NCBI GenBank assembly: GCA_027315165.1
Contig: DAHUYN010000011.1
Coordinates: forward strand, 1-64,000
From: Thermoplasmata archaeon
Lineage (GTDB): Archaea; Thermoplasmatota; Thermoplasmata; Lutacidiplasmatales; UBA184
Reading direction: 5' to 3'
DNA: 64,000 bases
Positions 1-64,000 of the stretch are shown in pieces. Made by a program: the position numbers and the translations under genes. The stretch's first letter is position 1. Each line of letters opens with the position of its first letter. The notes beneath the pieces were generated by a model. It worked only from the letters and a program-made list of their open reading frames with translations, made no database searches and had not been told where the DNA came from.

Positions 1-957
<957 letters not shown>

Positions 958-1058
958 AAGAACGCCCTCGTGGCGTTCGAAGGTCGGTCCGATCCTGGCT
1001 GACGTGGCTCTCCTTCTCCCATCGGGTCCATCAACCCATTCCCGAGTATCTACGCCGT

Positions 1059-1066
1059 CTTTATTA
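1059..1066 (+). promoter_or_regulatory. TATA-like box for the ribB operon
   Basis: CTTTATTA is centred about 27 nt before the ribB ATG at 1090, in an otherwise GC-rich spacer. This spacing predicts transcription starting at or next to the start codon, so the mRNA would be leaderless. No BRE was confirmed. Confidence 0.6.
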
Positions 1067-1089
1067 GCGCGAGACCCTCCTCAAGGGCG

Positions 1090-2731
<1,642 letters not shown>

Positions 2732-2772
2732 CGCGGGTTCACGGTCCATCGGAAGGGAACGGAGAGAGCACG

Positions 2773-3231
2773 ATGCCGAAGGGAAGCAGCGACACAACGG
2801 CGGTCCGGGTCGCCCTCGTGGCGAGCGAGTTCAACTACGACGTGACGATGATGATGCTCGAGCGGGCCCGCGAGGAGGTGGCGTTCCTGGGGGCGCGCGT
2901 GGGGCCGGTCGTCAAGACCCCTGGGGTCTACGACATGCCGCTCGCGGTCAAGCTCCTCTTCGAGCGCAGCGACGTCGACGCGGTCGTCACGCTCGGCGCC
3001 GTGATCGAGGGCGAGACCGACCACGACCAGGTCGTGATGCAGCAGGCGGCGCGGAAGCTCACGGACCTCTCGGTCGAGTACTCTAAGCCCCTCGGACTCG
3101 GCATCACCGGGCCGGGGGAGACGCGTCTCCAGGCCCAGGACCGGATCGAGAACGCGGCCACCGCCGTGCGGGCCGTCGTCAAGATGGTCCAGCGGATCCG
3201 GGAGATCCGCGGCGCGCCGTCGACGCGCTAG
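2773..3231 (+). CDS. ribH: 6,7-dimethyl-8-ribityllumazine synthase
   Basis: RibH condenses 5-amino-6-ribitylamino-uracil with the RibB product. The 152-residue protein keeps the family pattern: FNYDVTMMML near the N terminus (substrate-binding aromatic), PGVYDMPLA, TLGAVIEGETDHDQVV with the catalytic His region, and LGITGPGETRLQAQDRI. The ATG at 2773 is chosen over upstream in-frame starts because it lies 41 nt after ribC and gives a normal length. It closes the rib cluster, and its stop overlaps the stop of the convergent SCP2-like gene by 4 nt. Confidence 0.93.
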   Translation: MPKGSSDTTAVRVALVASEFNYDVTMMMLERAREEVAFLGARVGPVVKTPGVYDMPLAVKLLFERSDVDAVVTLGAVIEGETDHDQVVMQQAARKLTDLSVEYSKPLGLGITGPGETRLQAQDRIENAATAVRAVVKMVQRIREIRGAPSTR

Positions 3232-3584
3232 AGCCCGAGCCGGCTCCGCAGGAACCCGAACGCCATCCGCCCCTTCTCGGTGTGGGGCGTGACGGTGAGC
3301 GGGCCCGGCGGCACCGCGGCCTTCGACCGCGTCCTCAGCGCGGCGGAGAGCTTCGCGTGCGAGGTCGTGATCGTGACGTCGGGGGTCGGAAGGGCCCCGG
3401 CGGCCGCGAGCGCGCGTCCCTCGCGGTCGACCGTGAGGCTCGCGGTCCCCTCCTCGGTCTCGAAGACCCAGGTCTGCGGGAGGTAGCCGCGGATCATTCC
3501 GCCGAAGAACCCGGTCAGCTGCGGGCGGAGCTGGCCCTCGACGTCCTTCGCGACGCTCTCGAGCAGTCCTTCGATACAGCTCAT
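3228..3584 (-). CDS. SCP2-like sterol/lipid-carrier domain protein
   Basis: A 118-residue single-domain protein. The middle and C-terminal pattern (acidic strand WVFETEEGTASLTV, then PDVTITTSHAKLSAAL, then GPLTVTPHTEKG and a closing helix) resembles small archaeal and bacterial SCP2-like domains, which carry hydrophobic ligands. No signal peptide or membrane segment is visible. It is transcribed toward ribH and away from the proline-rich membrane protein gene. Family assignment rests on pattern resemblance only, and the ligand is unknown. Confidence 0.5.
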   Translation of the reverse strand: MSCIEGLLESVAKDVEGQLRPQLTGFFGGMIRGYLPQTWVFETEEGTASLTVDREGRALAAAGALPTPDVTITTSHAKLSAALRTRSKAAVPPGPLTVTPHTEKGRMAFGFLRSRLGL

Positions 3585-3627
3585 CGATGGCCCCGAGCCC
3601 GGTCGGGTCCATAGGCCTAGCGTCGGT

Positions 3628-3635
3628 GTTTATCA
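3628..3635 (+). promoter_or_regulatory. TATA-like box for the Pro-rich membrane protein gene
   Basis: GTTTATCA is centred about 26 nt before the ATG at 3658, so a leaderless transcript is expected. Confidence 0.55.
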
Positions 3636-3657
3636 CGGACGGGCCCTTCCCGAGCCT

Positions 3658-4626
3658 ATGGCACCGCCGCCGGGGGCCCTGCCTCCGCCGCCCGGGCCCC
3701 CGCTCGCCTATCCGCTGTCGCCCCCGCCCCCTCGTGGCGGGGTCCCGCCGCCGTACGCGCCGTACGCGCCGTACGCGCCGTACGCACCGCCCCCCTCGGC
3801 GCCGCCACCGGGCCACACGCGCCGATCGCTCGCGTCGATCGCCACGGGGATCCGGCGCTACGAGGTCTTCCTCGGGCTGAACGTCGCGCTGACGGGGGTC
3901 CTCGCGGTCGCGGCGTGGCTCACGGGGGCCCGCGCCCCGGTGGGCGTGACCACGAGCGGCGGCCTCGAGACCGAGCCGCTGCTCTCCTTCGGCACCCCGC
4001 TGGGCGCGGCCGTGCTCACGATCGCGGGGCTCGTCGAGGCCGTCGGGCTCGTCGTGCTGCTCCTCGCGTGGACCGAGTGGCGGAGCGGCATCCGATCGCT
4101 CCAGGGTCTCGGGACGGAGTACGGCCCCGAGCACGCTCGGGAAATCTCCCTCGCGCACCGTGACTACGGCCGCGCGGTCGCCGCCTTCCTCCTGGGAGTC
4201 GTCGCCTCCCTCGTCACGGGGGCCGCGCTCGTCGTCTACGCCGTCATGACGGAGCTCGCCGCCGCGCGGTCGGGCATCCCCGTGAACGCCGCCTCCGGCG
4301 TCCCCGGAGCGGTGTGGATCTTCGTCGCCACGATCGCCTTGAGCGGGCTCTTCAACGCGTTGCTCCTCTACTTCTCCGGACGCAGTCTCTCCGAGACGAT
4401 CCGGGCGCTGCTCGCGATCGGCGCGCGCGCGCGCGTCGAGGACGGGCGGCGCTGGATGCTCGTCGGCGCGGTGATCTCGCCGTTCCTGAGCCTCGTCGCG
4501 GTGTTCGTCCCGCTCGCCGCGGTCGTCTCGGTGGCCGGAACGCTCGTGGTCGTCTACGGGCTACGACGCGTGGGCGCCGGGTACGAGGGCTTCCTCTCGG
4601 GAAGCGCGGCCCCGATCCGCGGGTAG
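3658..4626 (+). CDS. Proline-rich multi-pass membrane protein of unknown function
   Basis: The 322-residue product starts with a Pro-rich, low-complexity cytoplasmic-type segment (residues 1-50) that contains four copies of the tripeptide YAP or close variants, encoded by a 9-bp tandem repeat at about 3751-3786. After a basic stretch there are about five hydrophobic segments: near residues 70-90, 118-142, 178-205, 220-242 and 264-295. The layout resembles archaeal DUF973-type membrane proteins, but this is only a resemblance. Similar Pro/Tyr-rich tails occur on bacterial and archaeal membrane proteins that bind partners. It is monocistronic by spacing, and its function is not known. Confidence 0.7.
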   Translation: MAPPPGALPPPPGPPLAYPLSPPPPRGGVPPPYAPYAPYAPYAPPPSAPPPGHTRRSLASIATGIRRYEVFLGLNVALTGVLAVAAWLTGARAPVGVTTSGGLETEPLLSFGTPLGAAVLTIAGLVEAVGLVVLLLAWTEWRSGIRSLQGLGTEYGPEHAREISLAHRDYGRAVAAFLLGVVASLVTGAALVVYAVMTELAAARSGIPVNAASGVPGAVWIFVATIALSGLFNALLLYFSGRSLSETIRALLAIGARARVEDGRRWMLVGAVISPFLSLVAVFVPLAAVVSVAGTLVVVYGLRRVGAGYEGFLSGSAAPIRG

Positions 4627-4733
4627 TCGGGAGACGCTCGCCCCGACACCACGACGCCCTCGAGCGCGCCGGCGGCGCCCGCCGGGCAAGAGGTTAAGGC
4701 GCCGAGCCCCTCCCGCCGCCGGGCGAACTCTCC

Positions 4734-5468
4734 GTGGCTCCGCGGTACGCCTTCGACCGTGTCGACTCGACGCAGGAGTTGGCCCTCGCGCACGCGCGGC
4801 GACACGGTCCCGAGCCCGCGACGTTCGTGGCCCGGACGCAGGCCCGCGGCGTCGGGCGCCTCGACCACGCGTGGGCCTCACCCTCGGGTGGCCTCTACCT
4901 CTCGCGCGTCTCTCCTCTCCCCCGACACCGACCCGAGCTCGTCCCGCTCGGGGTCGCGGCGGCGCTCGGCCAGGCCCTCGCCGGCCGCTACGGGGTCCCC
5001 GTCGCGCTCCGATGGCCGAACGACCTCCTCGCCCTCGCCGGAGGACGCCCGCGCAAGATCGCCGGCGTCCTCGCCGACCTCGTCGAGGGGACCCGCGGCA
5101 GCGCGCTGATCGTCGGGATCGGTGTCAACCTCGGACCGCTGCCGGCCGACTGGCCCGTGTCGCTGCGGGCGTCGGCCGCGACGATGGCGGAGTTCGCGTC
5201 GCCCCCTCCGACGCCGGAGGAGGTCGAGCCGCTCGCGGTGGCGGCGGTCGACATGACCGTCGCGAGGCTCGCCGACGAGGCGGGCGGGCACGCGGTCGTC
5301 GACGAGTGCCGGTCGATGCTCTACGGCCTGGGCCGCCACGTCCTCGTCGACGACGAGCCGGCGGGGATCGCGCGGCGCCTCGACGACGACGGCACGCTCT
5401 GGGTCGAGTCGGGGGACGCGCTCCAGCCCGTGCGGGCGGGTACCCTCACCGTCGAGGAGGGGCCGTGA
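4734..5468 (+). CDS. birA: Biotin--[carboxyl-carrier-protein] ligase
   Basis: The enzyme activates biotin with ATP and attaches it to a lysine of a carrier protein. The 244-residue protein contains only the catalytic and C-terminal domains: VDSTQ near residue 11, QARGVGRLDHAW for the biotinyl-AMP loop, RWPNDL and KIAGVLAD for substrate and ATP binding, and GIGVNLG. There is no N-terminal helix-turn-helix, so it is probably not a repressor. The GTG start overlaps no other gene; a weak TATA-like GGTTAAGG lies about 37 nt upstream. Its stop overlaps the next start (GTGA), which couples it to the carboxyltransferase genes and the biotin carrier it presumably modifies. Confidence 0.93.
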   Translation: MAPRYAFDRVDSTQELALAHARRHGPEPATFVARTQARGVGRLDHAWASPSGGLYLSRVSPLPRHRPELVPLGVAAALGQALAGRYGVPVALRWPNDLLALAGGRPRKIAGVLADLVEGTRGSALIVGIGVNLGPLPADWPVSLRASAATMAEFASPPPTPEEVEPLAVAAVDMTVARLADEAGGHAVVDECRSMLYGLGRHVLVDDEPAGIARRLDDDGTLWVESGDALQPVRAGTLTVEEGP

Positions 5469-7015
5469 GCGGCCCCTACGAGCGCTGGCTCGAGCGGCGC
5501 GCCCGACTCGAGGAGGGCGCGGGCGCGGACCGACGCCAAAAGCACGCCGAGGCGGGGCGGATGTCCGCCCGCGACCGGCTCCTCGCCTTCTTCGACCCCG
5601 GGACGTTCGTCGAGACCGGGCCCTACGTGACGCACCGCGTGACGAGCTTCGGGCTCGCCGAGCGCCGCGTCCCGGGCGACGGCGTCGTCACGGGCTGGGG
5701 CGAGGTCGAGGGGCGGCCGGTCTGCGCCTTCGCGCAGGACGCGACCGTCTTCGGCGGCGCGCTCGGCGAGGCCCACGCGGAGAAGATCGTCAAGGTGATG
5801 GAGACCGCGCGGCGCTCCGGCGTCCCGGTCGTCGGGCTCAACGACTCGGGCGGGGCGCGGATCCAGGAGGGCGTGATGAGCCTCGGCGGCTACGGCGAGG
5901 TGTTCCTGCGCAACGTGACGCTGAGCGGCGTCGTCCCGCAGCTGTCGCTGATCCTCGGCCCGTGCGCGGGCGGGGCGGTCTACTCGCCGGCGATCACCGA
6001 CTTCGTGATCATGGCTCGAGGCCAGGGCCAGATGTTCATCACGGGGCCCGAGGTGATCCGCTCCGTCACGCAGGAGGAGGTCTCCGCCGAAGCCCTCGGC
6101 GGCGCCGACGCGCACGCGAGCACCTCGGGGGTCTCGCACTTCACCGCCGCGAGCGACGCCGACGCGATCGTCCTCGCCCGGCGGCTGCTCGGGTATCTCC
6201 CGCTCAACAACCTCGAGGAGCCGCCCGCGCGCGCGAGCGTCGACCCTCCGGCGACCGCCGCGGGCGAGCTCAAGGGGCTCGTCCCGACCGACGCGAACGC
6301 CCCCTACGACGTCCACGGCGTCCTCGACCGGGTCCTCGACCCCGGCGCGTGGCTGGAGGTCCAGCCCGAGTTCGCGCCGAACCTCGTCACCGGGTTCGCG
6401 CGCCTCTCGGGGCAGCCGGTCGGCGTCGTCGCGAACCAGCCCTCCGCGCTCGCGGGCTGCCTCGACATCAACGCGTCGACGAAGGGGGCGCGGTTCGTCC
6501 GATTCTGCGACGCCTTCAACTTCCCGCTCCTGACCTTCGTCGACGTGCCGGGGTTCCTCCCGGGGACCGCCCAGGAGTACAACGGGATCATCCGCCACGG
6601 CGCCAAGCTCCTCTACGCCTACGCCGAGGCGACCGTCCCGAAGCTCACGGTGATCCTGCGCAAGGCCTACGGCGGCGCCTACGACGTCATGTGCTCCAAG
6701 CACCTCGGCGGCGACCTCAATCTCGCCTGGCCGACGGCGGAGATCGCGGTGATGGGGGCCGACGGCGCCGTGAGCATCCTGCACCGCCGCGAGCTCGACC
6801 GGGCCCCCTCGGGGGAGCGCGAGGCGCTCCGCGAGCGGCTCGTCCGCGCCTACCAGGCCGAGTTCCTCAATCCGTACCTGGCCGCCGAGCGCGGCTACGT
6901 CGACGACGTGATCGACCCCGCCGAGACCCGGTCCAAGCTCCAGCGGGGCCTGTCGATGCTGTCGACGAAGCGGGAGGACCGACCGCCGCGCAAGCACGGG
7001 AACATCCCGCTCTAG
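5465..7015 (+). CDS. Acyl-CoA carboxyltransferase (propionyl-CoA/methylmalonyl-CoA, 12S/PccB-like)
   Basis: A 516-residue crotonase-fold carboxyltransferase of the PccB/MmdA/12S family, which moves a carboxyl group between biotin and an acyl-CoA, typically propionyl-CoA. Two halves are visible: the N half with the oxyanion region GGARIQEGV and GPCAGGAVYSPA, and the C half with ADQ-like NQPSALAGCLDINAS, VPGFLPGTAQEYNGIIRHGAK and KAYGGAYDVM. The C-terminal KHGNIPL is typical of the family. The GTG at 5465 overlaps the birA stop. Neighbours are a 5S-like subunit and a biotin carrier, and no biotin carboxylase is encoded here, which favours transcarboxylase or decarboxylase chemistry over an ATP-dependent carboxylase. 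Confidence 0.92.
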   Translation: MSGPYERWLERRARLEEGAGADRRQKHAEAGRMSARDRLLAFFDPGTFVETGPYVTHRVTSFGLAERRVPGDGVVTGWGEVEGRPVCAFAQDATVFGGALGEAHAEKIVKVMETARRSGVPVVGLNDSGGARIQEGVMSLGGYGEVFLRNVTLSGVVPQLSLILGPCAGGAVYSPAITDFVIMARGQGQMFITGPEVIRSVTQEEVSAEALGGADAHASTSGVSHFTAASDADAIVLARRLLGYLPLNNLEEPPARASVDPPATAAGELKGLVPTDANAPYDVHGVLDRVLDPGAWLEVQPEFAPNLVTGFARLSGQPVGVVANQPSALAGCLDINASTKGARFVRFCDAFNFPLLTFVDVPGFLPGTAQEYNGIIRHGAKLLYAYAEATVPKLTVILRKAYGGAYDVMCSKHLGGDLNLAWPTAEIAVMGADGAVSILHRRELDRAPSGEREALRERLVRAYQAEFLNPYLAAERGYVDDVIDPAETRSKLQRGLSMLSTKREDRPPRKHGNIPL

Positions 7016-7025
7016 CGGAGGGCGC

Positions 7026-8558
7026 GTGGTCGGTCTCACCGAGACGGTCCTTCGTGACGGGCACCAGTCGCTCATCGCGACGCGGATGCGGACCGAGCAC
7101 ATGCTGCCGGCCGCGGCCCGGCTCGACGCGATCGGCTACCGCTCGCTCGAGGTCTGGGGCGGCGCCACGTTCGACGTCTGTCTCCGCTTCCTCCGCGAGG
7201 ACCCGTGGGAGCGGCTGCGCGCGCTCAAGCGCGCGATGCCCTCGACGCCGCTCCAGATGCTCTTGCGAGGGCAGAACCTCGTCGGCTACCGGCACTACGC
7301 CGACGACGTCGTCGAGCGGTTCGTCGGCGAGGCGGCGCGCCAGGGGATCGACATCTTCCGCATCTTCGACGCCCTGAACGACCCCGCGAACCTGCGCGTC
7401 GCGATCGCGGCGGCGAAGAGGGCCGGCGCGCGCGCGCAGGGGACGATCTGCTACACGCAGTCGCCCGTCCACACGCTCGCCTCCTTCGTGCGGCTCGGCC
7501 ACACGCTCGCGGAGATGGGCGCCGACGAGCTGTGCCTCAAGGACATGGCGGGGTTCATGCCCCCGTCGGACGCCTCGCAACTCGTCTCCGCGCTGCGGCG
7601 CGAGGTCGGTCTCCCCGTCGTCGTCCACACGCATTCGGCGAGCGGCCTCTCGACGGTGACGTGCCTCGCCGCGGCCGAGGCCGGCGCCACGGCGGTCGAC
7701 GCCGCGCTCTCCCCGTTCGCCGGCGGCGCGAGCCAGCCGCCGACGGAGACGCTCGTCGGGGCGCTGCGCGGGACCGCGCAGGACCCGAAGCTCGACCTCG
7801 GGGCGCTCCAGGACCTCGCCGAGCACTTCCACCGGGTCCTCGACCACTACCGGCCGTTGCTGAACCTCCGCTCGCTGCAGACCGACCCCGGGATCCTCGT
7901 CCACCAGGTGCCGGGGGGGATGCTCTCGAACCTCCTCGCGCAGCTCGCCGAGCAGGAGGCGCTCCAGCGCCTCCCCGAGGTCCTCGCCGAGATCCCTCGC
8001 GTGCGCGCCGACCTCGGCTACCCGCCGCTCGTCACGCCGACGAGCCAGATCGTCGGCATCCAGGCGGTCTTCAACGTCCTCACCGGGAAGCGCTACGGGC
8101 AGATCACGCGAGAGGTCCGCGACTACGTCAAGGGGCTCTACGGCAGCCCCCCCGGGCCGGTCGACCCGGAGCTCCAGAGGGCCGTCCTCGGCCACGAGCG
8201 ACCGGTCACGGGCCGCCCGGCCGACCTGCTCGGGCCCGAGCTCGGCCGCGCGCTCGAGGAGGTTCGGGGGATCGTCCCCGCGGCCGACGAGGCCGAGCTC
8301 CTGAGCTACGCGCTGTTCCCCGCCGTCTACAAGGCGTACCGGTCGGCCCGGGACCGGGGGCTCTCGCCCGCGGTCCTGGACGCCGCCGCCCTCGGGGTCG
8401 TCGCGGCGCTCCGCCAGCCGAAGGCCGCGATCGCCGGCCCCACGCCTTCGGCGGCACCGGCCGGCGGGGGCGTCAGCGCCTGGGCGCACGAGGGCCGCGC
8501 CCGGCTTCACGCGAATCGGAGGTGGGTCGACGAAGCTCACGCTCGTCGCCGACGGTAG
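7026..8558 (+). CDS. Pyruvate/oxaloacetate carboxyltransferase domain protein (5S/OadA/PycB-like)
   Basis: A TIM-barrel carboxyltransferase of about 510 residues that works on pyruvate/oxaloacetate. It has RDGHQSL at the N terminus (metal ligand Asp), EVWGGATFDVCLRFL, LLRGQNLVGYRHY, the lysine expected to be carbamylated in ELCLKDMAG, and the metal-binding VVHTHSASG. Order and spacing match transcarboxylase 5S as well as OadA and PycB. The GTG start lies 10 nt after the 12S-like gene. The last dozen or so codons depart from the strong GC3 pattern and overlap the biotin carrier gene, so the true conserved end is probably near residue 495. Confidence 0.92.
   Translation: MVGLTETVLRDGHQSLIATRMRTEHMLPAAARLDAIGYRSLEVWGGATFDVCLRFLREDPWERLRALKRAMPSTPLQMLLRGQNLVGYRHYADDVVERFVGEAARQGIDIFRIFDALNDPANLRVAIAAAKRAGARAQGTICYTQSPVHTLASFVRLGHTLAEMGADELCLKDMAGFMPPSDASQLVSALRREVGLPVVVHTHSASGLSTVTCLAAAEAGATAVDAALSPFAGGASQPPTETLVGALRGTAQDPKLDLGALQDLAEHFHRVLDHYRPLLNLRSLQTDPGILVHQVPGGMLSNLLAQLAEQEALQRLPEVLAEIPRVRADLGYPPLVTPTSQIVGIQAVFNVLTGKRYGQITREVRDYVKGLYGSPPGPVDPELQRAVLGHERPVTGRPADLLGPELGRALEEVRGIVPAADEAELLSYALFPAVYKAYRSARDRGLSPAVLDAAALGVVAALRQPKAAIAGPTPSAAPAGGGVSAWAHEGRARLHANRRWVDEAHARRRR
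8518..8524 (+). promoter_or_regulatory. Strong Shine-Dalgarno before a non-standard start
   Basis: GGAGGTG is complementary to the 16S 3' end seen at 950-957. It sits five nt before an ACG codon at 8530 that begins the conserved part of the biotin carrier. No ATG, GTG or TTG in that frame is available between the upstream stop (about 8302) and 8734. Confidence 0.6.
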
Positions 8559-9084
8559 GCGCGTCGAGGTCGTCGTCGACGCGAGCTCGTCGACGGTCAC
8601 GCTCGACGGCCGGAGCTTTCCCTACCGGGTCGTCTCCGAGGGGCCGACCAAGGTCGAGCTCGAGGTCGGCGGCGAGACGGTCCTCGTCGACGGCTGGCCC
8701 GAGGGGTTCCGCTCGCCCTCGGCCGACGTCGCGGTGAACGGCGAGCTGCACCAAGTCCTCGTCGAGGCGCTCGCGCCGTCGGAGCGCCCGCTCGCCGGGC
8801 CGGCCCCGCCCACGACCCCGTCGTCGCCCTCGCCGGGCCCGTCGTCGGGCGGTGGCGCGGGGCTCTCCGTCGCACCGCCGATGCCGGGGAAGGTCGTCGA
8901 GGTCCGGGTCCGCGTGGGCGAGCAGGTCGCCAAGGGGCAGGTCCTCCTCGTCCTCGAGGCGATGAAGATGCGCAACGAGGTCGTGAGCCCCGCGGACGCG
9001 CTCGTCGCCGAGGTGCTCGTCACGGCCGGCGCCAACGTCCGGGCCCGCGAGACGATGGTCCGGCTCACGCCCGCGCCGGGCTAG
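8530..9084 (+). CDS. Biotin carboxyl carrier protein (1.3S/GcdC-like), apparently ACG start
   Basis: The C-terminal biotinyl domain carries the biotinylation motif EAMKM (Lys about residue 146) and the flanking MPGKVVEVRVRVGE and VVSPADALVAEVLV strands. Before it come a Pro/Ser-rich linker and an N-terminal beta-rich segment beginning TKLTLVADGRRVEV, the usual start of GcdC/1.3S-type carriers. The frame stays open and GC3-rich from about 8520 but has no ATG, GTG or TTG before 8734, which would remove the N-terminal domain. A strong Shine-Dalgarno five nt before ACG 8530 marks the likely start. A sequencing error or frameshift from the 5S gene are alternatives. It overlaps the 5S gene by 29 nt. 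Confidence 0.8.
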   Translation, partial: TKLTLVADGRRVEVVVDASSSTVTLDGRSFPYRVVSEGPTKVELEVGGETVLVDGWPEGFRSPSADVAVNGELHQVLVEALAPSERPLAGPAPPTTPSSPSPGPSSGGGAGLSVAPPMPGKVVEVRVRVGEQVAKGQVLLVLEAMKMRNEVVSPADALVAEVLVTAGANVRARETMVRLTPAPG

Positions 9085-9401
9085 TCGGTCTCGAGACCGT
9101 CGTCGGTCGCGGGCTCGGCCGGGGCGGTCTCCGGAGGGGCGGCCCCGGCGACGCGAGGCTCGTCGCGCCGGGCGTCGAGCCGCGCGGCCTCCTCGACCGG
9201 GTCCTCGAACGGCTCCTCGGGCTCCGCGACCGCCTCGGGGACGGCGGGCCGGGCGAGGGGCCGCTGGGCGTACTCGCGGACGTAGGCGAGCCCGACGCCG
9301 ACCGTGACGACGAGCACCGCGAGCGAGTAGCCGCCGAGGCCGAGCTTGAGGAGCAGCGCGACGCCGCCGAGCGTCGCGACGGCGAGCAGGCCGAGCGCCA
9401 T
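9081..9401 (-). CDS. Small membrane protein of unknown function
   Basis: From the ATG at 9401 the protein has 106 residues, with two adjacent hydrophobic segments (about residues 2-18 and 22-42) followed by a long acidic, Pro/Ala/Glu-rich tail. An in-frame start at 9482 would add an N-terminal stretch overlapping the upstream gene, and an ACG preceded by GGAGG is also possible, so the start is uncertain. It lies directly downstream of the zinc-ribbon membrane protein on the same strand, and its stop overlaps the biotin-carrier stop by 4 nt. No family was recognised. Confidence 0.55.
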   Translation of the reverse strand: MALGLLAVATLGGVALLLKLGLGGYSLAVLVVTVGVGLAYVREYAQRPLARPAVPEAVAEPEEPFEDPVEEAARLDARRDEPRVAGAAPPETAPAEPATDDGLETD

Positions 9402-9445
9402 CGGGAACGAGAGCCGACCGAGCGCGCTCGTCGTTCCCTCCTCGC

Positions 9446-9856
9446 CTAGTAGACGGGGATCCGGTGGCGGCAGTCGGGGCACACAGGGGTCCCGGGCTCG
9501 ACGGGGCGGGCGCAGTAGGGGCAGAAGTCGAGGAGGATCGGAGCGGCGCCGGGGGTGGGCGCAAAAGCCCCACCGGCCGACGGCAACGGCCTCGTCGGGG
9601 CCGTCGCGGGGGCCGAGACGGCGGGGGCCGAGACGGCGGGGGCCGCGGGAGCCGCGGGAGCCGCGGGCGCCGGGCCGGGGCCCCGCGTGAGGCTTCGAGA
9701 CATCGCGGGGAGCCGGTAGACGAAGAGGCTCACGACGAACCAGACCAGGAGGCCGAAGATGAGGTAGACGGCGATCGCCGGGAAGAGGAACTGGAGGAGC
9801 AGCAGCACGACGATGGCGACGAGGTAGAGGCTCGTGACGAGCGTCTGGAGGATCAT
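9446..9856 (-). CDS. Membrane protein with C-terminal zinc ribbon
   Basis: The 136-residue product starts with two transmembrane helices (about residues 2-24 and 27-46), then a basic stretch and an Ala/Pro-rich linker with repeated APAVSAPA units, encoded by a short tandem repeat at about 9605-9660. It ends with a double CxxC zinc ribbon (Cys at about 112, 115, 126 and 129). Positive charges after the second helix place the ribbon in the cytoplasm. Function is unknown; such tails usually mediate protein or nucleic-acid contacts. It is divergent from rtcB and followed by another small membrane protein. Confidence 0.7.
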   Translation of the reverse strand: MILQTLVTSLYLVAIVVLLLLQFLFPAIAVYLIFGLLVWFVVSLFVYRLPAMSRSLTRGPGPAPAAPAAPAAPAVSAPAVSAPATAPTRPLPSAGGAFAPTPGAAPILLDFCPYCARPVEPGTPVCPDCRHRIPVY

Positions 9857-9937
9857 CGGGACGGTCCGGTACCGTCGAGACGGAGCGCGCGCTACTTGGG
9901 ATTGTCGGCCCGTCGCGACCGCGCGGGGTGGGGGTTC

Positions 9938-9944
9938 TTATAAT
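9938..9944 (+). promoter_or_regulatory. TATA box for rtcB
   Basis: TTATAAT is centred 24 nt before the GTG at 9965. It argues for that start over the GTG at 9953, which would lie only 12 nt from the box. Confidence 0.6.
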
Positions 9945-9964
9945 CCGCCTGTGTGGCCGCCGCC

Positions 9965-11428
9965 GTGCCCACCGAGGGTCGTGTCCCGAAGCTCGTCCCG
10001 CGGGACGAGTTCACCTACGAGATCCCCATCGGGGAGGCGCCGGGGATGCTCGTCCCCGCCACGCTCTACTCGAACGCGGCGCTCCTGGGCGCCGTCGAGC
10101 ACGACCCGTCGCTCCAGCAGCTCGCGAACGTCGCGACGCTCCCCGGGATCGAGCGGAGCGCCTACGCGATGCCCGACATCCACTTCGGCTACGGGTTCCC
10201 CGTCGGCGGCGTCGCCGCGTTCCGGATGGAGGACGGGGTCGTCTCCCCCGGCGGGATCGGCTACGACATCAACTGCGGCGTGCGGCTCCTGCGCACCTCC
10301 CTCGGCCACGACGAGGTCCGCCCGAGGCTGAAGGCGCTCCTCGAGGCCCTGTTCCGGCACGTGCCGAGCGGGGTCGGTTCGAAGGGGCCGGTCTCGCTGA
10401 GCGGCTCGGAGGTCGACGAGGTCCTCGCGGGCGGGGCCGAGTGGGCCGTCGGCCGCGGGTTCGGCCTCGAGGCCGACCTCACCTTCCAGGAGGAGGAGGG
10501 CCGCCTCGAGGGGGCCGACCCGAATGCGGTGAGCGACGACGCCCGCAAGCGCGGCCTGCGCCAGCTCGGGACGCTCGGCTCGGGGAACCACTTCCTCGAG
10601 GTCCAGCGCGTCGACGAGGTCTTCCACGAGCCGTTCGCCAAGGCCCTCGGGCTCGCCCCCGGCGGGGTCGTCGTGATGCTCCACACCGGTTCGCGCGGGC
10701 TCGGCCACCAGGTCGCGACGGACTACATCCGCACGATGGACGAGCGGCTGCACCACGACGGCGTCACGCTCGTCGACCGGCAGCTCTCCTGCGCCCCGAT
10801 AGGCTCGGCGGAGGGGCAGCGGTACCTCTCCGCGATGGCCGCGGGGGCGAACTTCGCCTGGGCCAACCGCCAGCTGATCACGCACGCCGTGCGCGCGTCG
10901 TTCCGCGAGGTCTTCGGCCGGAGCGACGAGGAGCTCGGCCTCTCCGTCGTCTACGACATCGCGCACAACATGGCCAAGGTCGAGGAGCACACGACGGGCG
11001 ACGGCGGCCGACGGCCGCTCCTGGTGCACCGCAAGGGGGCCACGCGCGCGTTCCCCGCGGACCGTCCCGAGGTCCCGGCGCCGTACCGCCCCTACGGCCA
11101 GCCGGTGCTCATCCCCGGCGACATGGGGACGGCGAGCTACGTCCTCGCCGGGCTCGCCACCTCCCTCGACCGCTCCTTCGGCTCCTCCTGCCACGGCGCG
11201 GGCCGGCTCCTCTCGCGACACGCGGCCGTGCGCCGGTTCCGCTTCGACGCCGTCACGCGAGAGCTCGCCGAGCGCGGGATCCTCGTCCGCTCCGCCTCGC
11301 GCGAAGGGGTCACCGAGGAGGCGCCCGGCGCCTACAAGAACGTCGAGGAGGTCGTCCGCGTCGCCGAGGGCGCGGGCCTCACGCGACGGGTGGCGCGCCT
11401 GGTCCCTCTCGGGGTCGTGAAGGGCTAG
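9965..11428 (+). CDS. rtcB: RNA-splicing ligase RtcB (tRNA ligase)
   Basis: RtcB joins 2',3'-cyclic-phosphate and 5'-OH RNA ends with GTP and manganese, and completes tRNA intron removal in archaea. The roughly 487-residue protein has the metal-binding GYDINCGVRLL, GSGNHFLEVQ, HTGSRGLGHQV, ANRQLITH, DIAHNMAK and the guanylylation-site region CHGAGRLLSR. No intein interrupts it. The GTG at 9965 fits the TATA box 24 nt upstream. The tRNA-Leu in this window carries an intron, so a substrate is at hand. Its 3' end overlaps the convergent S53 protease gene by 50 nt. Confidence 0.95.
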   Translation: MPTEGRVPKLVPRDEFTYEIPIGEAPGMLVPATLYSNAALLGAVEHDPSLQQLANVATLPGIERSAYAMPDIHFGYGFPVGGVAAFRMEDGVVSPGGIGYDINCGVRLLRTSLGHDEVRPRLKALLEALFRHVPSGVGSKGPVSLSGSEVDEVLAGGAEWAVGRGFGLEADLTFQEEEGRLEGADPNAVSDDARKRGLRQLGTLGSGNHFLEVQRVDEVFHEPFAKALGLAPGGVVVMLHTGSRGLGHQVATDYIRTMDERLHHDGVTLVDRQLSCAPIGSAEGQRYLSAMAAGANFAWANRQLITHAVRASFREVFGRSDEELGLSVVYDIAHNMAKVEEHTTGDGGRRPLLVHRKGATRAFPADRPEVPAPYRPYGQPVLIPGDMGTASYVLAGLATSLDRSFGSSCHGAGRLLSRHAAVRRFRFDAVTRELAERGILVRSASREGVTEEAPGAYKNVEEVVRVAEGAGLTRRVARLVPLGVVKG

Positions 11429-14400
11429 CGCCCCGCTCGCGCCGGCGTCGGCTCCAGAGCCCCACGAGCGCGACCGCGACGGCCCCGATCGCGAGGAGCC
11501 CGACCGGCACCAGCCAGGGTTGGAGGGGGATCCCGCTCGTGCCCCCGCCGTTTCCCGAGGGGGCGATCGAGACGGACCCCGAGGCGTTGCCCGTGTAGTT
11601 CGGGCCCGTCGCGACCGCGACGAGGGAGACGAGCGCGCAGGCGCCCGTGCAGGCGCCGACCGCCGCTCGCGGGGCCGTGAGCGTGAGGTTCCAGCGACCG
11701 ACCCCGTTCGCCGGCAGGGGGATCGCCCAGCTCCCGGGCCCGGCGGTCCGGTTGCCGACGTAGAGGGTCGCCGAGACGTTCCCGGCGCCGCAGGTCGGGA
11801 CCGCATACGACCCGCAGGACGGGCTCGCGCTGACGTTCACGTCGTAGGTTCCGAGCGGCGCGATGGGGCCGGGGGTCGCCGAGAGGTGCAGCGTCACGAC
11901 CGAGACGGCGTAGGCCTCGACGGTCCAGTTGAGCCTCGCGGGGGTGCCGATCGCGTCGGTGACCACGAGGCTGGCGTTGTAGACGCCCGCCGTCGCGTAG
12001 ACGTGGGCCACGACGGGGCTCGCCGAGACGGTACCGTCGCCGAAGCTCCAGGCGTAGGCGTACGGTCCGCCGGCGCCGCCCGACGCGGAGGCCGAGAAGA
12101 CGACGTCGAGCGGCGCGATCCCCGCCGGCGGTGACGGTCCCGCGGAGACGGTCGGCGAGATCCGGGCGAGCCCGCCGACGGTGACCGCATGGTCGTGGAC
12201 GACGAGGTCCCCCAACGCGTCGCTCGCCGTCACGTTGAGGGTGTAGTTCCCTGGTGTGAGGTAGATGTAGGAGCCGGTCGCGCCGGTGCTCTGCGCGCCC
12301 GCCTGGTAGGTCCACGTCACGAGCGGGCCCGGCATCCCCAGGGCCGTCGCGTGGCCGTTGACGAGCAGCGGCGTCGACCCGTTCGTCGGGCCGACCGACT
12401 CGTTGAGCGTGAGCGCCGCCCAGCGCCGGGCGGTCGTCGAGGGCTGGGGGACCGGCACCGAGACCGAGAGGCGGGTGCCGGCCGCGTCGGTGACGTTGAG
12501 CGCGACGTCGAGCGGGCAGGGGGTGGCGCCGCACTGCGGGGGGCCGTAGGTCTCGACCGCGCTCGCGCCGAACGCCGAGCCGCCGTTCCCGAGGTCCCAC
12601 TGGTAGGTGTACCCCGGCGTCCCACCGGTCGCGTTCGCGTCGAAGGTGAGGAGGGCCCCGAACATCGCGGCCGCGCCCGGCGTGATCGTCGCGGTCACGA
12701 CGAGGGCCCCGCTCGCGCCCGGGGCCTCGGCATCGACGACGAAGAGGCGGCTCACGGTCCACCCACCCGCGTCGACGATCTCGCCCGAGACGACGTAGAG
12801 GCCCGGGCCCGCGAACGTATGGCTCACCGACGCCCCCGTTCCCGAGCCGCCGTCCCCGAAGCTCCAGTTCGCCACGCTCGCGCTGCCGTTGTCGCCGCCG
12901 ACCGCGTGCCCGGTGAACGCGAGGGTGAGGGGCGCCGGTCCCGAGAGCGCCGAGGCGTTGAACCACCCGACGAGCGGGGGTGTCACGAGGATCGACGTGT
13001 TGAGCTCGACCGACCCCAGCAGGCTGTCGTTGACGAACGCCCAGACCGTGTGGCGCCCGACCTCGCGGAAGATCCCGCACTGGCAGGCGGTGACGTACGG
13101 GTCGTCCGAGACGAAGTGGACGGAGTACGGAGGCGTGCCGCCGGCGGCGGTGACGTTGAGGGCGAGGTCGCCGGGCAGCGCGACGGCCGTCGGGAGCGAG
13201 AAGGTCGCGTGGAGGAGCGTCGGATTGCCGCAGCCCGGCACCGCGCTTCCCCCGACGCCGACCCCGACGCGGAGCGACGCGCCGGAGTCCGCCGGCGAGG
13301 CCGCGTCCCAGGCGACGACGTTGGCGCAGTAGCTGCCCGTCACCAAGAACGTGTGCGCGACGGAGGTCTGGCTCGTGTTCGCGTCGTAGGTGCCGTCCCC
13401 AAAGGAGAACGTGTAGCGATACGGTCCCGTGCCCCCGACGGCGCTCGCGTTGAACGTCACCGAGCCACCGGCGGCGACGGAGCCCGCCGACACGTTGAGC
13501 GAGACGTCGAGCGCGCGCGCTCCTCCGACCTGGACGGGCGTGGGCAGGGAGACGCTCGAGTTCCCGTCCTCGAGGAAGACGGTCGCGCGCGCGAGGAAGA
13601 CGCCGTCGTACCGGTAGGTCCAGTTCGCCCATCCCCCGGTCGTCCACGTGGCGTTGTAGTCGCCGAAGTCGATGTCGAACGAGGCGACGGGCGAGGGCGC
13701 GCCCGTGACGCTCGCGTGGAACGTCACCGCGAGCGGGGCGGAGCCGGAGCGTGGTGTCACCGTGAGGTTCACCGTCGGCTGGGGCGCCGACGTCGGGCCC
13801 GCCGCGAGCCTCGAGAGGAGGGCCCCCGCGTTGGGGCTCCCGAGGCCCGTCACCGGGTCCCAACCGGTCCCCGCCGCGTAGCCGTTGTTCCCGTGCTTGA
13901 CGTCGTGGAACACCTTGGACGACAGGCTGGAGCGCGCGAGCGCGTAGAGCCCGGGGTCGAGCAGCCCGAGGTCCCCCGCGTGCTCCTGGTCGGCGATCGC
14001 CGCGAGGCCGGCCCAGATCGGGCAGGAGGCGCTCGTGCCGCCGACGCTCGTCGCGCCGCCCCCGAAGTAGATCGTCACCGGGCTCCCGCCGACGACCGAG
14101 ACGTCGGGGACGCCTCGCCGACTCGCCGTCGTCGGGACCCCGGTCGCGTTCTGCCACGCGGGCCTCGGGAACGGCGACCAACCGCCGCCGCTGCCGCCCT
14201 GGTTGATGCACCCCGGAGAGGTGGCGCCGCTCGCGTTGCCGCTCCAGCCGGCCTCCGAGGAGTAGGCGCCGCTCGTGGTGAGCGTGAGGTCCGTCGCGCC
14301 GACCCCGGTCACGGCGGGGTCGGAGGCGGGGTAGCTCGTCGAGACGCCGCTCGTCCCCATCGCGGCGCCGCAGTCTCCGCTCGCGGCGAAGACGCCGATC

Positions 14401-15614
14401 CCCTCGAGCGCGGCCGCGACGAGGACGGGGTGGAGCGTCTCGTACGAGCCGTCGCTCGAGGCGTTGCAGCCCCCCGAACACGCGCCGGCGAAGGCGTTGA
14501 AGATCCCGACGTCCGGCTCCCCCCAGCTGAGGGAGATCACGTCGGTGGCCTGGTGCGCGACGAGCCAGTCGACGGCGCTGTAGAGGCCGGCCGTCGGGTC
14601 CGGGGCGAACGTCATCTCGACGGTCGCCCCGGGCGCGGAGGCGCGCGCCCACTCGAGGTCGAGGGCCTCCTCGAGGCCCCACTGCGTGTAGGACTGGTTG
14701 AGGTTCCGGCTCGTCGGGACCGGGTAGAGATAGCGGACGTTCCCCGAGGGGAGACCGAACGCCGTCGTGAACGAGGAGAGGTCCGAGGCGAGCTGGCTCT
14801 GGGTCTCGGCGGCATCGTAGACGTCGACGACCGCCACCCGGTAGCCGCTCCCGTTCTTCCCCGACGCCAGGAGGCCGCTCGAGTTGTAGGCGGTCGCGAC
14901 GGCGCACGGGTCGTACGGAGCGGACGTCGGGCAGGTGTACAGGCCGGGCGGCTGGGCGACCCGGCCGAGCGAGGTCGCGGCCACGTACGGCCGCGCCACC
15001 GAGAGGTTCCCGAGGCCGAGGGCCCCCGCCCAGGGGTAGCCTTGAGGAAGCCGGGCGGAGGTCCCGTGCGAGTAGAACCAGCCGCCCCCCTCCCGGTACT
15101 CGGAGAAGGTCGTCCCGAACGCCGCACCCATCGGCCCGGCGCCTCCCGAGACGAGGAGGCTCCAACGGTCGGGGCTCGTCGTGACGGAGAGGCCGAGGTG
15201 CTCGAAGTAGGCGACGGCGCCCTCGTAGACGTCGGAGGAGGGCGCGAACCGGTCCGCGACCTGTTGCGCCGTGAGGAACTGCCGGTACTCCGGCGTCCCG
15301 GGGGTCGAGACGAGGGCGAGCGTCGCCTCGAGCGAGGCCGCGTCCGACGGGGCGAGCGTCACCTCGACGTCGAGCGGGGCCGCGGCGGGCAGAGGGCCGG
15401 CGTCGACGACGCCCGGCGCCATGACGTAGGCCGGTGCGACGACGACGCCACCCGACGTCGAGCCCGCCCCCGGGCCGCTCGGGCCGGCGCCCGGCGACGG
15501 CCCCGATCCCGTGAGGCCGAGGCCCGCGGTGAGGAGACAGAGGACCGTCGCGACCGCCGCGAATAGGAGAAGGCCCCCGGGTCGCTGGAACCCCGCCCGG
15601 CCCCGCACGCTCAC
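11379..15614 (-). CDS. Secreted S53 (sedolisin) protease with PKD repeats and C-terminal anchor
   Basis: A 1411-residue surface protease. After a signal segment (about 13-35) comes a pro-kumamolisin activation domain (about 60-200), then an S53 catalytic domain with Glu315 and Asp319 in an ExxxD motif, oxyanion Asp414 in ASGDCG, and nucleophile Ser528 in GGTSASCP. A calcium-site GWDPVTGLGSP follows near residue 585. About six PKD-like beta-sandwich repeats with FGDG or similar motifs fill residues 610-1340. One transmembrane helix near 1370-1390 is followed by a basic tail, giving an N-out, C-in protein. The GTG start has GGAGGGAG about 8 nt upstream. Many N-x-S/T sites suggest glycosylation. 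S53 enzymes usually prefer acidic pH. Confidence 0.92.
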   Translation of the reverse strand: MSVRGRAGFQRPGGLLLFAAVATVLCLLTAGLGLTGSGPSPGAGPSGPGAGSTSGGVVVAPAYVMAPGVVDAGPLPAAAPLDVEVTLAPSDAASLEATLALVSTPGTPEYRQFLTAQQVADRFAPSSDVYEGAVAYFEHLGLSVTTSPDRWSLLVSGGAGPMGAAFGTTFSEYREGGGWFYSHGTSARLPQGYPWAGALGLGNLSVARPYVAATSLGRVAQPPGLYTCPTSAPYDPCAVATAYNSSGLLASGKNGSGYRVAVVDVYDAAETQSQLASDLSSFTTAFGLPSGNVRYLYPVPTSRNLNQSYTQWGLEEALDLEWARASAPGATVEMTFAPDPTAGLYSAVDWLVAHQATDVISLSWGEPDVGIFNAFAGACSGGCNASSDGSYETLHPVLVAAALEGIGVFAASGDCGAAMGTSGVSTSYPASDPAVTGVGATDLTLTTSGAYSSEAGWSGNASGATSPGCINQGGSGGGWSPFPRPAWQNATGVPTTASRRGVPDVSVVGGSPVTIYFGGGATSVGGTSASCPIWAGLAAIADQEHAGDLGLLDPGLYALARSSLSSKVFHDVKHGNNGYAAGTGWDPVTGLGSPNAGALLSRLAAGPTSAPQPTVNLTVTPRSGSAPLAVTFHASVTGAPSPVASFDIDFGDYNATWTTGGWANWTYRYDGVFLARATVFLEDGNSSVSLPTPVQVGGARALDVSLNVSAGSVAAGGSVTFNASAVGGTGPYRYTFSFGDGTYDANTSQTSVAHTFLVTGSYCANVVAWDAASPADSGASLRVGVGVGGSAVPGCGNPTLLHATFSLPTAVALPGDLALNVTAAGGTPPYSVHFVSDDPYVTACQCGIFREVGRHTVWAFVNDSLLGSVELNTSILVTPPLVGWFNASALSGPAPLTLAFTGHAVGGDNGSASVANWSFGDGGSGTGASVSHTFAGPGLYVVSGEIVDAGGWTVSRLFVVDAEAPGASGALVVTATITPGAAAMFGALLTFDANATGGTPGYTYQWDLGNGGSAFGASAVETYGPPQCGATPCPLDVALNVTDAAGTRLSVSVPVPQPSTTARRWAALTLNESVGPTNGSTPLLVNGHATALGMPGPLVTWTYQAGAQSTGATGSYIYLTPGNYTLNVTASDALGDLVVHDHAVTVGGLARISPTVSAGPSPPAGIAPLDVVFSASASGGAGGPYAYAWSFGDGTVSASPVVAHVYATAGVYNASLVVTDAIGTPARLNWTVEAYAVSVVTLHLSATPGPIAPLGTYDVNVSASPSCGSYAVPTCGAGNVSATLYVGNRTAGPGSWAIPLPANGVGRWNLTLTAPRAAVGACTGACALVSLVAVATGPNYTGNASGSVSIAPSGNGGGTSGIPLQPWLVPVGLLAIGAVAVALVGLWSRRRRERGASPSRPREGPGAPPVA

Positions 15615-15697
15615 GCATCACTCCCTCCTTCTATTACCCCTCTCGCCCCCGGTTCACCCGGCATCGCGCGGTCCGGACCCCCGCCGTGCGGTGAGAG

Positions 15698-15706
15698 CCT
15701 ATATGC
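15698..15706 (+). promoter_or_regulatory. TATA box for the site-2 protease-priL operon
   Basis: CCTATATGC is centred about 29 nt before the GTG at 15731, consistent with a leaderless or nearly leaderless transcript. Confidence 0.6.
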
Positions 15707-15730
15707 GCTCACCGGCTCGCGGGCCCGCAC

Positions 15731-17083
15731 GTGAGCTCGCTCGACGGGTGGACGATCGCCCTCGTCCTCGTGGTCGTCTACGCCGTCGTCCTGCTCATCC
15801 TGTACAAGCTCCGCTGGATCGGCCCGGAACGGGCGCTGAGCCTCTACGGCCCGGCCCTGATGCTCAAGACGAAGCGGGGGCGCGACGCGCTCGACCGGAT
15901 CGGCCGGGCCCGCCGGTTCTGGACGATCGCGGCCGACGTGGGGATCGCGCTCGCCGCCCTGTCGATGGTGACGATCGTCGTCGTCCTCGCGCTCGACGCC
16001 GTCGTGGCGCTCCAGATCCCTGCGAGCGCCGCGCCCAGCCCCCAGGAGGCGCTCGGGATCCCGGGGATCAACCCGATCATCCCGGTCGGCTACGGCCTCA
16101 TCGCGCTCGTCCTCGGCGTCGTGCTCCACGAGCTCGCGCACGGGATCGTCGCGCGGTCGCAGGGGATCGGCGTGCGGAGCCTGGGGATCCTCTGGCTCGT
16201 CATCCCGATCGGCGCGTTCGTCGAGCAGGACGATGACGACATGACGAAGGCGCCCCGGCGCAAGCGCGACCGGGTCGCCGCCGCCGGCATCCTGGCGAAC
16301 TTCGTCATCGCGATCGTCTGCTTCACGGCGCTCTCCGCGGTCGTCGCGACGAGCGTCGAGCCGAACGCGAACGGGGTCGGGATCGGCTACGTCGTGCCGG
16401 GGACCCCCGCGGCGAACGCGAGCCTCGCGCCCGGCGACATCATCACGGCCGTCAACGGCACGCCGACGACCACGAACTCAGAGCTCCTCGCGCTCCTCGG
16501 GTCGACGCATCCGAACGAGACGGTCGTCCTCACCTACTACAGCGCGAGCGACCACGCCCTCCTCAACCGCTCGGTCACGCTCACCTCGCTCGCCTCCTAC
16601 ACGCACAACACCGCCGACCGGGACCGGGGCTTCCTCGGCGTCTCGCCGGCGTTCCTGACTCCGGGCCAGCTCCGACAAGAGCTCATCTTCCCGCCGGCGA
16701 CGACCTCGAACCCGCTCCTGGGGCTCACCGACTGGATCGTCCTGCCGCTGGCCGGGCTCGAGCCCGTCGGCGGCACGACCGTCTCCTTCTACCACCTCAG
16801 CGGGCCGTTCTCCGGCACCGACCCCGGCGCCTTCTGGGTCGGCGCGAACATCCTCTACTGGCTCGCCTGGATGAACATCCTCCTGGGGATGTCGAACGCG
16901 CTCCCGCTGTTCCCGCTCGACGGCGGGCTCCTCTTCCGCGACTTCGCCGCCTCGGTGGCGGCGCGCCTCCGCCGGGGCTGGGACTCGGCCCGCCTCGACC
17001 GGTTCGGGGCGCGGGCCGCCGCCGTCGCGTCGCTCGCCGTCCTCTTCCTTCTCGCATGGCAGTTCGTCGCGCCGAGGCTGTAG
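15731..17083 (+). CDS. Site-2-type intramembrane metalloprotease (M50) with PDZ domain
   Basis: A 450-residue polytopic membrane protease. It has two N-terminal hydrophobic segments, then the zinc motif HELAHG near residue 137 within a membrane helix. A PDZ-like domain follows (about 215-300, with GTPAANASLAPGDIITAVNG), and the second metal-ligand motif is NALPLFPLDGG near residue 395. Family members cut substrates inside the membrane, often releasing membrane-bound regulators. The stop overlaps priL by 28 nt. It lies divergent from the S53 protease gene. Substrates cannot be read from sequence. Confidence 0.92.
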   Translation: MSSLDGWTIALVLVVVYAVVLLILYKLRWIGPERALSLYGPALMLKTKRGRDALDRIGRARRFWTIAADVGIALAALSMVTIVVVLALDAVVALQIPASAAPSPQEALGIPGINPIIPVGYGLIALVLGVVLHELAHGIVARSQGIGVRSLGILWLVIPIGAFVEQDDDDMTKAPRRKRDRVAAAGILANFVIAIVCFTALSAVVATSVEPNANGVGIGYVVPGTPAANASLAPGDIITAVNGTPTTTNSELLALLGSTHPNETVVLTYYSASDHALLNRSVTLTSLASYTHNTADRDRGFLGVSPAFLTPGQLRQELIFPPATTSNPLLGLTDWIVLPLAGLEPVGGTTVSFYHLSGPFSGTDPGAFWVGANILYWLAWMNILLGMSNALPLFPLDGGLLFRDFAASVAARLRRGWDSARLDRFGARAAAVASLAVLFLLAWQFVAPRL

Positions 17084-18165
17084 GCGAGCGCGCGCTCTGG
17101 GCGGAGTACCCGTTCCTCCCCGGCGCGGCGGCGCTCGTCGCGGAGCTCTCGCCCTCGATGCACGACCTGCTCGAGGACCCGTCCTACGCGAGGTCGCGCG
17201 AGCTCGGCCGGGCCCGCATCCTCGCCGCGGTCGACGACGCGACGGGGAGCCGGAGCGTCGAGGAGCTCGCGCTCGCCTCCCTCGAGGAGCGGTTCCTCTC
17301 GTTCCTGTACGCGAGGCTCCTGCTCTCGGCCTCGACGACGCCCGCGCCGCTGCGTCGATGGGCGGTGGCGGAGGCGAAGCGGAGCTACGGCCGGCTCGCC
17401 TCGGCACCGGTGGGCGAGCTCCTCGAGGTCGCGCGAGGGCTCGACCACACGTTCCGCGCGACCCCGCGCGGCGTCGCCCTCGGCCTCGCCGACTACCTCC
17501 ACCTCGCCACCGGCATCCGCGAGGCGGACTTCCGTCTCGTCCGGCAGGAGGTCGCTAACGGGGAGGTCGTCGTCCCGAGGGTGCGCGCCGCCCGGCTCCT
17601 GCAGGAGGGGATCCGACGCCGGCTCGCGGGCCCGCTCGACCTCGCCGAGGACGTCTCGACCCTGCTCCGACGGACCGAGGCGACGTTCCTGGCGGAGGTC
17701 GCACAGCGCGTCCCCACGCCGACCTCGCGCCTCGCGTCGGCCGCGGGGCCGCTCCGCGAGGAGTGGTTCCCGCCCTGCCTGCGCAAGATGCGGCGGATGC
17801 TCCAGAGCGGCGAGAACCTCTCGCACGCGGGCCGGTTCGCGCTCGCCGCGTTCCTTCACCGGGCCGGCGCGAGCTTCGAGACGATCGTCGACGCGTACCG
17901 GGGGGCCCCCGACTTTGACGAGGCCGTCACACGCTACCAGGTCGAGCACATCACGCAGCGCGACGGGGGCCGCGGCTACGAGCCGCCCGAGTGCGCGACG
18001 CTTCGTACCCACGGCCTCTGCGTCCGCGACGGGGACCCGACGGCGCCGCTCCCCGTCGACCGGGAGCGCGACCCGCGGTGCTTCGACGAGCGGCTTCGCC
18101 ATCCGGTGCAGTACTACCGCTGGCGCGGCGGGGTCGTCGTCGAGAGCCGCGACGAGGGCCGCTAG
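17056..18165 (+). CDS. priL: DNA primase large subunit
   Basis: PriL (369 residues) partners with the catalytic PriS to make primers for replication. The N-terminal all-helical half is present. The C-terminal iron-sulfur domain has conserved cysteines in FPPCLRKM, PECATLRTHGLC and DPRCFDERLRHPVQYY, matching the four-Cys 4Fe-4S cluster of archaeal and eukaryotic PriL. The ATG start lies inside the end of the site-2 protease gene (28 nt overlap). Its stop overlaps the convergent CDP-alcohol transferase stop by 4 nt. PriS is not in the window. Confidence 0.9.
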   Translation: MAVRRAEAVGERALWAEYPFLPGAAALVAELSPSMHDLLEDPSYARSRELGRARILAAVDDATGSRSVEELALASLEERFLSFLYARLLLSASTTPAPLRRWAVAEAKRSYGRLASAPVGELLEVARGLDHTFRATPRGVALGLADYLHLATGIREADFRLVRQEVANGEVVVPRVRAARLLQEGIRRRLAGPLDLAEDVSTLLRRTEATFLAEVAQRVPTPTSRLASAAGPLREEWFPPCLRKMRRMLQSGENLSHAGRFALAAFLHRAGASFETIVDAYRGAPDFDEAVTRYQVEHITQRDGGRGYEPPECATLRTHGLCVRDGDPTAPLPVDRERDPRCFDERLRHPVQYYRWRGGVVVESRDEGR

Positions 18166-18836
18166 CGGCCCGCGCCGTCGGGCGGCGTCAGGCTCCGGTA
18201 GATCCGGCGCGCTCGCCCGATCGCCGTGCGCTGGCCGGCGACGACGAAGTAGAGGAGCGCGACGTCGAGGACCGTGAACGTGAGCCCCGCGGGGTGGAAG
18301 CGGCTCCAGGGTGCGGTCGGGGCCCACGGCCACGGCAGCGACCAATCGAACTCGAGGAACGCCGCCAGCGCGAGGATCAGGAGCCGGTCGGCCCTCGAGA
18401 GGAGCCCGCGGTAGAGCCGCCCGACGCCGAGCGCCTGGGCCTGCGTCCCCATGTAGCTCGTGAGGAGGAGGCTCACGAGCGCGAGAAGCGCGAGCACGGG
18501 GTCGGCGTAGCTCGAGACGGCGAGCCCGAGGAGCAGGACGACGTCGGCGTACCGGTCGAGGACGTGGTCGACGAGGTCGCCCCGCCGCGAGGTCCGCTTC
18601 GTCCTTCGCGCGACCTCCCCGTCGAGGACGTCGAAGAGGCCGCCGAAGAAGACCAGGACCGCGACGGGAAGGAAGAGGAGCGGGCCCCACCAGCGCGCGA
18701 GCGCGCTCGCGAGCGCCGCGAGCGCGGTGAGGCCGAAGGCGAGGTAGCTCAGGCGGTCGGGGGTCCACGTGAGGAACGGCCCCACGAGACGGTCGAGGTA
18801 GGGCTGGACCCGGGCCCGGTACTCCTCGACGACCAC
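18162..18836 (-). CDS. CDP-alcohol phosphatidyltransferase family (archaetidyl transferase)
   Basis: A 224-residue membrane enzyme with the family signature D-x2-D-G-x2-A-R-x8-G-x3-D-x3-D (DVLDGEVARR then GDLVDHVLD) near residues 69-91 and five or six hydrophobic helices. It transfers an alcohol phosphate group from or to CDP-archaeol during polar-lipid synthesis. Archaetidylinositol-phosphate synthase is the most likely role in archaea, but archaetidylserine or glycerophosphate transfer cannot be excluded. GTG start; it lies 7 nt after the AK6 gene on the same strand, so the two are probably co-transcribed. Confidence 0.85.
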   Translation of the reverse strand: MVVEEYRARVQPYLDRLVGPFLTWTPDRLSYLAFGLTALAALASALARWWGPLLFLPVAVLVFFGGLFDVLDGEVARRTKRTSRRGDLVDHVLDRYADVVLLLGLAVSSYADPVLALLALVSLLLTSYMGTQAQALGVGRLYRGLLSRADRLLILALAAFLEFDWSLPWPWAPTAPWSRFHPAGLTFTVLDVALLYFVVAGQRTAIGRARRIYRSLTPPDGAGR

Positions 18837-18843
18837 GTGCGGC

Positions 18844-19428
18844 CTACCGGACCGGGCGCAAAAGATAGTCGGTCACGGCCGGGTCGGCGAGCCAGTCGAC
18901 CCGGCCGACCCTCGGTGGGGGCCGGGTCGAGAGCAGGCGCGCGACGGTGCGCGCGACGCTCTCGGCCGTGCGACCGCTCGTGTCGACCTCCCACACCCGG
19001 CGTCCGAGCGCGAGGGCTTCGAGGAGGATCACGTCGGTCGCCTCGGCCTCGACGTTCTCGCGACGCTCGAGCGCGGTGCCGCGCCGAGCCCGGTCGAGGC
19101 GGGCCGCGAGCTCGACCGGGTGGCAGCGGAGGACGATGACGTCCCGCACGGGCAGGAGATGCGACAGGTGGCCGACGAGCACCTCGGGGAGGCCGCCCCG
19201 TCCGGTCCGCAGGTACCGGGAGAGCCGCGCCAGGTCGACCTCGACGCCGTGCTCGAGCGGCCGGCCGGCGCCGACCTCGATCGCGAGCTCCGAGACCTCG
19301 CCAACGACCCGTCGGCGCGCGAGCCGCCGCGCCACCGAGGACTTCCCGGTCCCCGGCGTCCCGGACAGCGCGACGGGGGCCCGGACCCGGGGGCGCGGAA
19401 GGCTCGCCCTACGCCGAAGTTCGCTCAC
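18844..19428 (-). CDS. AK6/Fap7-type adenylate kinase (small-subunit maturation factor)
   Basis: A 194-residue P-loop protein with Walker A GTPGTGKS at residues 23-30, an NMP-binding middle region, and the LRCHPVELAARL and ERRENVEAEATDVILLEAL segments typical of Fap7/AK6. Archaeal members have ATPase/adenylate kinase activity and help mature the small ribosomal subunit with uS11. The GTG start has a TATA-like CCTTATCG (minus strand, about 19447-19454) roughly 23 nt upstream. It diverges from the large S53 protease gene. Confidence 0.88.
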   Translation of the reverse strand: MSELRRRASLPRPRVRAPVALSGTPGTGKSSVARRLARRRVVGEVSELAIEVGAGRPLEHGVEVDLARLSRYLRTGRGGLPEVLVGHLSHLLPVRDVIVLRCHPVELAARLDRARRGTALERRENVEAEATDVILLEALALGRRVWEVDTSGRTAESVARTVARLLSTRPPPRVGRVDWLADPAVTDYLLRPVR

Positions 19429-19464
19429 GTACGCACGCGCTCTCGCCGATAAGGGACCAAAGGT

Positions 19465-19472
19465 GTTTAAAG
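19465..19472 (+). promoter_or_regulatory. TATA-like box for the zinc-finger S53 protease gene
   Basis: GTTTAAAG is centred about 68 nt before the ATG at 19536. A start site about 26 nt downstream would leave a leader of about 42 nt containing GGAG at 19524-19527, 8 nt before the ATG. Confidence 0.5.
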
Positions 19473-19535
19473 AGCCCCCAGTATGGCTCGCGAGTCTCGC
19501 CCTCTCCGAGGGAGATTCTGTCTGGAGAACCCGTA

Positions 19536-22500
19536 ATGCGCGAGTCCGCCCCGCCCCGTAGCGCCCATGCTGGCCGGCCGTTCACCCTTTCCCATCGTCG
19601 GGTGGGCGCCGTCGCGCTGACCTTCCTCATGCTCGCCTCCTCCGGGGCGTTCGTCGCGGCCGGAGCCCTTGCGGCCCCCGCCTCGTCGACGCACACCCCC
19701 CTCGCGAGCGCCTCCGTCCTCGCGGGCGTCGTCCCGGGGCCGAAGCTCGCGGCCGGGCCGTTCACGACCCAGCCGGGGACCCCGGTCTCGACGACCCCGA
19801 ACGCCACCGTCGTCGGCCCCGTCGCGCCGACGATGCCGACCCTCTTCACGATCGGATTCCAGATGCGCAACTCGGAGGAGCTCGCGCAGTTGCTGCAGGC
19901 GCAGTCGACCCCGGGCTCGCCGATGTTCCACCAGTGGCTGACCGTCGACCAGGAGCGGACGATGTTCGGCGCCGACCCGGTCGCCTATCAGAACACGATC
20001 AACTACTTCACGTCCCTCGGGTTCAAGGTCCAGACCGAGGGGCTCCTCTCCGTCTCGTTCTCGGGCAGCGCCGCCCAGGTGGCGACCGCGTTCCACACGC
20101 AGCTGTCGAACGTCGCCTACGGCAACGGCCAGACGGCGTCGATGAACTCCGAGCCGCTCTCGCTCCCGGCGTCGATCGCCACCGAGGTCTCCTCGGTCAA
20201 CGGCTTCGATGGCGCGCAGGTGGCGCAGCCGACCTCCTACGTCAATCCCCAGGTCCTCCAGGACATGCAGGGGTCGTCGCCCATCGTCGTCCCGGCCGGC
20301 GCCCCGCTCCCGTCGCAGCTCTCGGGCGCCGCGAGCCCCGTCGGGAACCTGTCGACGATCTTCAACGTGAGCCACCAGGGCTTCTTCTGGGTCTACTACT
20401 ACTCGCACTCCCACCACCGCTACATCTCGTTCCAGGTCGTCACGCCGGGGGCGCTGAACGCGCTCTACAACGGCAGCCAGCTGATCGACCAGGGCATCAA
20501 CGGTGACTCGACCGGGAGCCCGATCACGATCGCGATCATCATGGCGGGCGGGATCAACCCGACCGACATGCAGGGCTGGGGGGACCTCGCGTGGAACAAC
20601 CCCAACCAGATCACCAATCGCCTCACGCCGACGCCCGTCGACGGCGCGTTCACCGACAACGGGACGGTCTACTGGACCGACGGCGCCTCGAGCGAGATGG
20701 CGCTCGACATCGAGTTCTCGAGCACGATGGCCCCCGGCGCGCACATCATGCCCGTCTACGGTCCGTGCCTCTGCACGAACGTCCTCGACGACGACTACGC
20801 GCTCCTGTCGACGATGGCCAAGGTCCCCAACATCATCTCGAACTCGTGGGGCGGGAGCGAGGACCGCTGGCCCAGCCTCTACGGGCCGAACTGGGCCAAC
20901 GCGCTGACGATGCACGACTACTTCATGCTCCTCACCGGCCGCGGCTCCACGGTCCTCGCGTCGAGCGGGGACGGCGGTGGCTTCGACACGGGCACGGGCA
21001 TGCTCTCGGGCAGCTTCCCGGCGACCGACCCGTACGTCCTCGCCGTGAACGGGCTTCGGACGAGCGTGACGGACGCCTCGGGGAGCCCCTTCCCGAGCCA
21101 GACCTCCTACGGGATCGTGAATATCTCGATCGGAGTGAACCCGCAGTCGCCGATCTTCTTCAACTACCCGGTCCACGCCGGCCAGGTGACGCGGCTCCTC
21201 TCCCAGACCTACTGGTACGAGCCCTACTCGAACTACACGCTCTACAACTCCCCGCCGCAGGGCTCGGGTGGGTTCGACACGAGCTACTGGTTCAACCAGA
21301 CGTGGATGGAGCACGGCTACGGGATCCCGGACCTGGGCCGGTCGCTCGGCAGCGGTGTCGCGGCGGAGGCCGACTACAACCAGTCGATCTACTTCGACGG
21401 GTCGATGCAGTTCTTCTGGGGCGGGACGTCGTTCGCCTGCCCGACGACCGCCGGCATGTTCGCGCTCGTCGAGGACTACCTCGCGCACTCGGGGCACAAC
21501 CCGTACCTCGGGAACGGCAACGGGGTCGTTTACGACGTCTGGAACGCCTGGAGCAACGGGAACCTCACGTTGAAGCCGTTCTACGACATCGCCTCGCCGA
21601 ACGGCGGCAACGCGAACGGCACGAGCTTCTGGGGCAACTTCGGCGTCCAGCAGGGCTACGAGTTCCCGCCCGGCCAGAAGTTCCCCTATTCGCACGGCTC
21701 GACGACCTACGGCAACACGACGCCCGGCTGGGACTTCCCGACGGGCTTCGGGTCGGTCATCGTCGACAACTTCGCCGAGGATCTCGCGGCGCTCGAGTCG
21801 ATGCCCGGGACGTTCATGACGACGAACGCCGCGGGTACGGCCTACGACTACGGCGCCTGGGCGTACATGGTGCTGAACCACACGTACAGCATCCACGTTA
21901 ACCTGACTTCAGCGCTCCAACTGTCGGGCCCTCATGTGACCGTTGTCTTCCACGGTGCTGACGGTACGAACACATCGATGCAGCCGACTCTGACATCGAC
22001 GGGACTACCCTCCACCGGGATGACCTTCGCGCTCGACACCGGAACTGCCCCGTACTCGCAACCCGGCTTCGTGGTCTTCGAACTGGGCAACAGCACTTCG
22101 AACTCGATCGGCTTCTCCTACGATTGGATCTCCTACCCGGCGCCGACCGGCGGCACCCTGAACGTCACGGTCGTCGCACCTTCGTCGAGCCAGATCCTCT
22201 CGGGCTACCCGCAGTTCAACCCGTGGCCGTTCGGCTACTTCGCCCCGGTCATGGTCGACCCGAACTGCTGCACGAGCGTCCCCAACACCTTCACCGTCCA
22301 CGTGACGCTCAACGGGGCGGGCGTCTACAACGCGGCCGTCACGGCCCAGATCCCCTCGCTCTCGGTCCTCGCCTGGCAGGGCTCGCGGATCCAGTCCGCG
22401 ACGCAGTCCTTGGGCAACCCGCACGAGCAGTCGTCGACGACGCTCTCCTTCTCGTACACGAACGAGACCGGCTACGCGGTCGTCTACACCTGGAACCTCG

Positions 22501-24512
22501 TCGCGCCGACCCCGTACTTCGTCAACGCCTCCTTCGGGGCTGCGACCGGCGGGACCGTGTTCCAGCTCTCTCCAGGGCCGAACGTCAAGACGACGGACGT
22601 GGCGGGCGGAAAGTACTCGCAGTTCAACACGGTCGACTACGTCCTCACGAACCTCCGCCAGCCGGTGAACCCGACCACGGAGGACCTCTGGGCGCCGAAC
22701 TCGAACAACCAGACGGGCTACTACAACCTCCTCTACGGGTGGCAGGGAGAGGTCCTCCCCGTGAGCACGAACGATTACGCGGGCCACGCGATGCCCGGCA
22801 CGCACGTCTGGCTCGGGACGCTCGACACGGGCGGGGAGAATCGGTTCTACTCCTACCAGCCGAGCTTCGGGGTCGTCGGCGTCACGAACACGAGCGGGAC
22901 GTCGAACATCACCGACCCGACGGGCAACGCGACGATCTTCATCCCGGACAACATGACGGACAACAACTTCTTCACCTACCCCAACGGGCAGACCGCAGGC
23001 TTCGGCTATGTGGCGGCCTCGATGGCCGGCCAGTCGAACCGGACGTTCAGCTACACCGAGCCGTGCCCGCCCACGCTGCCGAACCCGGCGTCGCTCATCA
23101 CCTGCCAGTTCAACGACACCTACCAGCGCAACTACACCGCCGTCCCGATCCTGATCCTGCAGGACCCCGTGAACGTGACGACGCAGACCTCCTCGGGGAC
23201 CGCCCGGGACTTCTTCAGCTCCGGCGGGAACATCTCCTGGCGCGTCAACGTCCTGCTCCCGGGCAACGACCCGTTCGTCAATGGCTACGGGTTCGACTGG
23301 CTGCCCGGCGTCGAGCACGTCGTCTCGGTCAAGGCCTACGTCGACGGCCAGTTCGCGGGTGACCTCTCGCCCGCCTCGTACTCACAGTGGCAGAACTACA
23401 CGGCGACCGGGAACCTCACGGGAAACTACGGGCCCGGGATCCACGACCTGAGGGTCGTCGCGACGGACAGCGTCGGCCACACGTTCACGCGGGACCACAC
23501 CTTCGTCATCGGGGCGATCGACATCACGGACCTCTCGATCCAGAACACCTACACCGTGCTGCCGTTCAACCTGACGTGGAGCTACGTGATCCCGCCCTCG
23601 GAGATGAACAACCACAGCTTCTCGCAGTCCCTCCAGATCCGCTACGTGGCCCCCGGCTGCGGAACGAGCTTCCCCTGCCCGGTGGTCGTGAACTACACGA
23701 TCAAGGTCCGGGACGGCGTCGTCGACTACAACCAGAGCCTCAACCTCACCCTGCTCAGCCTCGACAACTTCTACTCGGGCGCGACCAGCCTGCCTCCAGG
23801 CCAGTACCAGATCATCGTCTGGCTCAACGCGAACCATAGCGGTTCCATCGCGAGCCAGGTCAACACGGAGCTCGTCTTCGACCCCGTCAAAGGCCAGATC
23901 AACGGTCCGGGCTCCGGGGACGTCGTCCCGCTCGGGAACGTCACGATCTCCTACGCCTACAGCGGGCAGTACATCCAGAACGCCACGCTCGCCGTCTTCC
24001 CCGTCGGGAGCACGACGCCGGTCTACACGGCGTACGCCTTCGTCCCCGGCCTGAGCGGCCTGAGGGGTGGGGCGGCGCAGTGGACCGCGGTGACGCCGGG
24101 CGCCTACGAGATCGTCCTCGAGCTCGGGACGCCGTACGGGCACGACAACGTCACCTCGAACATCACCGTCGCAGTGACGGCGGGCCAGGTCTACCTCAAT
24201 CAGTCGCATGCGTCCAACGTCGTCGGCGGAGGCAATCCGGCCATCGTCGGGACCATCCTCGTCATCGTCGGGGCGATCCTCGGGCTGTTGGTGGGGCTCT
24301 TCCTGGCGCCCGGGCTGCGGGGTGGGAGCGGCTCGCGCGGGCCGCTGCGACCGAGCGCCGCCGGAGGGGCGGCGGCCGCGCCGGCGCCCTGGAGCGAGGA
24401 GACCTCGAAGGGCGGCGGAGGCAAGCAACGGTGCTCCGTCTGCCAAGAGCAGTTCGAGACCGAGTTCGCGCTGCACCAGCACCTCAAGATCTCGCACGGG
24501 ATCGAGGAGTAG
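19536..24512 (+). CDS. Giant S53 (sedolisin) protease with membrane anchor and cytoplasmic C2H2 zinc finger
   Basis: A 1658-residue surface protease. A signal segment (about 25-47) is followed by a pro-kumamolisin domain (about 100-230) and an S53 domain with Glu387 and Asp391 (ExxxD), Asp479 (SSGDGG) and Ser632 (GGTSFACP). A GWDFPTGFG calcium-site-like motif lies near 730. A long beta-rich, N-x-S/T-rich stalk follows. A single transmembrane helix (about 1569-1590), a basic Gly/Ala/Pro linker and a C2H2 finger (Cys1633, Cys1636, His1649, His1654; C-x2-C-x12-H-x4-H) end the protein. The positive-inside rule places the finger in the cytoplasm. Its stalk and tail resemble the whole of the next gene. 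The ATG has GGAG 8 nt upstream. The segment around 21900-22110 has lower GC3 than the rest. Confidence 0.9.
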   Translation: MRESAPPRSAHAGRPFTLSHRRVGAVALTFLMLASSGAFVAAGALAAPASSTHTPLASASVLAGVVPGPKLAAGPFTTQPGTPVSTTPNATVVGPVAPTMPTLFTIGFQMRNSEELAQLLQAQSTPGSPMFHQWLTVDQERTMFGADPVAYQNTINYFTSLGFKVQTEGLLSVSFSGSAAQVATAFHTQLSNVAYGNGQTASMNSEPLSLPASIATEVSSVNGFDGAQVAQPTSYVNPQVLQDMQGSSPIVVPAGAPLPSQLSGAASPVGNLSTIFNVSHQGFFWVYYYSHSHHRYISFQVVTPGALNALYNGSQLIDQGINGDSTGSPITIAIIMAGGINPTDMQGWGDLAWNNPNQITNRLTPTPVDGAFTDNGTVYWTDGASSEMALDIEFSSTMAPGAHIMPVYGPCLCTNVLDDDYALLSTMAKVPNIISNSWGGSEDRWPSLYGPNWANALTMHDYFMLLTGRGSTVLASSGDGGGFDTGTGMLSGSFPATDPYVLAVNGLRTSVTDASGSPFPSQTSYGIVNISIGVNPQSPIFFNYPVHAGQVTRLLSQTYWYEPYSNYTLYNSPPQGSGGFDTSYWFNQTWMEHGYGIPDLGRSLGSGVAAEADYNQSIYFDGSMQFFWGGTSFACPTTAGMFALVEDYLAHSGHNPYLGNGNGVVYDVWNAWSNGNLTLKPFYDIASPNGGNANGTSFWGNFGVQQGYEFPPGQKFPYSHGSTTYGNTTPGWDFPTGFGSVIVDNFAEDLAALESMPGTFMTTNAAGTAYDYGAWAYMVLNHTYSIHVNLTSALQLSGPHVTVVFHGADGTNTSMQPTLTSTGLPSTGMTFALDTGTAPYSQPGFVVFELGNSTSNSIGFSYDWISYPAPTGGTLNVTVVAPSSSQILSGYPQFNPWPFGYFAPVMVDPNCCTSVPNTFTVHVTLNGAGVYNAAVTAQIPSLSVLAWQGSRIQSATQSLGNPHEQSSTTLSFSYTNETGYAVVYTWNLVAPTPYFVNASFGAATGGTVFQLSPGPNVKTTDVAGGKYSQFNTVDYVLTNLRQPVNPTTEDLWAPNSNNQTGYYNLLYGWQGEVLPVSTNDYAGHAMPGTHVWLGTLDTGGENRFYSYQPSFGVVGVTNTSGTSNITDPTGNATIFIPDNMTDNNFFTYPNGQTAGFGYVAASMAGQSNRTFSYTEPCPPTLPNPASLITCQFNDTYQRNYTAVPILILQDPVNVTTQTSSGTARDFFSSGGNISWRVNVLLPGNDPFVNGYGFDWLPGVEHVVSVKAYVDGQFAGDLSPASYSQWQNYTATGNLTGNYGPGIHDLRVVATDSVGHTFTRDHTFVIGAIDITDLSIQNTYTVLPFNLTWSYVIPPSEMNNHSFSQSLQIRYVAPGCGTSFPCPVVVNYTIKVRDGVVDYNQSLNLTLLSLDNFYSGATSLPPGQYQIIVWLNANHSGSIASQVNTELVFDPVKGQINGPGSGDVVPLGNVTISYAYSGQYIQNATLAVFPVGSTTPVYTAYAFVPGLSGLRGGAAQWTAVTPGAYEIVLELGTPYGHDNVTSNITVAVTAGQVYLNQSHASNVVGGGNPAIVGTILVIVGAILGLLVGLFLAPGLRGGSGSRGPLRPSAAGGAAAAPAPWSEETSKGGGGKQRCSVCQEQFETEFALHQHLKISHGIEE

Positions 24513-24524
24513 CGCGCCCGCGCG

Positions 24525-24548
24525 CCGGCCGGGCCGCGGCCCGGCCGG
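24525..24548. terminator. Perfect 24-bp GC-only palindrome after the S53 gene
   Basis: Positions 24525-24536 and 24537-24548 are exact reverse complements. The element sits 13 nt past the stop and is followed by a pyrimidine-rich stretch (CGGTTTCTCCCTC). It is best read as a transcription end or mRNA 3' hairpin, although a protein-binding palindrome is possible. Confidence 0.45.
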
Positions 24549-24600
24549 TCCCGGTTTCTCCCTCGAGAAGTCGACCGACCTTCAAGAGGCGTATCGTGAG

Positions 24601-24611
24601 GTTTAAGTATT
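24601..24611 (+). promoter_or_regulatory. TATA box for the stalk-finger membrane protein gene
   Basis: GTTTAAGTATT is centred about 26 nt before the ATG at 24631, so this gene has its own promoter and a leaderless transcript is expected. Confidence 0.6.
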
Positions 24612-24630
24612 GTAAGTCGTCACCGTCCCT

Positions 24631-25776
24631 ATGCGCCGGGGTATTGGGTATACACACGGTAGCCTAGCGACGGTCGCCCTCTTGGTGGTCCTGCTTGGGA
24701 CCATCGGACTCGCGGGACTGTCGGTCGCTCCAAGGTCGAGCGCCGGCACGTTCCAGCTGGCCGCCCCGTCGCACGAGATCCAGGCCGCGGCCCTCCCGCA
24801 GCCGGCCGTCGGGCCCGTGAGCGCGCTCGTGACGATCACGAACGCCCCGGGTGCCTACGTGCTGCTCCCGTACGCGGTCAACTGGTCGATCGTCGTCACG
24901 AACGGCTCGGTCACGAAGGGCTCCACGTGGATGTCCGTCGCGGTCGCCGACATCACGGGCAGCGGGGTCTGCGTCCAGGCCCAGACCTGCCCGATCGTCT
25001 CGAACCAGTCGGTCACGAGCCTCGTCCAGACGGGGACCACCTCCTACTCGTTCTCGCTGACGACGGCGAACCTCACCGTCAACGGCCCGCTCCCGCAGGA
25101 CCAGTTCCTGATCTCGGTGTGGGTCACGATCAACAACACCGTGTCGAACGCGACGTTCGGGGCGGGGATCGAGCGGTTCATCGTCCCGTCGACGCCGAAC
25201 GGCGGGTTCGTCGCGCCGCTCTCGGGCGCGTCGCTCTCGACCGGCAACGTCACGATCGGGATCAACTACACCGGCGCCTACGTCAGCGGCGCGCAGGTGA
25301 CGGTCTACCAGGGCACGAGCGCCTCGGGCTCGCTCGTCTACTCGGGCGGGGTCTTCGCGCCGGGCTCGGGTGAGCACGTCGTCATCGCGGCCTCGCCGTG
25401 GTACGTCTCCGTGGCGGGCTCCTACTTCGCGGTTCTGACCCTGACGTCGCCGTACGGGACCTACTCGTTCACGACCTCGTGGACGGTCGTCGCGGCGGGC
25501 CAGACGATCTACCAGAACTCCTCGAGCTACCAGAACCAGACGCTGATCCCGGGGCTCTCCCCCGCGGTCGGCGGAACGGTCCTCCTCGTCGTCGGCCTGA
25601 TCGTCGGCATCGTGGTCGCGATGGCCTTGGGCCGGATGGTCTGGGGCGGCGCGAAGGCGACCCCGGCGCAGCCGTGGCAGGCCAAGCCGACCACGAACGA
25701 GTGCTCGGTGTGCCACCAGTCGTTCGCCACTGAGGCGGAGCTCAAGGAGCACGCGAAGACGGCCCACGGGATGTAA
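24631..25776 (+). CDS. Surface stalk protein with membrane anchor and cytoplasmic C2H2 zinc finger
   Basis: A 381-residue protein with a signal segment (about 10-32) and an extracellular beta-rich region of two Ig-like units with many N-x-S/T sites. One transmembrane helix (about 318-340) follows, then a short basic linker and a C2H2 finger (Cys358, Cys361, His374, His379). The order and several phrases (NVTI followed by Y-x-G-x-Y and a closing TYG/GTPYG strand, then a Q-x-x-Y-x-N segment before the helix) match the last 350 residues or so of the preceding S53 protease, so it looks like that protein's tail without the protease. No enzymatic motif is visible. Role unknown; receptor, adaptor or membrane-tethered regulator are possible. 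Confidence 0.8.
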   Translation: MRRGIGYTHGSLATVALLVVLLGTIGLAGLSVAPRSSAGTFQLAAPSHEIQAAALPQPAVGPVSALVTITNAPGAYVLLPYAVNWSIVVTNGSVTKGSTWMSVAVADITGSGVCVQAQTCPIVSNQSVTSLVQTGTTSYSFSLTTANLTVNGPLPQDQFLISVWVTINNTVSNATFGAGIERFIVPSTPNGGFVAPLSGASLSTGNVTIGINYTGAYVSGAQVTVYQGTSASGSLVYSGGVFAPGSGEHVVIAASPWYVSVAGSYFAVLTLTSPYGTYSFTTSWTVVAAGQTIYQNSSSYQNQTLIPGLSPAVGGTVLLVVGLIVGIVVAMALGRMVWGGAKATPAQPWQAKPTTNECSVCHQSFATEAELKEHAKTAHGM

Positions 25777-25809
25777 CGCGGGCCCGCTCCGAGCGCCAAC
25801 CGTTTCCAG

Positions 25810-25838
25810 GCTCCCGCGGCGGACCCCGCCGCGGGAGC
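25810..25838. terminator. Hairpin with 13-bp perfect stem between convergent genes
   Basis: The arms 25810-25822 and 25826-25838 are exact reverse complements around a 3-nt ACC loop. It lies between the stop at 25776 and the convergent SHMT-like stop at 25878, with CCTTTTC just downstream, so it could act as a two-way terminator. Confidence 0.5.
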
Positions 25839-25877
25839 TCGAGCTTCTCCGAGCCTTTTCGCGGGACGAGGTCCTCT

Positions 25878-27110
25878 TCAGGCGAAGCGAAGCGCCCGGT
25901 ACTGGCGCCGCCAGGCGAGGACCTCTCGGCCGACCGACTCGCCCTCGAGCCCGCCGCGGACGAGGAGGCCGGCGAGGCGCTCCATGTCGTGGGGGACGAG
26001 CCCGAGCCGGGCGACCTCGGCGGTCCCGAGGCGTCCGACGAGGTCGGTGATCAGCCGCTGGCGCTCGAGGCGCCGGGCGAGCGCGGCGGGGCCGATCCCG
26101 TGCCGTCGCCGGAGCTCCGCACCGTCGTAGCGGAGCTGGTGCGACGCGGTAAAGCCGTCGGCCTCTCCGACGAGCGGGACCCCGAGCCCGGTGAGGGCCC
26201 GTCCGAGCGCCTGGGCGTTCCCGACGACCGTCTCCGCGTAGTCGCGGCCGACCCGCTCGAGCTCGAGGAGGGTCTGGGCGAGCCCCGCGATCCGGTTCCA
26301 GTGCGCGTTGTCGAAGACCCGCCAGACGAGCGCGGGGTCGAGCCGACGGAACAGGTCCTCATGGTCGGTGACGAGGAGGCCACCCTGGGGGCCGGGGAGC
26401 GACTTGTGCGTGCTCCCGTAGAGGACGTCGGCGCCCTCCCGGAGCGGGTCCTGGAAGCGTCCCCCCGCGATGAGCCCGAGGACGTGCGAGGCGTCGTAGA
26501 GGACGAGGGCGCCGACGGCGTGCGCGGCCTCGGCGATGGCGTCGAGCGGGTAGGGGAAGAGGAAGAAGCTCTGGCCGAGGACGACCGCCTGAGGCCGCTC
26601 GCGCCGGATCGCCTCGACAACGGGCTCCTCGAGGAGCCGGTGCTCGGGGCCCGAGGTCGGTAGCGGCCGCACCGTGTGGCCCAGCAGCGCCGGCACGAAC
26701 CCCTCGGCGTAGCCGTCGTAGCCCCCCGCCTCGGGGGGGATCGCGAGGAGCTTCGAGCCTCTCGGGAGGAGCGGGGCCAGCACGGAGAGCGCGGCGATGT
26801 GGCCCGAGAGGGGACGCACCGTCGCGAACCGACCGTGGAAGAGCCTCGACGCCGCGTCGTTGGCGAGCGTCTCGATCTGGTCGGTGTACCGGGTCCCGGC
26901 GTAGGAGTTGTCGATCGCCTCGCCGTCGAACGTGGTCGAGATCGGGAGCGTGTAGCGGCCCGCGAGGTCGCTCGAGAGGTAGCGGCGGGCCGTCGGCGAG
27001 ACGGCGTTCTCGCTCGGCAGGAGGTTGAACGACTCGCGCCCCCGCCAGCGGTCGTGGGCCCGGACGAGCCGGGCCAGGCGGGCCTCCTCGCTAGTGGGGG
27101 TGGGGGGCAT
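25878..27110 (-). CDS. SHMT-like PLP-dependent enzyme (divergent GlyA family)
   Basis: The 410-residue fold-type I PLP protein has the PLP lysine in YGSTHKSLPGPQGG (Lys236), the Asp/His pair in YDASHVLGLIAGG (Asp206, His209) and the N-terminal NLLPSENAVS of serine hydroxymethyltransferases. SHMT interconverts serine and glycine with a one-carbon carrier. Two differences stand out: the canonical GGHLTHG-type loop is replaced by GGYDGYAEG, and the YAEG/RYYGG region reads AGTRYTDQIE. It may be a lineage-specific SHMT using another pterin, or a related aldolase. It follows csl4 with a 20-nt overlap. Confidence 0.7.
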   Translation of the reverse strand: MPPTPTSEEARLARLVRAHDRWRGRESFNLLPSENAVSPTARRYLSSDLAGRYTLPISTTFDGEAIDNSYAGTRYTDQIETLANDAASRLFHGRFATVRPLSGHIAALSVLAPLLPRGSKLLAIPPEAGGYDGYAEGFVPALLGHTVRPLPTSGPEHRLLEEPVVEAIRRERPQAVVLGQSFFLFPYPLDAIAEAAHAVGALVLYDASHVLGLIAGGRFQDPLREGADVLYGSTHKSLPGPQGGLLVTDHEDLFRRLDPALVWRVFDNAHWNRIAGLAQTLLELERVGRDYAETVVGNAQALGRALTGLGVPLVGEADGFTASHQLRYDGAELRRRHGIGPAALARRLERQRLITDLVGRLGTAEVARLGLVPHDMERLAGLLVRGGLEGESVGREVLAWRRQYRALRFA

Positions 27111-27693
27111 CGGCCGACGGCGGGACGCCGTGGAGCCCCGTGTAGCCGTGAGCGAGCTTGCGCCGTTCCCGATTGCCGCAGCGGGGGCAGGCGAGCTCCT
27201 GGCCGGTGCGCTCGAGGAGGCCGTGGCAGACCTGGCAGCGCGCGGAGACGACCCCGAGGTTCGCGGTCGCCGTCGACAGCTTGACGGTGGGGACGCTCTG
27301 CAGGACGCGGGCCAGCAAGAGGTCCCCCGGCTGGAACTCCTCCGACAGGGACTCGGTGTAGCCCTCCTTCGCCTTCGAGATGTGAACGGTCCCCTCGGGG
27401 GCGCCGGGAACGCCGCGCCGGCCGGACGCGAGTGAGAGGACCGTGCAGACCGCCATCGCGCTCTTGACCTCGTCGACGCGCGCGTAGACGAGGTCGTCCT
27501 CGCCGAGGTTCGGGATCGCGTGGATCGCGTCGACGCGGACGGCGCGGTCGCGCGGGTCGACGTGGCGGTGGCCCATCAGGGCGGCGTAGATGCGGCCGTG
27601 GTCCTCATACGTCCCGCGGCCGGGGACGAACTCTTCGGCGGTCCCGAGGAGGTCCCCGGGGAGCACTAGGTCGGCCGTGTGCGCTTCGGTCAT
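27091..27693 (-). CDS. csl4: Exosome subunit Csl4
   Basis: Csl4 is one of the S1/KH-type cap proteins of the archaeal exosome and recruits DnaG. The 200-residue protein has the N-terminal domain with PGDLLGTAEEFVPGRGTYE, an S1-like middle domain (about 65-140) and a C-terminal zinc ribbon with CxxC at CQVC and CPRC. The ATG at 27693 lies inside the upstream methyltransferase gene (89-nt overlap). A GTG about 24 nt later, right before LPGDLLG, is an alternative start. The neighbour order methyltransferase-csl4 fits an RNA-metabolism operon. Confidence 0.9.
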   Translation of the reverse strand: MTEAHTADLVLPGDLLGTAEEFVPGRGTYEDHGRIYAALMGHRHVDPRDRAVRVDAIHAIPNLGEDDLVYARVDEVKSAMAVCTVLSLASGRRGVPGAPEGTVHISKAKEGYTESLSEEFQPGDLLLARVLQSVPTVKLSTATANLGVVSARCQVCHGLLERTGQELACPRCGNRERRKLAHGYTGLHGVPPSADAPHPH

Positions 27694-28306
27694 CGTTGGT
27701 GTCTCGTGCCGGCTCGAGGACCCAGAGGTCCACCGAGAGCTCGACCGCGTTCCGGCGATGGTGCGGGAAGGTTCGCGGCAGGTCCCAGCGGACCGGCTCG
27801 GTCCGCTCGACGCGGGCCGGCGCCAAGACCGCCCACCGCGCTATAAAGCTTCGGGAGGCGGCGAGCGCGAAGGCGTAGAGGCGGCGCGGTCGGAGCCGGA
27901 GCGCGGTTTCGAGGAACGGCCTGTCGGCATGGGCCCGCTGGGCGCCGAACGGCGGGTTCATCACGACCGTCTCCGCGAGGCCGTCGTAGCGGGCCACGTC
28001 CTCGTGGACGAGCTCGAGCGCGACGCCGGCCCGCTCGGCGTTGCGTCGGGCGACCTCGATCGCCGTCGCGTCGGACTCGACGCCGACGACTTCGAGCGCG
28101 CCGAGGAGAGCGGCGCCGATCGCGAGGCGGCCCGTGCCGCACCCGAGGTCGACGACCCGCCGACCCTCGAGGTCCCCCGAGGCCGCGGCGAGCGTGAGGA
28201 GGCGCACGGCCGCCTCGGGCGGCGTCTCGACCTGCTCGAGCTCGGCCGACGGTCGCGCGAACCCTTCGAGGGCCGCGAGGCGACGCACGAGCTCGTGGGT
28301 CCGCAT
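27605..28306 (-). CDS. METTL5-like N6-adenine (rRNA) methyltransferase
   Basis: A Rossmann-fold methyltransferase with SAM motif I VVDLGCGTGRLAIGA near residue 53, an acidic motif II (GVESD) and the catalytic NPPFG at residues 117-121, which targets an exocyclic amino group, most likely adenine N6. The N-terminal LEQVETPPEAAVRLL is typical of archaeal and eukaryotic METTL5-type enzymes that modify small-subunit rRNA. The last 35 or so of its 233 residues are Arg/Pro-rich and overlap csl4, so they are probably not conserved. It lies just downstream of the tRNA-Leu gene on the same strand. Confidence 0.8.
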   Translation of the reverse strand: MRTHELVRRLAALEGFARPSAELEQVETPPEAAVRLLTLAAASGDLEGRRVVDLGCGTGRLAIGAALLGALEVVGVESDATAIEVARRNAERAGVALELVHEDVARYDGLAETVVMNPPFGAQRAHADRPFLETALRLRPRRLYAFALAASRSFIARWAVLAPARVERTEPVRWDLPRTFPHHRRNAVELSVDLWVLEPARDTNDDRSAHGRPSAPRGPPRDRRRVRPRPRDV

Positions 28307-28344
28307 CAGCGCCCGACCTCGACGGGCTCCTGCACCGGAGAGGC

Positions 28345-28462
28345 TGCGGGGAGCCGGATTTGAACCGGCGAACGCCTTCGCGGCAGGATCTCCTCCCCCG
28401 AGGGCTCACGGCCCGCCGGGCGGTTTAAGTCCTGCGCCGTTACCGGGCTTGGCTATCCCCGC
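28345..28462 (-). tRNA. tRNA-Leu (UAA) with a 34-nt intron
   Basis: Read on the minus strand, the acceptor stem is GCGGGGA / TCCCCGC with discriminator A; the D arm is GCC-AAGCCCGGTAAC-GGC; the anticodon stem is CAGGA/TCCTG with loop CTTAA...; the variable arm is long, as in class II tRNAs; the T arm is GCCGG-TTCAAAT-CCGGC. Anticodon TAA plus the long arm indicate leucine. An insert at about 28390-28423 (plus or minus one base) lies at the canonical 37/38 position and can form GGGC-CGTGA-GCCC inside it. CCA is not encoded. RtcB, which seals such introns, is in this window. Confidence 0.93.
28390..28423 (-). other. Archaeal tRNA intron in tRNA-Leu(UAA)
   Basis: Thirty-four nt separate anticodon-loop position 37 (A at 28424) from position 38 (A at 28389). 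A one-base shift would make position 37 a G, the more common base. A clear canonical bulge-helix-bulge was not drawn with confidence; CC/GG and CCC/GGG pairing across the intron ends suggests a relaxed form. Confidence 0.8.
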
Positions 28463-28467
28463 GTCCG

Positions 28468-28767
28468 TTACCGGGCGGGGACGGCGGGCGCCTCTTCCTT
28501 CGCCGCCGCTCGGGCGGGCGCGCGCTTGAGGGAGACGCGCTTCGGGAAGTACTTGAGGAGCACGACGTCGCTGATGGCAGCGACCCACCGGTAGGGGACG
28601 TTGACGGGCTTGGACTCGTCGACTAACAGCGGGCTCGACTCGTCGACGTAGATCCCGTCGATCTTCGAGCCTTCGACGTCGACGACGACGTTGTCGACCT
28701 CGCCGAGGAGCCGGCCGTCCGGTGTGTAGACCTGTCGCCCCAGGAGTTCCGTCATCTCGACGAGCAT
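28468..28767 (-). CDS. PRC-barrel domain protein
   Basis: A 99-residue protein whose first 75 residues form a PRC-barrel: ELLGRQVYTPDGRLLGEVDNVVVD, then IDGIYVD and VPYRWVAAISDVVLLK. A short Lys/Arg/Ala-rich tail follows. PRC-barrels bind RNA or proteins (as in RimM) and are common as small stand-alone archaeal proteins. A TATA-like AATAAGAG on the minus strand near 28800 lies about 35-40 nt upstream. It is 5 nt from the tRNA-Leu gene on the same strand, so the tRNA may be co-transcribed. Confidence 0.85.
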   Translation of the reverse strand: MLVEMTELLGRQVYTPDGRLLGEVDNVVVDVEGSKIDGIYVDESSPLLVDESKPVNVPYRWVAAISDVVLLKYFPKRVSLKRAPARAAAKEEAPAVPAR

Positions 28768-28831
28768 GGACCGTTCCAGCGAGGGGACGCCGTGACCCCC
28801 TCTTATTCCTTTGCCCGAACCGGCAGCCCCC

Positions 28832-30622
28832 TCAGGGGTTCTCGGCCGTCTCGCGGGCTCGCGTCGGCCGCTTCACCTGCGTCGCGAACATCTCCTCGAG
28901 CTCCTTCGAGGTCGTCGCCTCCGTCGCGCCCTTGTCCTCGCGATAGCGGCCGGTGAACCTCGGGAACCGGAGCGCGAGGCCGGCGCCGGGGCGGATCCGG
29001 CCGAAGGCGGCCCGGTGGATCGGGCTCAGGGAGAGCTCGGCGCCGCGGACCTCGAGGACGAGTCCCGGCCGCATCCAGCGATCCGGGACGAGCCCGGTCG
29101 AGACCTCGGGGGGAACGTGGTCGACCTCGTAGGACCGGAGCCGCTCCGGGAGCGCCTTGAGCCCCGCGTCGTCGAACCCGCTGCCGACCTTGCAGAACGA
29201 TTCGAACCGGTCCTGCCCCGGGTCGTAGACGGCCATCAGGAGGGCGCCGTAGGTCCCCGCGCGCCGTCCGCGCCCGAGGAACGCACCGACGACGGCGCCG
29301 TCGATCGAGTCGGCGAGCCCCGTCGTGTACTCGCGCTTGTACTTGATCCACCAGTCGCCGCGCGCGCCCGCCCGGTAGAGGCTTTCGTTCGAGAGGGACT
29401 TCGCCATGACGCCCTCACAGCCCGCGGCGATCGACTCATCGAAGAACGCCTGCGCCGAGGCCACGTCGCCGACGAGGCGCTGCGTCGCGAGACGGACCTG
29501 GGGGTCGGGGCGTACGAGCGCCTCGAGGCGGGTCCGCCTCTCGGGAAGCGCCCGGTCGAGCAGGGGACCGTCGGCGTCGAGAAGGAGGTCGAACAAGAAG
29601 AGGGAGACCGGGACCTCCTCCTGCATCCGCGCGAGGTCGTACTTCCGGCCGCGGCGTCGCGAGACCTCCTGGAACGGGCGGATCTCGTCGGTGTCCGGGT
29701 CGACGGAGACGCACTCGCCCTCGACGATCGCCGGGCGTCGGGCGAGGGCCCGCGGAAGCGCCTCGACGAGCTCGGGGAACTGCCCGCTCAGGTCCTCGAG
29801 GCGGCGGGAGAAGAGCCGCGCGGGTCCGTTCGCGGGGACGTGGGCCTGGACGCGGAGCCCGTCGTACTTGTACTCGAGGGCCGCGCGCCCCTCCATCCGC
29901 TCGAGGACGTCGGCGAGGTCGGGGGAGCGCTCGGCGAGCATCGGACGCACGGGACGGCCCACCGTGAGGCGGATCTCGTCGAGGCCGGCGACCCCGCTCG
30001 CCGAGAGGACCTCGGCGACCCTCGCGAGGTCGCTCGAGACGTTGAACGCGGCCTCGATCCGGGCCCGCGCCTCCTTCGAGCCATCGGAGAAGCGCGCCGC
30101 GAGCGCGTCGAGGATCGTCATCTCCCGCACCCCGAGTCGAAGCCGGCCGAGGACGAAGCGGACCAGGTAGCGGGCCTCCACGGGGGCGACGCGGCCCAGG
30201 AGGCCCACGAGCAGGTTCACCTTGAGCTCCTGGGACCCTTCCCCGGACGCTTCGGCGATCCGGCGGAGCGTCCGGTAGACCTCGGAGACCGTCGGCCCGG
30301 GTCCCTCCTCGGGCAGACGGGGGCGGCGCAGGAGCGCCTCGGCCGTCGTGCCGAGGTCCCCCGACGCCTTCACGTCGAGCGCGACCTCCCGCTCGGGAAC
30401 GTGGGTGGCGATCGCGACCGCCCGCCGGGCGAGCGAGTCGGCCATGCCGAGCTCGATGCCCTCGTACTCCGGCGCGAGCAGTCCCTGAGAAAGGTAGAGG
30501 AGCTCGCCGAGCTCCTCGCCCGACACCCGGCCCAGAAGCTCCGCGAGCAGCGAGCGCATCTCGAGGCGCTTCGGGGTCGCCTCGACCTTCGTGTAGGCCT
30601 CGGCGAGCTCAGCGAACCTCAC
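28832..30622 (-). CDS. lig: ATP-dependent DNA ligase
   Basis: A replication and repair ligase of 596 residues, the usual size of archaeal type I ligases. The N-terminal DNA-binding domain spans about 1-210. The adenylation motif is EYKYDGLRVQ near residue 249 with Lys as nucleophile. Later motifs include LFSRRLEDLSGQFPEL, IVEGECV, EGVMAKSL and WWIKYKREY. The C-terminal OB domain (about 420-590) ends with an acidic/basic tail. It overlaps the upstream rpe stop by 14 nt, so the pair is translated from one transcript. Confidence 0.95.
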   Translation of the reverse strand: MRFAELAEAYTKVEATPKRLEMRSLLAELLGRVSGEELGELLYLSQGLLAPEYEGIELGMADSLARRAVAIATHVPEREVALDVKASGDLGTTAEALLRRPRLPEEGPGPTVSEVYRTLRRIAEASGEGSQELKVNLLVGLLGRVAPVEARYLVRFVLGRLRLGVREMTILDALAARFSDGSKEARARIEAAFNVSSDLARVAEVLSASGVAGLDEIRLTVGRPVRPMLAERSPDLADVLERMEGRAALEYKYDGLRVQAHVPANGPARLFSRRLEDLSGQFPELVEALPRALARRPAIVEGECVSVDPDTDEIRPFQEVSRRRGRKYDLARMQEEVPVSLFLFDLLLDADGPLLDRALPERRTRLEALVRPDPQVRLATQRLVGDVASAQAFFDESIAAGCEGVMAKSLSNESLYRAGARGDWWIKYKREYTTGLADSIDGAVVGAFLGRGRRAGTYGALLMAVYDPGQDRFESFCKVGSGFDDAGLKALPERLRSYEVDHVPPEVSTGLVPDRWMRPGLVLEVRGAELSLSPIHRAAFGRIRPGAGLALRFPRFTGRYREDKGATEATTSKELEEMFATQVKRPTRARETAENP

Positions 30623-31301
30623 GGGGCGTCCCCTCCGCGACGGCGGCGCGCAGGCGCGCCAGGTTGCCCGCCACGTCGCCGCCGACGAAGACCGAGTTCC
30701 CGCAGACGAAGAAGGTCGCCCCCTCCCGCGCGGCGAGCGGCGCGGTCTCGACCGTGACGCCGCCGTCGATCGAGAGGTCCGCCTTCGAGCCGATCTCGTC
30801 GAGCGCCGCGCGAGCCTGTCTCAGCTTCGGCAGGGCCGCGGGGAGGAACGTCTGGCCGGAGAAGCCGGGCTCGACGCTCATCACGAGCACCTGGTCCAGG
30901 TTCGCGAGGTGCGGGACGACCCGGTCGAACGGCGTTCCCGGCTTGAGCGCGGCCCCGACCTCGACGCCCTCGTGGCGGACCGCCCGGAGGACCTCCTCGG
31001 GCTCGTCCTCGGCCTCGAGGTGGAAGACGAGCGTGCTCCCGCCCGCCTTCGCGAACGCCCGCGCGTACCTGGCCGGGTGGCTGATCATGAGGTGGATGTC
31101 GAGGGGGAGCCGCGTCCGCGCGCGGACCGCCTGGACGAGGGCCGGACCGAACGAGAGGTTCGGGACGAAGTGTCCGTCCATCACATCGAGGTGGAACGCG
31201 TCCGCGCCCGCGGCCTCGCCGGCGCGGACCGCGCTGGCGAGGTCGGCGAAATCCGCGCTCAGCAGCGACGGGGCGAGGCGACGCCTTCGGCCCTCGGACA
31301 C
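30609..31301 (-). CDS. rpe: Ribulose-phosphate 3-epimerase
   Basis: A 230-residue TIM-barrel enzyme that interconverts ribulose 5-phosphate and xylulose 5-phosphate. Family motifs are APSLLSADFADL, HLDVMDGHFVPNLSFGP (metal ligands), DIHLMI, MSVEPGFSGQTF and DGGV, with the phosphate-binding end CGNSVF. It supports a non-oxidative pentose phosphate route that also feeds RibB. The GTG start lies 25 nt from the centre of a TATA box, so it is leaderless. It is followed by the ligase with a 14-nt overlap. Confidence 0.95.
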   Translation of the reverse strand: MSEGRRRRLAPSLLSADFADLASAVRAGEAAGADAFHLDVMDGHFVPNLSFGPALVQAVRARTRLPLDIHLMISHPARYARAFAKAGGSTLVFHLEAEDEPEEVLRAVRHEGVEVGAALKPGTPFDRVVPHLANLDQVLVMSVEPGFSGQTFLPAALPKLRQARAALDEIGSKADLSIDGGVTVETAPLAAREGATFFVCGNSVFVGGDVAGNLARLRAAVAEGTPREVR

Positions 31302-31321
31302 GTGTCGGAGACCGCGTAAGG

Positions 31322-31331
31322 GTATTTATAC
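31322..31331. promoter_or_regulatory. Near-symmetric TATA box shared by divergent rpe and peptide-binding protein genes
   Basis: GTATTTATAC is close to its own reverse complement. It lies 25 nt before the rpe GTG (minus strand) and about 64 nt before the ATG at 31391 (plus strand), with no other AT-rich box in the 89-bp gap. Confidence 0.55.
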
Positions 31332-31390
31332 GACCTAGGGGGTGTCGGGGCAGGTTTCCGGGGCGCCGGGACCTGTAAGAGGAATACGAT

Positions 31391-34300
31391 ATGGAAGAGC
31401 TGAATCGGGCGAACGTGGGCCGTTGGGCCGGCCAGCGCGCCCTGTCGACCGCCACGGCGGCGATCATCCTGATCGTCGTGATCCTCGTGGTCGGTGGGCT
31501 TGGGTACGTTGGGCTGAGCGCAACGAGCAGTTCCCCTGTGACCAAGTCGAGCTGTTGGCCGACCAACAGCGCGGCTTGCAGCGCAGGAGCTGCGAGAAGC
31601 GACGTCGGACTGCAGGTGCCTTTCCGATCGGTCCAGCAGGGGTCGATCGTGCCGTTCACGGCAACCCTCCCTGCCGGTGAGACCGCTACGAGCTACACTT
31701 TTACCTTCGGAGACTCGAGCACGCCCACCACGCAATCCACGAACACCATCCAGCACACCTACACCAACCCCGGTACGTACATCGCCTCCACCACCGCGCT
31801 CGTCAAGGGCGCGACCCACAACAACTGGCGGAGCCTTGTCGTCATCACCGTCACGGCCTCCTACGCGTCGCAGAGCGCGGGGAATGCGCCGGCGGTCGCC
31901 GGGTCCATCCTCTCGAACTCGTCGCAGGTGACGGGGTCGCCGCCGACCACGATCCTCCAGCAGGGCCAGCAGGTCACGCTGCAGGGCTCGTACACGGCCG
32001 GGCCCACGAACCCGCTCTACGCGCTCCAGGCGCCGACCTGGAGCTACTCCTCCAGCCTCACACCCGCCTCGCCGGTAGCGACCAATACGACCGCCTCCGC
32101 CTCGTTCTCTTTCGCGAGCGCGGGCACGTACTACGTGACGTTCGTCGGGAGCGCGAAGGCCTCGACCGGCACGGTCGCCTACCAGAACTACACCTGGAGC
32201 GTCTTCGTCGCCCCCGCGAACTTCAACGCGGGCACGGCGGGCTCGACCTCCGCGGTCAGCACGCACAAGGGCCTCAACGTCTACGAGCTCGCCCCCGGCG
32301 GCTCGAACACGGAGGACCCGGCGATCGACTACGAGACCGTCGGCTATGAGCCGATCCTGAACGTCTACCAGACGCTCATCGCCTACAACGGCAGCCAGAC
32401 GGGCCCCACCTACCAGAGCTACGTGCCGGTCCTCGCGACCTGCGTCCCCGGGAGCAACACCGGGGCGAACAACTGCGCGTCGCTCTACAACGGCAACACG
32501 CTGATCAACGGCTACAACTACACGTTCGTTATCGACAACCACGCCCGGTTCTATGACCCGGGAACTGGGAACAGCTGGCCGGTCTACCCGACCGACGTGC
32601 TCTTCTCCGTGGCGCGCACGATGGCGTTCGCGACCTCGCCGTGCGTCGGCTGCAACAACGGCTGGATCCTGACGCAGGCGCTGCTCTCCGCGGGCACCGG
32701 TCCGCTCGGGAGCACGAGCGCGCTGCACGCCGCGTTGAACAACACCCCGCAGAACATCTGGAACTCGGTGACCATCAACGGCACCGACTGCCCGTCCGTG
32801 GCGATGACGAGCTCGAACGGCTGCGTCACCTTCCACGCGAACGGCAACGGCCTCAACTGGCCGTACTTCCTCGAGCTGATCGGCGACCCGCTCGGTGGCT
32901 CGATCGTTCCGTGCGGCTGGTTCAGCGCGCCCGCCCAGGGCGCGGGCATCCCGTACTGGACCGCCGGGAACGTCTCCGGGAACGGCGACCACCCCTGCGC
33001 GGCCCCCGGCACGGCCGGCTACGGTGTCGACTGGAGCACGATCCCCTGGACCGCATGGGACACCTACGAGACCTCGGGCGCGAACCCGCCGTTCATCGGG
33101 AACGTCCAGTGGAACATGGCGGGCAGCGGGCCCTACTACATGCAGAACCTGCAGCCGGCCCTGTCCTACCAGCTGGCGGCGAACCCGGCCTACGCCTCCA
33201 ACCCGCTCTGCACGTGGCAGGGCTGCTGGCCGGCGGCGGGCAAGTTCGCCCAGAAGGTGTCGGTACAGTGGGAGACCAGCCAGGTCCCCGGTGAGCAGGC
33301 CTATGCGTCCGGCGCGGCGGACTTCGCCTCGATCCCGTCGACGGACGTGTCGTTCCTGCTCCAGCTGATCCAGCAGGGCAAGCTGAACGCCGTGAGCTTC
33401 CCATCGATTAGTATCTTCTTCTTCCCGTACAACTTCAACTTCTCGATGTCGGGAGCGCTCCGGTACACGTCGAACCCGATCACGGTACCGTCGGACTTCT
33501 TCAGCTACGTGGGGATCCGTCAGTTCATCTCCCACGCGTACCCGTACGAGACCATCCAGCAGACCATCAACACGAAGGGCGGGATCCAGTACGGCTTCAA
33601 CTACGGGGGCGCGATCCCGCAGTTCATGGCCAACTACTACCCGACCAACGTGTCGTGGCCCTCGACGAACCCGGACACGAACCCGGCGGACGTCGGCGGC
33701 GCGGCCTGGTGGTGGGCCCAAGCGACGAGCCCGACGAGCCCCTACTACGACCCTGAGCTCGCGAGCTGCACCGCGTCGTCCCCGTGCCAGCTGCCCCTCT
33801 TCGGGCAGACCGGCGCGCCGGACCTCGACCAGCGGATGGCCCTCTGGGCGGCGTCGATCTACAGCCTGACGAACGGAGCCGTCAAGGTGAACCCGCTCGA
33901 CATCAACTTCGTCGACCTGGTCATCAACTCGCTCTATACGGGGCCGTACCTGAACCCGATGCCGTTCTACACGCTCGGCTGGGCGCCCGACTACCCCGAC
34001 CCGACCGACTACGTCTCGCCGCTCTACAAGGCGTACGGGACGTACACCGAGAACGACGTCGTCGCGCAGCAGCTCTCGCAGAGCCAGTTCAACGCCTCGA
34101 GCTGCACGGCGGGTGGCCACGGTGTGGGCAACTACACCTACTGGTCGAACCTCGCGCAGACGACGGGGATCCCCAACAACTGCCAGGGCGCAGCCTACGC
34201 GGCACTCCAGTCCGCGATGGCCGCCGCGGCCGTGATGCCGGCGGGACCCCAGCGGGTGCTGACGTACGCCGAGGCCGAGCAGATCGCGAACGCGCTGGCC

Positions 34301-34441
34301 CTGTACACCTACTGGGAGCAGCAGAACGTCGTCGTCTCGACCGCGGCGTGGATCGACCCCACGACGTACAACTCGAACGTCTGCATCGGTGGCGGCGGCG
34401 ACTCGAGCTGGTTCACCGTCCAGGGGAACGGGATCTACTAG
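31391..34441 (+). CDS. Oligopeptide-binding protein with pilin-like N terminus and PKD-like domain
   Basis: A 1016-residue extracellular solute-binding protein. Residues 16-19 (RALS) followed by a 21-residue hydrophobic segment match the class III (type IV pilin-like) signal pattern. A Cys-Trp-Pro...Cys pair and a PKD-like domain (about 75-150, with TFGDSS and an HTYTNPGTY ending) come next. The SBP family 5 fold, typical of peptide and nickel binders, starts near residue 290 (ELAPGGSNTEDPAIDYETVG), with a TDVLFSVARTMAF segment. There is no lipobox. A TATA box about 64 nt upstream leaves a leader of about 38 nt with AGAGGAA before the ATG. It converges on the oppBCDF operon, its likely transporter, and is a paralogue of the gene at 55340. 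Confidence 0.88.
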   Translation: MEELNRANVGRWAGQRALSTATAAIILIVVILVVGGLGYVGLSATSSSPVTKSSCWPTNSAACSAGAARSDVGLQVPFRSVQQGSIVPFTATLPAGETATSYTFTFGDSSTPTTQSTNTIQHTYTNPGTYIASTTALVKGATHNNWRSLVVITVTASYASQSAGNAPAVAGSILSNSSQVTGSPPTTILQQGQQVTLQGSYTAGPTNPLYALQAPTWSYSSSLTPASPVATNTTASASFSFASAGTYYVTFVGSAKASTGTVAYQNYTWSVFVAPANFNAGTAGSTSAVSTHKGLNVYELAPGGSNTEDPAIDYETVGYEPILNVYQTLIAYNGSQTGPTYQSYVPVLATCVPGSNTGANNCASLYNGNTLINGYNYTFVIDNHARFYDPGTGNSWPVYPTDVLFSVARTMAFATSPCVGCNNGWILTQALLSAGTGPLGSTSALHAALNNTPQNIWNSVTINGTDCPSVAMTSSNGCVTFHANGNGLNWPYFLELIGDPLGGSIVPCGWFSAPAQGAGIPYWTAGNVSGNGDHPCAAPGTAGYGVDWSTIPWTAWDTYETSGANPPFIGNVQWNMAGSGPYYMQNLQPALSYQLAANPAYASNPLCTWQGCWPAAGKFAQKVSVQWETSQVPGEQAYASGAADFASIPSTDVSFLLQLIQQGKLNAVSFPSISIFFFPYNFNFSMSGALRYTSNPITVPSDFFSYVGIRQFISHAYPYETIQQTINTKGGIQYGFNYGGAIPQFMANYYPTNVSWPSTNPDTNPADVGGAAWWWAQATSPTSPYYDPELASCTASSPCQLPLFGQTGAPDLDQRMALWAASIYSLTNGAVKVNPLDINFVDLVINSLYTGPYLNPMPFYTLGWAPDYPDPTDYVSPLYKAYGTYTENDVVAQQLSQSQFNASSCTAGGHGVGNYTYWSNLAQTTGIPNNCQGAAYAALQSAMAAAAVMPAGPQRVLTYAEAEQIANALALYTYWEQQNVVVSTAAWIDPTTYNSNVCIGGGGDSSWFTVQGNGIY

Positions 34442-34773
34442 CGACGCGCTGGTACCCCGGGCGAACCCTTTCCCACCCCGGTGGCACGACGCCACCGGGG
34501 TCCTGTCCTTTCAAGACCCTCGAGTTCGAAGCGTGTCGAAGGGCCTGGAGCTCCGTCGGGGAGCCCTTGCCGGGGGTCCGCCCTCGGGGCCGTTCTCACC
34601 GAGAGAAAGGACCCAGGACCGGCCTCTCGTCGAGGGTCCGCCCGCTCGGGCCGGCCCGCGAGCGTTGCCGTCGGCCGCCGAGGGAGGGGCCTACCCTCGC
34701 CCCGCACGCGGGCCGGGTCGAGGCCGCGGTGATCCGACAGGCCGTTCCCGACCCTCGAGGGGCGGAGCGAAGC
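34442..34773. other. Intergenic stretch of 332 bp between convergent genes
   Basis: It holds the hairpin at 34475-34501 near its left end. The rest is GC-rich with no convincing reading frame, promoter or RNA gene; a half-site repeat of CCCTCGAG-like words occurs but nothing firm can be assigned. Confidence 0.5.
34475..34501. terminator. Hairpin with 11-bp perfect stem after the peptide-binding protein gene
   Basis: ACCCCGGTGGC (34475-34485) pairs exactly with GCCACCGGGGT (34491-34501) around ACGAC. It is 34 nt past the stop and is followed by CCTGTCCTTTC. It is a likely transcript end for the binding-protein gene. Confidence 0.55.
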
Positions 34774-35190
34774 CTAGAGGAACTCGCGGGGGTCGGGCCC
34801 GCTCTGGAGGCCGGCGAGGGGGTCCAGGCCGGCCTTGAACCGCCACATCTCGGGCGTCCACCGACCGTAGCGGACGGGGTGCAGGAGGTTACGTTGGAAC
34901 TCCCGCGGCTCTCGCTCGGGGTGCGGTCGGTGCCAGAGGTACTGGTAGAGGAGGTACTCGAGGTAGAGGGCCGCGCCGAGGCTCAGCGCCATCGCGACGA
35001 CGTCGGGCGGGTCCAGCCAGGAGGCCACGAGGAGGACGTCGACGATGAGCAGCGCGAGCAAGATCCAGACCTTGAGGAACTCGAAGTAGAACCAGTCCTT
35101 CCAGGCGGGGCCGGGGTCGGCGAGCGCCTCCTTGCGCGAGTCCTCGTCGAGCTCGGGGACCCCGAAGGTCCGTCGGATGCCGCCGGGCAT
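34774..35190 (-). CDS. Small two-helix membrane protein at the end of the opp operon
   Basis: A 138-residue protein of unknown family. A charged N-terminal part (about 1-35) is followed by two close hydrophobic helices (about 38-60 and 64-83). The tail is rich in Trp, His, Pro and Arg (LWHRPHPEREPREF, then WTPEMWRFKAGLDPL). It lies 21 nt after the OppF-like gene on the same strand, so it is probably the fifth gene of the operon and could be an accessory of the transporter. No signal peptide is seen. Confidence 0.7.
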   Translation of the reverse strand: MPGGIRRTFGVPELDEDSRKEALADPGPAWKDWFYFEFLKVWILLALLIVDVLLVASWLDPPDVVAMALSLGAALYLEYLLYQYLWHRPHPEREPREFQRNLLHPVRYGRWTPEMWRFKAGLDPLAGLQSGPDPREFL

Positions 35191-35211
35191 CGGAGGGGCC
35201 CCCGCACGCCC

Positions 35212-36435
35212 CTACGGCAGCGCGGGAGCGCTCGCGAGGAGGGGCGAGGAGGTCGTCCCGCCCGCCCCGGTCGTCTCGGACTCGAGCGCGGGCTCGGCCG
35301 CGCTCGAGCCGGAGGGGGCCGGATAGAGGTGGCAGGCGACCCAGTGCTCGCCGGAGTAGCGGATGAGGGGGGGCTCGACCCTCGAGCAGACCGGCATCAC
35401 CGCCGGGCAGCGCGTGTGGAAGCGGCAGCCGGGCGGCGGGGACGCCGGGCTCGGAACATCCCCTTTGAGGATGATCCGCTCGCGCCGCAGGGTCGGGTCG
35501 GGGATCGGGATCGCGGCGAGGAGCGCTTGCGTGTAGGGGTGCAGCGGGCGGTTGAACAGCGCCTCCGTCGGGGCCCGCTCGACGACCTTCCCGAGGTACA
35601 TCACGACGACCCGGTGGCTGATCGCGCGCACGACGCTCAGGTGGTGCGAGATGAACAGGTAGGCGAGGTTCTGCTCCTTCTGGAGCCGCTTGAGGATGTT
35701 GAGGATCTGGGCCTGGACCGAGACGTCGAGCGCGCTCGTCGGCTCGTCGAGGACGATGAAATCCGGCCGGAGCGCGAGGGCGCGGGCGATCCCGATGCGC
35801 TGGCGCTGGCCCCCAGAGAACTCGTGCGGGAACCGCCAGAGGTGGTCCGGGTTCAGCCCGACGGCTTGGAGCAGCTCGGCGACGCGGTTGTAGCGCTGCC
35901 GTGAGGTCCCCTGGTGGTGGATCTCGAGGGGCTCGGCGACGATGTCCCGGACGAGCATCCTCGGCGAGAGCGACGAGAACGGGTCCTGGAAGACGATCTG
36001 CAGCTTCCCGCGGATCTGTCGGAGCCGCCGGCCCTTCATCCGATAGAGGGAGAACTTCGTGGCCAGCCGGTCGAGCTCCGAGAGCAGCGCCGGGGCCCCC
36101 TGCGGGAGCTTCGGGACCCCGCCGTCGTCGTTGACGTTCTGGGGCCCGAGCGTCGTGTAGATCTGGTCGAGCCGGTCCACCACGTCGTTGGGGGGCCGGT
36201 AGAAGGTCTGGCCGCTCGTCGGCTCGATGAGGCGCAGGATGAGCCGACCGACGGTCGTCTTGCCACAGCCCGACTCGCCGACGAGCCCGACGGTCTCGCC
36301 CTCGTGGATGTCGAAACTGACGCCGTCGACCGCGCGGACGTCCCCGATATGGGAGGAGAAGACGCCGCCTCGGATCGGGAAGTACTTCCGCAGGTTGTGT
36401 ACGGAGAGAAGGACGGGGGCCTGCTGGGGGTCCAT
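35212..36435 (-). CDS. oppF: Oligopeptide ABC transporter ATPase (OppF-like) with inserted segment
   Basis: This is the cytoplasmic ATPase of a peptide importer. The 407-residue protein has Walker A GESGCGKT (53-60), Q-loop FQDP near 149-152, signature FSGGQ (about 196-200), Walker B VLDEP and the C-terminal OppF/DppF extension, with cysteine-rich GCRFHTRCP and C-VEPPLI that suggest a 4Fe-4S site. The gap from Walker A to the Q-loop is about 40 residues longer than normal, with an acidic/Gly-rich insert near residues 80-125. It follows the OppD-like gene by 20 nt. Confidence 0.9.
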
Positions 36436-36455
36436 TCAGAGACGCTCCGTTGCGA

Positions 36456-38093
36456 CTACCCCTTGTATACCGGTCCGTGGAACAGGTAGCAGGCGACCTG
36501 GTGCCCCTCGCCCTCGACGGTCAGGGGGGGACGGGCCTCCTTGCAGACCGGCATCGCGTGCGGGCATCGCGGATGGAAGCGGCAGCCGGTGGGAGGATAA
36601 ATCAGATTGGGGACCGACCCGGGGATCGACTCGAGCTTCTTGTCCGGCTCGTCCATGCGGGGAATGGAACTGAGGAGCCCCTGGGTGTAGGGATGGAGAG
36701 GTTGCTTGTAGAGGTCCCGGACGGGCGCGACCTCGACGACGTTCCCCGCGTACATCACCGCGACGCGGTCGGCGACCTCGGCGATGACCCCGAGGTCGTG
36801 CGTGATGAGCAGGATCGCGGTGCCCTGGGTCTCCTTGAGGTTCCGCATCAGCTCGAGGATCTGGGCTTGGATGGTGACGTCGAGCGCGGTCGTCGGCTCG
36901 TCGGCGATGAGGAGCTCGGGACGCGCCGAGAGGGCCATCGCGATCATCACGCGCTGGAGCATCCCGCCCGAGAGCTCGTGCGGGAACCCGCGCGCGACCT
37001 GGACGGGGTTCGCGATGCGCACCCCCTCGAGGAGCGAGACGACGCGCCAGAACACCTCCTGCTGCAGCGGGCGCTTGGCGTAGCCGCGGACCCCCCAGAC
37101 GCCGTAGTAGAACGTCCGGAGCCGCAGGAAGTTGCGGAGCGAGCCCGCCTTCCGGCGGTCGAAGAGATGCTCCTTCCCCTCCCGCATCTCCCGCATGTAG
37201 GTCTCCCGGAGGCGGCGGGTCTGGGCGAGGACGGCCAGCTCGCGCCTGAGGTAGGCGCGGTGGAAGCCCGAGAGACGCAGGCGCCCGAGCGCCTTGCGGA
37301 GCTCCGGCAGGCGGGACTCGGGGTCCGACCAGCTCGAGCGGAAGATGTAGAACGACTGGGTGGCGATCGACGGGTCGCGCGCCGCCTCGCCGAGCTTCCG
37401 GGCGGCCTCGCGCAGCGCCTCGGAGTCGTTCGACTTCGCGACCTTGAGGAGCTCGCGGATCGCCGCCTCGACCTCGGGCCCCGAGGGCCTCGCGTTGAGC
37501 AGCGCCTCCATCACTTCCTCGCCGCGGTGGAGGAGGAGCGCCTCGCCGACCTGGTCGGCGATCGAGAAGATCGGGTTGAGCGCGGTCTGCGGCTCCTGGA
37601 AGATCATCGAGATGCCGCCGCCGCGCACCGCGGTCATCCGTTCCTGGGCCTGGCGGATCCGGCGGTAGAAACGCCGGACCTTCACGCGGTTCGTCTTCGG
37701 GATCGGGCGGAACTTCGCCTCCCGGTCGACCCCCCAGAGCAGGTTGGCCCCCTTGAACAGGATCATCCCGTCCATGATGCGGCCCGGCGGGTCCGCGATG
37801 AGCTTCGTGACGGAGAAGGCGGTGACGCTCTTGCCGCAGCCGGTCTCGCCGACCAGTCCGACGGTCTCGCCCCGCCGGATGTTGAAGCTGACGCCGTCGA
37901 GCGCCTTGACGACGCCGTCGTAGGTGAAGAAGTAGGTCCGCAGGTTCCGGACGTCGAGGATCACGTTCCCGATGCGCGAGTTCCCTTCAGGGGCCGCCGT
38001 CGGTGGGGTCGGGGCTCCCGCGGGTCCGGCCTCGGGACGGGGCTCCGAGGGGATCATCCCCCCGTTCACCGGCATGCGAGAGGCGGCCGCCAT
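36456..38093 (-). CDS. oppD: Oligopeptide ABC transporter ATPase (OppD-like) with large helical insertion
   Basis: A 545-residue ATPase, against roughly 330 for typical OppD. The N-terminal 40 residues are Pro/Ala-rich. Walker A GETGCGKS (82-89), Q-loop [10 protein letters not shown] (165-174), signature LSGGM (374-378), Walker B LLIADEP (394-400) and the C-terminal Cys-containing GCRFHPRCP region are intact. Between Q-loop and signature lie about 145 extra residues (about 190-350), strongly charged and helical-looking, rich in Arg and Glu. It falls where the ATPase helical domain contacts the membrane subunits. It follows OppC by 8 nt. Confidence 0.9.
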
Positions 38094-38101
38094 CTTGCTT
38101 C

Positions 38102-39247
38102 CTACCTCCGGAGCCTCGGGTCGAGCGCGTCACGCAGGCCGTCGGAGAGGAAGTTGACGGCGATCGCGAAGAGGAAGATCGTGAGGCCCGGGAAGAGGAG
38201 CTGCCACCACGGGACGACGCACGACCCCGCGCCGAGGTTGAGCGTGCAGGTGCTCAACAGCTGCGGGATCAGGCGGATCGCGAGCGCCGAGACGGAGCCC
38301 CACTCGGGGAAGTAGGGGCTCGGGAAGATCTGGAAGCCGAGGAAGACGATCGCGCCGAGCAGGAGCGGGATCACGCCGACGTCGAGCGAGATCTGGACGA
38401 AGATCGGGAACAGGCTGTTGGGGATGATGTGCCGTCCCAAGAGCCTCGGCCAGCCGGCGCCGCTCGCCTTCGAGGCCTCGACGTACTTCTGTTCTCGCGT
38501 CACGAGAACCTGGCCGCGGACGATCCTCGTGTAGATCGGCCACCAGGTGATGATGAACGCGAGCATCAGGATGCCGATCCGGCCGTTGAACGTCTTGAAC
38601 GACGACCCCACGGCCGCGAGCAGCACCAGGATCAGCAGGAGCCCGGGGATCGAGAGGAAGACGTCGGTGACCCGCATGATGCCCTCATCGACGTACCCGC
38701 CCGAGTAGCCGGCGATCGAGCCGAGGAGCAGGCCCAGGCCGGCACCCGAAAGGACGATGCCCGCGGAGATCCCGAGCGACCAGGGGGCGCCTTTGACCTC
38801 TCCCTGGTAGATGCTGAAGAAGTACGGGCTGTTCGTCGTCGCGAGGGAGCCGAGCGGCAACGGACCCAAGGAGAGATGGGTCAGGTCCCACGTGGGGGGG
38901 ACGAAACCTTCGTAATTCGGGTCGACCGCGTAGCAGTTGGGCCCGGGGGGCGCCTGGTTGCTCGGGTAGGTACAGATGTTGTTGCAGCCCTGGGTCGCGT
39001 TCGACGTGCCACCCGAGAACGGTCCGGTGTAGCTGCCGCAGTAGTACTCGAGCTGCGTGCTCGAGGCGTGGTAGAAGAACGAGTAGACCGCGATGAAGAT
39101 GAAGCAGACCAGGATGACGAGGCCGATCATCGCGAGCGTGTTCCGGCTCAGGAAGTACCAGGTCCTCTGGAACTGAGCGACCCGCGGGTTCGGGCGCCGT
39201 CCCTTCTCGGAGGGGGAGGCACCGGGGATCGGAACGGGCGTCGCCAT
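38102..39247 (-). CDS. oppC: Oligopeptide ABC transporter permease (OppC-like)
   Basis: A 381-residue inner-membrane subunit. The N-terminal helix (about 33-55) is followed by an extracellular loop longer than usual, with several Cys and Tyr (about 58-150). The five-helix permease domain carries the EAA-like loop (KYVEASKASGAGWPRLLGRHIIPNS, split here as two adjacent parts) that docks the ATPases. It is translated 7 nt after OppB. The large external loop could contact the binding protein or form disulfides. Confidence 0.9.
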   Translation of the reverse strand: MATPVPIPGASPSEKGRRPNPRVAQFQRTWYFLSRNTLAMIGLVILVCFIFIAVYSFFYHASSTQLEYYCGSYTGPFSGGTSNATQGCNNICTYPSNQAPPGPNCYAVDPNYEGFVPPTWDLTHLSLGPLPLGSLATTNSPYFFSIYQGEVKGAPWSLGISAGIVLSGAGLGLLLGSIAGYSGGYVDEGIMRVTDVFLSIPGLLLILVLLAAVGSSFKTFNGRIGILMLAFIITWWPIYTRIVRGQVLVTREQKYVEASKASGAGWPRLLGRHIIPNSLFPIFVQISLDVGVIPLLLGAIVFLGFQIFPSPYFPEWGSVSALAIRLIPQLLSTCTLNLGAGSCVVPWWQLLFPGLTIFLFAIAVNFLSDGLRDALDPRLRR

Positions 39248-39254
39248 GGTCAGC

Positions 39255-40445
39255 TCAGCCGAGCCTCACTCGGGGGTCGAGGAAGCCGTAGACGATGTCG
39301 ACGAGGATGTTCGCCGTGACGACGATGATCGTGAACAGCAGCGTCGAGCCGAAGATGAGCCCGAAGTCGTAGGGCGGCTGGATCGAGAGCGCGAGGATCA
39401 GACCGATCCCGCGGAGGTTGAACACCTCCTCGATGATCGGGAATCCCGAGATGAACCCGGCGAACGTGAGGCCGAGGACCGTGACGGTCACGTTGAGGGA
39501 GTTCCGCCCGGCGTGCTTGCGGACGACGCCCGCCTCCGAGACGCCCTTCGCGCGAGCCGTGCGCACGAAGTCCATGTTCAGCACCTCGAGCATGCTGTTG
39601 CGCACGAACCGAAGGATCGCGGCAATCGAGCCGTAGGCGATCACGAACGCGGGGAGAAGCAGCCGGAAGACGGTGTCGCCCGCCAGCCACCAGTTCCCGT
39701 GCAAGGCGGCGTCGATCGTCGGGAAGCCCGTCGGGGTCGACTGCTGGTGCGCGCCGATCCACGAGGGGAAGACTCCGCCCGCGAAGCATCCGGGCTGGGG
39801 CCACGAGCCCGTGAAGTCGAAGTAGGGGCTCGAGGTCCCGCCGCATTCGAGGTGACCGGAGCCGGCGGCAAAGGTCGCCCCGAGCAGAACGAGATAGGCC
39901 AGAATGAACCCTGGCAAAGCGAACCCGGAGAACGACAGGATGCGCGCGCCCTGGTCGAGGGGCCGATTCCGGTAGACGGCGGAGTAGTTGCCGATCGGGA
40001 TCGCGAGCAGGAGGATGATGGCCAGCGAGATCGCCGCGAGCTCGAGCGTGAACGGCAGGTACCACGAGAGGACCTGGGCGACCGGGATCTGATTGGTCCC
40101 GATGACCGAGGACGCGGGGCTGTGCGTCGCGGTGAAACCCCACTGCAACGTCAGGGCATTGTAGAGATATTTCAGGTATTGGACCTCGATCGGCTGGTCG
40201 AGCCCGAGCATGTGCACACCCTGGTAGTACGCCGGGTTCTGGCACTGGCCGGTCTCGCTGGCGTTGTTGTGGAGGACGGCGCACGAGATGTACTGGGAGT
40301 AGCCGTTCTTCGAGAATCCGATCGCGGAGATGAGGCGGTCCTGGATCGGCAGCGCGGAGGTGATGGCGAAGGTGATCGTCATCACCCCGATGATCACCGG
40401 GATGAGGAGCAGGATACGCCGCACGATGTAGACCCACATCTTCAT
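39255..40445 (-). CDS. oppB: Oligopeptide ABC transporter permease (OppB-like)
   Basis: A roughly 396-residue permease beginning MKMWVYIVRRILLLIPV, the standard OppB start; the longer frame upstream is rejected. The external loop between helix 1 and the permease core is extended (about 30-120). The EAA-like segment FVRTARAKGVSEAGVV precedes the last helices, and the C terminus VYGFLDPRVRLG is typical of the family. It is the first gene of the operon oppB-C-D-F plus a small membrane protein. A TATA box lies about 62 nt upstream, with GGGAGG before the start. Confidence 0.92.
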   Translation of the reverse strand: MKMWVYIVRRILLLIPVIIGVMTITFAITSALPIQDRLISAIGFSKNGYSQYISCAVLHNNASETGQCQNPAYYQGVHMLGLDQPIEVQYLKYLYNALTLQWGFTATHSPASSVIGTNQIPVAQVLSWYLPFTLELAAISLAIILLLAIPIGNYSAVYRNRPLDQGARILSFSGFALPGFILAYLVLLGATFAAGSGHLECGGTSSPYFDFTGSWPQPGCFAGGVFPSWIGAHQQSTPTGFPTIDAALHGNWWLAGDTVFRLLLPAFVIAYGSIAAILRFVRNSMLEVLNMDFVRTARAKGVSEAGVVRKHAGRNSLNVTVTVLGLTFAGFISGFPIIEEVFNLRGIGLILALSIQPPYDFGLIFGSTLLFTIIVVTANILVDIVYGFLDPRVRLG

Positions 40446-40503
40446 CGAAGGCTCACCCTCCCGGTCGTTCCCCCGGTGGAACGGAGGCCCGATTCTGGCG
40501 CCC

Positions 40504-40511
40504 CTATATAG
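40504..40511 (-). promoter_or_regulatory. TATA box for the opp operon
   Basis: CTATATAG (self-complementary) is centred about 62 nt before the OppB ATG at 40445, predicting a leader of about 36 nt. GGGAGG in that leader can serve as ribosome-binding site. Confidence 0.55.
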
Positions 40512-40695
40512 AGATTTGAGCGCGTACACTCGCCTAGGGCCCCTCCGACCGGCTTCCGAGCCGCTCGGGGGGACTCGAACGGGGGCGGCGAGAGGGACCC
40601 CCCCGTCCGCCTTCGGCACACGCCTTGAGCGGCGGTGCCGCGCCGAGGGCCGCCCGGCCGGAGCTCCCTCGCCGTGCCCCGAATGGAGCGGGCCG

Positions 40696-41055
40696 CTAGA
40701 GCAGCGGCAGGCTCCCGGTGACGGCGTCGACCTCCGCCTCGGGTCCCGGGCCGATCCCGAGGACGGTCCGCGTGCCCGGCGCGACCTCGGTGAGGCCAGC
40801 GTCCTCGACATAGACCGTCGAGAGACCCCGCGCTCGGGCCGCCCGTCGCAGCTCCTCCATCTCCTCGAGCGTCTTCGCGACGACGGCGATCTTCTTCTGG
40901 CCGGTCGCGAGCCAGGCGTCGATCGAGGGTCGGTGGTGTCGCTCCCCTTCGAGATAGAGCATCACGGCGGCGTGCGCGACCTGGACCGCGGCCTTCCCGG
41001 CCGTCAGACGGAGCTCCCCGCGAACGACGAAGACCATCTTGGGGGTCCCGGTCAT
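40696..41055 (-). CDS. pth2: Peptidyl-tRNA hydrolase, Pth2 family
   Basis: Pth2 frees tRNA from stalled peptidyl-tRNA. From the ATG at 41055 the protein has 119 residues and the family motifs KMVFVVRGELRLTAGKAAVQVAHAAV at the N terminus (given here only for its GK-A-QVAHA core), KKIAVVAKTLEEM, and the C-terminal DAGLTEVAPGTRTVLGIGP. An in-frame TTG at 41079 would add 8 residues and overlap the upstream gene. It is last in a run of genes SRP54, DUF1616-like and Pth2, all on the minus strand. Confidence 0.93.
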   Translation of the reverse strand: MTGTPKMVFVVRGELRLTAGKAAVQVAHAAVMLYLEGERHHRPSIDAWLATGQKKIAVVAKTLEEMEELRRAARARGLSTVYVEDAGLTEVAPGTRTVLGIGPGPEAEVDAVTGSLPLL

Positions 41056-41068
41056 CGACACGCGGGAC

Positions 41069-41602
41069 CTACTCGGCAAGGTCGGCCCTCCGGGCGTCGG
41101 TGATCCGGCGCCGTTCCTCCTCGAGCTCGGCGAGGCGCTGGCGCAGCCGGGCGGTCTCCGCCGTTTCCGGGCCGATCCGGAGGGCGTGCCGAACGCGCCG
41201 CTCCTCCCGCGCCAGGCCCTCGAGCGCGCGGACCGCCGGCCAGGCGCCGTCCTCGTCCGGCGCCTCCGGAGCGGGCGAGGGTCGCGGAGGCTCGCGGGCG
41301 AACCGTCCGCGGCGCCAGGCGAGGACCGCCCCGGCGATCGTGACGACCGCGAGGACCTCCTCGAGGAGAGGGTCCGACCACGCGGCGGAGAACCCGCCGG
41401 GCAGCGCGAGGAGGCCGAAGCCGACGACGACGGTGAGGGCGACGCTCATCGTCACCGAGAGCGCCGTCGTCATCGCGAGCCGTTCGGGGCCCTCGGCCCC
41501 GCGCAGGCGCCACTCGGGGAACACCGCGAGCGTGAGCGCGAGGCCGGGCAGGAAGAAGAGGAGCAGAAGCCCGGCCCCGGCCTCGATCGGGGAGACCGAC
41601 AT
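41069..41602 (-). CDS. DUF1616-like membrane protein
   Basis: A 177-residue protein. Helix 1 (about 8-28, LLLLFFLPGLALTLAVFP) followed by EGPERLAMTTALSVTMSVA resembles the N-terminal part of archaeal DUF1616 proteins. Helix 2 spans about 43-68 and helix 3 about 85-103. The C-terminal third is Arg/Glu-rich and probably a coiled coil (about 130-177). It lies 12 nt after SRP54 and 13 nt before Pth2. Function unknown. Confidence 0.65.
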   Translation of the reverse strand: MSVSPIEAGAGLLLLFFLPGLALTLAVFPEWRLRGAEGPERLAMTTALSVTMSVALTVVVGFGLLALPGGFSAAWSDPLLEEVLAVVTIAGAVLAWRRGRFAREPPRPSPAPEAPDEDGAWPAVRALEGLAREERRVRHALRIGPETAETARLRQRLAELEEERRRITDARRADLAE

Positions 41603-41614
41603 CGGACTCGTCTC

Positions 41615-42952
41615 CTACGCCGTCGGCCCGCCGCCCGGGAACTGGCGCTCGAGCTGGCGTCGGAGCTTGCGGTTCGACGCGATCCCGTGGGCCGCCTTGC
41701 GGGTCGTATCGTAGTATCGAAGGAGCGCGCGGACCTCCTGCGGACGCTGGCCGCTCCCGCGGGCGATCCGGTGGATCCGGTCGCTCTTGATGAGGTGCGG
41801 GTCGTCGAGCTCGCCCGCGTTCATCGAATCGAGGATCGCCCGGAACCGGCGGAGGCGGGCCTGCGTGTCCTGCATCTGCTGGTCGTCGATCTTCGCGCCG
41901 CTCAGGACGGGGAACATCGACATCAGCTTCGAGAACGGGCCCATCTGGCCGAGGGACTCGAGCTGCGTACGCATGTCGCGCAGCGAGAACCGGCCGGTCA
42001 TCAGGTTCTCGGCCGCCTTCTGGGCCTCCGCCTTGTCGGTCAGTTCCTCGAAGCGCTCGAGGAGCGTCTGGATGTCCCCCATCCCGAGGAGTCGGGAGAC
42101 GAAGCGGGTCGGGTCGAACCGTTCGAGCTCGTCGAGGTGCTCTCCCGTCCCGATGAAGACGATGGGCGCGCCGCTCACGGCGACGGCGGAGAGCGCTCCT
42201 CCGCCCTTGGCCGACCCGTCGAGCTTGGTGAGGATGACCCCCGTGAGGCCCACCGCCTCGTGGAAGGCGGCCGCGCTGCGCCCCGCCGTCTGGCCCATGG
42301 CCGCATCGAGGACCAAGAGCGTCTCCTCCGGCTGAAGGACCGCGCGGACCCGCGCGAGTTCCTGGATGAGGTCGGGGTCGATGCCGGAGCGACCGGCCGT
42401 ATCGACGATCACCGCGACGTGGGGGGGCAGCCGCGCGAGCGCCTCCTGCACGATGACCTCGGCCCGCTTCTCCTGCCGGTTCGCGTAGAAGTCGCAGCCG
42501 ACCTTCTTGGACAGCTGCTCGAGCTGGTCGATCGCCGCGGGCCGATGCACGTCGGCGGCCACGAGCGCGACGCGGACGCCCTTCTTCTGGAAGAAGCGCG
42601 CCAGCTTCGCGGCGGTCGTCGTCTTGCCCTGGCCGAACAGCCCCGCCAGGAGGAGGCGCCTCGGTCGGAGCTCGAAGGTCCGCTCCTTGCCGAGGATCCC
42701 CCGGATCTCCTCGTAGATGATGCGGACGAGGAAATCGCGGAGGCTGGCCCCCGCGGGGGGCTTCTCCTCGGTCGCCCGCTTTCGGACGCGCTGGGTCAGC
42801 TCGAGCGCGAGCTGGACGTTGACGTCCGACTGGAGGAGCGCCCGCTGGATGTCTCGCACGACCTCCGCGAGCAGCGCCTCGTCGACCGTCGACCCGCGGG
42901 CGATCTTCTGCAGCACGCCGCGGAGGGACTTGCCGAGCGAATCGAGTACCAT
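41615..42952 (-). CDS. srp54: Signal recognition particle GTPase SRP54
   Basis: SRP54 binds 7S RNA and signal sequences and docks at FtsY for co-translational export. The 445-residue protein has the N domain (1-90), the GTPase with G1 GLFGQGKTTTAAKLA near 106, DVHRPAAI, DTAGR (G3), TKLDG (G4) and GTGEHLDELE, and the Met-containing M domain from about 320 (FSLRDMRTQLESLGQMGP and a later SGQRPQEVRALLRYYD). The G1 loop FGQ differs slightly from the common QGS. The ATG start lies about 50 nt after a TATA-like AAAGATAAT on the minus strand. Confidence 0.95.
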   Translation of the reverse strand: MVLDSLGKSLRGVLQKIARGSTVDEALLAEVVRDIQRALLQSDVNVQLALELTQRVRKRATEEKPPAGASLRDFLVRIIYEEIRGILGKERTFELRPRRLLLAGLFGQGKTTTAAKLARFFQKKGVRVALVAADVHRPAAIDQLEQLSKKVGCDFYANRQEKRAEVIVQEALARLPPHVAVIVDTAGRSGIDPDLIQELARVRAVLQPEETLLVLDAAMGQTAGRSAAAFHEAVGLTGVILTKLDGSAKGGGALSAVAVSGAPIVFIGTGEHLDELERFDPTRFVSRLLGMGDIQTLLERFEELTDKAEAQKAAENLMTGRFSLRDMRTQLESLGQMGPFSKLMSMFPVLSGAKIDDQQMQDTQARLRRFRAILDSMNAGELDDPHLIKSDRIHRIARGSGQRPQEVRALLRYYDTTRKAAHGIASNRKLRRQLERQFPGGGPTA

Positions 42953-43099
42953 GGGACCCTGCGGCCGGCCGCACCTCTCGAGGGGGAGGACCCCTCATTA
43001 TCTTTGGGGAGTCGGGCCCTCGGCCGGCGGGCGTCGTTCCGGTCCCGCCCGGCCGAGGGAACCGTCATATCGCATGGGAGGGCTAGGAACGGCGAGACG

Positions 43100-44557
43100 A
43101 TGGCCCTCGAGACCCCCAGGCCCGCGAAGCCCGCCCCGCCGAAGCTGAACCCGATACGGGTTCCCATCGAGGAGGCGCCGGTCGTCGCGCGGGTCGTCGA
43201 CTTCCGCGAGGTCCTCCACGCCTACTCGAAGGAGGAGGCGGTCCTCGAGGCGAAGCGGTGCATCCAGTGTCGGCGGCCCTGGTGCGTCGAGGCCTGTCCG
43301 ATCTCGCAGGACTGCCGCGAGTACATCCGCCTGATCGCCGTCGAGGATTGGGATGGGGCCGCTCGCGTGACCCTCCGCGAGAACCCGCTGTCGACCTCCC
43401 TGTGCAAGGTCTGCTACCACTACTGCGAGGACTCCTGCGTCGTCAAGAAGAAGGGCGTTCCGATCGCGATCCGGCACCTCAAGCGCGCGGCGCTCGACTA
43501 CGGCACGAAGGAGCTCGTCTACGTTCCCTCGGCCCCGAAGGGGCAGCGCGTCGCCGTCGTCGGGGGCGGGCCGGCGGGCCTCATGGCCGCCTGGGAGCTC
43601 GCCGTCCGCGGCTACGGCGTGACGGTCTTCGAGCAGGAGCGCCTGCTCGGCGGCCTCCTGCAGACGATCCCCGCCTACCGGATGACCGAGGCGGACGTCG
43701 AGGAGGACCTGGCCCGGTTCCGTGACCTCGACGTCACCTTCGTGACCGAGCACAAGGTCGGGCTCGACTTCCCTCCTGAGGACCTCCTCGAGCAGGGGTA
43801 CGCGGCCGTCTTCCTCTCGGTCGGCACCCCGATGCACCGGTCGCTCAACCTCCCCGGAGAGGGTCTCGCCGGCGTCGTGCCGGCCCTCGACCTCCTCCGG
43901 CGCGTCCACGGGGGCGAGACTGTCGCGCTCGGCCGCCGCATTCTCGTCGTCGGAGGTGGGGACGTCGCGATGGACGCCGTGCGGACGGCGCTCCGTCTCT
44001 CCCCGGGAGCCGAGGTCTCGCTCGTCTACCGTCGCAGCCGGAGCGAGATGCCGGCCGACGCGGAGGAGGTGCACGGGGCCGAGCAGGAGGGGGTCCGTTT
44101 CCTCTTCCAGAGGGCCCCCGTCCGGATCCTCGGGAGCGACCACGTCGAAGGCCTCGTCGTCGAGGCGATCGAGCTCGGTCCGGCCGACGCGGGCGGCCGG
44201 CGCGCCCCGGTCCGCGTGCCCGGCTCGGAGGTGACGATGCCGTGCGACACGCTGATCGTCGCGGTCGGCCAGCGAGCCGACCTCCGAGGCTTTCCCGAGG
44301 AGCTCGACCTCAAGGTCAGCGCCCAGGGCTGGCCCGAGGGGCAGCAGCCGGGGTTCGCGACCGCGATACCGGGGGTCTTCGCCGCGGGCGGTCGCTCCGT
44401 CGTCTATGCGATGGGCGCCGGGACGGAGGCCGCCGAGGCGATCGACGCCTACCTCTGCGCCAAGCGTGGAGCGTCGCCCGGGCCGCGGCCGGACCCGTTC
44501 GGAGGCTCGGAGAGCTTCCACCTTCCGGCCGGCTACACGACGCCGATCCGCAGCTGA
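43100..44557 (+). CDS. GltD-like NAD(P)-dependent flavoprotein (glutamate synthase small-subunit family)
   Basis: A 485-residue protein with an N-terminal Fe-S domain (Cys-rich RCIQCRRPWCVEACP and LCKVCYHYCEDSC, about residues 53-115). An FAD-binding GGGPAGLMAAWELAVRG (about 155-171) and an NAD(P)-binding GGGDVAMDAVRTA (about 291-303) follow. The late AVGQ and VFAAGG motifs complete the FAD domain. Relatives serve glutamate synthase, NADH-dependent ferredoxin:NADP oxidoreductase (NfnB), sulfide dehydrogenase or dihydropyrimidine dehydrogenase. No partner subunit gene (GltB, NfnA) is adjacent, so the electron acceptor is unknown. ATG at 43100 is chosen over far-upstream in-frame starts that run through SRP54. 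Confidence 0.85.
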   Translation: MALETPRPAKPAPPKLNPIRVPIEEAPVVARVVDFREVLHAYSKEEAVLEAKRCIQCRRPWCVEACPISQDCREYIRLIAVEDWDGAARVTLRENPLSTSLCKVCYHYCEDSCVVKKKGVPIAIRHLKRAALDYGTKELVYVPSAPKGQRVAVVGGGPAGLMAAWELAVRGYGVTVFEQERLLGGLLQTIPAYRMTEADVEEDLARFRDLDVTFVTEHKVGLDFPPEDLLEQGYAAVFLSVGTPMHRSLNLPGEGLAGVVPALDLLRRVHGGETVALGRRILVVGGGDVAMDAVRTALRLSPGAEVSLVYRRSRSEMPADAEEVHGAEQEGVRFLFQRAPVRILGSDHVEGLVVEAIELGPADAGGRRAPVRVPGSEVTMPCDTLIVAVGQRADLRGFPEELDLKVSAQGWPEGQQPGFATAIPGVFAAGGRSVVYAMGAGTEAAEAIDAYLCAKRGASPGPRPDPFGGSESFHLPAGYTTPIRS

Positions 44558-44633
44558 GGGCCGCCGACGGCCTCGCGCGACTTCGGGCCCCAAAGTATTT
44601 TCACGGCGGGCTCCCTGAAACGGGCTGCGAACC

Positions 44634-47240
44634 GTGGCGCCGCCGTTCCGTAGCCCTCGTGGAGCCGTCGTTCCGGCGCTCCTGCTCGCGATGCTCCTCG
44701 CCGTGCCGGCCGCGGCCGCGGTCCCGGGCCCGAGCGCCTCGCCGTCCGTGGCCCGTGCGGCGGGCGCCGACCCGGCCTCCGACGTGCCTCAGGTCCTCTC
44801 GCTCCCGTTCGCCGAGAGGGCCGGCTTCGACGTCTCGATGGTGGCCGGCGTGACCTCGCCGGCGCCGTCGAACGACGCCTCGGTCCTCGTCGCGATCACG
44901 CTGATGCCGCAGGACGCGGCGTTCTTCGCGCCCACGACGACGCCGCTGACCGCCCAGGAGGTGCGGGACCGCTTCGCGCCGCCGGCCTCCGACGAGGCGG
45001 GCCTGGTCTCGTACCTCGAGGCCCACGGGCTCACGCTCGTCCACGAGTGGCCGGACGGGCTCTCGCTGACCGTCGAGGGCTCCGCCGCGGCGGTCGGCGC
45101 GGCGTTCGGGACCCGGCTCGACGACGGGCTCTGGCAGGGACAGGCCGTCCGCTTCCCGTCGTCGTCGCCGTCGCTGCCCGCGCCGTTCGAGTCCGAGGTC
45201 GCGGCCGTCTCCGGCCTCTCGAGCGGGTTCTCCACGTTCACGCTGCCGTTCGTCGGTCGGCCCGCGCCCACGGCCACCCCCGTGCGCACGACGAACGTCG
45301 TGACGCCCTCGGCGGTCCACACGATCTACGGCCTCGACGGGCTCTACAACTACTCGGGAAGCCCGCACTGGGCGACCGGCGTGGGCATCGCGCTCGTCCT
45401 CTGGGGAGAAGGCTACGCCCCCTCGGACCTCGCGACGTTCTTCTCGACCTACTACCCGGGCGGCTTTCCGTCGGTGACCGTCCGGTACCTGCCCGTCGAC
45501 GGCGCCCCTGCCCCCTCGGAGTCGGCCGTCTACGACCCGAGCAACGTCACCTCGGAGATGACGCTCGACCTCGAGTGGGCGGGCTCGGCGGCCCCCGGCG
45601 CGACGCTCACGGCGGTCTACGCGCCGGACGGGCCGGCGTCGAACCACTACTCCCCGTCCGACGCCTCGCTCGAGGACGCCATCAACGCGGCGGTGCAGTC
45701 GACCGGCGCCAAGGTCGTCTCGATGTCGTTCGGGACACCGGACGGCTCCGACCTCTCCTTCCAGTCGGCGGTGAGCATCTCGCTCGCGGAGGCCCAGCAG
45801 CTCGGGATCACCGTGATCGCGGCGTCGGGCGACACGGGCGGCGCGCTGCGACCGGACTGCACGGGCGGTCCCTCGCCCGAGTTCCCGGCCTCGTCCCCGC
45901 TCGTCATCGCGACCGGCGGAACGGCGCCCGTGCTCGGCCTCGATGCCTTCGGGGGCGTCACCGGGCTCGTGAGCGAGCCGGCGTGGAACCGCTCGGGCGG
46001 GGGCTTCTCGACGGTCTACCCGGCGCCGTCGTGGCAGCACCTCGGCGCTTCGAGTCGGGGGATCCCGGATGTCGCCGGCCCGGCCGCGGACAACATCTTC
46101 TACTACCGGGGCGCCGAGACGGCCGGGGCGGGTACGAGCTTCGCGGCCCCGTTCTGGGCCGGGATCGTCGCCGAGATGGACGCGATCCGGGGCAGCGCCC
46201 TCGGGTTCATCTCGCCGAGGCTCTACGCCGTCGGCAGCGCGGACGTCGGTCGACCCGGCACCGTGGGCCTCGTCGACATCTCCTCGGGAGGGAACTGCCT
46301 CGGTCCGGCGACGACGGGGTGGGACTCCGCGACCGGCTGGGGGACCCCTCGCGGCCTCGCGCTCTACGAGGAGCTCTCGGGGACCTTCGTCAACGTCTCG
46401 CTCGCGCTCTCCGAGGCGAACGTGCCCCCCGGCGGCTCGTTCCTCGCGACCGTCTCCGTCTCGAACGCGACCACCGGGGCCCCCGTGTGGCCCGTGAACG
46501 TGAGCTACGAGCTCGCGGGGACGGGCTACGGGGGTCCCTGCACGGGCTCCTTCCAGGTCGTCGCCGTCTCGACGGACTCGACCGGCCGCGCGAACACGAC
46601 GCTCACCGTGCCCGCCTGCTTCCTCGGCGCCTCGGTGACGGTGACGGCGACGGTGAGCGGTGGGGGGTACTTCGGCAGCGCCTCGGGCACCGTCGGCGTG
46701 AACCTGATCGGCGTCGCGGGCTTCCTCGCGATCGTCCAGGTCTACCCGTACAACCTGGTCGCGTTCGGCGTCATCATGGCCGTCGCGAGCGTCGTGGGCT
46801 GGCGGCTCGGCGCCTGGCGGAGCCGCAGCGCTCGCCGACGGACGCCGCCGACCGGGACGACCCCGGCGATGCCCCCGCCGGGCTCGGGAGAGGCTCGTGC
46901 TCCGGTCGCGCCGCGACCCGCCCCGTCGGGCGGGGCGGGGCCCCTTGGCGGGCCCCCGGGCACCGCGTCGGCGGCCGTGACCGCGCCCGCCGGCGCGACG
47001 GCCCCCGTCACACCGGTCGTCGTGCCGTCGCACGTCGTCTCACCACCTCCCTCGCCTCCGCCGCTGCCGGCGGAGCTCTCGGCGGCCGCCGGAGCGAGCG
47101 CTGCCACGACCCCCGGCGACGCGCCCTCGACCACGGACACCCAAGCCCCCGACGCTCCGGCGAGGACCTGCCCGACGTGCGGGGCGAGCGTGCCCGCGTT
47201 CGACGCCGCCTGTCCCGTCTGCCGGACGGCCGTCTCGTAG
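44634..47240 (+). CDS. S53 (sedolisin) protease with membrane anchor and cytoplasmic zinc ribbon
   Basis: An 868-residue surface protease. The signal segment (about 12-27) is followed by a pro-kumamolisin domain (about 45-200) and an S53 domain with Glu308 and Asp312 (ExxxD), Asp400 (ASGDTGG) and Ser502 (GAGTSFAAP). A GWDSATGWGTP calcium-site motif lies near 562, and one Ig-like beta unit near 585-690. A transmembrane helix (about 697-722), a basic stretch and a Pro/Ala-rich linker of about 110 residues follow. The protein ends in a double CxxC zinc ribbon (Cys846, 849, 860, 863). The ribbon should be cytoplasmic. A TATA-like AAGTATTTTC lies about 36 nt before the GTG. Confidence 0.9.
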   Translation: MAPPFRSPRGAVVPALLLAMLLAVPAAAAVPGPSASPSVARAAGADPASDVPQVLSLPFAERAGFDVSMVAGVTSPAPSNDASVLVAITLMPQDAAFFAPTTTPLTAQEVRDRFAPPASDEAGLVSYLEAHGLTLVHEWPDGLSLTVEGSAAAVGAAFGTRLDDGLWQGQAVRFPSSSPSLPAPFESEVAAVSGLSSGFSTFTLPFVGRPAPTATPVRTTNVVTPSAVHTIYGLDGLYNYSGSPHWATGVGIALVLWGEGYAPSDLATFFSTYYPGGFPSVTVRYLPVDGAPAPSESAVYDPSNVTSEMTLDLEWAGSAAPGATLTAVYAPDGPASNHYSPSDASLEDAINAAVQSTGAKVVSMSFGTPDGSDLSFQSAVSISLAEAQQLGITVIAASGDTGGALRPDCTGGPSPEFPASSPLVIATGGTAPVLGLDAFGGVTGLVSEPAWNRSGGGFSTVYPAPSWQHLGASSRGIPDVAGPAADNIFYYRGAETAGAGTSFAAPFWAGIVAEMDAIRGSALGFISPRLYAVGSADVGRPGTVGLVDISSGGNCLGPATTGWDSATGWGTPRGLALYEELSGTFVNVSLALSEANVPPGGSFLATVSVSNATTGAPVWPVNVSYELAGTGYGGPCTGSFQVVAVSTDSTGRANTTLTVPACFLGASVTVTATVSGGGYFGSASGTVGVNLIGVAGFLAIVQVYPYNLVAFGVIMAVASVVGWRLGAWRSRSARRRTPPTGTTPAMPPPGSGEARAPVAPRPAPSGGAGPLGGPPGTASAAVTAPAGATAPVTPVVVPSHVVSPPPSPPPLPAELSAAAGASAATTPGDAPSTTDTQAPDAPARTCPTCGASVPAFDAACPVCRTAVS

Positions 47241-47292
47241 CCCCGGCCCGTGTCGCTATCCTCTTGAGCGCCGGCCCGGTGGCGTCGCGCTC

Positions 47293-48003
47293 GTGACCGA
47301 CACGAAGCCTCGAGGCCCCTCGGCAGCCGATATCACTCGGGACTACATCGACGAGCACCCGAGCGTCCGCGAGGCGCTCGCCGAGGACCTCCTCAACTAC
47401 ACGGCGCTCGCGCGGCGACTGATGTCGGAGCGCGACCTTCGACACGAGGAGGCGATCACGATCGCCTGCCGTCGCTACCAGCGGGACCTCGCGCGAGGGG
47501 CCCCCGGCTCGGACCGGATCCGCGACGTCCTCTCGCACAGCCGCCTGCAGATCCACTCGCGGATCGCGCTCGTGCGCATCCGGGACGAGGCGGAGACGAC
47601 GGAGCGGCTGCTCGCGCTCGCTCGTCGGACGCTCCCGTCGCAGGAGAGCCGCCGCGTCTTCGAGGTCCTACAAGGGACCCGCGCGACGACGATCCTCTGC
47701 GAGGAGAGCTACCTCGCCACCCTCCTGCCGGAGATCCCCACTCGACTTCGGCTCACCGTCGAGCGCGGGCTGGCGGCGATCGCCTTCCGGAGCCGGCCCG
47801 AGGTCGCCGAGACGCCGGGGGTCCTCGCGTTCATGGCGGAGGCGCTCTACCGCCGGGGGATCAACTGCCTCGAGACCGTGAGCGTGCACACCGACTCGAT
47901 CTTCGTCTTCCGGGACCGGGACGTGATCCCCGCCTACCAGACCCTCTCGGACCTCGTGCCCTCACCGGACACGATGCCGACGGCGGCCGGCCGCCCGGCG
48001 TAG
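47293..48003 (+). CDS. ACT-domain regulator-like protein upstream of argC (paralogue 1)
   Basis: The 236-residue protein has an N-terminal helical region starting ITRDYIDEHPSVREAL with YTALARRLM and a CRRYQRDL core, resembling a small DNA- or ligand-binding helical domain. Two beta-alpha-beta units follow (about 85-150 and 155-225), the second with TPGVLAFMAEALYRRGINCLE and VSVHTDSIFVF, typical of ACT regulatory folds that bind amino acids. It is a clear paralogue of the gene at 54549; together they flank the arginine genes. GTG start. It may sense arginine or a precursor, but this is inferred from position. Confidence 0.7.
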   Translation: MTDTKPRGPSAADITRDYIDEHPSVREALAEDLLNYTALARRLMSERDLRHEEAITIACRRYQRDLARGAPGSDRIRDVLSHSRLQIHSRIALVRIRDEAETTERLLALARRTLPSQESRRVFEVLQGTRATTILCEESYLATLLPEIPTRLRLTVERGLAAIAFRSRPEVAETPGVLAFMAEALYRRGINCLETVSVHTDSIFVFRDRDVIPAYQTLSDLVPSPDTMPTAAGRPA

Positions 48004-48092
48004 TCGCGTGGGGAACAACCGAGCGGGCGCGCGGACCCCTCGGGGACACTACGGCTAAGGGCGAGGTCGCCCCACGTGCACCTACCAACGAG

Positions 48093-49109
48093 ATGGCGAC
48101 CGCGGCGGTGCTCGGTGCGACCGGGTACCTTGGGGGAGAGCTCCTCCGGCTGCTGGACGGCCACCCCTCCCTCGAGCTCGCGCACGTGGTCTCTAAGAGC
48201 CAGGCCGGGCGACCGCTCGCGGAGGTCGCGCCACAGCTCGGCGACGCCCGCGGTCTCGTCCTCGAGCCGTCGTCCGCCGCCGTCGACGCCGACATCGCGT
48301 TCCTCGCGCAGCCGGCCGGCGAGGCGATGGGCGAGGTCCCGGGTCTCCTCGAGCGCGGCGTCAAGGTCGTCGACCTCGGCGCCGACTACCGTCTCAAGGA
48401 CCCGGCGGAGTACGAGCGCGTCTACGGCCGCGCCCACACGGACACCGCCCACCTCGGCGAGGCGGTCTACGGCCTCCCCGAGCTGTTCCGGGACCGCATC
48501 AAGGGCGCCCGCCTCGTGGCGAACCCGGGCTGTTACCCGACCGCCACGCTCCTCGCGCTCGCGCCGCTCGCGCGCGCCCAGCGCATCCGCGGCCCCGTCG
48601 TCGTCGACGCGAAGAGCGGTACCTCCGGCGCCGGCGCGCAGCCGACGGCGACGAGCCACCACCCCGAGGCGGCCGGCACCGTCCTCCCGTACGGTACGCC
48701 CACGCACCGCCACGTGCCCGAGATGGAGCAGGCCCTTCGCGAGGTCGACCACGGCGACCCGCCGAGGATCGTCTTCGTGCCCCACCTCGTCCCGCTCGTG
48801 CGCGGCCTGCTCTGCTCGATCTACCCGACGCCCGCCGGTCCGTTCGAGGCTTCCGAGTGGGAGCGCCTCTTTCGCGAGGCGTACGCGGGCAGCCCCTTCG
48901 TCCGCGTCGGCGCCACGCCCCGCCTCTCCTGGGCGAGCGGGACGAACCGGTGCTTCCTCTCGGTGCAGGAGGCCGGCGGCGCTCCCGTCGTCTTCAGCGC
49001 GATCGACAACCTCGGCAAGGGCGGCGCGGCCCAGGCGGTCCAGAACGCGAACCTGATGCTGTCGCTCGACGAGTCGGCCGGCCTCACGCACGCCGGCTTC
49101 GGGGTCTGA
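48093..49109 (+). CDS. argC: N-acetyl-gamma-glutamyl-phosphate reductase
   Basis: ArgC reduces N-acetylglutamyl phosphate to the semialdehyde with NADPH in arginine synthesis. The 338-residue protein has the dinucleotide loop LGATGYLGGELLRLL at residues 7-21, the active-site Cys in NPGCYPTATLLAL (about 148) and late GTNRCFLSV and NLGKGGAAQAVQNANLM segments. LysY, its lysine-pathway homologue, is similar, but argJ next door supports the acetylated arginine route. It is followed by argJ after 4 nt. Confidence 0.92.
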   Translation: MATAAVLGATGYLGGELLRLLDGHPSLELAHVVSKSQAGRPLAEVAPQLGDARGLVLEPSSAAVDADIAFLAQPAGEAMGEVPGLLERGVKVVDLGADYRLKDPAEYERVYGRAHTDTAHLGEAVYGLPELFRDRIKGARLVANPGCYPTATLLALAPLARAQRIRGPVVVDAKSGTSGAGAQPTATSHHPEAAGTVLPYGTPTHRHVPEMEQALREVDHGDPPRIVFVPHLVPLVRGLLCSIYPTPAGPFEASEWERLFREAYAGSPFVRVGATPRLSWASGTNRCFLSVQEAGGAPVVFSAIDNLGKGGAAQAVQNANLMLSLDESAGLTHAGFGV

Positions 49110-49113
49110 TCCG

Positions 49114-50355
49114 ATGCTGACGATCGCAGGCGGCGTGACGTCGCCGAAGGGCTTCTCCGCCGGCGGCGTGAGCTGCGGCATCAAGCGGAGCGGTCGCCCG
49201 GACCTCTCGATCCTCCTCTCCGACGGGCCCGCCGAGGCCGCGGGCGTCTTCACGACGAACCTCGTCCGGGCCGCGCCCGTCGAGATCGGCATCCGCCGGC
49301 TCCGGGAGAGCGCGACGAAGCGGGGCATCCTCACGGTCTCGGGCGTCGCGAACGCGCTCACCGGAGCCGAGGGGATCGCCGACAACGAGGTGCTCCTCGC
49401 CGCGGCCGAGCGCCAGTTCGGCGTCCCCGCCGCCTCGCTGCTGCCCGCGTGCACCGGCGTCATCGGACCCCGCCTGCCCGTCCCCAAGGCCGTCGCGGCG
49501 CTCGGCGCGCTCGCGGCGGCGACCGGCCACGAGCGGGCCGACGCCGAGCGGGCCGCGCACGCGATCCTGACGACGGACACGCGGTCGAAGGAGGTCGCGG
49601 TCCGGGTGCGGCTCGCCGGCGGCTCGGTCGTGCGGATCGGCGGGATGGCGAAGGGGAGCGGGATGATCTCGCCCCGGCTCGCGCGGGCCCATGCGACGAC
49701 CCTCGGGTTCGTCACGACCGACGCGCGCGTGAGCGCCGACAGGCTCTCGACCCTCCTCGCCCACGGCGTCGAGGGGACCTTCAACATGGTCGACGTCGAC
49801 GGGGACACGAGCACGAACGACACCGTCTACGCGCTCGCCAACGGCGCGGCGTCGGGTCCCTCGGCCGACGACGACCCCGCCTTCGCCGAGGGGCTCTACG
49901 CGGTGCTCGAGTCGCTCGCTCGACAGGTCGCGCACGATGGCGAGGGCGCGACGAAGCTCCTGACGGTCCACGTGCGCGGCGCGCGCACGCTCTCCGACGC
50001 GCGGGCGGCGGCGCGGGCCGTCGTCTCGTCGACGCTCGTCAAGGCCGCGATCTTCGGCGCCGACCCGAACGTCGGGCGGATCGCCTGCGCGCTCGGCTAC
50101 TCCGGCGCCCGCCTGGACCCGGATTCGCTCGACGTCTCGATCGCCCGCCCTCGACAGCCGGTCCCGTTGATCGTCGACGGGCGGCCCGCGCCCGGGCTCG
50201 ACAACGGCGGCGGCCGGCGCGTCCGCGACCTCTTGCGCCAGCTCGAGGAGGTCCCGCTCGAGATCGACCTCAACCGGGGACGGGCGAGCGCGACGGCCTG
50301 GGGCTGCGACCTCTCCTACGCCTACGTCCAGATCAACGCGGCGTACCGTACATGA
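49114..50355 (+). CDS. argJ: Ornithine acetyltransferase / N-acetylglutamate synthase
   Basis: ArgJ recycles the acetyl group from N-acetylornithine to glutamate and may also use acetyl-CoA, so no separate ArgA is required. The 413-residue precursor has GVTSPKGFSAGGV near the N terminus and GVFTTN. The self-cleavage site is ILTTDTRSKE, with the Thr nucleophile near residue 152. KGSGMISP lies before it in space, and DPNVGRIACALGYSGA and the C-terminal DLSYAYVQINAAYRT complete the fold. Its stop overlaps the argB start (ATGA). Confidence 0.94.
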   Translation: MLTIAGGVTSPKGFSAGGVSCGIKRSGRPDLSILLSDGPAEAAGVFTTNLVRAAPVEIGIRRLRESATKRGILTVSGVANALTGAEGIADNEVLLAAAERQFGVPAASLLPACTGVIGPRLPVPKAVAALGALAAATGHERADAERAAHAILTTDTRSKEVAVRVRLAGGSVVRIGGMAKGSGMISPRLARAHATTLGFVTTDARVSADRLSTLLAHGVEGTFNMVDVDGDTSTNDTVYALANGAASGPSADDDPAFAEGLYAVLESLARQVAHDGEGATKLLTVHVRGARTLSDARAAARAVVSSTLVKAAIFGADPNVGRIACALGYSGARLDPDSLDVSIARPRQPVPLIVDGRPAPGLDNGGGRRVRDLLRQLEEVPLEIDLNRGRASATAWGCDLSYAYVQINAAYRT

Positions 50356-51197
50356 GCGCGAGTGTGAGGACCTGGGTCGTCAAGGTCGGCGGGGCAGAGC
50401 TCGTTCCGGGACCCGGCCTCGCCGCCCTCGTCACGGCGGCCGCCGAGGCGGTCCGCCGGTCCCGCCGCCTCGTCCTCGTCCACGGCGGCGGCGAGGAGGT
50501 GTCGAAGGCCTGCGACGAGCGCGGTCTGCCCGTCGAGAAGCGGCGCGGCCAGCGCGTGACGACGGAGGCGGTCCGGGAGGTCGTCGCCGAGGTGCTCGCG
50601 GGCCGGGTCAACGTCCGCCTCGTCAACGCGCTCGAGTCGGCCGGCGTGCCGGCGCTCGGTCTCACGGGGGTCTCGGGGGGGCTTCTCGAGGTCCGGCCCG
50701 CCGGCGAGCCTCCCGGAGAGCTCGGCTGGGTGGGAGAGCCGACGCGCGTCGACGCGAGGCTCCTCGCGACGCTGCTCGACGACGGCTACGCGCCGGTCCT
50801 CGCGCCGCTCGGCGTCGACGGGGCGGGCGGTGTCTACAATGTCAACGCCGACCGCGCGGCGGCGGCGGTGGCGGCCGCGCTCGCGGCCGACCTCGTGATG
50901 CTCACCGATGTCCCGGCGGTCCTCGATGCCGAGGGCCGCGGCCTCGCCGCCCTCACGCCGACCGGGGTCCGGGAGCTCGTCGAGGACGGGACGGCCCACG
51001 ACGGGATGATCCCCAAGCTCGAGGCCGCGGTCTCGGCGCTCGCCGGCGGCGCGACCTCGGTCTGGATCGGCGACCTCGCCGGCTGGGGTCCGGACGGCCC
51101 CCGTCCCGGCCACGGCACCACCGTCCGGCCGGGCCCGCGCGCCCCCGCCTCCCTTCTCCCTCTCCGCATGGAGCAGGTCCCCCATGGTCGCAGCTGA
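50352..51197 (+). CDS. argB: Acetylglutamate kinase
   Basis: This amino-acid kinase phosphorylates N-acetylglutamate. The 281-residue protein has VVKVGGAEL at the N terminus (ATP-binding Lys), LVHGGGEEVSKA, a substrate region RVTTEAVREVVAEVLAGRVNVRLV, NVNADRAAAAVAAAL and MLTDVPAVLD, and IPKLEAAVSALAGG. The AGRVN segment resembles LysZ, so some LysW-linked activity is conceivable, but no LysW gene is seen here. ATG at 50352 overlaps argJ by 4 nt, and the 3' end overlaps argG by 14 nt. Confidence 0.9.
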   Translation: MSASVRTWVVKVGGAELVPGPGLAALVTAAAEAVRRSRRLVLVHGGGEEVSKACDERGLPVEKRRGQRVTTEAVREVVAEVLAGRVNVRLVNALESAGVPALGLTGVSGGLLEVRPAGEPPGELGWVGEPTRVDARLLATLLDDGYAPVLAPLGVDGAGGVYNVNADRAAAAVAAALAADLVMLTDVPAVLDAEGRGLAALTPTGVRELVEDGTAHDGMIPKLEAAVSALAGGATSVWIGDLAGWGPDGPRPGHGTTVRPGPRAPASLLPLRMEQVPHGRS

Positions 51198-52458
51198 GCC
51201 GAAGAGCGCATCCCACGTCGTACTCGCCTACTCGGGCGGACTCGACACGTCCGTCGCGATCCCCTGGCTCAAGGAGCACTACGGGTCGCTCGTGACGGCG
51301 CTCAGCGTCGACGTCGGGCAGGAGGGGGAGCTCTCCGGCGCGCTCGACCGGGCGCTCCGCAACGGCGCCGAGGCCACCAAGCTCGTCGACGCGAAGCAGA
51401 CGTTCGTCGAGGAGTTCCTCTGGCCCGCGCTGCGGGCCAACGCGCTCTACCAGGGCATCTACCCGCTGTCGACGGCCCTCGCCCGCCCCCTCATCGCGCG
51501 CACGCTCGCGGAGACGGCGCTCGAGCACCGCGCCGACGCCGTCGCGCACGGCTGCACGGGGAAGGGGAACGACCAGGTCCGCTTCGACGTCGCGATCCAC
51601 ACGCTCGCCCCCGAGCTGCGGATCCTCGCCCCCGTGCGCGAATGGAACATGAACCGCGACGACGAGATCCGCTACGCCCAGGCGCACGGTCTCGAGGTCC
51701 GGGTGACGACCGACTCTCCCTACTCGGTCGACGAGAACCTCTGGGGTCGCTCGATCGAGGGCGGCCGCCTCGAGGACGCGGGACGGCCCGCCCCCGAGGA
51801 GGTCTACGACTGGACCGGGCGCGCGAGCGAGTGGCCGCGCGAGCCCGAGCTCGTGAAGGTCGGCTTCGTCGAGGGGCTCCCCGTCTCCGTCGACGGGAAG
51901 GCGCTCGACCCGGTGGCGCTCGTGCGGGAGATGAACCGCCGCGCGGGCCGGCACGGCGTGGGCCGGATCGACCACGTCGAGGACCGCGTCGTCGGGATCA
52001 AGTCCCGCGAGACCTACGAGTGTCCCGGGGCCGTCGCGCTCCTCGAGGCCCACCGCGCCCTCGAGACGCTCGTGCTGCCGAGGGACCTCCTGTCGTTCAA
52101 GGCCGGCGTCGACCGCCGGTTCTCCGACCTCGTCTACGAGGGTCTGTGGTTCTCGCCGCTCCGCGAGGCGCTCCAGGCGTTCGTCGCCTCGACGCAGGAG
52201 ACCGTCACCGGCGAGGTGACGCTCCGGTTGCATCAAGGCAGCGCCCGGGCCGTCGGGCGCGTGTCGGAGTACTCGCTGCTCTCCCACGAGCTCGCGACCT
52301 ACACGACGGCGAGCTCGTTCCCGCAGGAGCTCGCCGTCGGCTTCATCCACCTCTACGGTCTCCCCAACCAGCTCGCGCACGCCCGCCGGGCGGCGGCGCG
52401 TGCGGGCCGGACGGCGAACTCGGATGCTCCGCGACCGGTTCTCGAAGCCGCTCGATAG
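51184..52458 (+). CDS. argG: Argininosuccinate synthase
   Basis: ArgG joins citrulline and aspartate using ATP. The 424-residue protein has the PP-loop LAYSGGLDTSVAIPWL at residues 14-29, AVAHGCTGKGNDQVRF, PVREWNM, TTDSPYSVDENLWGRS and GRIDHVEDRVVGIKSRE. It overlaps argB by 14 nt and argH by 35 nt. The last 20 or so residues are Ala/Arg-rich and coincide with the start of argH. Confidence 0.95.
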   Translation: MVAAEPKSASHVVLAYSGGLDTSVAIPWLKEHYGSLVTALSVDVGQEGELSGALDRALRNGAEATKLVDAKQTFVEEFLWPALRANALYQGIYPLSTALARPLIARTLAETALEHRADAVAHGCTGKGNDQVRFDVAIHTLAPELRILAPVREWNMNRDDEIRYAQAHGLEVRVTTDSPYSVDENLWGRSIEGGRLEDAGRPAPEEVYDWTGRASEWPREPELVKVGFVEGLPVSVDGKALDPVALVREMNRRAGRHGVGRIDHVEDRVVGIKSRETYECPGAVALLEAHRALETLVLPRDLLSFKAGVDRRFSDLVYEGLWFSPLREALQAFVASTQETVTGEVTLRLHQGSARAVGRVSEYSLLSHELATYTTASSFPQELAVGFIHLYGLPNQLAHARRAAARAGRTANSDAPRPVLEAAR

Positions 52459-53962
52459 CGCGGCGGCGGCCCTCTCCTCGTCGACGGTCGAGGACGCGGC
52501 GTTCCTCCCCCACGACCTCTGGGGCTCGCTCGTCCACGCGAGGATGCTCGGCGCCACCGGGATCATCCCCGCGAGGTCGGCCCGCCGGATCGCCGCGGGG
52601 CTCGCGCGCCTCGCCCGCGAGGCCGAGGCCGGCCGGTTCCGCCTCAAGCCCGAGCTCGAGGACGTGCACCTCAACGTCGAGACCGAGCTCACGCGGCGGA
52701 TCGGCCGCGACGGCGAGCGGCTCCACACCGCGCGCAGCCGCAACGACCAGGTGGCGACGGACCTCAGGCTCTTCGAGCGCGACGCGCTCGTGGCGCTCGA
52801 GCTCGCGACCTCCGGGCTCGCGCGGGCGCTCGTCGGGGCGGCCTCGGGGCCGGACGGCCGCAAGGTCGTCGACGGATGGACCCATCTCCAGCCCGCCCAG
52901 CGGCTTTATTGGGGTCAGCTCCTGGGCACGCACGCGCTGCGCCTCGTGCGCGACGCCGAGCGGCTCGCCTCGACGCGCGCGCGCCTTGCCGGCTCCCCCC
53001 TCGGGAGCGGCGCGCTCGCCGGCTCGTCGCTGCCGATCGACCGGCGACGGACGGCGCGCGAGCTCGGGTTCGCCTCGCCGACGCTCTCCTCGGTGGACGC
53101 CGTCTCGGACCGGGACGCCTCGGCGGAGCTGCTGTTCGACGTCGCGTTGGTGCACGTGCACCTCTCCCAGCTCGCCGAGGAGTTCGTCCTCGGCGCGATG
53201 CCCGAGGTCGCTCGGCTCCGGCTGAGCGACGCCTTCGTCACGACGAGCTCGCTGATGCCGCACAAGCGCAATCCCGACCTCGCCGAGCTCGCCCGCGCCG
53301 AGGCGGGTCCCGCGCTCGGCCGGCTCGTCGCGCTCCTCGGGACGCTCAAGGGGCTGCCGATCGGCTACCAGCGGGACCTCCAGGCCGGCAAGCCGCTCGT
53401 CGTCGACGCCGTCTCGAGGGCCCTCCTCCACCTCACCGTCGTCGAGGGGATGGTCGCGACGGCCCGCTACCTCGGCCCGGCCCCCGGTCCGGCCTCCTCG
53501 ACGGCGTCCGTCGAGCTCGCCGATGCGCTCGTCGCGACGGGGCTGCCGTTCCGGACGGCCCACGCCCGCGTCGCGCGCTGGGTGCGCGCGCTGGAGCGCC
53601 GCGGGGCCGGCATCGCCTCCGCCTCCCGCCAGGAGCTCTCGAGGGAGTTCCCCGAGCTCGAGGGGCGCGGGTTCCAGCTCCCGGGCCCGGACGAGGAGGC
53701 CGAGCGCCGCCGCAGCCTGGGCGGGAGCGCCTGGCGCGAGGTGGCGCGCCTGCTCGAGGACGTCGTGGCCCGCCTCGATCGCGTCCGAGGGGCCGCGCTC
53801 CGCGAGCGCGAGAGGCTCCACCGATTGAGGTCCTCGGTCGGGGCCTTCGAGCCGTCGTGGCTCGTCGAGGCCGCTACGCGCCGACCGGCTCGCCGCCGGT
53901 CTCCCGGCCCGCGCCCGGCGCGCGGACGAGGGAGCCGGCCGTCGGCGCGACGCGGCCGTTGA
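52424..53962 (+). CDS. argH: Argininosuccinate lyase
   Basis: ArgH releases arginine and fumarate in the last step. The all-helical 512-residue protein has VHARMLGATGI, HTARSRNDQVATDLRL, TH-QPAQ (WTHLQPAQRLYWGQ) and the family signature SSLMPHKRNPD near residue 284. The ATG at 52424 is preferred; a GTG 24 nt earlier is possible. The last 30 residues (Arg/Pro/Gly-rich) run 89 nt into the convergent C2H2 gene and are probably not conserved. Carbamoyltransferase (argF) and argD are not in the window. Confidence 0.93.
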   Translation: MLRDRFSKPLDSAAAALSSSTVEDAAFLPHDLWGSLVHARMLGATGIIPARSARRIAAGLARLAREAEAGRFRLKPELEDVHLNVETELTRRIGRDGERLHTARSRNDQVATDLRLFERDALVALELATSGLARALVGAASGPDGRKVVDGWTHLQPAQRLYWGQLLGTHALRLVRDAERLASTRARLAGSPLGSGALAGSSLPIDRRRTARELGFASPTLSSVDAVSDRDASAELLFDVALVHVHLSQLAEEFVLGAMPEVARLRLSDAFVTTSSLMPHKRNPDLAELARAEAGPALGRLVALLGTLKGLPIGYQRDLQAGKPLVVDAVSRALLHLTVVEGMVATARYLGPAPGPASSTASVELADALVATGLPFRTAHARVARWVRALERRGAGIASASRQELSREFPELEGRGFQLPGPDEEAERRRSLGGSAWREVARLLEDVVARLDRVRGAALRERERLHRLRSSVGAFEPSWLVEAATRRPARRRSPGPRPARGRGSRPSARRGR

Positions 53963-54275
53963 GCGCGCCCTGGAGGAGCACCGACCGCTCGCGGGCGCTG
54001 AGGCCCGCGTGCTGGCCGTAGAGGTGGATCTCGAGGCTCGCGCGCGTCGCGTACTCGCGCTGGCAGACCGGGCAGAGGAACGACTGAGCGTCCGCCGAGA
54101 AGCGGGCGCACTCGCAGGTGAGCACGTGGCAGGGGATGGGCGTCGTCCGGTCGCGGGGACGGCTGAAGTGGCGGCGCAGGCGACCGATCGGGGGCGCCAA
54201 GAGGTAGTGGCTCGCCCGCAGATGGCCGCAGGACCGGCACGGGAGGAGTCGGAGATGCCGCCGCTGCGTGACCAT
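53874..54275 (-). CDS. Small Cys-rich protein with C2H2 zinc finger
   Basis: From the ATG at 54275 the protein has 133 residues. It has a CRSC pair (Cys13, Cys16), a basic segment, a second Cys cluster (Cys49, Cys54, Cys56) and a C2H2 finger at Cys68, Cys71, His84, His89 with the spacing C-x2-C-x12-H-x4-H. The finger shares the [FY]-A-T-x-A-x-L-x-x-H pattern with the tails of the proteins at 19536 and 24631. No membrane helix is seen, so it is a soluble zinc protein, perhaps DNA- or RNA-binding. It is convergent with argH (89-nt overlap) and divergent from the second ACT gene. Confidence 0.7.
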   Translation of the reverse strand: MVTQRRHLRLLPCRSCGHLRASHYLLAPPIGRLRRHFSRPRDRTTPIPCHVLTCECARFSADAQSFLCPVCQREYATRASLEIHLYGQHAGLSARERSVLLQGALNGRVAPTAGSLVRAPGAGRETGGEPVGA

Positions 54276-54548
54276 CCGGTTCCCTCGCCCTCCGTTCGGG
54301 GCCGGCCGCCTCGGCGACGCACCGCCATCGGCGCGCCGCCGAGAGGGACCCGGACCCTCTCGCTCCCCCTGACCCCCGGGGGATATAGCCAAGGTGTCTC
54401 AATCGCGACAAGTCCTCACATGGCGACGCGTCGCACGGCCGTCCCGCTCGCTGGCTCGGCGGCGCGGCTCCGCGCCCCGTGCGCCGGTCCCGAGCGAGGG
54501 AGGAAACGTTGAAGGGCGGCCCCGCCTCCCGCCACGGCAGGGGCGGCC

Positions 54549-55244
54549 GTGAGCGAGAACGCGAACCCGACCCCGACGGCCGCCGAGGTGACCCGACGGT
54601 ACATCGAGGACCACCCGGCGATCCGCGACTGCCTCGGCTACAATATCGTCAACTTCACGTCGCTGGCGCGGAAGATCCGCAGCGACACCGGGCTCGCCAA
54701 CCAGGAGGCGGTCGAGGTCGCCTGCCGCCGCTACCAGCGGCAGATGCGCACCGAGCAGCCGCTCGAAGAGCGGGTCCTCGAGGTCGTTCGCGCGAGCCGT
54801 CTCGAGGTGCGGACGCGCGTCGCGATCATCACCGCCCGCAACGACTGGGACATGCTCGGGCAGGTCCTCGAGGCCGGGCACAAGCTGCTCGCCGACCGGC
54901 GCCACCTGCTCCAGCTCCTGCAGGGCCCGGGGGCCCTGACGATCCTCTGCGAGGAGGACCTCGTCGACGCGGTCGTCGCCGCCGTCGGCAAGCGGGGCAT
55001 CCTCGGGGTCAGCGCACACCTCTCCGCGCTCACGGTGCGCAGCCCCGAGCGGATCGTCGACACACCCGGGGTCCTCGCGTTCCTGGCCGGGGCCCTCTTC
55101 CGGGCCGGGATCAACAGCCTCGAGCTGATGAGCGTCTACACCGACTCGACGTTCGTCGTCCGCGAGCAGGACGTCCTCAAGGCGTTCCGCGTCCTCTCCG
55201 GGCTCGTTCATCCGCCCGCCGGACCGGACGAGTCGCTCGCCTAG
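54549..55244 (+). CDS. ACT-domain regulator-like protein downstream of the arg operon (paralogue 2)
   Basis: A 231-residue paralogue of the protein at 47293, aligned over its full length: VTRRYIEDHPAIRDCL, FTSLARKI, CRRYQRQM, two ACT-like units, and TPGVLAFLAGALFRAGINSLEL with MSVYTDSTFVV. The helical N-terminal third could be a DNA-binding or oligomerisation part. The GTG start follows a gene-free strip that contains no clear TATA box. Together with paralogue 1 it brackets argCJBGH, which suggests a role in amino-acid-responsive control, but no target is proven. Confidence 0.7.
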   Translation: MSENANPTPTAAEVTRRYIEDHPAIRDCLGYNIVNFTSLARKIRSDTGLANQEAVEVACRRYQRQMRTEQPLEERVLEVVRASRLEVRTRVAIITARNDWDMLGQVLEAGHKLLADRRHLLQLLQGPGALTILCEEDLVDAVVAAVGKRGILGVSAHLSALTVRSPERIVDTPGVLAFLAGALFRAGINSLELMSVYTDSTFVVREQDVLKAFRVLSGLVHPPAGPDESLA

Positions 55245-55280
55245 CCGTTGGAGTCCGCCCGAGGTGAAGCCGCCCCTGAG

Positions 55281-55289
55281 GTATATATG
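55281..55289 (+). promoter_or_regulatory. TATA box for the second peptide-binding protein gene
   Basis: TATATATGG is centred only 11 nt before an in-frame ATG at 55295 but 56 nt before the ATG at 55340. This spacing excludes the first start and predicts a leader of about 30 nt. Confidence 0.6.
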
Positions 55290-55339
55290 GGCCGATGGTT
55301 AGGCCCTACGCCCGGACGGCCTCTCGCCGCTTGGGTGCC

Positions 55340-58300
55340 ATGGTGGAACTGATGTCGGCGAAGCGGGCGTCGCGCTGGGCCGGTCCGAGACCGGACCCGC
55401 GCGGGCTTTCGACGGTGGTCTCGGCGATTTTGATCGTGGTCGTGCTCGCGCTCGTTGGCGTCGCCTCGTACGGCCTTCTCGGCGGGTTCGGCGGGAGCGG
55501 CTCGACGACGACCTGCTGGCCTCCGACCGCGTTCGCCTGCGGCAAGTTCGTCAACACGCACGACGTGACGCTCCTGCTGCCGTTCCGGTCGGTCCAGCAG
55601 GGCTCGGTCGTCCCGTTCACCGTCTCGCTGCCGCCGTCCGAGGCGGCGACCTCCTACACCGTCAACTTCGGGGACGGTACCTCGACCGTCTCGAAGAACG
55701 CGACCATCGCCCACTCCTACGCGACCCCCGGGGTCTTCCTCGTGCAGGCGACCGCCATGGTCAACGGGCTCGCCCACGACAACGTGCCCGCGCTCACGCT
55801 CCTCACGGTGACCGCCTCCTACTCCTCGAACCTGCTCGGCGACCTGCCGGGCCTCACGGGCGCGCTCGTCGCGAACTCGACGAGCCCGGCGGGGACCCAC
55901 GCGGTCACGGCCGTGATCACCGCGGGCGGCTCCGTCACCGTCAACGCGAGCTACACCGCCGCCCCGACGAACCCGGCGTTCGCCCCGCTGCCCCCGTCGT
56001 TCAACGCGACGGGAGGGACCTTCCTCTCCAAGTCCCTCTCGGCGGCGAGCGGGCAGGCGACCGTCTCGTTCCCGAACCCGGGAACCTACAACGTCACGTT
56101 CGTCGGCAGCGCGAGCGACGGCAACAACACGCTCTATGCGAACTACACCTGGACCGTCTTCGTCGCGGGCGCCGGTGTCCGCGCGGGGGTCAGCGCCGGC
56201 CCGCTGCACGTCTCTCCGCACCCCGGCGTGATCCAGTCCTACGAGCTCGCCCCCGGCGGCGCTCTCTCGGAGGACCCCGCGATCGACTACGAGACCGTCG
56301 GCGCCGAGCCGATCTACAACGTCTACCAGTCGCTGATCACCTACAACGGCACCAACACGGGTCCGTCGTACACCGACTTCGTCCCGGAGCTGGCGACCTG
56401 CGTGCCCGGCAGCCCCCAGTGCGCGAGCCTCTACAGCGGCGACACCCTCCTCGACGGCTGGAACTACACGTTCGTCCTCCAGCCGAACGCGAGCTTCTAC
56501 GACGGGGCGACGCAGACCCACTGGGGCGTCTGGCCGACCGACGTCGTCTTCTCGATCGCCCGGACGCTCGGCTTCTCGACCCTGCCGACCGTCTCGGCGA
56601 ACAACGGCTGGATCCTCGCCCAGTCGCTCCTCAACCCCGGGAACGTCAGCTGGGACAGCACCCACGGCGCCTACAACAACACGCCGCAGAACATCCTCAA
56701 CTCGATGACGATCAACGGGACCGGCTGCCCGGCGGCCGCGATGAGCGACCCCGCCGTCGCGCACGGCTGCGTCACCTTCCACGTCTACGGCGGGCACCAC
56801 GCGTGGCCGTACTTCCTCGAGCTCATCGCCGACGGGCTGGGCGGCTCGGTCGTCTCCTGCGGCTGGTTCTCGGCCTCGGCCCAGGGCGCGGGGATCCCCT
56901 TCTGGACCGCGGGCAACTCGAGCGGCGCCGGCGACCACCCCTGCGGCGCGATCGGCACGCCGGGCTGGGGCCGGAACGTCACCCAGATCCCCTACAAGGG
57001 CTGGGACCAGTGGGAGTCGGTCGGCTCCGGCGCCTTCGGGTCGTTCCAGGGCCACGTCCAGTTCGGCATGCTCGGCAGCGGGCCCTACTACATGCAGCAG
57101 TACTCCGTCGCGATCGGCTACGTCCTCGCGGCGAACCCGGCCTACTCGCAGAACCCGTACTGCACCTGGCTGCAGTGCCAGCCCCCGGCGCACGACTACG
57201 CCCCCCAAGTGCAGGTCAGCTGGGAGACGAACGCGATCCCCGGTGAGCAGGCCTACGCGAACGGCGAGGCGGACTTCGCGTCGATCCCGCAGCCGGACCT
57301 CCAGCTCCTCATCCAGCTCATCAACCAGGGGAAGGTCAACGCGATCAGCGCTCCGTCGCTCACGATCGGGTTCTATCCGTTCAACATGAACTTCAACATC
57401 GGCGGGGCCCAGAAGTTCACCTCGAACCCGATCTCGGTCCCGAGCGACTTCTTCAGCTACATGGGGATGCGCCAGTTCTTCGCGAGAGCCTACCCCTACG
57501 AGACGGTGCTCCGCACGATCGACACGTACAACGGGATCCAGCTCGGCTTCGGCTACGGCGGCGCGATCCCGCAGTTCATGGCCAACTACTATCCCCGGGA
57601 CATCCCGTGGCCCAGCACCGACCCGTGCAACGACCCCACGAACGCGGTCTGCCCGACCTACTGGTGGGCGCAGATGCAGCAGCCGAGCTCCCCCTACTAC
57701 GACCCGGAGGTCGCGCAGTGCACACCCTCGAACCCGTGCCAGCTGCCGATGTTCGGCTCGACGGGGTCGGCCGCGAACGACGAGGTGATGGCGCTCTGGG
57801 CCAGCTCGATCTCGCAGCTCACCAACGGCGCCGTGAAGCTCGGCCCCCAGGATATCAACTTCGTCGACCTGATCATCAACTCGGAGTTCACCGGCCCCGG
57901 CCAGAACCCGATGCCGGTCTACTCGCTCGGCTGGGCCCCGGACTACCCCGACCCGACCGACTACGTCGGCCCGCTCTACCTCGCGAACAGCACCTACACC
58001 TACGACAACGCGGTGATGCAGTCGCTGCTGGTCCCGCAGTTCACGAACGGCTGCCCCGCGTCGACGACGAACTTCAACTACTTCGCGAACACGACGTTCG
58101 GGAACAACTGCCAGGGTGTCGCCTACAAGGCGATGCTCTACGCGCTCGGGATCGCGGCGACGACGCCGGCCGGGCCGTACCGCGTGCTCCTCTACGACAT
58201 CGCGGAGAAGATCGCCTACCAGCTGGGCCTCTACACCTACACCTCGCAGGCGAACATCGTCGCGAGCGCGGCCGCCTGGATCGACCCGTCGTCGATCAAC

Positions 58301-58384
58301 ACGAACGTGACGATCGGGGGCGGCGGCGACACGCCGTTCTACTGGATCACGGGCAACGGGGTCCAGTACGCCGGCTCCACGTAG
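55340..58384 (+). CDS. Second oligopeptide-binding protein with pilin-like N terminus and PKD-like domain
   Basis: A 1014-residue paralogue of the protein at 31391, similar along its length. RGLS (residues 21-24) precedes a 24-residue hydrophobic segment, matching class III signals and archaeal pilin N termini. A CWPP...C pair and the shared phrase PFRSVQQGS-V-VPF follow. A PKD-like domain (about 75-145, NFGDGTS and HSYATPGVF) and an SBP family 5 fold from about residue 295 (ELAPGGALSEDPAIDYETVG) complete it. The ATG at 55340 is chosen over 55295 because of the TATA box position. There is no transporter gene nearby; it may share the Opp at 35212-40445. Confidence 0.88.
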   Translation: MVELMSAKRASRWAGPRPDPRGLSTVVSAILIVVVLALVGVASYGLLGGFGGSGSTTTCWPPTAFACGKFVNTHDVTLLLPFRSVQQGSVVPFTVSLPPSEAATSYTVNFGDGTSTVSKNATIAHSYATPGVFLVQATAMVNGLAHDNVPALTLLTVTASYSSNLLGDLPGLTGALVANSTSPAGTHAVTAVITAGGSVTVNASYTAAPTNPAFAPLPPSFNATGGTFLSKSLSAASGQATVSFPNPGTYNVTFVGSASDGNNTLYANYTWTVFVAGAGVRAGVSAGPLHVSPHPGVIQSYELAPGGALSEDPAIDYETVGAEPIYNVYQSLITYNGTNTGPSYTDFVPELATCVPGSPQCASLYSGDTLLDGWNYTFVLQPNASFYDGATQTHWGVWPTDVVFSIARTLGFSTLPTVSANNGWILAQSLLNPGNVSWDSTHGAYNNTPQNILNSMTINGTGCPAAAMSDPAVAHGCVTFHVYGGHHAWPYFLELIADGLGGSVVSCGWFSASAQGAGIPFWTAGNSSGAGDHPCGAIGTPGWGRNVTQIPYKGWDQWESVGSGAFGSFQGHVQFGMLGSGPYYMQQYSVAIGYVLAANPAYSQNPYCTWLQCQPPAHDYAPQVQVSWETNAIPGEQAYANGEADFASIPQPDLQLLIQLINQGKVNAISAPSLTIGFYPFNMNFNIGGAQKFTSNPISVPSDFFSYMGMRQFFARAYPYETVLRTIDTYNGIQLGFGYGGAIPQFMANYYPRDIPWPSTDPCNDPTNAVCPTYWWAQMQQPSSPYYDPEVAQCTPSNPCQLPMFGSTGSAANDEVMALWASSISQLTNGAVKLGPQDINFVDLIINSEFTGPGQNPMPVYSLGWAPDYPDPTDYVGPLYLANSTYTYDNAVMQSLLVPQFTNGCPASTTNFNYFANTTFGNNCQGVAYKAMLYALGIAATTPAGPYRVLLYDIAEKIAYQLGLYTYTSQANIVASAAAWIDPSSINTNVTIGGGGDTPFYWITGNGVQYAGST

Positions 58385-58432
58385 GGTCCGCTCGGGCCGG
58401 ACGCCCCGCCCGATCGGCGGCCGGCGAAACGG

Positions 58433-58439
58433 CTTAATC
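58433..58439 (+). promoter_or_regulatory. TATA-like box for pheST
   Basis: CTTAATC is centred 27 nt before the GTG at 58463, so a leaderless transcript is expected. Confidence 0.5.
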
Positions 58440-58462
58440 GGGCCCTCCCGTGGGACGCGCCC

Positions 58463-59989
58463 GTGACCGACGGCGGCGCGGAGCCCTCCGACGGGACGCT
58501 CGAGCTCCAGCTCTCGGAGCCCGAACGGCGGGTCGTCCGCACGCTCCAGGGCGTCGAGGACGCGCTCGTCGAGGAGGGGGAGCTCGCCGACCGCCTGGGG
58601 CTTCCCCTCGAGGCCGTCCGCGGGAGCCTCCAGCGGCTCCGCTCCAAGCAGCTCGCGGTCGTCGAGGAGGAGACGCGCGAGCACCGCCGCCTGACCCCGC
58701 GGGGCGACGAGGCGCTCGCCAACGGGCTCCCCGAGAGACGCCTGCTCGAGGCGCTCCGCTCCGCCGAGGGGCACGCCGTCCCGCCCGAGGCGTTCCCGGC
58801 GCTCGGCCTCGAGGGCGAGGAACGGAGCGCGGCGATCGGGATCCTGCGGCGCCGCGGCTGGCTCGCCGAGGGCGTTCCGTTCCGCCTGCGCGCGCCGCCC
58901 GCCGCGGACGCGGTCCTCCCCGAGGAGACGGCGCTCCGCGCCGTCGCCGAGGGCACCGAGGTCGACGCGACGACGTTCCAGGCGCTCCGTCGCCGGGGCC
59001 TCGTCGCGGTCGACCACCGATCGACGAAGCGCTGGGCGCTCTCGGAGCAGGGCGCCCAGCTCGTGGTCCCGACCGACGAGCGCCCCCTCCTGGGCCCTCT
59101 CACGCCGGAGCTGCTGCGAACGGGGGCCTGGCACGACGCCGCCTTCCGGCCCTACGACGTCCGCGCCGCCGTGCCGTTCGTCACCGGCGCCCGCCCGCAT
59201 CCGTACCTCGCGTGGGTGCGGGAGTTCGAGGAGATCCTCCTCGGCCTCGGGTTCCTCGAGGCCGAGGGGCCGCTCCTCGAGACCGAGTTCTGGAACGCGG
59301 ACGCGTTGTACATGCCCCAGGAGCACCCCGCGCGGTCGATCCACGACGTCCTCACCGTCCGCGGCGTCACCGGGCGCGGGCCCGACCGAGATCTGCTCGA
59401 GCGCGTCGCCGCGGTCCACGAGGGGCGGCCCCTGCCGGGCGAGCCCGAGCCGGTCGGCGCGGGGTGGCGCTATCCGTACGACCGCTCCGTCGCCGCGCGC
59501 CCCGTCCTCCGCTCGCAGACGACCGCGGTCTCGGCGAGGTTCCTCGCGGGCCGGCCGACGCCGCCGTTCCGGATGTTCTGCCTCGACCGGAACTTCCGCT
59601 ACGACCCGGTCGACCCGACGCACCACGTCGAGTTCGGTCAATGCGAGGGGGTCCTGGGCGGCGAGGGGATCACGATCCGGCATCTCATCGGGGTCTTCCG
59701 CGCCGTCGCCGAGGCGATCGGCATCCACGAGCTCCGGCTCCGGCCGAGCTACTTCCCGTTCACCGAGCCGTCGGTCGAGGGGTACGTCCGCCACCCGCGC
59801 CTCGGCTGGATCGAGGTCTTCCCGGGCGGCATGTTCCGGCCCGAGGTCCTGCGACCCCTCGGCGTCGAGGTCCCGGTCGCCGCGTGGGGGATCGGGGTGA
59901 CGCGGCTCGCGATGGTCGCGCTCGGCCTCTCGGACATCCGCGACCTCTACGACGACGACCTGGCCCACCTCACGGGACGGGAGGGCTGA
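58463..59989 (+). CDS. pheS: Phenylalanyl-tRNA synthetase alpha subunit
   Basis: The catalytic subunit of the heterotetramer that charges tRNA-Phe. The 508-residue protein has N-terminal winged-helix repeats (about 15-190), typical of archaeal and eukaryotic PheS. The class II catalytic core has motif 2 near residues 370-390 (RMFCLDRNFRYDPVD), a FGQCEGV segment, and motif 3 with GWGIGVTRLAMVALGLSDIRDLY (given only for its GVTRLAM core, about residue 478). GTG start, leaderless by TATA spacing. One nt separates it from pheT. Confidence 0.95.
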   Translation: MTDGGAEPSDGTLELQLSEPERRVVRTLQGVEDALVEEGELADRLGLPLEAVRGSLQRLRSKQLAVVEEETREHRRLTPRGDEALANGLPERRLLEALRSAEGHAVPPEAFPALGLEGEERSAAIGILRRRGWLAEGVPFRLRAPPAADAVLPEETALRAVAEGTEVDATTFQALRRRGLVAVDHRSTKRWALSEQGAQLVVPTDERPLLGPLTPELLRTGAWHDAAFRPYDVRAAVPFVTGARPHPYLAWVREFEEILLGLGFLEAEGPLLETEFWNADALYMPQEHPARSIHDVLTVRGVTGRGPDRDLLERVAAVHEGRPLPGEPEPVGAGWRYPYDRSVAARPVLRSQTTAVSARFLAGRPTPPFRMFCLDRNFRYDPVDPTHHVEFGQCEGVLGGEGITIRHLIGVFRAVAEAIGIHELRLRPSYFPFTEPSVEGYVRHPRLGWIEVFPGGMFRPEVLRPLGVEVPVAAWGIGVTRLAMVALGLSDIRDLYDDDLAHLTGREG

Positions 59990-59990
59990 G

Positions 59991-61694
59991 GTGCCGAAGG
60001 CGACGCTCTCTGCCCGACGGGTCGCGCGGCTCGTCGGCCGCGACCTCCCGCGGCACGAGCTCGAGGAGCTCCTCTTCGCCTCGAAGAGCCAGGTCGAGGG
60101 CGGCGAGGGCGACGCGCTCGAGGTCGAGGGGACCGCGGACCGTCTCGACCTGCTCACCGAGTCGGGGATCGCCCTCCACCTGCAGGGGGTCCTCGGCGTC
60201 GCCACCGGCCTCCCCGCCGCGCCCGCGGCGCGCCACGGCGAGGTCGTCGCCGAGGTCGACGCCTCGGTCTCGCCCCTCCGGCCCCACCTCGCGGGCGTCG
60301 TCGTGACGCCCCCGGAGGGCGCCGCCGTCGACGCCGACCTCCTCGACGAGGCGATCCGCTTCCAAGAGCTCCTGCACGGTACGATCGGGCTCGACCGGCG
60401 GCTCTCGAGCCTCGGGATCTACCCGCTCGAGCGGATCCGGCCCCCGATCCGCTACGCGCTCGAGCCGCTCGGCCAGGTCCGCTTCGTCCCTCTCGACGGC
60501 GTCGACGAGACCTCCGCCGAGGCGTTCTTCGCCGGGCATCGCCTGGCGCTGGCCTACGGCAGCCTCGGCCGGAGCCTCGCGGGCTGCCTCACCCTCCGCG
60601 ACGCGACGGGGGCGGTCCTGAGCCTCCCGCCCGTCCTCAACGGCCGCACGAAGGGCGAGGCGCGACCGGGGGACGGCGCCCTCCTCCTCGAGGCGACGGG
60701 CACACGGCAGAGCCGGGTGCTCGACGCGCTGGCGCTGCTCACGCTCCTCTTCGCCGCGCGCGGGTGGGGCGCGACGCCGATCACCGTGCGGACCCCCGAC
60801 GGGGCCCCGGGGCCCTCGGCGATCGCCCCCCGCCGTCTCCACCTCCCGTCCGCGACGCTCACCGCCCTCTCGGGGGAGAGCCTCGCCAGCGGCGAGGTCG
60901 AGACCCTGCTCGAAAGGGCCCGGTTCTCGGTCCGCGCCGAGGCTCGGGGCTGGCGTATCGAGGCGGCCCCCTGGCGCGTCGACCTCCACGGCCCGGTCGA
61001 CGTCGCCGAGGACCTGCTGATCGCGCGCGGCCTGCGGGCCGAGACGGGGCTCCTGCCGCCCGCGGCGACCCGGGGTGCGAGGAGCGACGCCGACCGGTTC
61101 CGGGCGCGCGTCTCGAGCCTCCTGCTCGGGCTCGGCTTCACGCCGCTCTACACGACGGTCCTCGTCTCCGAGCGCCTCGTCGTGGCGACGGGCCGGGACC
61201 GCGCTCTCGCGCTCACGAACCCCGTCTCCGAGCAGTTCGCCCGGCTGCGGGACTCGCTCGTCGTCGCGCTCGCCGCGGCCCTCGAGCACAACGTCCGTCA
61301 CGGCTACCCCCAGCGTCTCTCGGAGGTGGGGCCGGTCGTCGTCCCGTCGACGGCGGCCGAGTCCGGCGGCGAGACCCGCTACCACGCGGGACTCGTCCTC
61401 GCCGAGGAGCGGGCGGGCTTCGCGACCGGGGCCGCGCTCGTCGACTACCTGATGCGGACCCTCGGCGCCGTCGGCGTCCGCGAGCCGGCGTCGCTCCCGG
61501 GGACGATCCCGGGCCGCGCCGCCGTCGTTCGCCTCGCCGGCGTCACGGTCGGGGAGGTCGGGGAGCTCGCGCCGGCGCTCCTCGAGGAGCTCTCGGTGCC
61601 GGTGCCGGCCGTCTGGGCCGAGGTCGACCTCACCGCGCTCGAGCTCCTCCTCGCGCCCGTCCGCGCCGCCGCGACGGCGGTGCCGCGGTCGTAG
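59991..61694 (+). CDS. pheT: Phenylalanyl-tRNA synthetase beta subunit
   Basis: The 567-residue archaeal-type beta subunit. It has the B3/B4 region with editing pocket features (TIGLDRRLSSLGIYPLERI, about 128-146), B5 domain and the catalytic-like core with FRARVSSLLLGLGF and NPVSEQFARLRDSL. The late VVRLAGVTVGEVGELAPALLEEL and a final EVDLTALELLL match the family end. It lacks the N-terminal OB extension of bacterial PheT, as usual in archaea. GTG start one nt after pheS indicates coupled translation. Confidence 0.95.
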   Translation: MPKATLSARRVARLVGRDLPRHELEELLFASKSQVEGGEGDALEVEGTADRLDLLTESGIALHLQGVLGVATGLPAAPAARHGEVVAEVDASVSPLRPHLAGVVVTPPEGAAVDADLLDEAIRFQELLHGTIGLDRRLSSLGIYPLERIRPPIRYALEPLGQVRFVPLDGVDETSAEAFFAGHRLALAYGSLGRSLAGCLTLRDATGAVLSLPPVLNGRTKGEARPGDGALLLEATGTRQSRVLDALALLTLLFAARGWGATPITVRTPDGAPGPSAIAPRRLHLPSATLTALSGESLASGEVETLLERARFSVRAEARGWRIEAAPWRVDLHGPVDVAEDLLIARGLRAETGLLPPAATRGARSDADRFRARVSSLLLGLGFTPLYTTVLVSERLVVATGRDRALALTNPVSEQFARLRDSLVVALAAALEHNVRHGYPQRLSEVGPVVVPSTAAESGGETRYHAGLVLAEERAGFATGAALVDYLMRTLGAVGVREPASLPGTIPGRAAVVRLAGVTVGEVGELAPALLEELSVPVPAVWAEVDLTALELLLAPVRAAATAVPRS

Positions 61695-61741
61695 GCAACG
61701 GGCGCCGACCTCTCGCGCCGGACCGGCGTCATCGCCAACGC

Positions 61742-61747
61742 TTTATC
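61742..61747 (+). promoter_or_regulatory. TATA box for the methylmalonyl-CoA mutase gene
   Basis: TTTATC is centred 25 nt before the ATG at 61769, so this gene begins a new leaderless transcript rather than continuing pheST. Confidence 0.55.
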
Positions 61748-61768
61748 AGCCCCCCCGGTCGCGAAGGG

Positions 61769-63436
<1,668 letters not shown>

Positions 63437-63441
63437 GAGCC

Positions 63442-63837
63442 ATGGAGATCGACCACCTCGGCATCGCGGTCCCGCGCCTCGACGAGGCGCTGCGGCTCTG
63501 GACGCCGATCCTGGGCGGCGCGACGGCCCCTCCCGAGGAGGTGCCGACGCAGCGGGTCCGGGTCGCCTTCCTCGAGGCCGGCGGCAGCCACGTGGAGCTT
63601 CTCGAGCCGACCGACCCCGCCTCACCGGTGGGCCGGTTCCTGCAAGAGCGCGGCGGCGGTCTCCACCACGTCGCGTTCCGGGTTCCCGACGTCACCGCCC
63701 AGCTGAAGGCGCTGGAGCGCGAGGGGTACCGGCTCATCGACAGGGAGGCCCGTCCCGGGGCCCGAGGACGTCGCGTCGGCTTCGTGCACCCGCGCTCGGT
63801 CGGCGGCGTGCTCGTCGAGCTCGTGGAGGCCGCGTGA
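63442..63837 (+). CDS. mce: Methylmalonyl-CoA epimerase
   Basis: The enzyme interconverts the S and R forms of methylmalonyl-CoA so that the carboxylase product can enter the mutase. The 131-residue vicinal-oxygen-chelate protein begins [17 protein letters not shown] with a metal His, then [20 protein letters not shown], the second His in [11 protein letters not shown], and the closing [17 protein letters not shown] at 63442 is 5 nt after the mutase stop with GGAG before it. The stop overlaps the enolase start (GTGA). Confidence 0.95.
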
Positions 63838-64000
63838 CGGCGATCCGGGCCGCGGCCGCCCGCCGCGTCTACGACAGCCGCGGACGCGAGACCATCGAGG
63901 TCGAGATCTCGACCGAGGGCGGCCACCGGGGCGTCGTCGCGGCCCCGAGCGGTGCCTCGACGGGCACGCACGAGGTGCACGCGCTCCCGCCGGGAGGCGT
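63834..64000 (+). CDS. eno: Enolase, N-terminal fragment (cut by window end)
   Basis: The visible 55 codons start at GTG and read as the enolase N terminus: [17 protein letters not shown] followed by [19 protein letters not shown], the standard substrate-loop region. Enolase makes phosphoenolpyruvate from 2-phosphoglycerate. It overlaps the epimerase stop by 4 nt, so it is translated with the methylmalonyl-CoA genes. The rest of the gene is outside the window. Confidence 0.93.

Follow-up and report, generated by a model that had tools for sequence, protein, structure and literature searches.

The window analysed here, a 64,000-nucleotide stretch of contig DAHUYN010000011.1 from a Thermoplasmata archaeon of the Lutacidiplasmatales, carries two adjacent genes whose predicted products are exported, anchored in the membrane and end in a C2H2 zinc finger. 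The relevant features are given below by window coordinates and strand.

15731..17083, plus strand: M50 site-2 protease with PDZ domain, a conserved neighbour not specific to the finger genes (Pfam)
18844..19428, minus strand: AAA_18 kinase-like gene, bordering the slot on one side (Pfam, locus comparison)
19536..24512, plus strand: S53 (pro-kumamolisin/sedolisin) protease of 1658 amino acids, predicted secreted, membrane-anchored and finger-tailed (open reading frame, Pfam, alignment)
19800..20207, plus strand: pro-kumamolisin activation domain, residues 89-224 of the S53 protein (Pfam PF09286, E 3.3e-22, above cut-off)
24234..24311, plus strand: membrane helix of the S53 protein, residues 1567-1592 (sequence, GxxxG by eye; AF2 helix 1568-1590)
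24384..24395, plus strand: linker Trp motif APWS of the S53 protein, with W1619 invariant in 11 S53 rows
24432..24497, plus strand: C2H2 finger of the S53 protein, residues 1633-1654 (sequence; AF2 pLDDT about 75-82)
24631..25776, plus strand: partner protein of 381 amino acids with signal, two beta-sandwich domains, membrane helix and finger (open reading frame, AF2)
25561..25644, plus strand: membrane helix of the partner, residues 311-338 (AF2 model)
25672..25677, plus strand: linker PW motif of the partner, residues 348-349, with W349 invariant in alignments of 19 and 28 rows
25702..25767, plus strand: C2H2 finger of the partner, residues 358-379 (Pfam zf-C2H2 E 0.0022, sub-threshold; AF2 bba, pLDDT about 91)
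25878..27110, minus strand: serine hydroxymethyltransferase-like (SHMT-like) gene, the other border of the slot (Pfam, locus comparison)
53874..54275, minus strand: soluble protein of 133 amino acids with one finger at 54009-54074, spaced as in the tails (sequence)

The start codons of both finger-tailed genes are ambiguous; the gene caller chose 19602 for the S53 gene and 24685 for the partner. The S53 protein has an N-terminal hydrophobic signal segment, and its residues E387-x3-D391, D479 and GGTS632 are invariant across 11 aligned rows; we take E387, D391, D479 and S632 to be the Glu-Asp-Ser triad of sedolisins (E-x3-D, GTS) together with the oxyanion Asp. By its prodomain and these catalytic residues, the window protease is an S53 peptidase, for which acid protease activity is predicted. 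Assignment as a thermopsin (A5) was rejected, given that the catalytic domain is that of S53. For the partner, sequence and AF2 model give a signal helix and a beta-rich ectodomain, whose beta-sandwich domains have a homologue within the S53 protein, in its C-terminal part (34% identity, E 2.2e-24). A Foldseek search for the function of this ectodomain gave generic beta-sandwich matches, with query TM-scores of at most 0.28 among the 50 matches listed.

Both proteins continue through one membrane helix and a linker with a conserved Trp to a C-x2-C-x12-H-x4-H finger close to the C terminus. This agrees with the first-pass annotation, which had described both open reading frames as running from a signal and ectodomain through a helix to a terminal finger; the basic linker that it assigned to both is clear in the S53 protein only. 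Net charge of the 15 residues following the helix is +3 in the S53 protein and +2 in the partner, and 0 before the helix. The ectodomains contain 42 (S53) and 10 (partner) N-glycosylation sequons, compared with shuffled means of 19.3 and 3.4, and the tails contain none. Based on the export signal, the one C-terminal helix, the positive-inside charge and the ectodomain sequons, both proteins are predicted to be type I single-pass proteins with the C-terminal end inside. The earlier placement of the helix in the membrane and the finger in the cytoplasm has thus passed as a matter of prediction only.

A tail profile (E <= 1e-6), by which strongly diverged tails would be missed, identified 59 distinct tails in the window and the fetched loci up to L131. 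Five were dropped, three as other proteins (L095, L098, L105) and two as cut by a locus or contig end (L084, L094), leaving 54. The exact finger, the pattern itself being the criterion, is present in 47 of these, and the other seven lack it without any degenerate remnant. In sequence, all four Cys and His ligands (C1633-C1636-H1649-H1654 in the S53 protein) are therefore either kept in relatives or lost with the whole finger, and the conservation on which the earlier reading hung is borne out. Core positions, which were not part of the selection criterion, are also conserved in the 47 fingered tails (Leu/Met in 47/47, Phe in 43/47), as is the linker Trp in 53 of the 54 tails. From composition only, the motif would be expected within 12 residues of the C-terminal end at 2e-7 and 3e-7 for the two window proteins. 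Of 385 genes called across the window and 39 loci from relatives, these loci having been selected because the tail family is present in them, 47 have the exact motif at their end, and every one of these is a member of the family. On these sequence statistics, the finger pattern is not a chance occurrence.

Over 12 sister pairs picked among fingered proteins, pN/pS was 0.19 for the finger, 0.38 for the linker, 0.24 for the membrane helix and 0.34 for the ectodomain, which makes the finger the most constrained part of the tail, with synonymous change also reduced there (pS 0.27 versus 0.39-0.48 elsewhere). These comparisons suggest that the finger is under purifying selection. Both window fingers show the classical C2H2 pattern, C-x2-C-x12-H-x3-5-H with a hydrophobic core, and AlphaFold predicts the bba finger fold for both. 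The Pfam gathering cut-off (25.2 bits) was not reached: the partner finger scored 18.8 bits, and the S53 finger was not recognised as zf-C2H2 at E <= 0.1.

The tail sits in a conserved chromosomal slot, where its carriers are S53 proteases, thermopsins or proteins with no recognised protease. In G013 and G019, a thermopsin, an acid protease unrelated to S53, bears the fingered tail (E 5e-58 and 1e-56), and thermopsins with the membrane helix and PW motif and no finger occupy the slot in G137 and G377. In the module tree, one branch (19 rows, 100/98) sets the S53 tails apart, and a second (32 rows, 100/97) sets apart the partner, single-gene and two thermopsin tails. A fingered gene was absent from all 19 stretches examined in relatives that lack a strong match to the tail, and the slot is closed in 17 of these 19. 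The tail is a module, most of whose copies occupy a single chromosomal slot within a single archaeal family. The first-pass annotation had overlooked this plug-in character, the presence of the tail on thermopsins and on proteins without a recognised protease, and the occasional loss of the finger. An obligate pair of S53 protease and partner is excluded because each occurs alone with an intact finger, the S53 protease in G024 and G028 and partner-type proteins as single genes in genomes without it.

Outside this family, exported S16/Lon-like proteases of Thermoplasmatota share a membrane helix and a C-terminal finger in G153 and, by alignment, in G157. The protease is unrelated and comes from archaea of another class, and because 28 of the 29 orthologous S16-like tails listed lack a finger, this finger was probably gained independently.

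A soluble protein with a finger of equal spacing had also been pointed out at 53874-54275, and its sequence confirms this. An S53-type tail is present in 18 genomes, counting the window's own and including G090, which was classed from the tail alone as a contig end cuts the gene; 16 of the 18 contain a close orthologue (71-81% identity) of the soluble protein. By contrast, none was found in 60 other genomes, 8 of which have more distant matches. The co-occurrence is not independent evidence for a partnership with the S53 protease, because a concatenated tree groups the S53 genomes in one clade (17 rows, SH-aLRT 96; G073 lacks the marker locus, and G382, of another genus, is not counted in the clade). 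A single-gene tree had placed them in two groups, with weak support.

What the finger binds can be approached through its surface. The 47 fingers have a mean charge of -1.1 (net -3 to +1), and Arg or Lys is found in none of them at helix positions -1, 2, 3 and 6; polar residues do occur there, Ser or Thr at position -1 and, in some fingers, Gln at position 6. Judged by base-reading residues at these positions together with positive charge, the 47 fingers do not conform to DNA-binding C2H2 factors. A protein ligand is favoured because the helix positions are non-basic and the charge is mildly acidic, and for the same reason we prefer a docking tag over a released regulator or a DNA tether. Our main reading, to which we assign a probability of about 0.5 with the docking role argued by elimination, is that of a modular anchor in the membrane whose cytoplasmic zinc finger serves as a protein-docking tag. 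According to sequence and prediction, the order would be export signal, beta-sandwich juxtamembrane domain, one helix with the C-terminal end inside, Trp linker and C2H2 finger. The finger would fold around zinc in the cytoplasm and bind a protein, conceivably a shared cytoplasmic protein and possibly also another finger tail. Surface acid proteases and protease-free partners would in this way be held in, or report to, one complex. DNA binding would not be expected, and peptide transporters as the ligand would be a guess. The dispensability of the finger, which is lacking in 7 of 54 tails, counts against this reading, as do the Pfam cut-off that neither window finger reaches and the reduced synonymous change in the finger.

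In a second reading, the finger would be a passive end cap, a compact fold without a specific ligand that stops translocation, fixes topology or shields the tail from degradation. The finger has been lost in several lineages, with a Ser-rich tail in its place in six of the seven fingerless tails, and in other secreted proteins of the window the C terminus is a short Arg-rich tail or a zinc ribbon. The Gly following the last His, invariant in 16 tails, is missing in G282, G349 and G434. However, constraint is not limited to the ligands (in sister pairs, 262 of 288 residues are the same), and type-specific finger surfaces are kept: the 16 tails ending in HG-I/V/L-E/D-E have F/Y at +2 in 13 and Q at +6 in 14, whereas E is found at +3 in 25 of the remaining 31 fingered tails. 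We consider an end cap unlikely.

A membrane-tethered regulator appears still less probable. Here the ectodomain would be clipped, perhaps by S53 self-processing, and an intramembrane protease would free the finger to change gene expression. The architecture of one membrane helix and a cytoplasmic finger resembles that of membrane-tethered transcription factors released by intramembrane proteolysis, in which a regulatory domain or finger is held by one helix, and the M50 site-2 protease is present in the fetched loci, many of them incomplete, of at least 39 of the 54 genomes. Yet orientation, charge and gene linkage give this comparison no specific support. Site-2 proteases usually cut helices of type II orientation, the opposite of that predicted here, and one finger alone, mildly acidic and with no base-reading residues, would bind DNA poorly. 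M50 persists in 17 of the 19 finger-less relatives (in 14 of the 19 one contig carries both it and the SHMT-like gene, 2.3-2.5 kb apart), and its linkage is therefore best read as housekeeping. M50 was accordingly set aside as specific evidence for release, as it and the SHMT-like gene stay in place without the finger genes.

Zinc-dependent pairing of the S53 and partner tails, in a heterodimer formed through fingers and membrane helices, is improbable as well. The genes are adjacent, the tails homologous, and both helices have small-xxx-small positions (by eye) that would allow pair packing. Where the partner finger is lost (G010, G062, G092, G095), the S53 finger has in all four lost its core Phe, a residue that every other one of the 47 fingers retains; but this is one evolutionary event in one clade, and the finger stays intact in genomes with only one of the two proteins. 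A nucleoid tether, in which the finger would bind DNA and so hold the surface protein, is highly improbable, since the profile matches to classical DNA-binding PDB fingers (Zif268, CTCF and others) reflect fold, and the finger is single and has the non-basic surface described above. Of the tethering proposed in the first-pass annotation, docking to a cytoplasmic partner fits and attachment to the nucleoid or DNA is not supported; the reporting of extracellular peptide status, also proposed there, would be a candidate role.

Membrane-anchored multi-domain thermopsins are known from Sulfolobus as SsMTP and SsMTP-1, for which a signalling role was suggested from topology (PMC3958906, PMC4343526). 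Like the window protease, these are exported acid proteases with extra extracellular domains and a predicted membrane segment; unlike it, they have different downstream domains, and the word zinc does not occur in the text of either paper. S53 peptidases, the catalytic family of the window protease, have been named among the most prevalent extracellular peptidases of Lutacidiplasmatales, with sedolisin/kumamolisin members in acidophilic archaea, and the available main text describes no helix and C2H2 tail and lacks the word zinc (PMC9287336). Haloarchaeal zinc-finger micro-proteins, which play roles in lifestyle decisions, also represent zinc-finger domains of small size in archaea, but they are small one-domain proteins, whereas the tails described here are the ends of surface proteins (PMC6562870). 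Among the matches listed in the literature searched, we found no description of a membrane-anchored, C2H2-tailed surface protease.

In conclusion, archaeal surface proteases are mostly viewed as lone extracellular scavenging enzymes, and to our knowledge few archaeal C2H2 fingers have a known role. A conserved cytoplasmic finger on at least two unrelated surface proteases would imply that these enzymes are physically connected to the inside of the cell. We tentatively suggest a plug-in docking module, an Ig-like/membrane helix/Trp-linker/C2H2 tail that is exchanged at one locus between S53 proteases, thermopsins and partners without a protease, and was reinvented on an S16-like protease in another class, which would couple digestion outside to a zinc-dependent protein complex inside. 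If true, the module would represent a type of surface receptor coupled to proteases for which we found no archaeal description in the literature searched. It would add a class of C2H2 fingers, probably protein-binding, in archaea, and a tail peptide of some 40 to 60 residues would allow the coupling of extracellular digestion to uptake or regulation to be tested. In these uncultured acid-soil archaea, the tail most likely docks surface proteins to something in the cell.

The open reading frames of the 1658-residue S53 protease (19536-24512, forward strand) and of the next gene, here called the partner (24631-25776, forward strand, 381 residues), are present where the first-pass annotation placed them, and the partner starts 118 bases 3' of the S53 gene on the same strand. 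The S53 protein contains a pro-kumamolisin domain (PF09286, E 3.3e-22; Pfam) and the sedolisin residues E387, D391, D479, and S632, all of which are invariant among 11 aligned rows; because of this domain and these residues, it should be enzymatically active. Its tail consists of NPAIVGTILVIVGAILGLLVGLFLAP, a glycine/arginine linker with a conserved tryptophan (PW), and a terminal C2H2 finger, C-x2-C-x12-H-x4-H-GIEE. Over its residues 68-381, the partner shares about 34% identity with the C-terminal portion of the S53 protein (E 2.2e-24), and its C-terminal end matches the same plan, in agreement with the earlier claim of a common tail ending. In AlphaFold2 models, both proteins show the helix and a finger of bba fold, the partner being modelled with greater confidence.

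When named genomes were scanned with the S53 alignment, 29 loci were recovered; they come from MAGs labelled Thermoplasmata, Euryarchaeota, or Thermoplasmatota and include one of Candidatus Lutacidiplasma silvani. G062, the genome of a relative, is grouped in the window's genus, and we infer that the window's organism belongs to Ca. Lutacidiplasmatales. Searching the 78 genomes of the genus, among them the window's own, with a profile built from 16 tails gave 46 strong matches (E < 1e-20), spread over 34 genomes. Beyond the genus, matches below 1e-15 were confined to the same family (G282, G434, G349, and G382) among 389 genomes of the phylum, with up to 13 candidates scored in each.

Of the 59 distinct tails gathered, 54 entered the counts. 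Conservation of the Cys and His residues in orthologues was borne out: the exact pattern, which was the criterion for a finger, occurs in 47 of 54 tails, and the other seven hold no remnant. As judged from sequence, the finger is all-or-none in these 54 tails, whole or absent with no partial cysteine-histidine forms. The linker tryptophan is present in 53 of 54. Within 12 fingered sister pairs, 262 of 288 finger residues were identical, against 301 of 415 in the linker and 1686 of 2128 in the ectodomain; pN/pS was 0.19, 0.38, and 0.34, respectively, with synonymous change also reduced in the finger.

The S53 load occurs in the gene pairs and in G024 and G028 (by orthology), and in G382 and G187 (by Pfam; the G187 tail is truncated by the contig end). 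Thermopsins, acid proteases unrelated to S53, carry the finger in G013 and G019 (PF05317, E 5e-58 and 1e-56). No Pfam protease domain was found in 11 scanned module proteins or in the window's partner, the single-gene proteins having been scanned in part. In a module tree computed without the finger columns, a branch with support 100/98 has the S53 tails on one side (19 rows), and another with support 100/97 has partner, single-gene, and two thermopsin tails together on one side (32 rows); the thermopsin label requires at least two changes. The S53 genomes fall in one group in a tree built from eight marker genes (17 rows, SH-aLRT 96), on which the single-gene fingered proteins have a patchy distribution (8 changes). 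Close orthologues of a soluble finger protein of the window (53874-54275, reverse strand) were found in 16 of the 18 genomes that have S53-type tails and in 0 of 60 others of the genus, a pattern that may reflect shared ancestry since the S53 genomes form one clade.

In relatives, the gene or pair occupies a slot flanked on one side by a kinase-like/CDP-alcohol transferase pair and on the other by an SHMT-like/exosome (ECR1_N) pair, near genes for an M50 site-2 protease and the DNA primase large subunit. The M50 protease was rejected as a mark of finger genes: it is a constant neighbour, because SHMT (19/19) and M50 (17/19) are retained in finger-less relatives, on one contig and 2.3-2.5 kb apart in 14 of the 19. 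One fingered protein, that of G066, lies outside the slot, adjoining genes named peptide-transporter-like by likeness to those of the window. In G063, an 1151-residue Kelch/PKD protein is encoded between the S53 and partner genes (L119:10664-14119). Two large proteins of the window (31391-34441 and 55415-58384, forward strand) each combine PKD and SBP_bac_5 peptide-binding domains and are possible uptake partners of surface proteolysis.

The seven finger-less tails comprise six of partner type (G010, G062, G092, G095, G017, and G100), in which a Ser-rich tail replaces the finger, and the thermopsin-type tail of G377, from a genus other than the window's; the thermopsin of G137 also has the module tail and no finger. 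G382 encodes S53 proteins with and without a finger, apparently in tandem, spanning two contigs. In stretches from 19 genomes selected for having no strong tail match, no fingered gene was found, and the slot is closed in 17 (exceptions: G011, where the contig stops, and G081, which is rearranged). The tail of membrane helix plus PW is more widespread than the finger. Finger-less tails, closed slots, and this wider tail together point to a finger that is dispensable, though kept where present.

Features of the window and of locus L180, from another class of the phylum
L180:3318-5459, reverse strand: exported S16-like protease with a membrane helix and C-terminal C2H2 finger
Window 44691-47240, forward strand: exported S53/S8-like protease, 849 residues (Peptidase_S8 E 2.2e-9, Pro-kuma_activ E 8.6e-9)
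Window 11379-15614, reverse strand: protein with pro-kumamolisin and PKD domains; membrane helix, then a simple Arg-rich tail that carries no finger
Window 9446-9856, reverse strand: small protein; membrane helices at the N-terminus, a Pro/Ala linker, and a zinc ribbon at the C-terminus

The S16-like protein (G153) has 701 residues; its Lon_C/S16-like domain (E 5.8e-14) precedes a membrane helix, and a charged linker leads from there to the terminal finger. It has matches, some distant, in 71 of 80 genomes of its class. The finger occurs in 1 of 29 orthologous tails compared, that of G153 itself; a protein of G157, outside those 29, aligned to the query through residue 700 with 74% identity. 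The finger thus appears to have been gained independently here, on a third type of protease. The protease at 44691-47240 has one membrane helix, an Arg-rich segment, a long Pro/Ala linker, and, at the C-terminus, a zinc ribbon; alongside the C2H2 finger, this is a second type of predicted zinc-binding tail among the surface proteases of the window. Internal C2H2 fingers adjoining hydrophobic segments in L095 (G047), L103 (G324), and L111 (G177) belong, by appearance, to membrane or redox proteins.

The open-licence literature searched yielded no description of a C2H2-tailed surface protease. The paper describing Lutacidiplasmatales names S53, thermopsin, and A4 as their most prevalent extracellular peptidase families, and the word "zinc" is absent from its main text (PMC9287336). 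The closest proteins found in print are the membrane-anchored thermopsins of Sulfolobus, for which signalling was proposed from topology by their authors; "zinc" appears in neither text (PMC3958906, PMC4343526).

The membrane helix is followed by positive charge, and the ectodomains are enriched in sequons, of which the tails have none. For these reasons the finger should lie in the cytoplasm, the side on which the first-pass annotation had placed it. Its suggestion of a nucleoid tether fared less well. The base-reading positions are occupied mostly by Thr/Ser (-1), Glu/Phe/Ala/Asp (2), Glu/Ala (3), and Glu/Gln/Ala (6). Arg and Lys occur at none of them in 47 fingers, and mean net finger charge is -1.1; a single finger of such make-up is unlikely to bind DNA. 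By elimination, the ligand would more likely be a protein. When tails were sorted by their last residues, fingers with the S53-like ending (n = 16) had F/Y at +2 in 13 and Q at +6 in 14, and the rest (n = 31) had E at +3 in 25. These different kept surfaces suggest distinct or two-sided contacts for the two tail types. In the single clade that lost the partner finger, the core Phe is gone from the S53 finger in all four members, the sole such cases among the 47, which would fit a shared complex of the two proteins and represents one evolutionary event.
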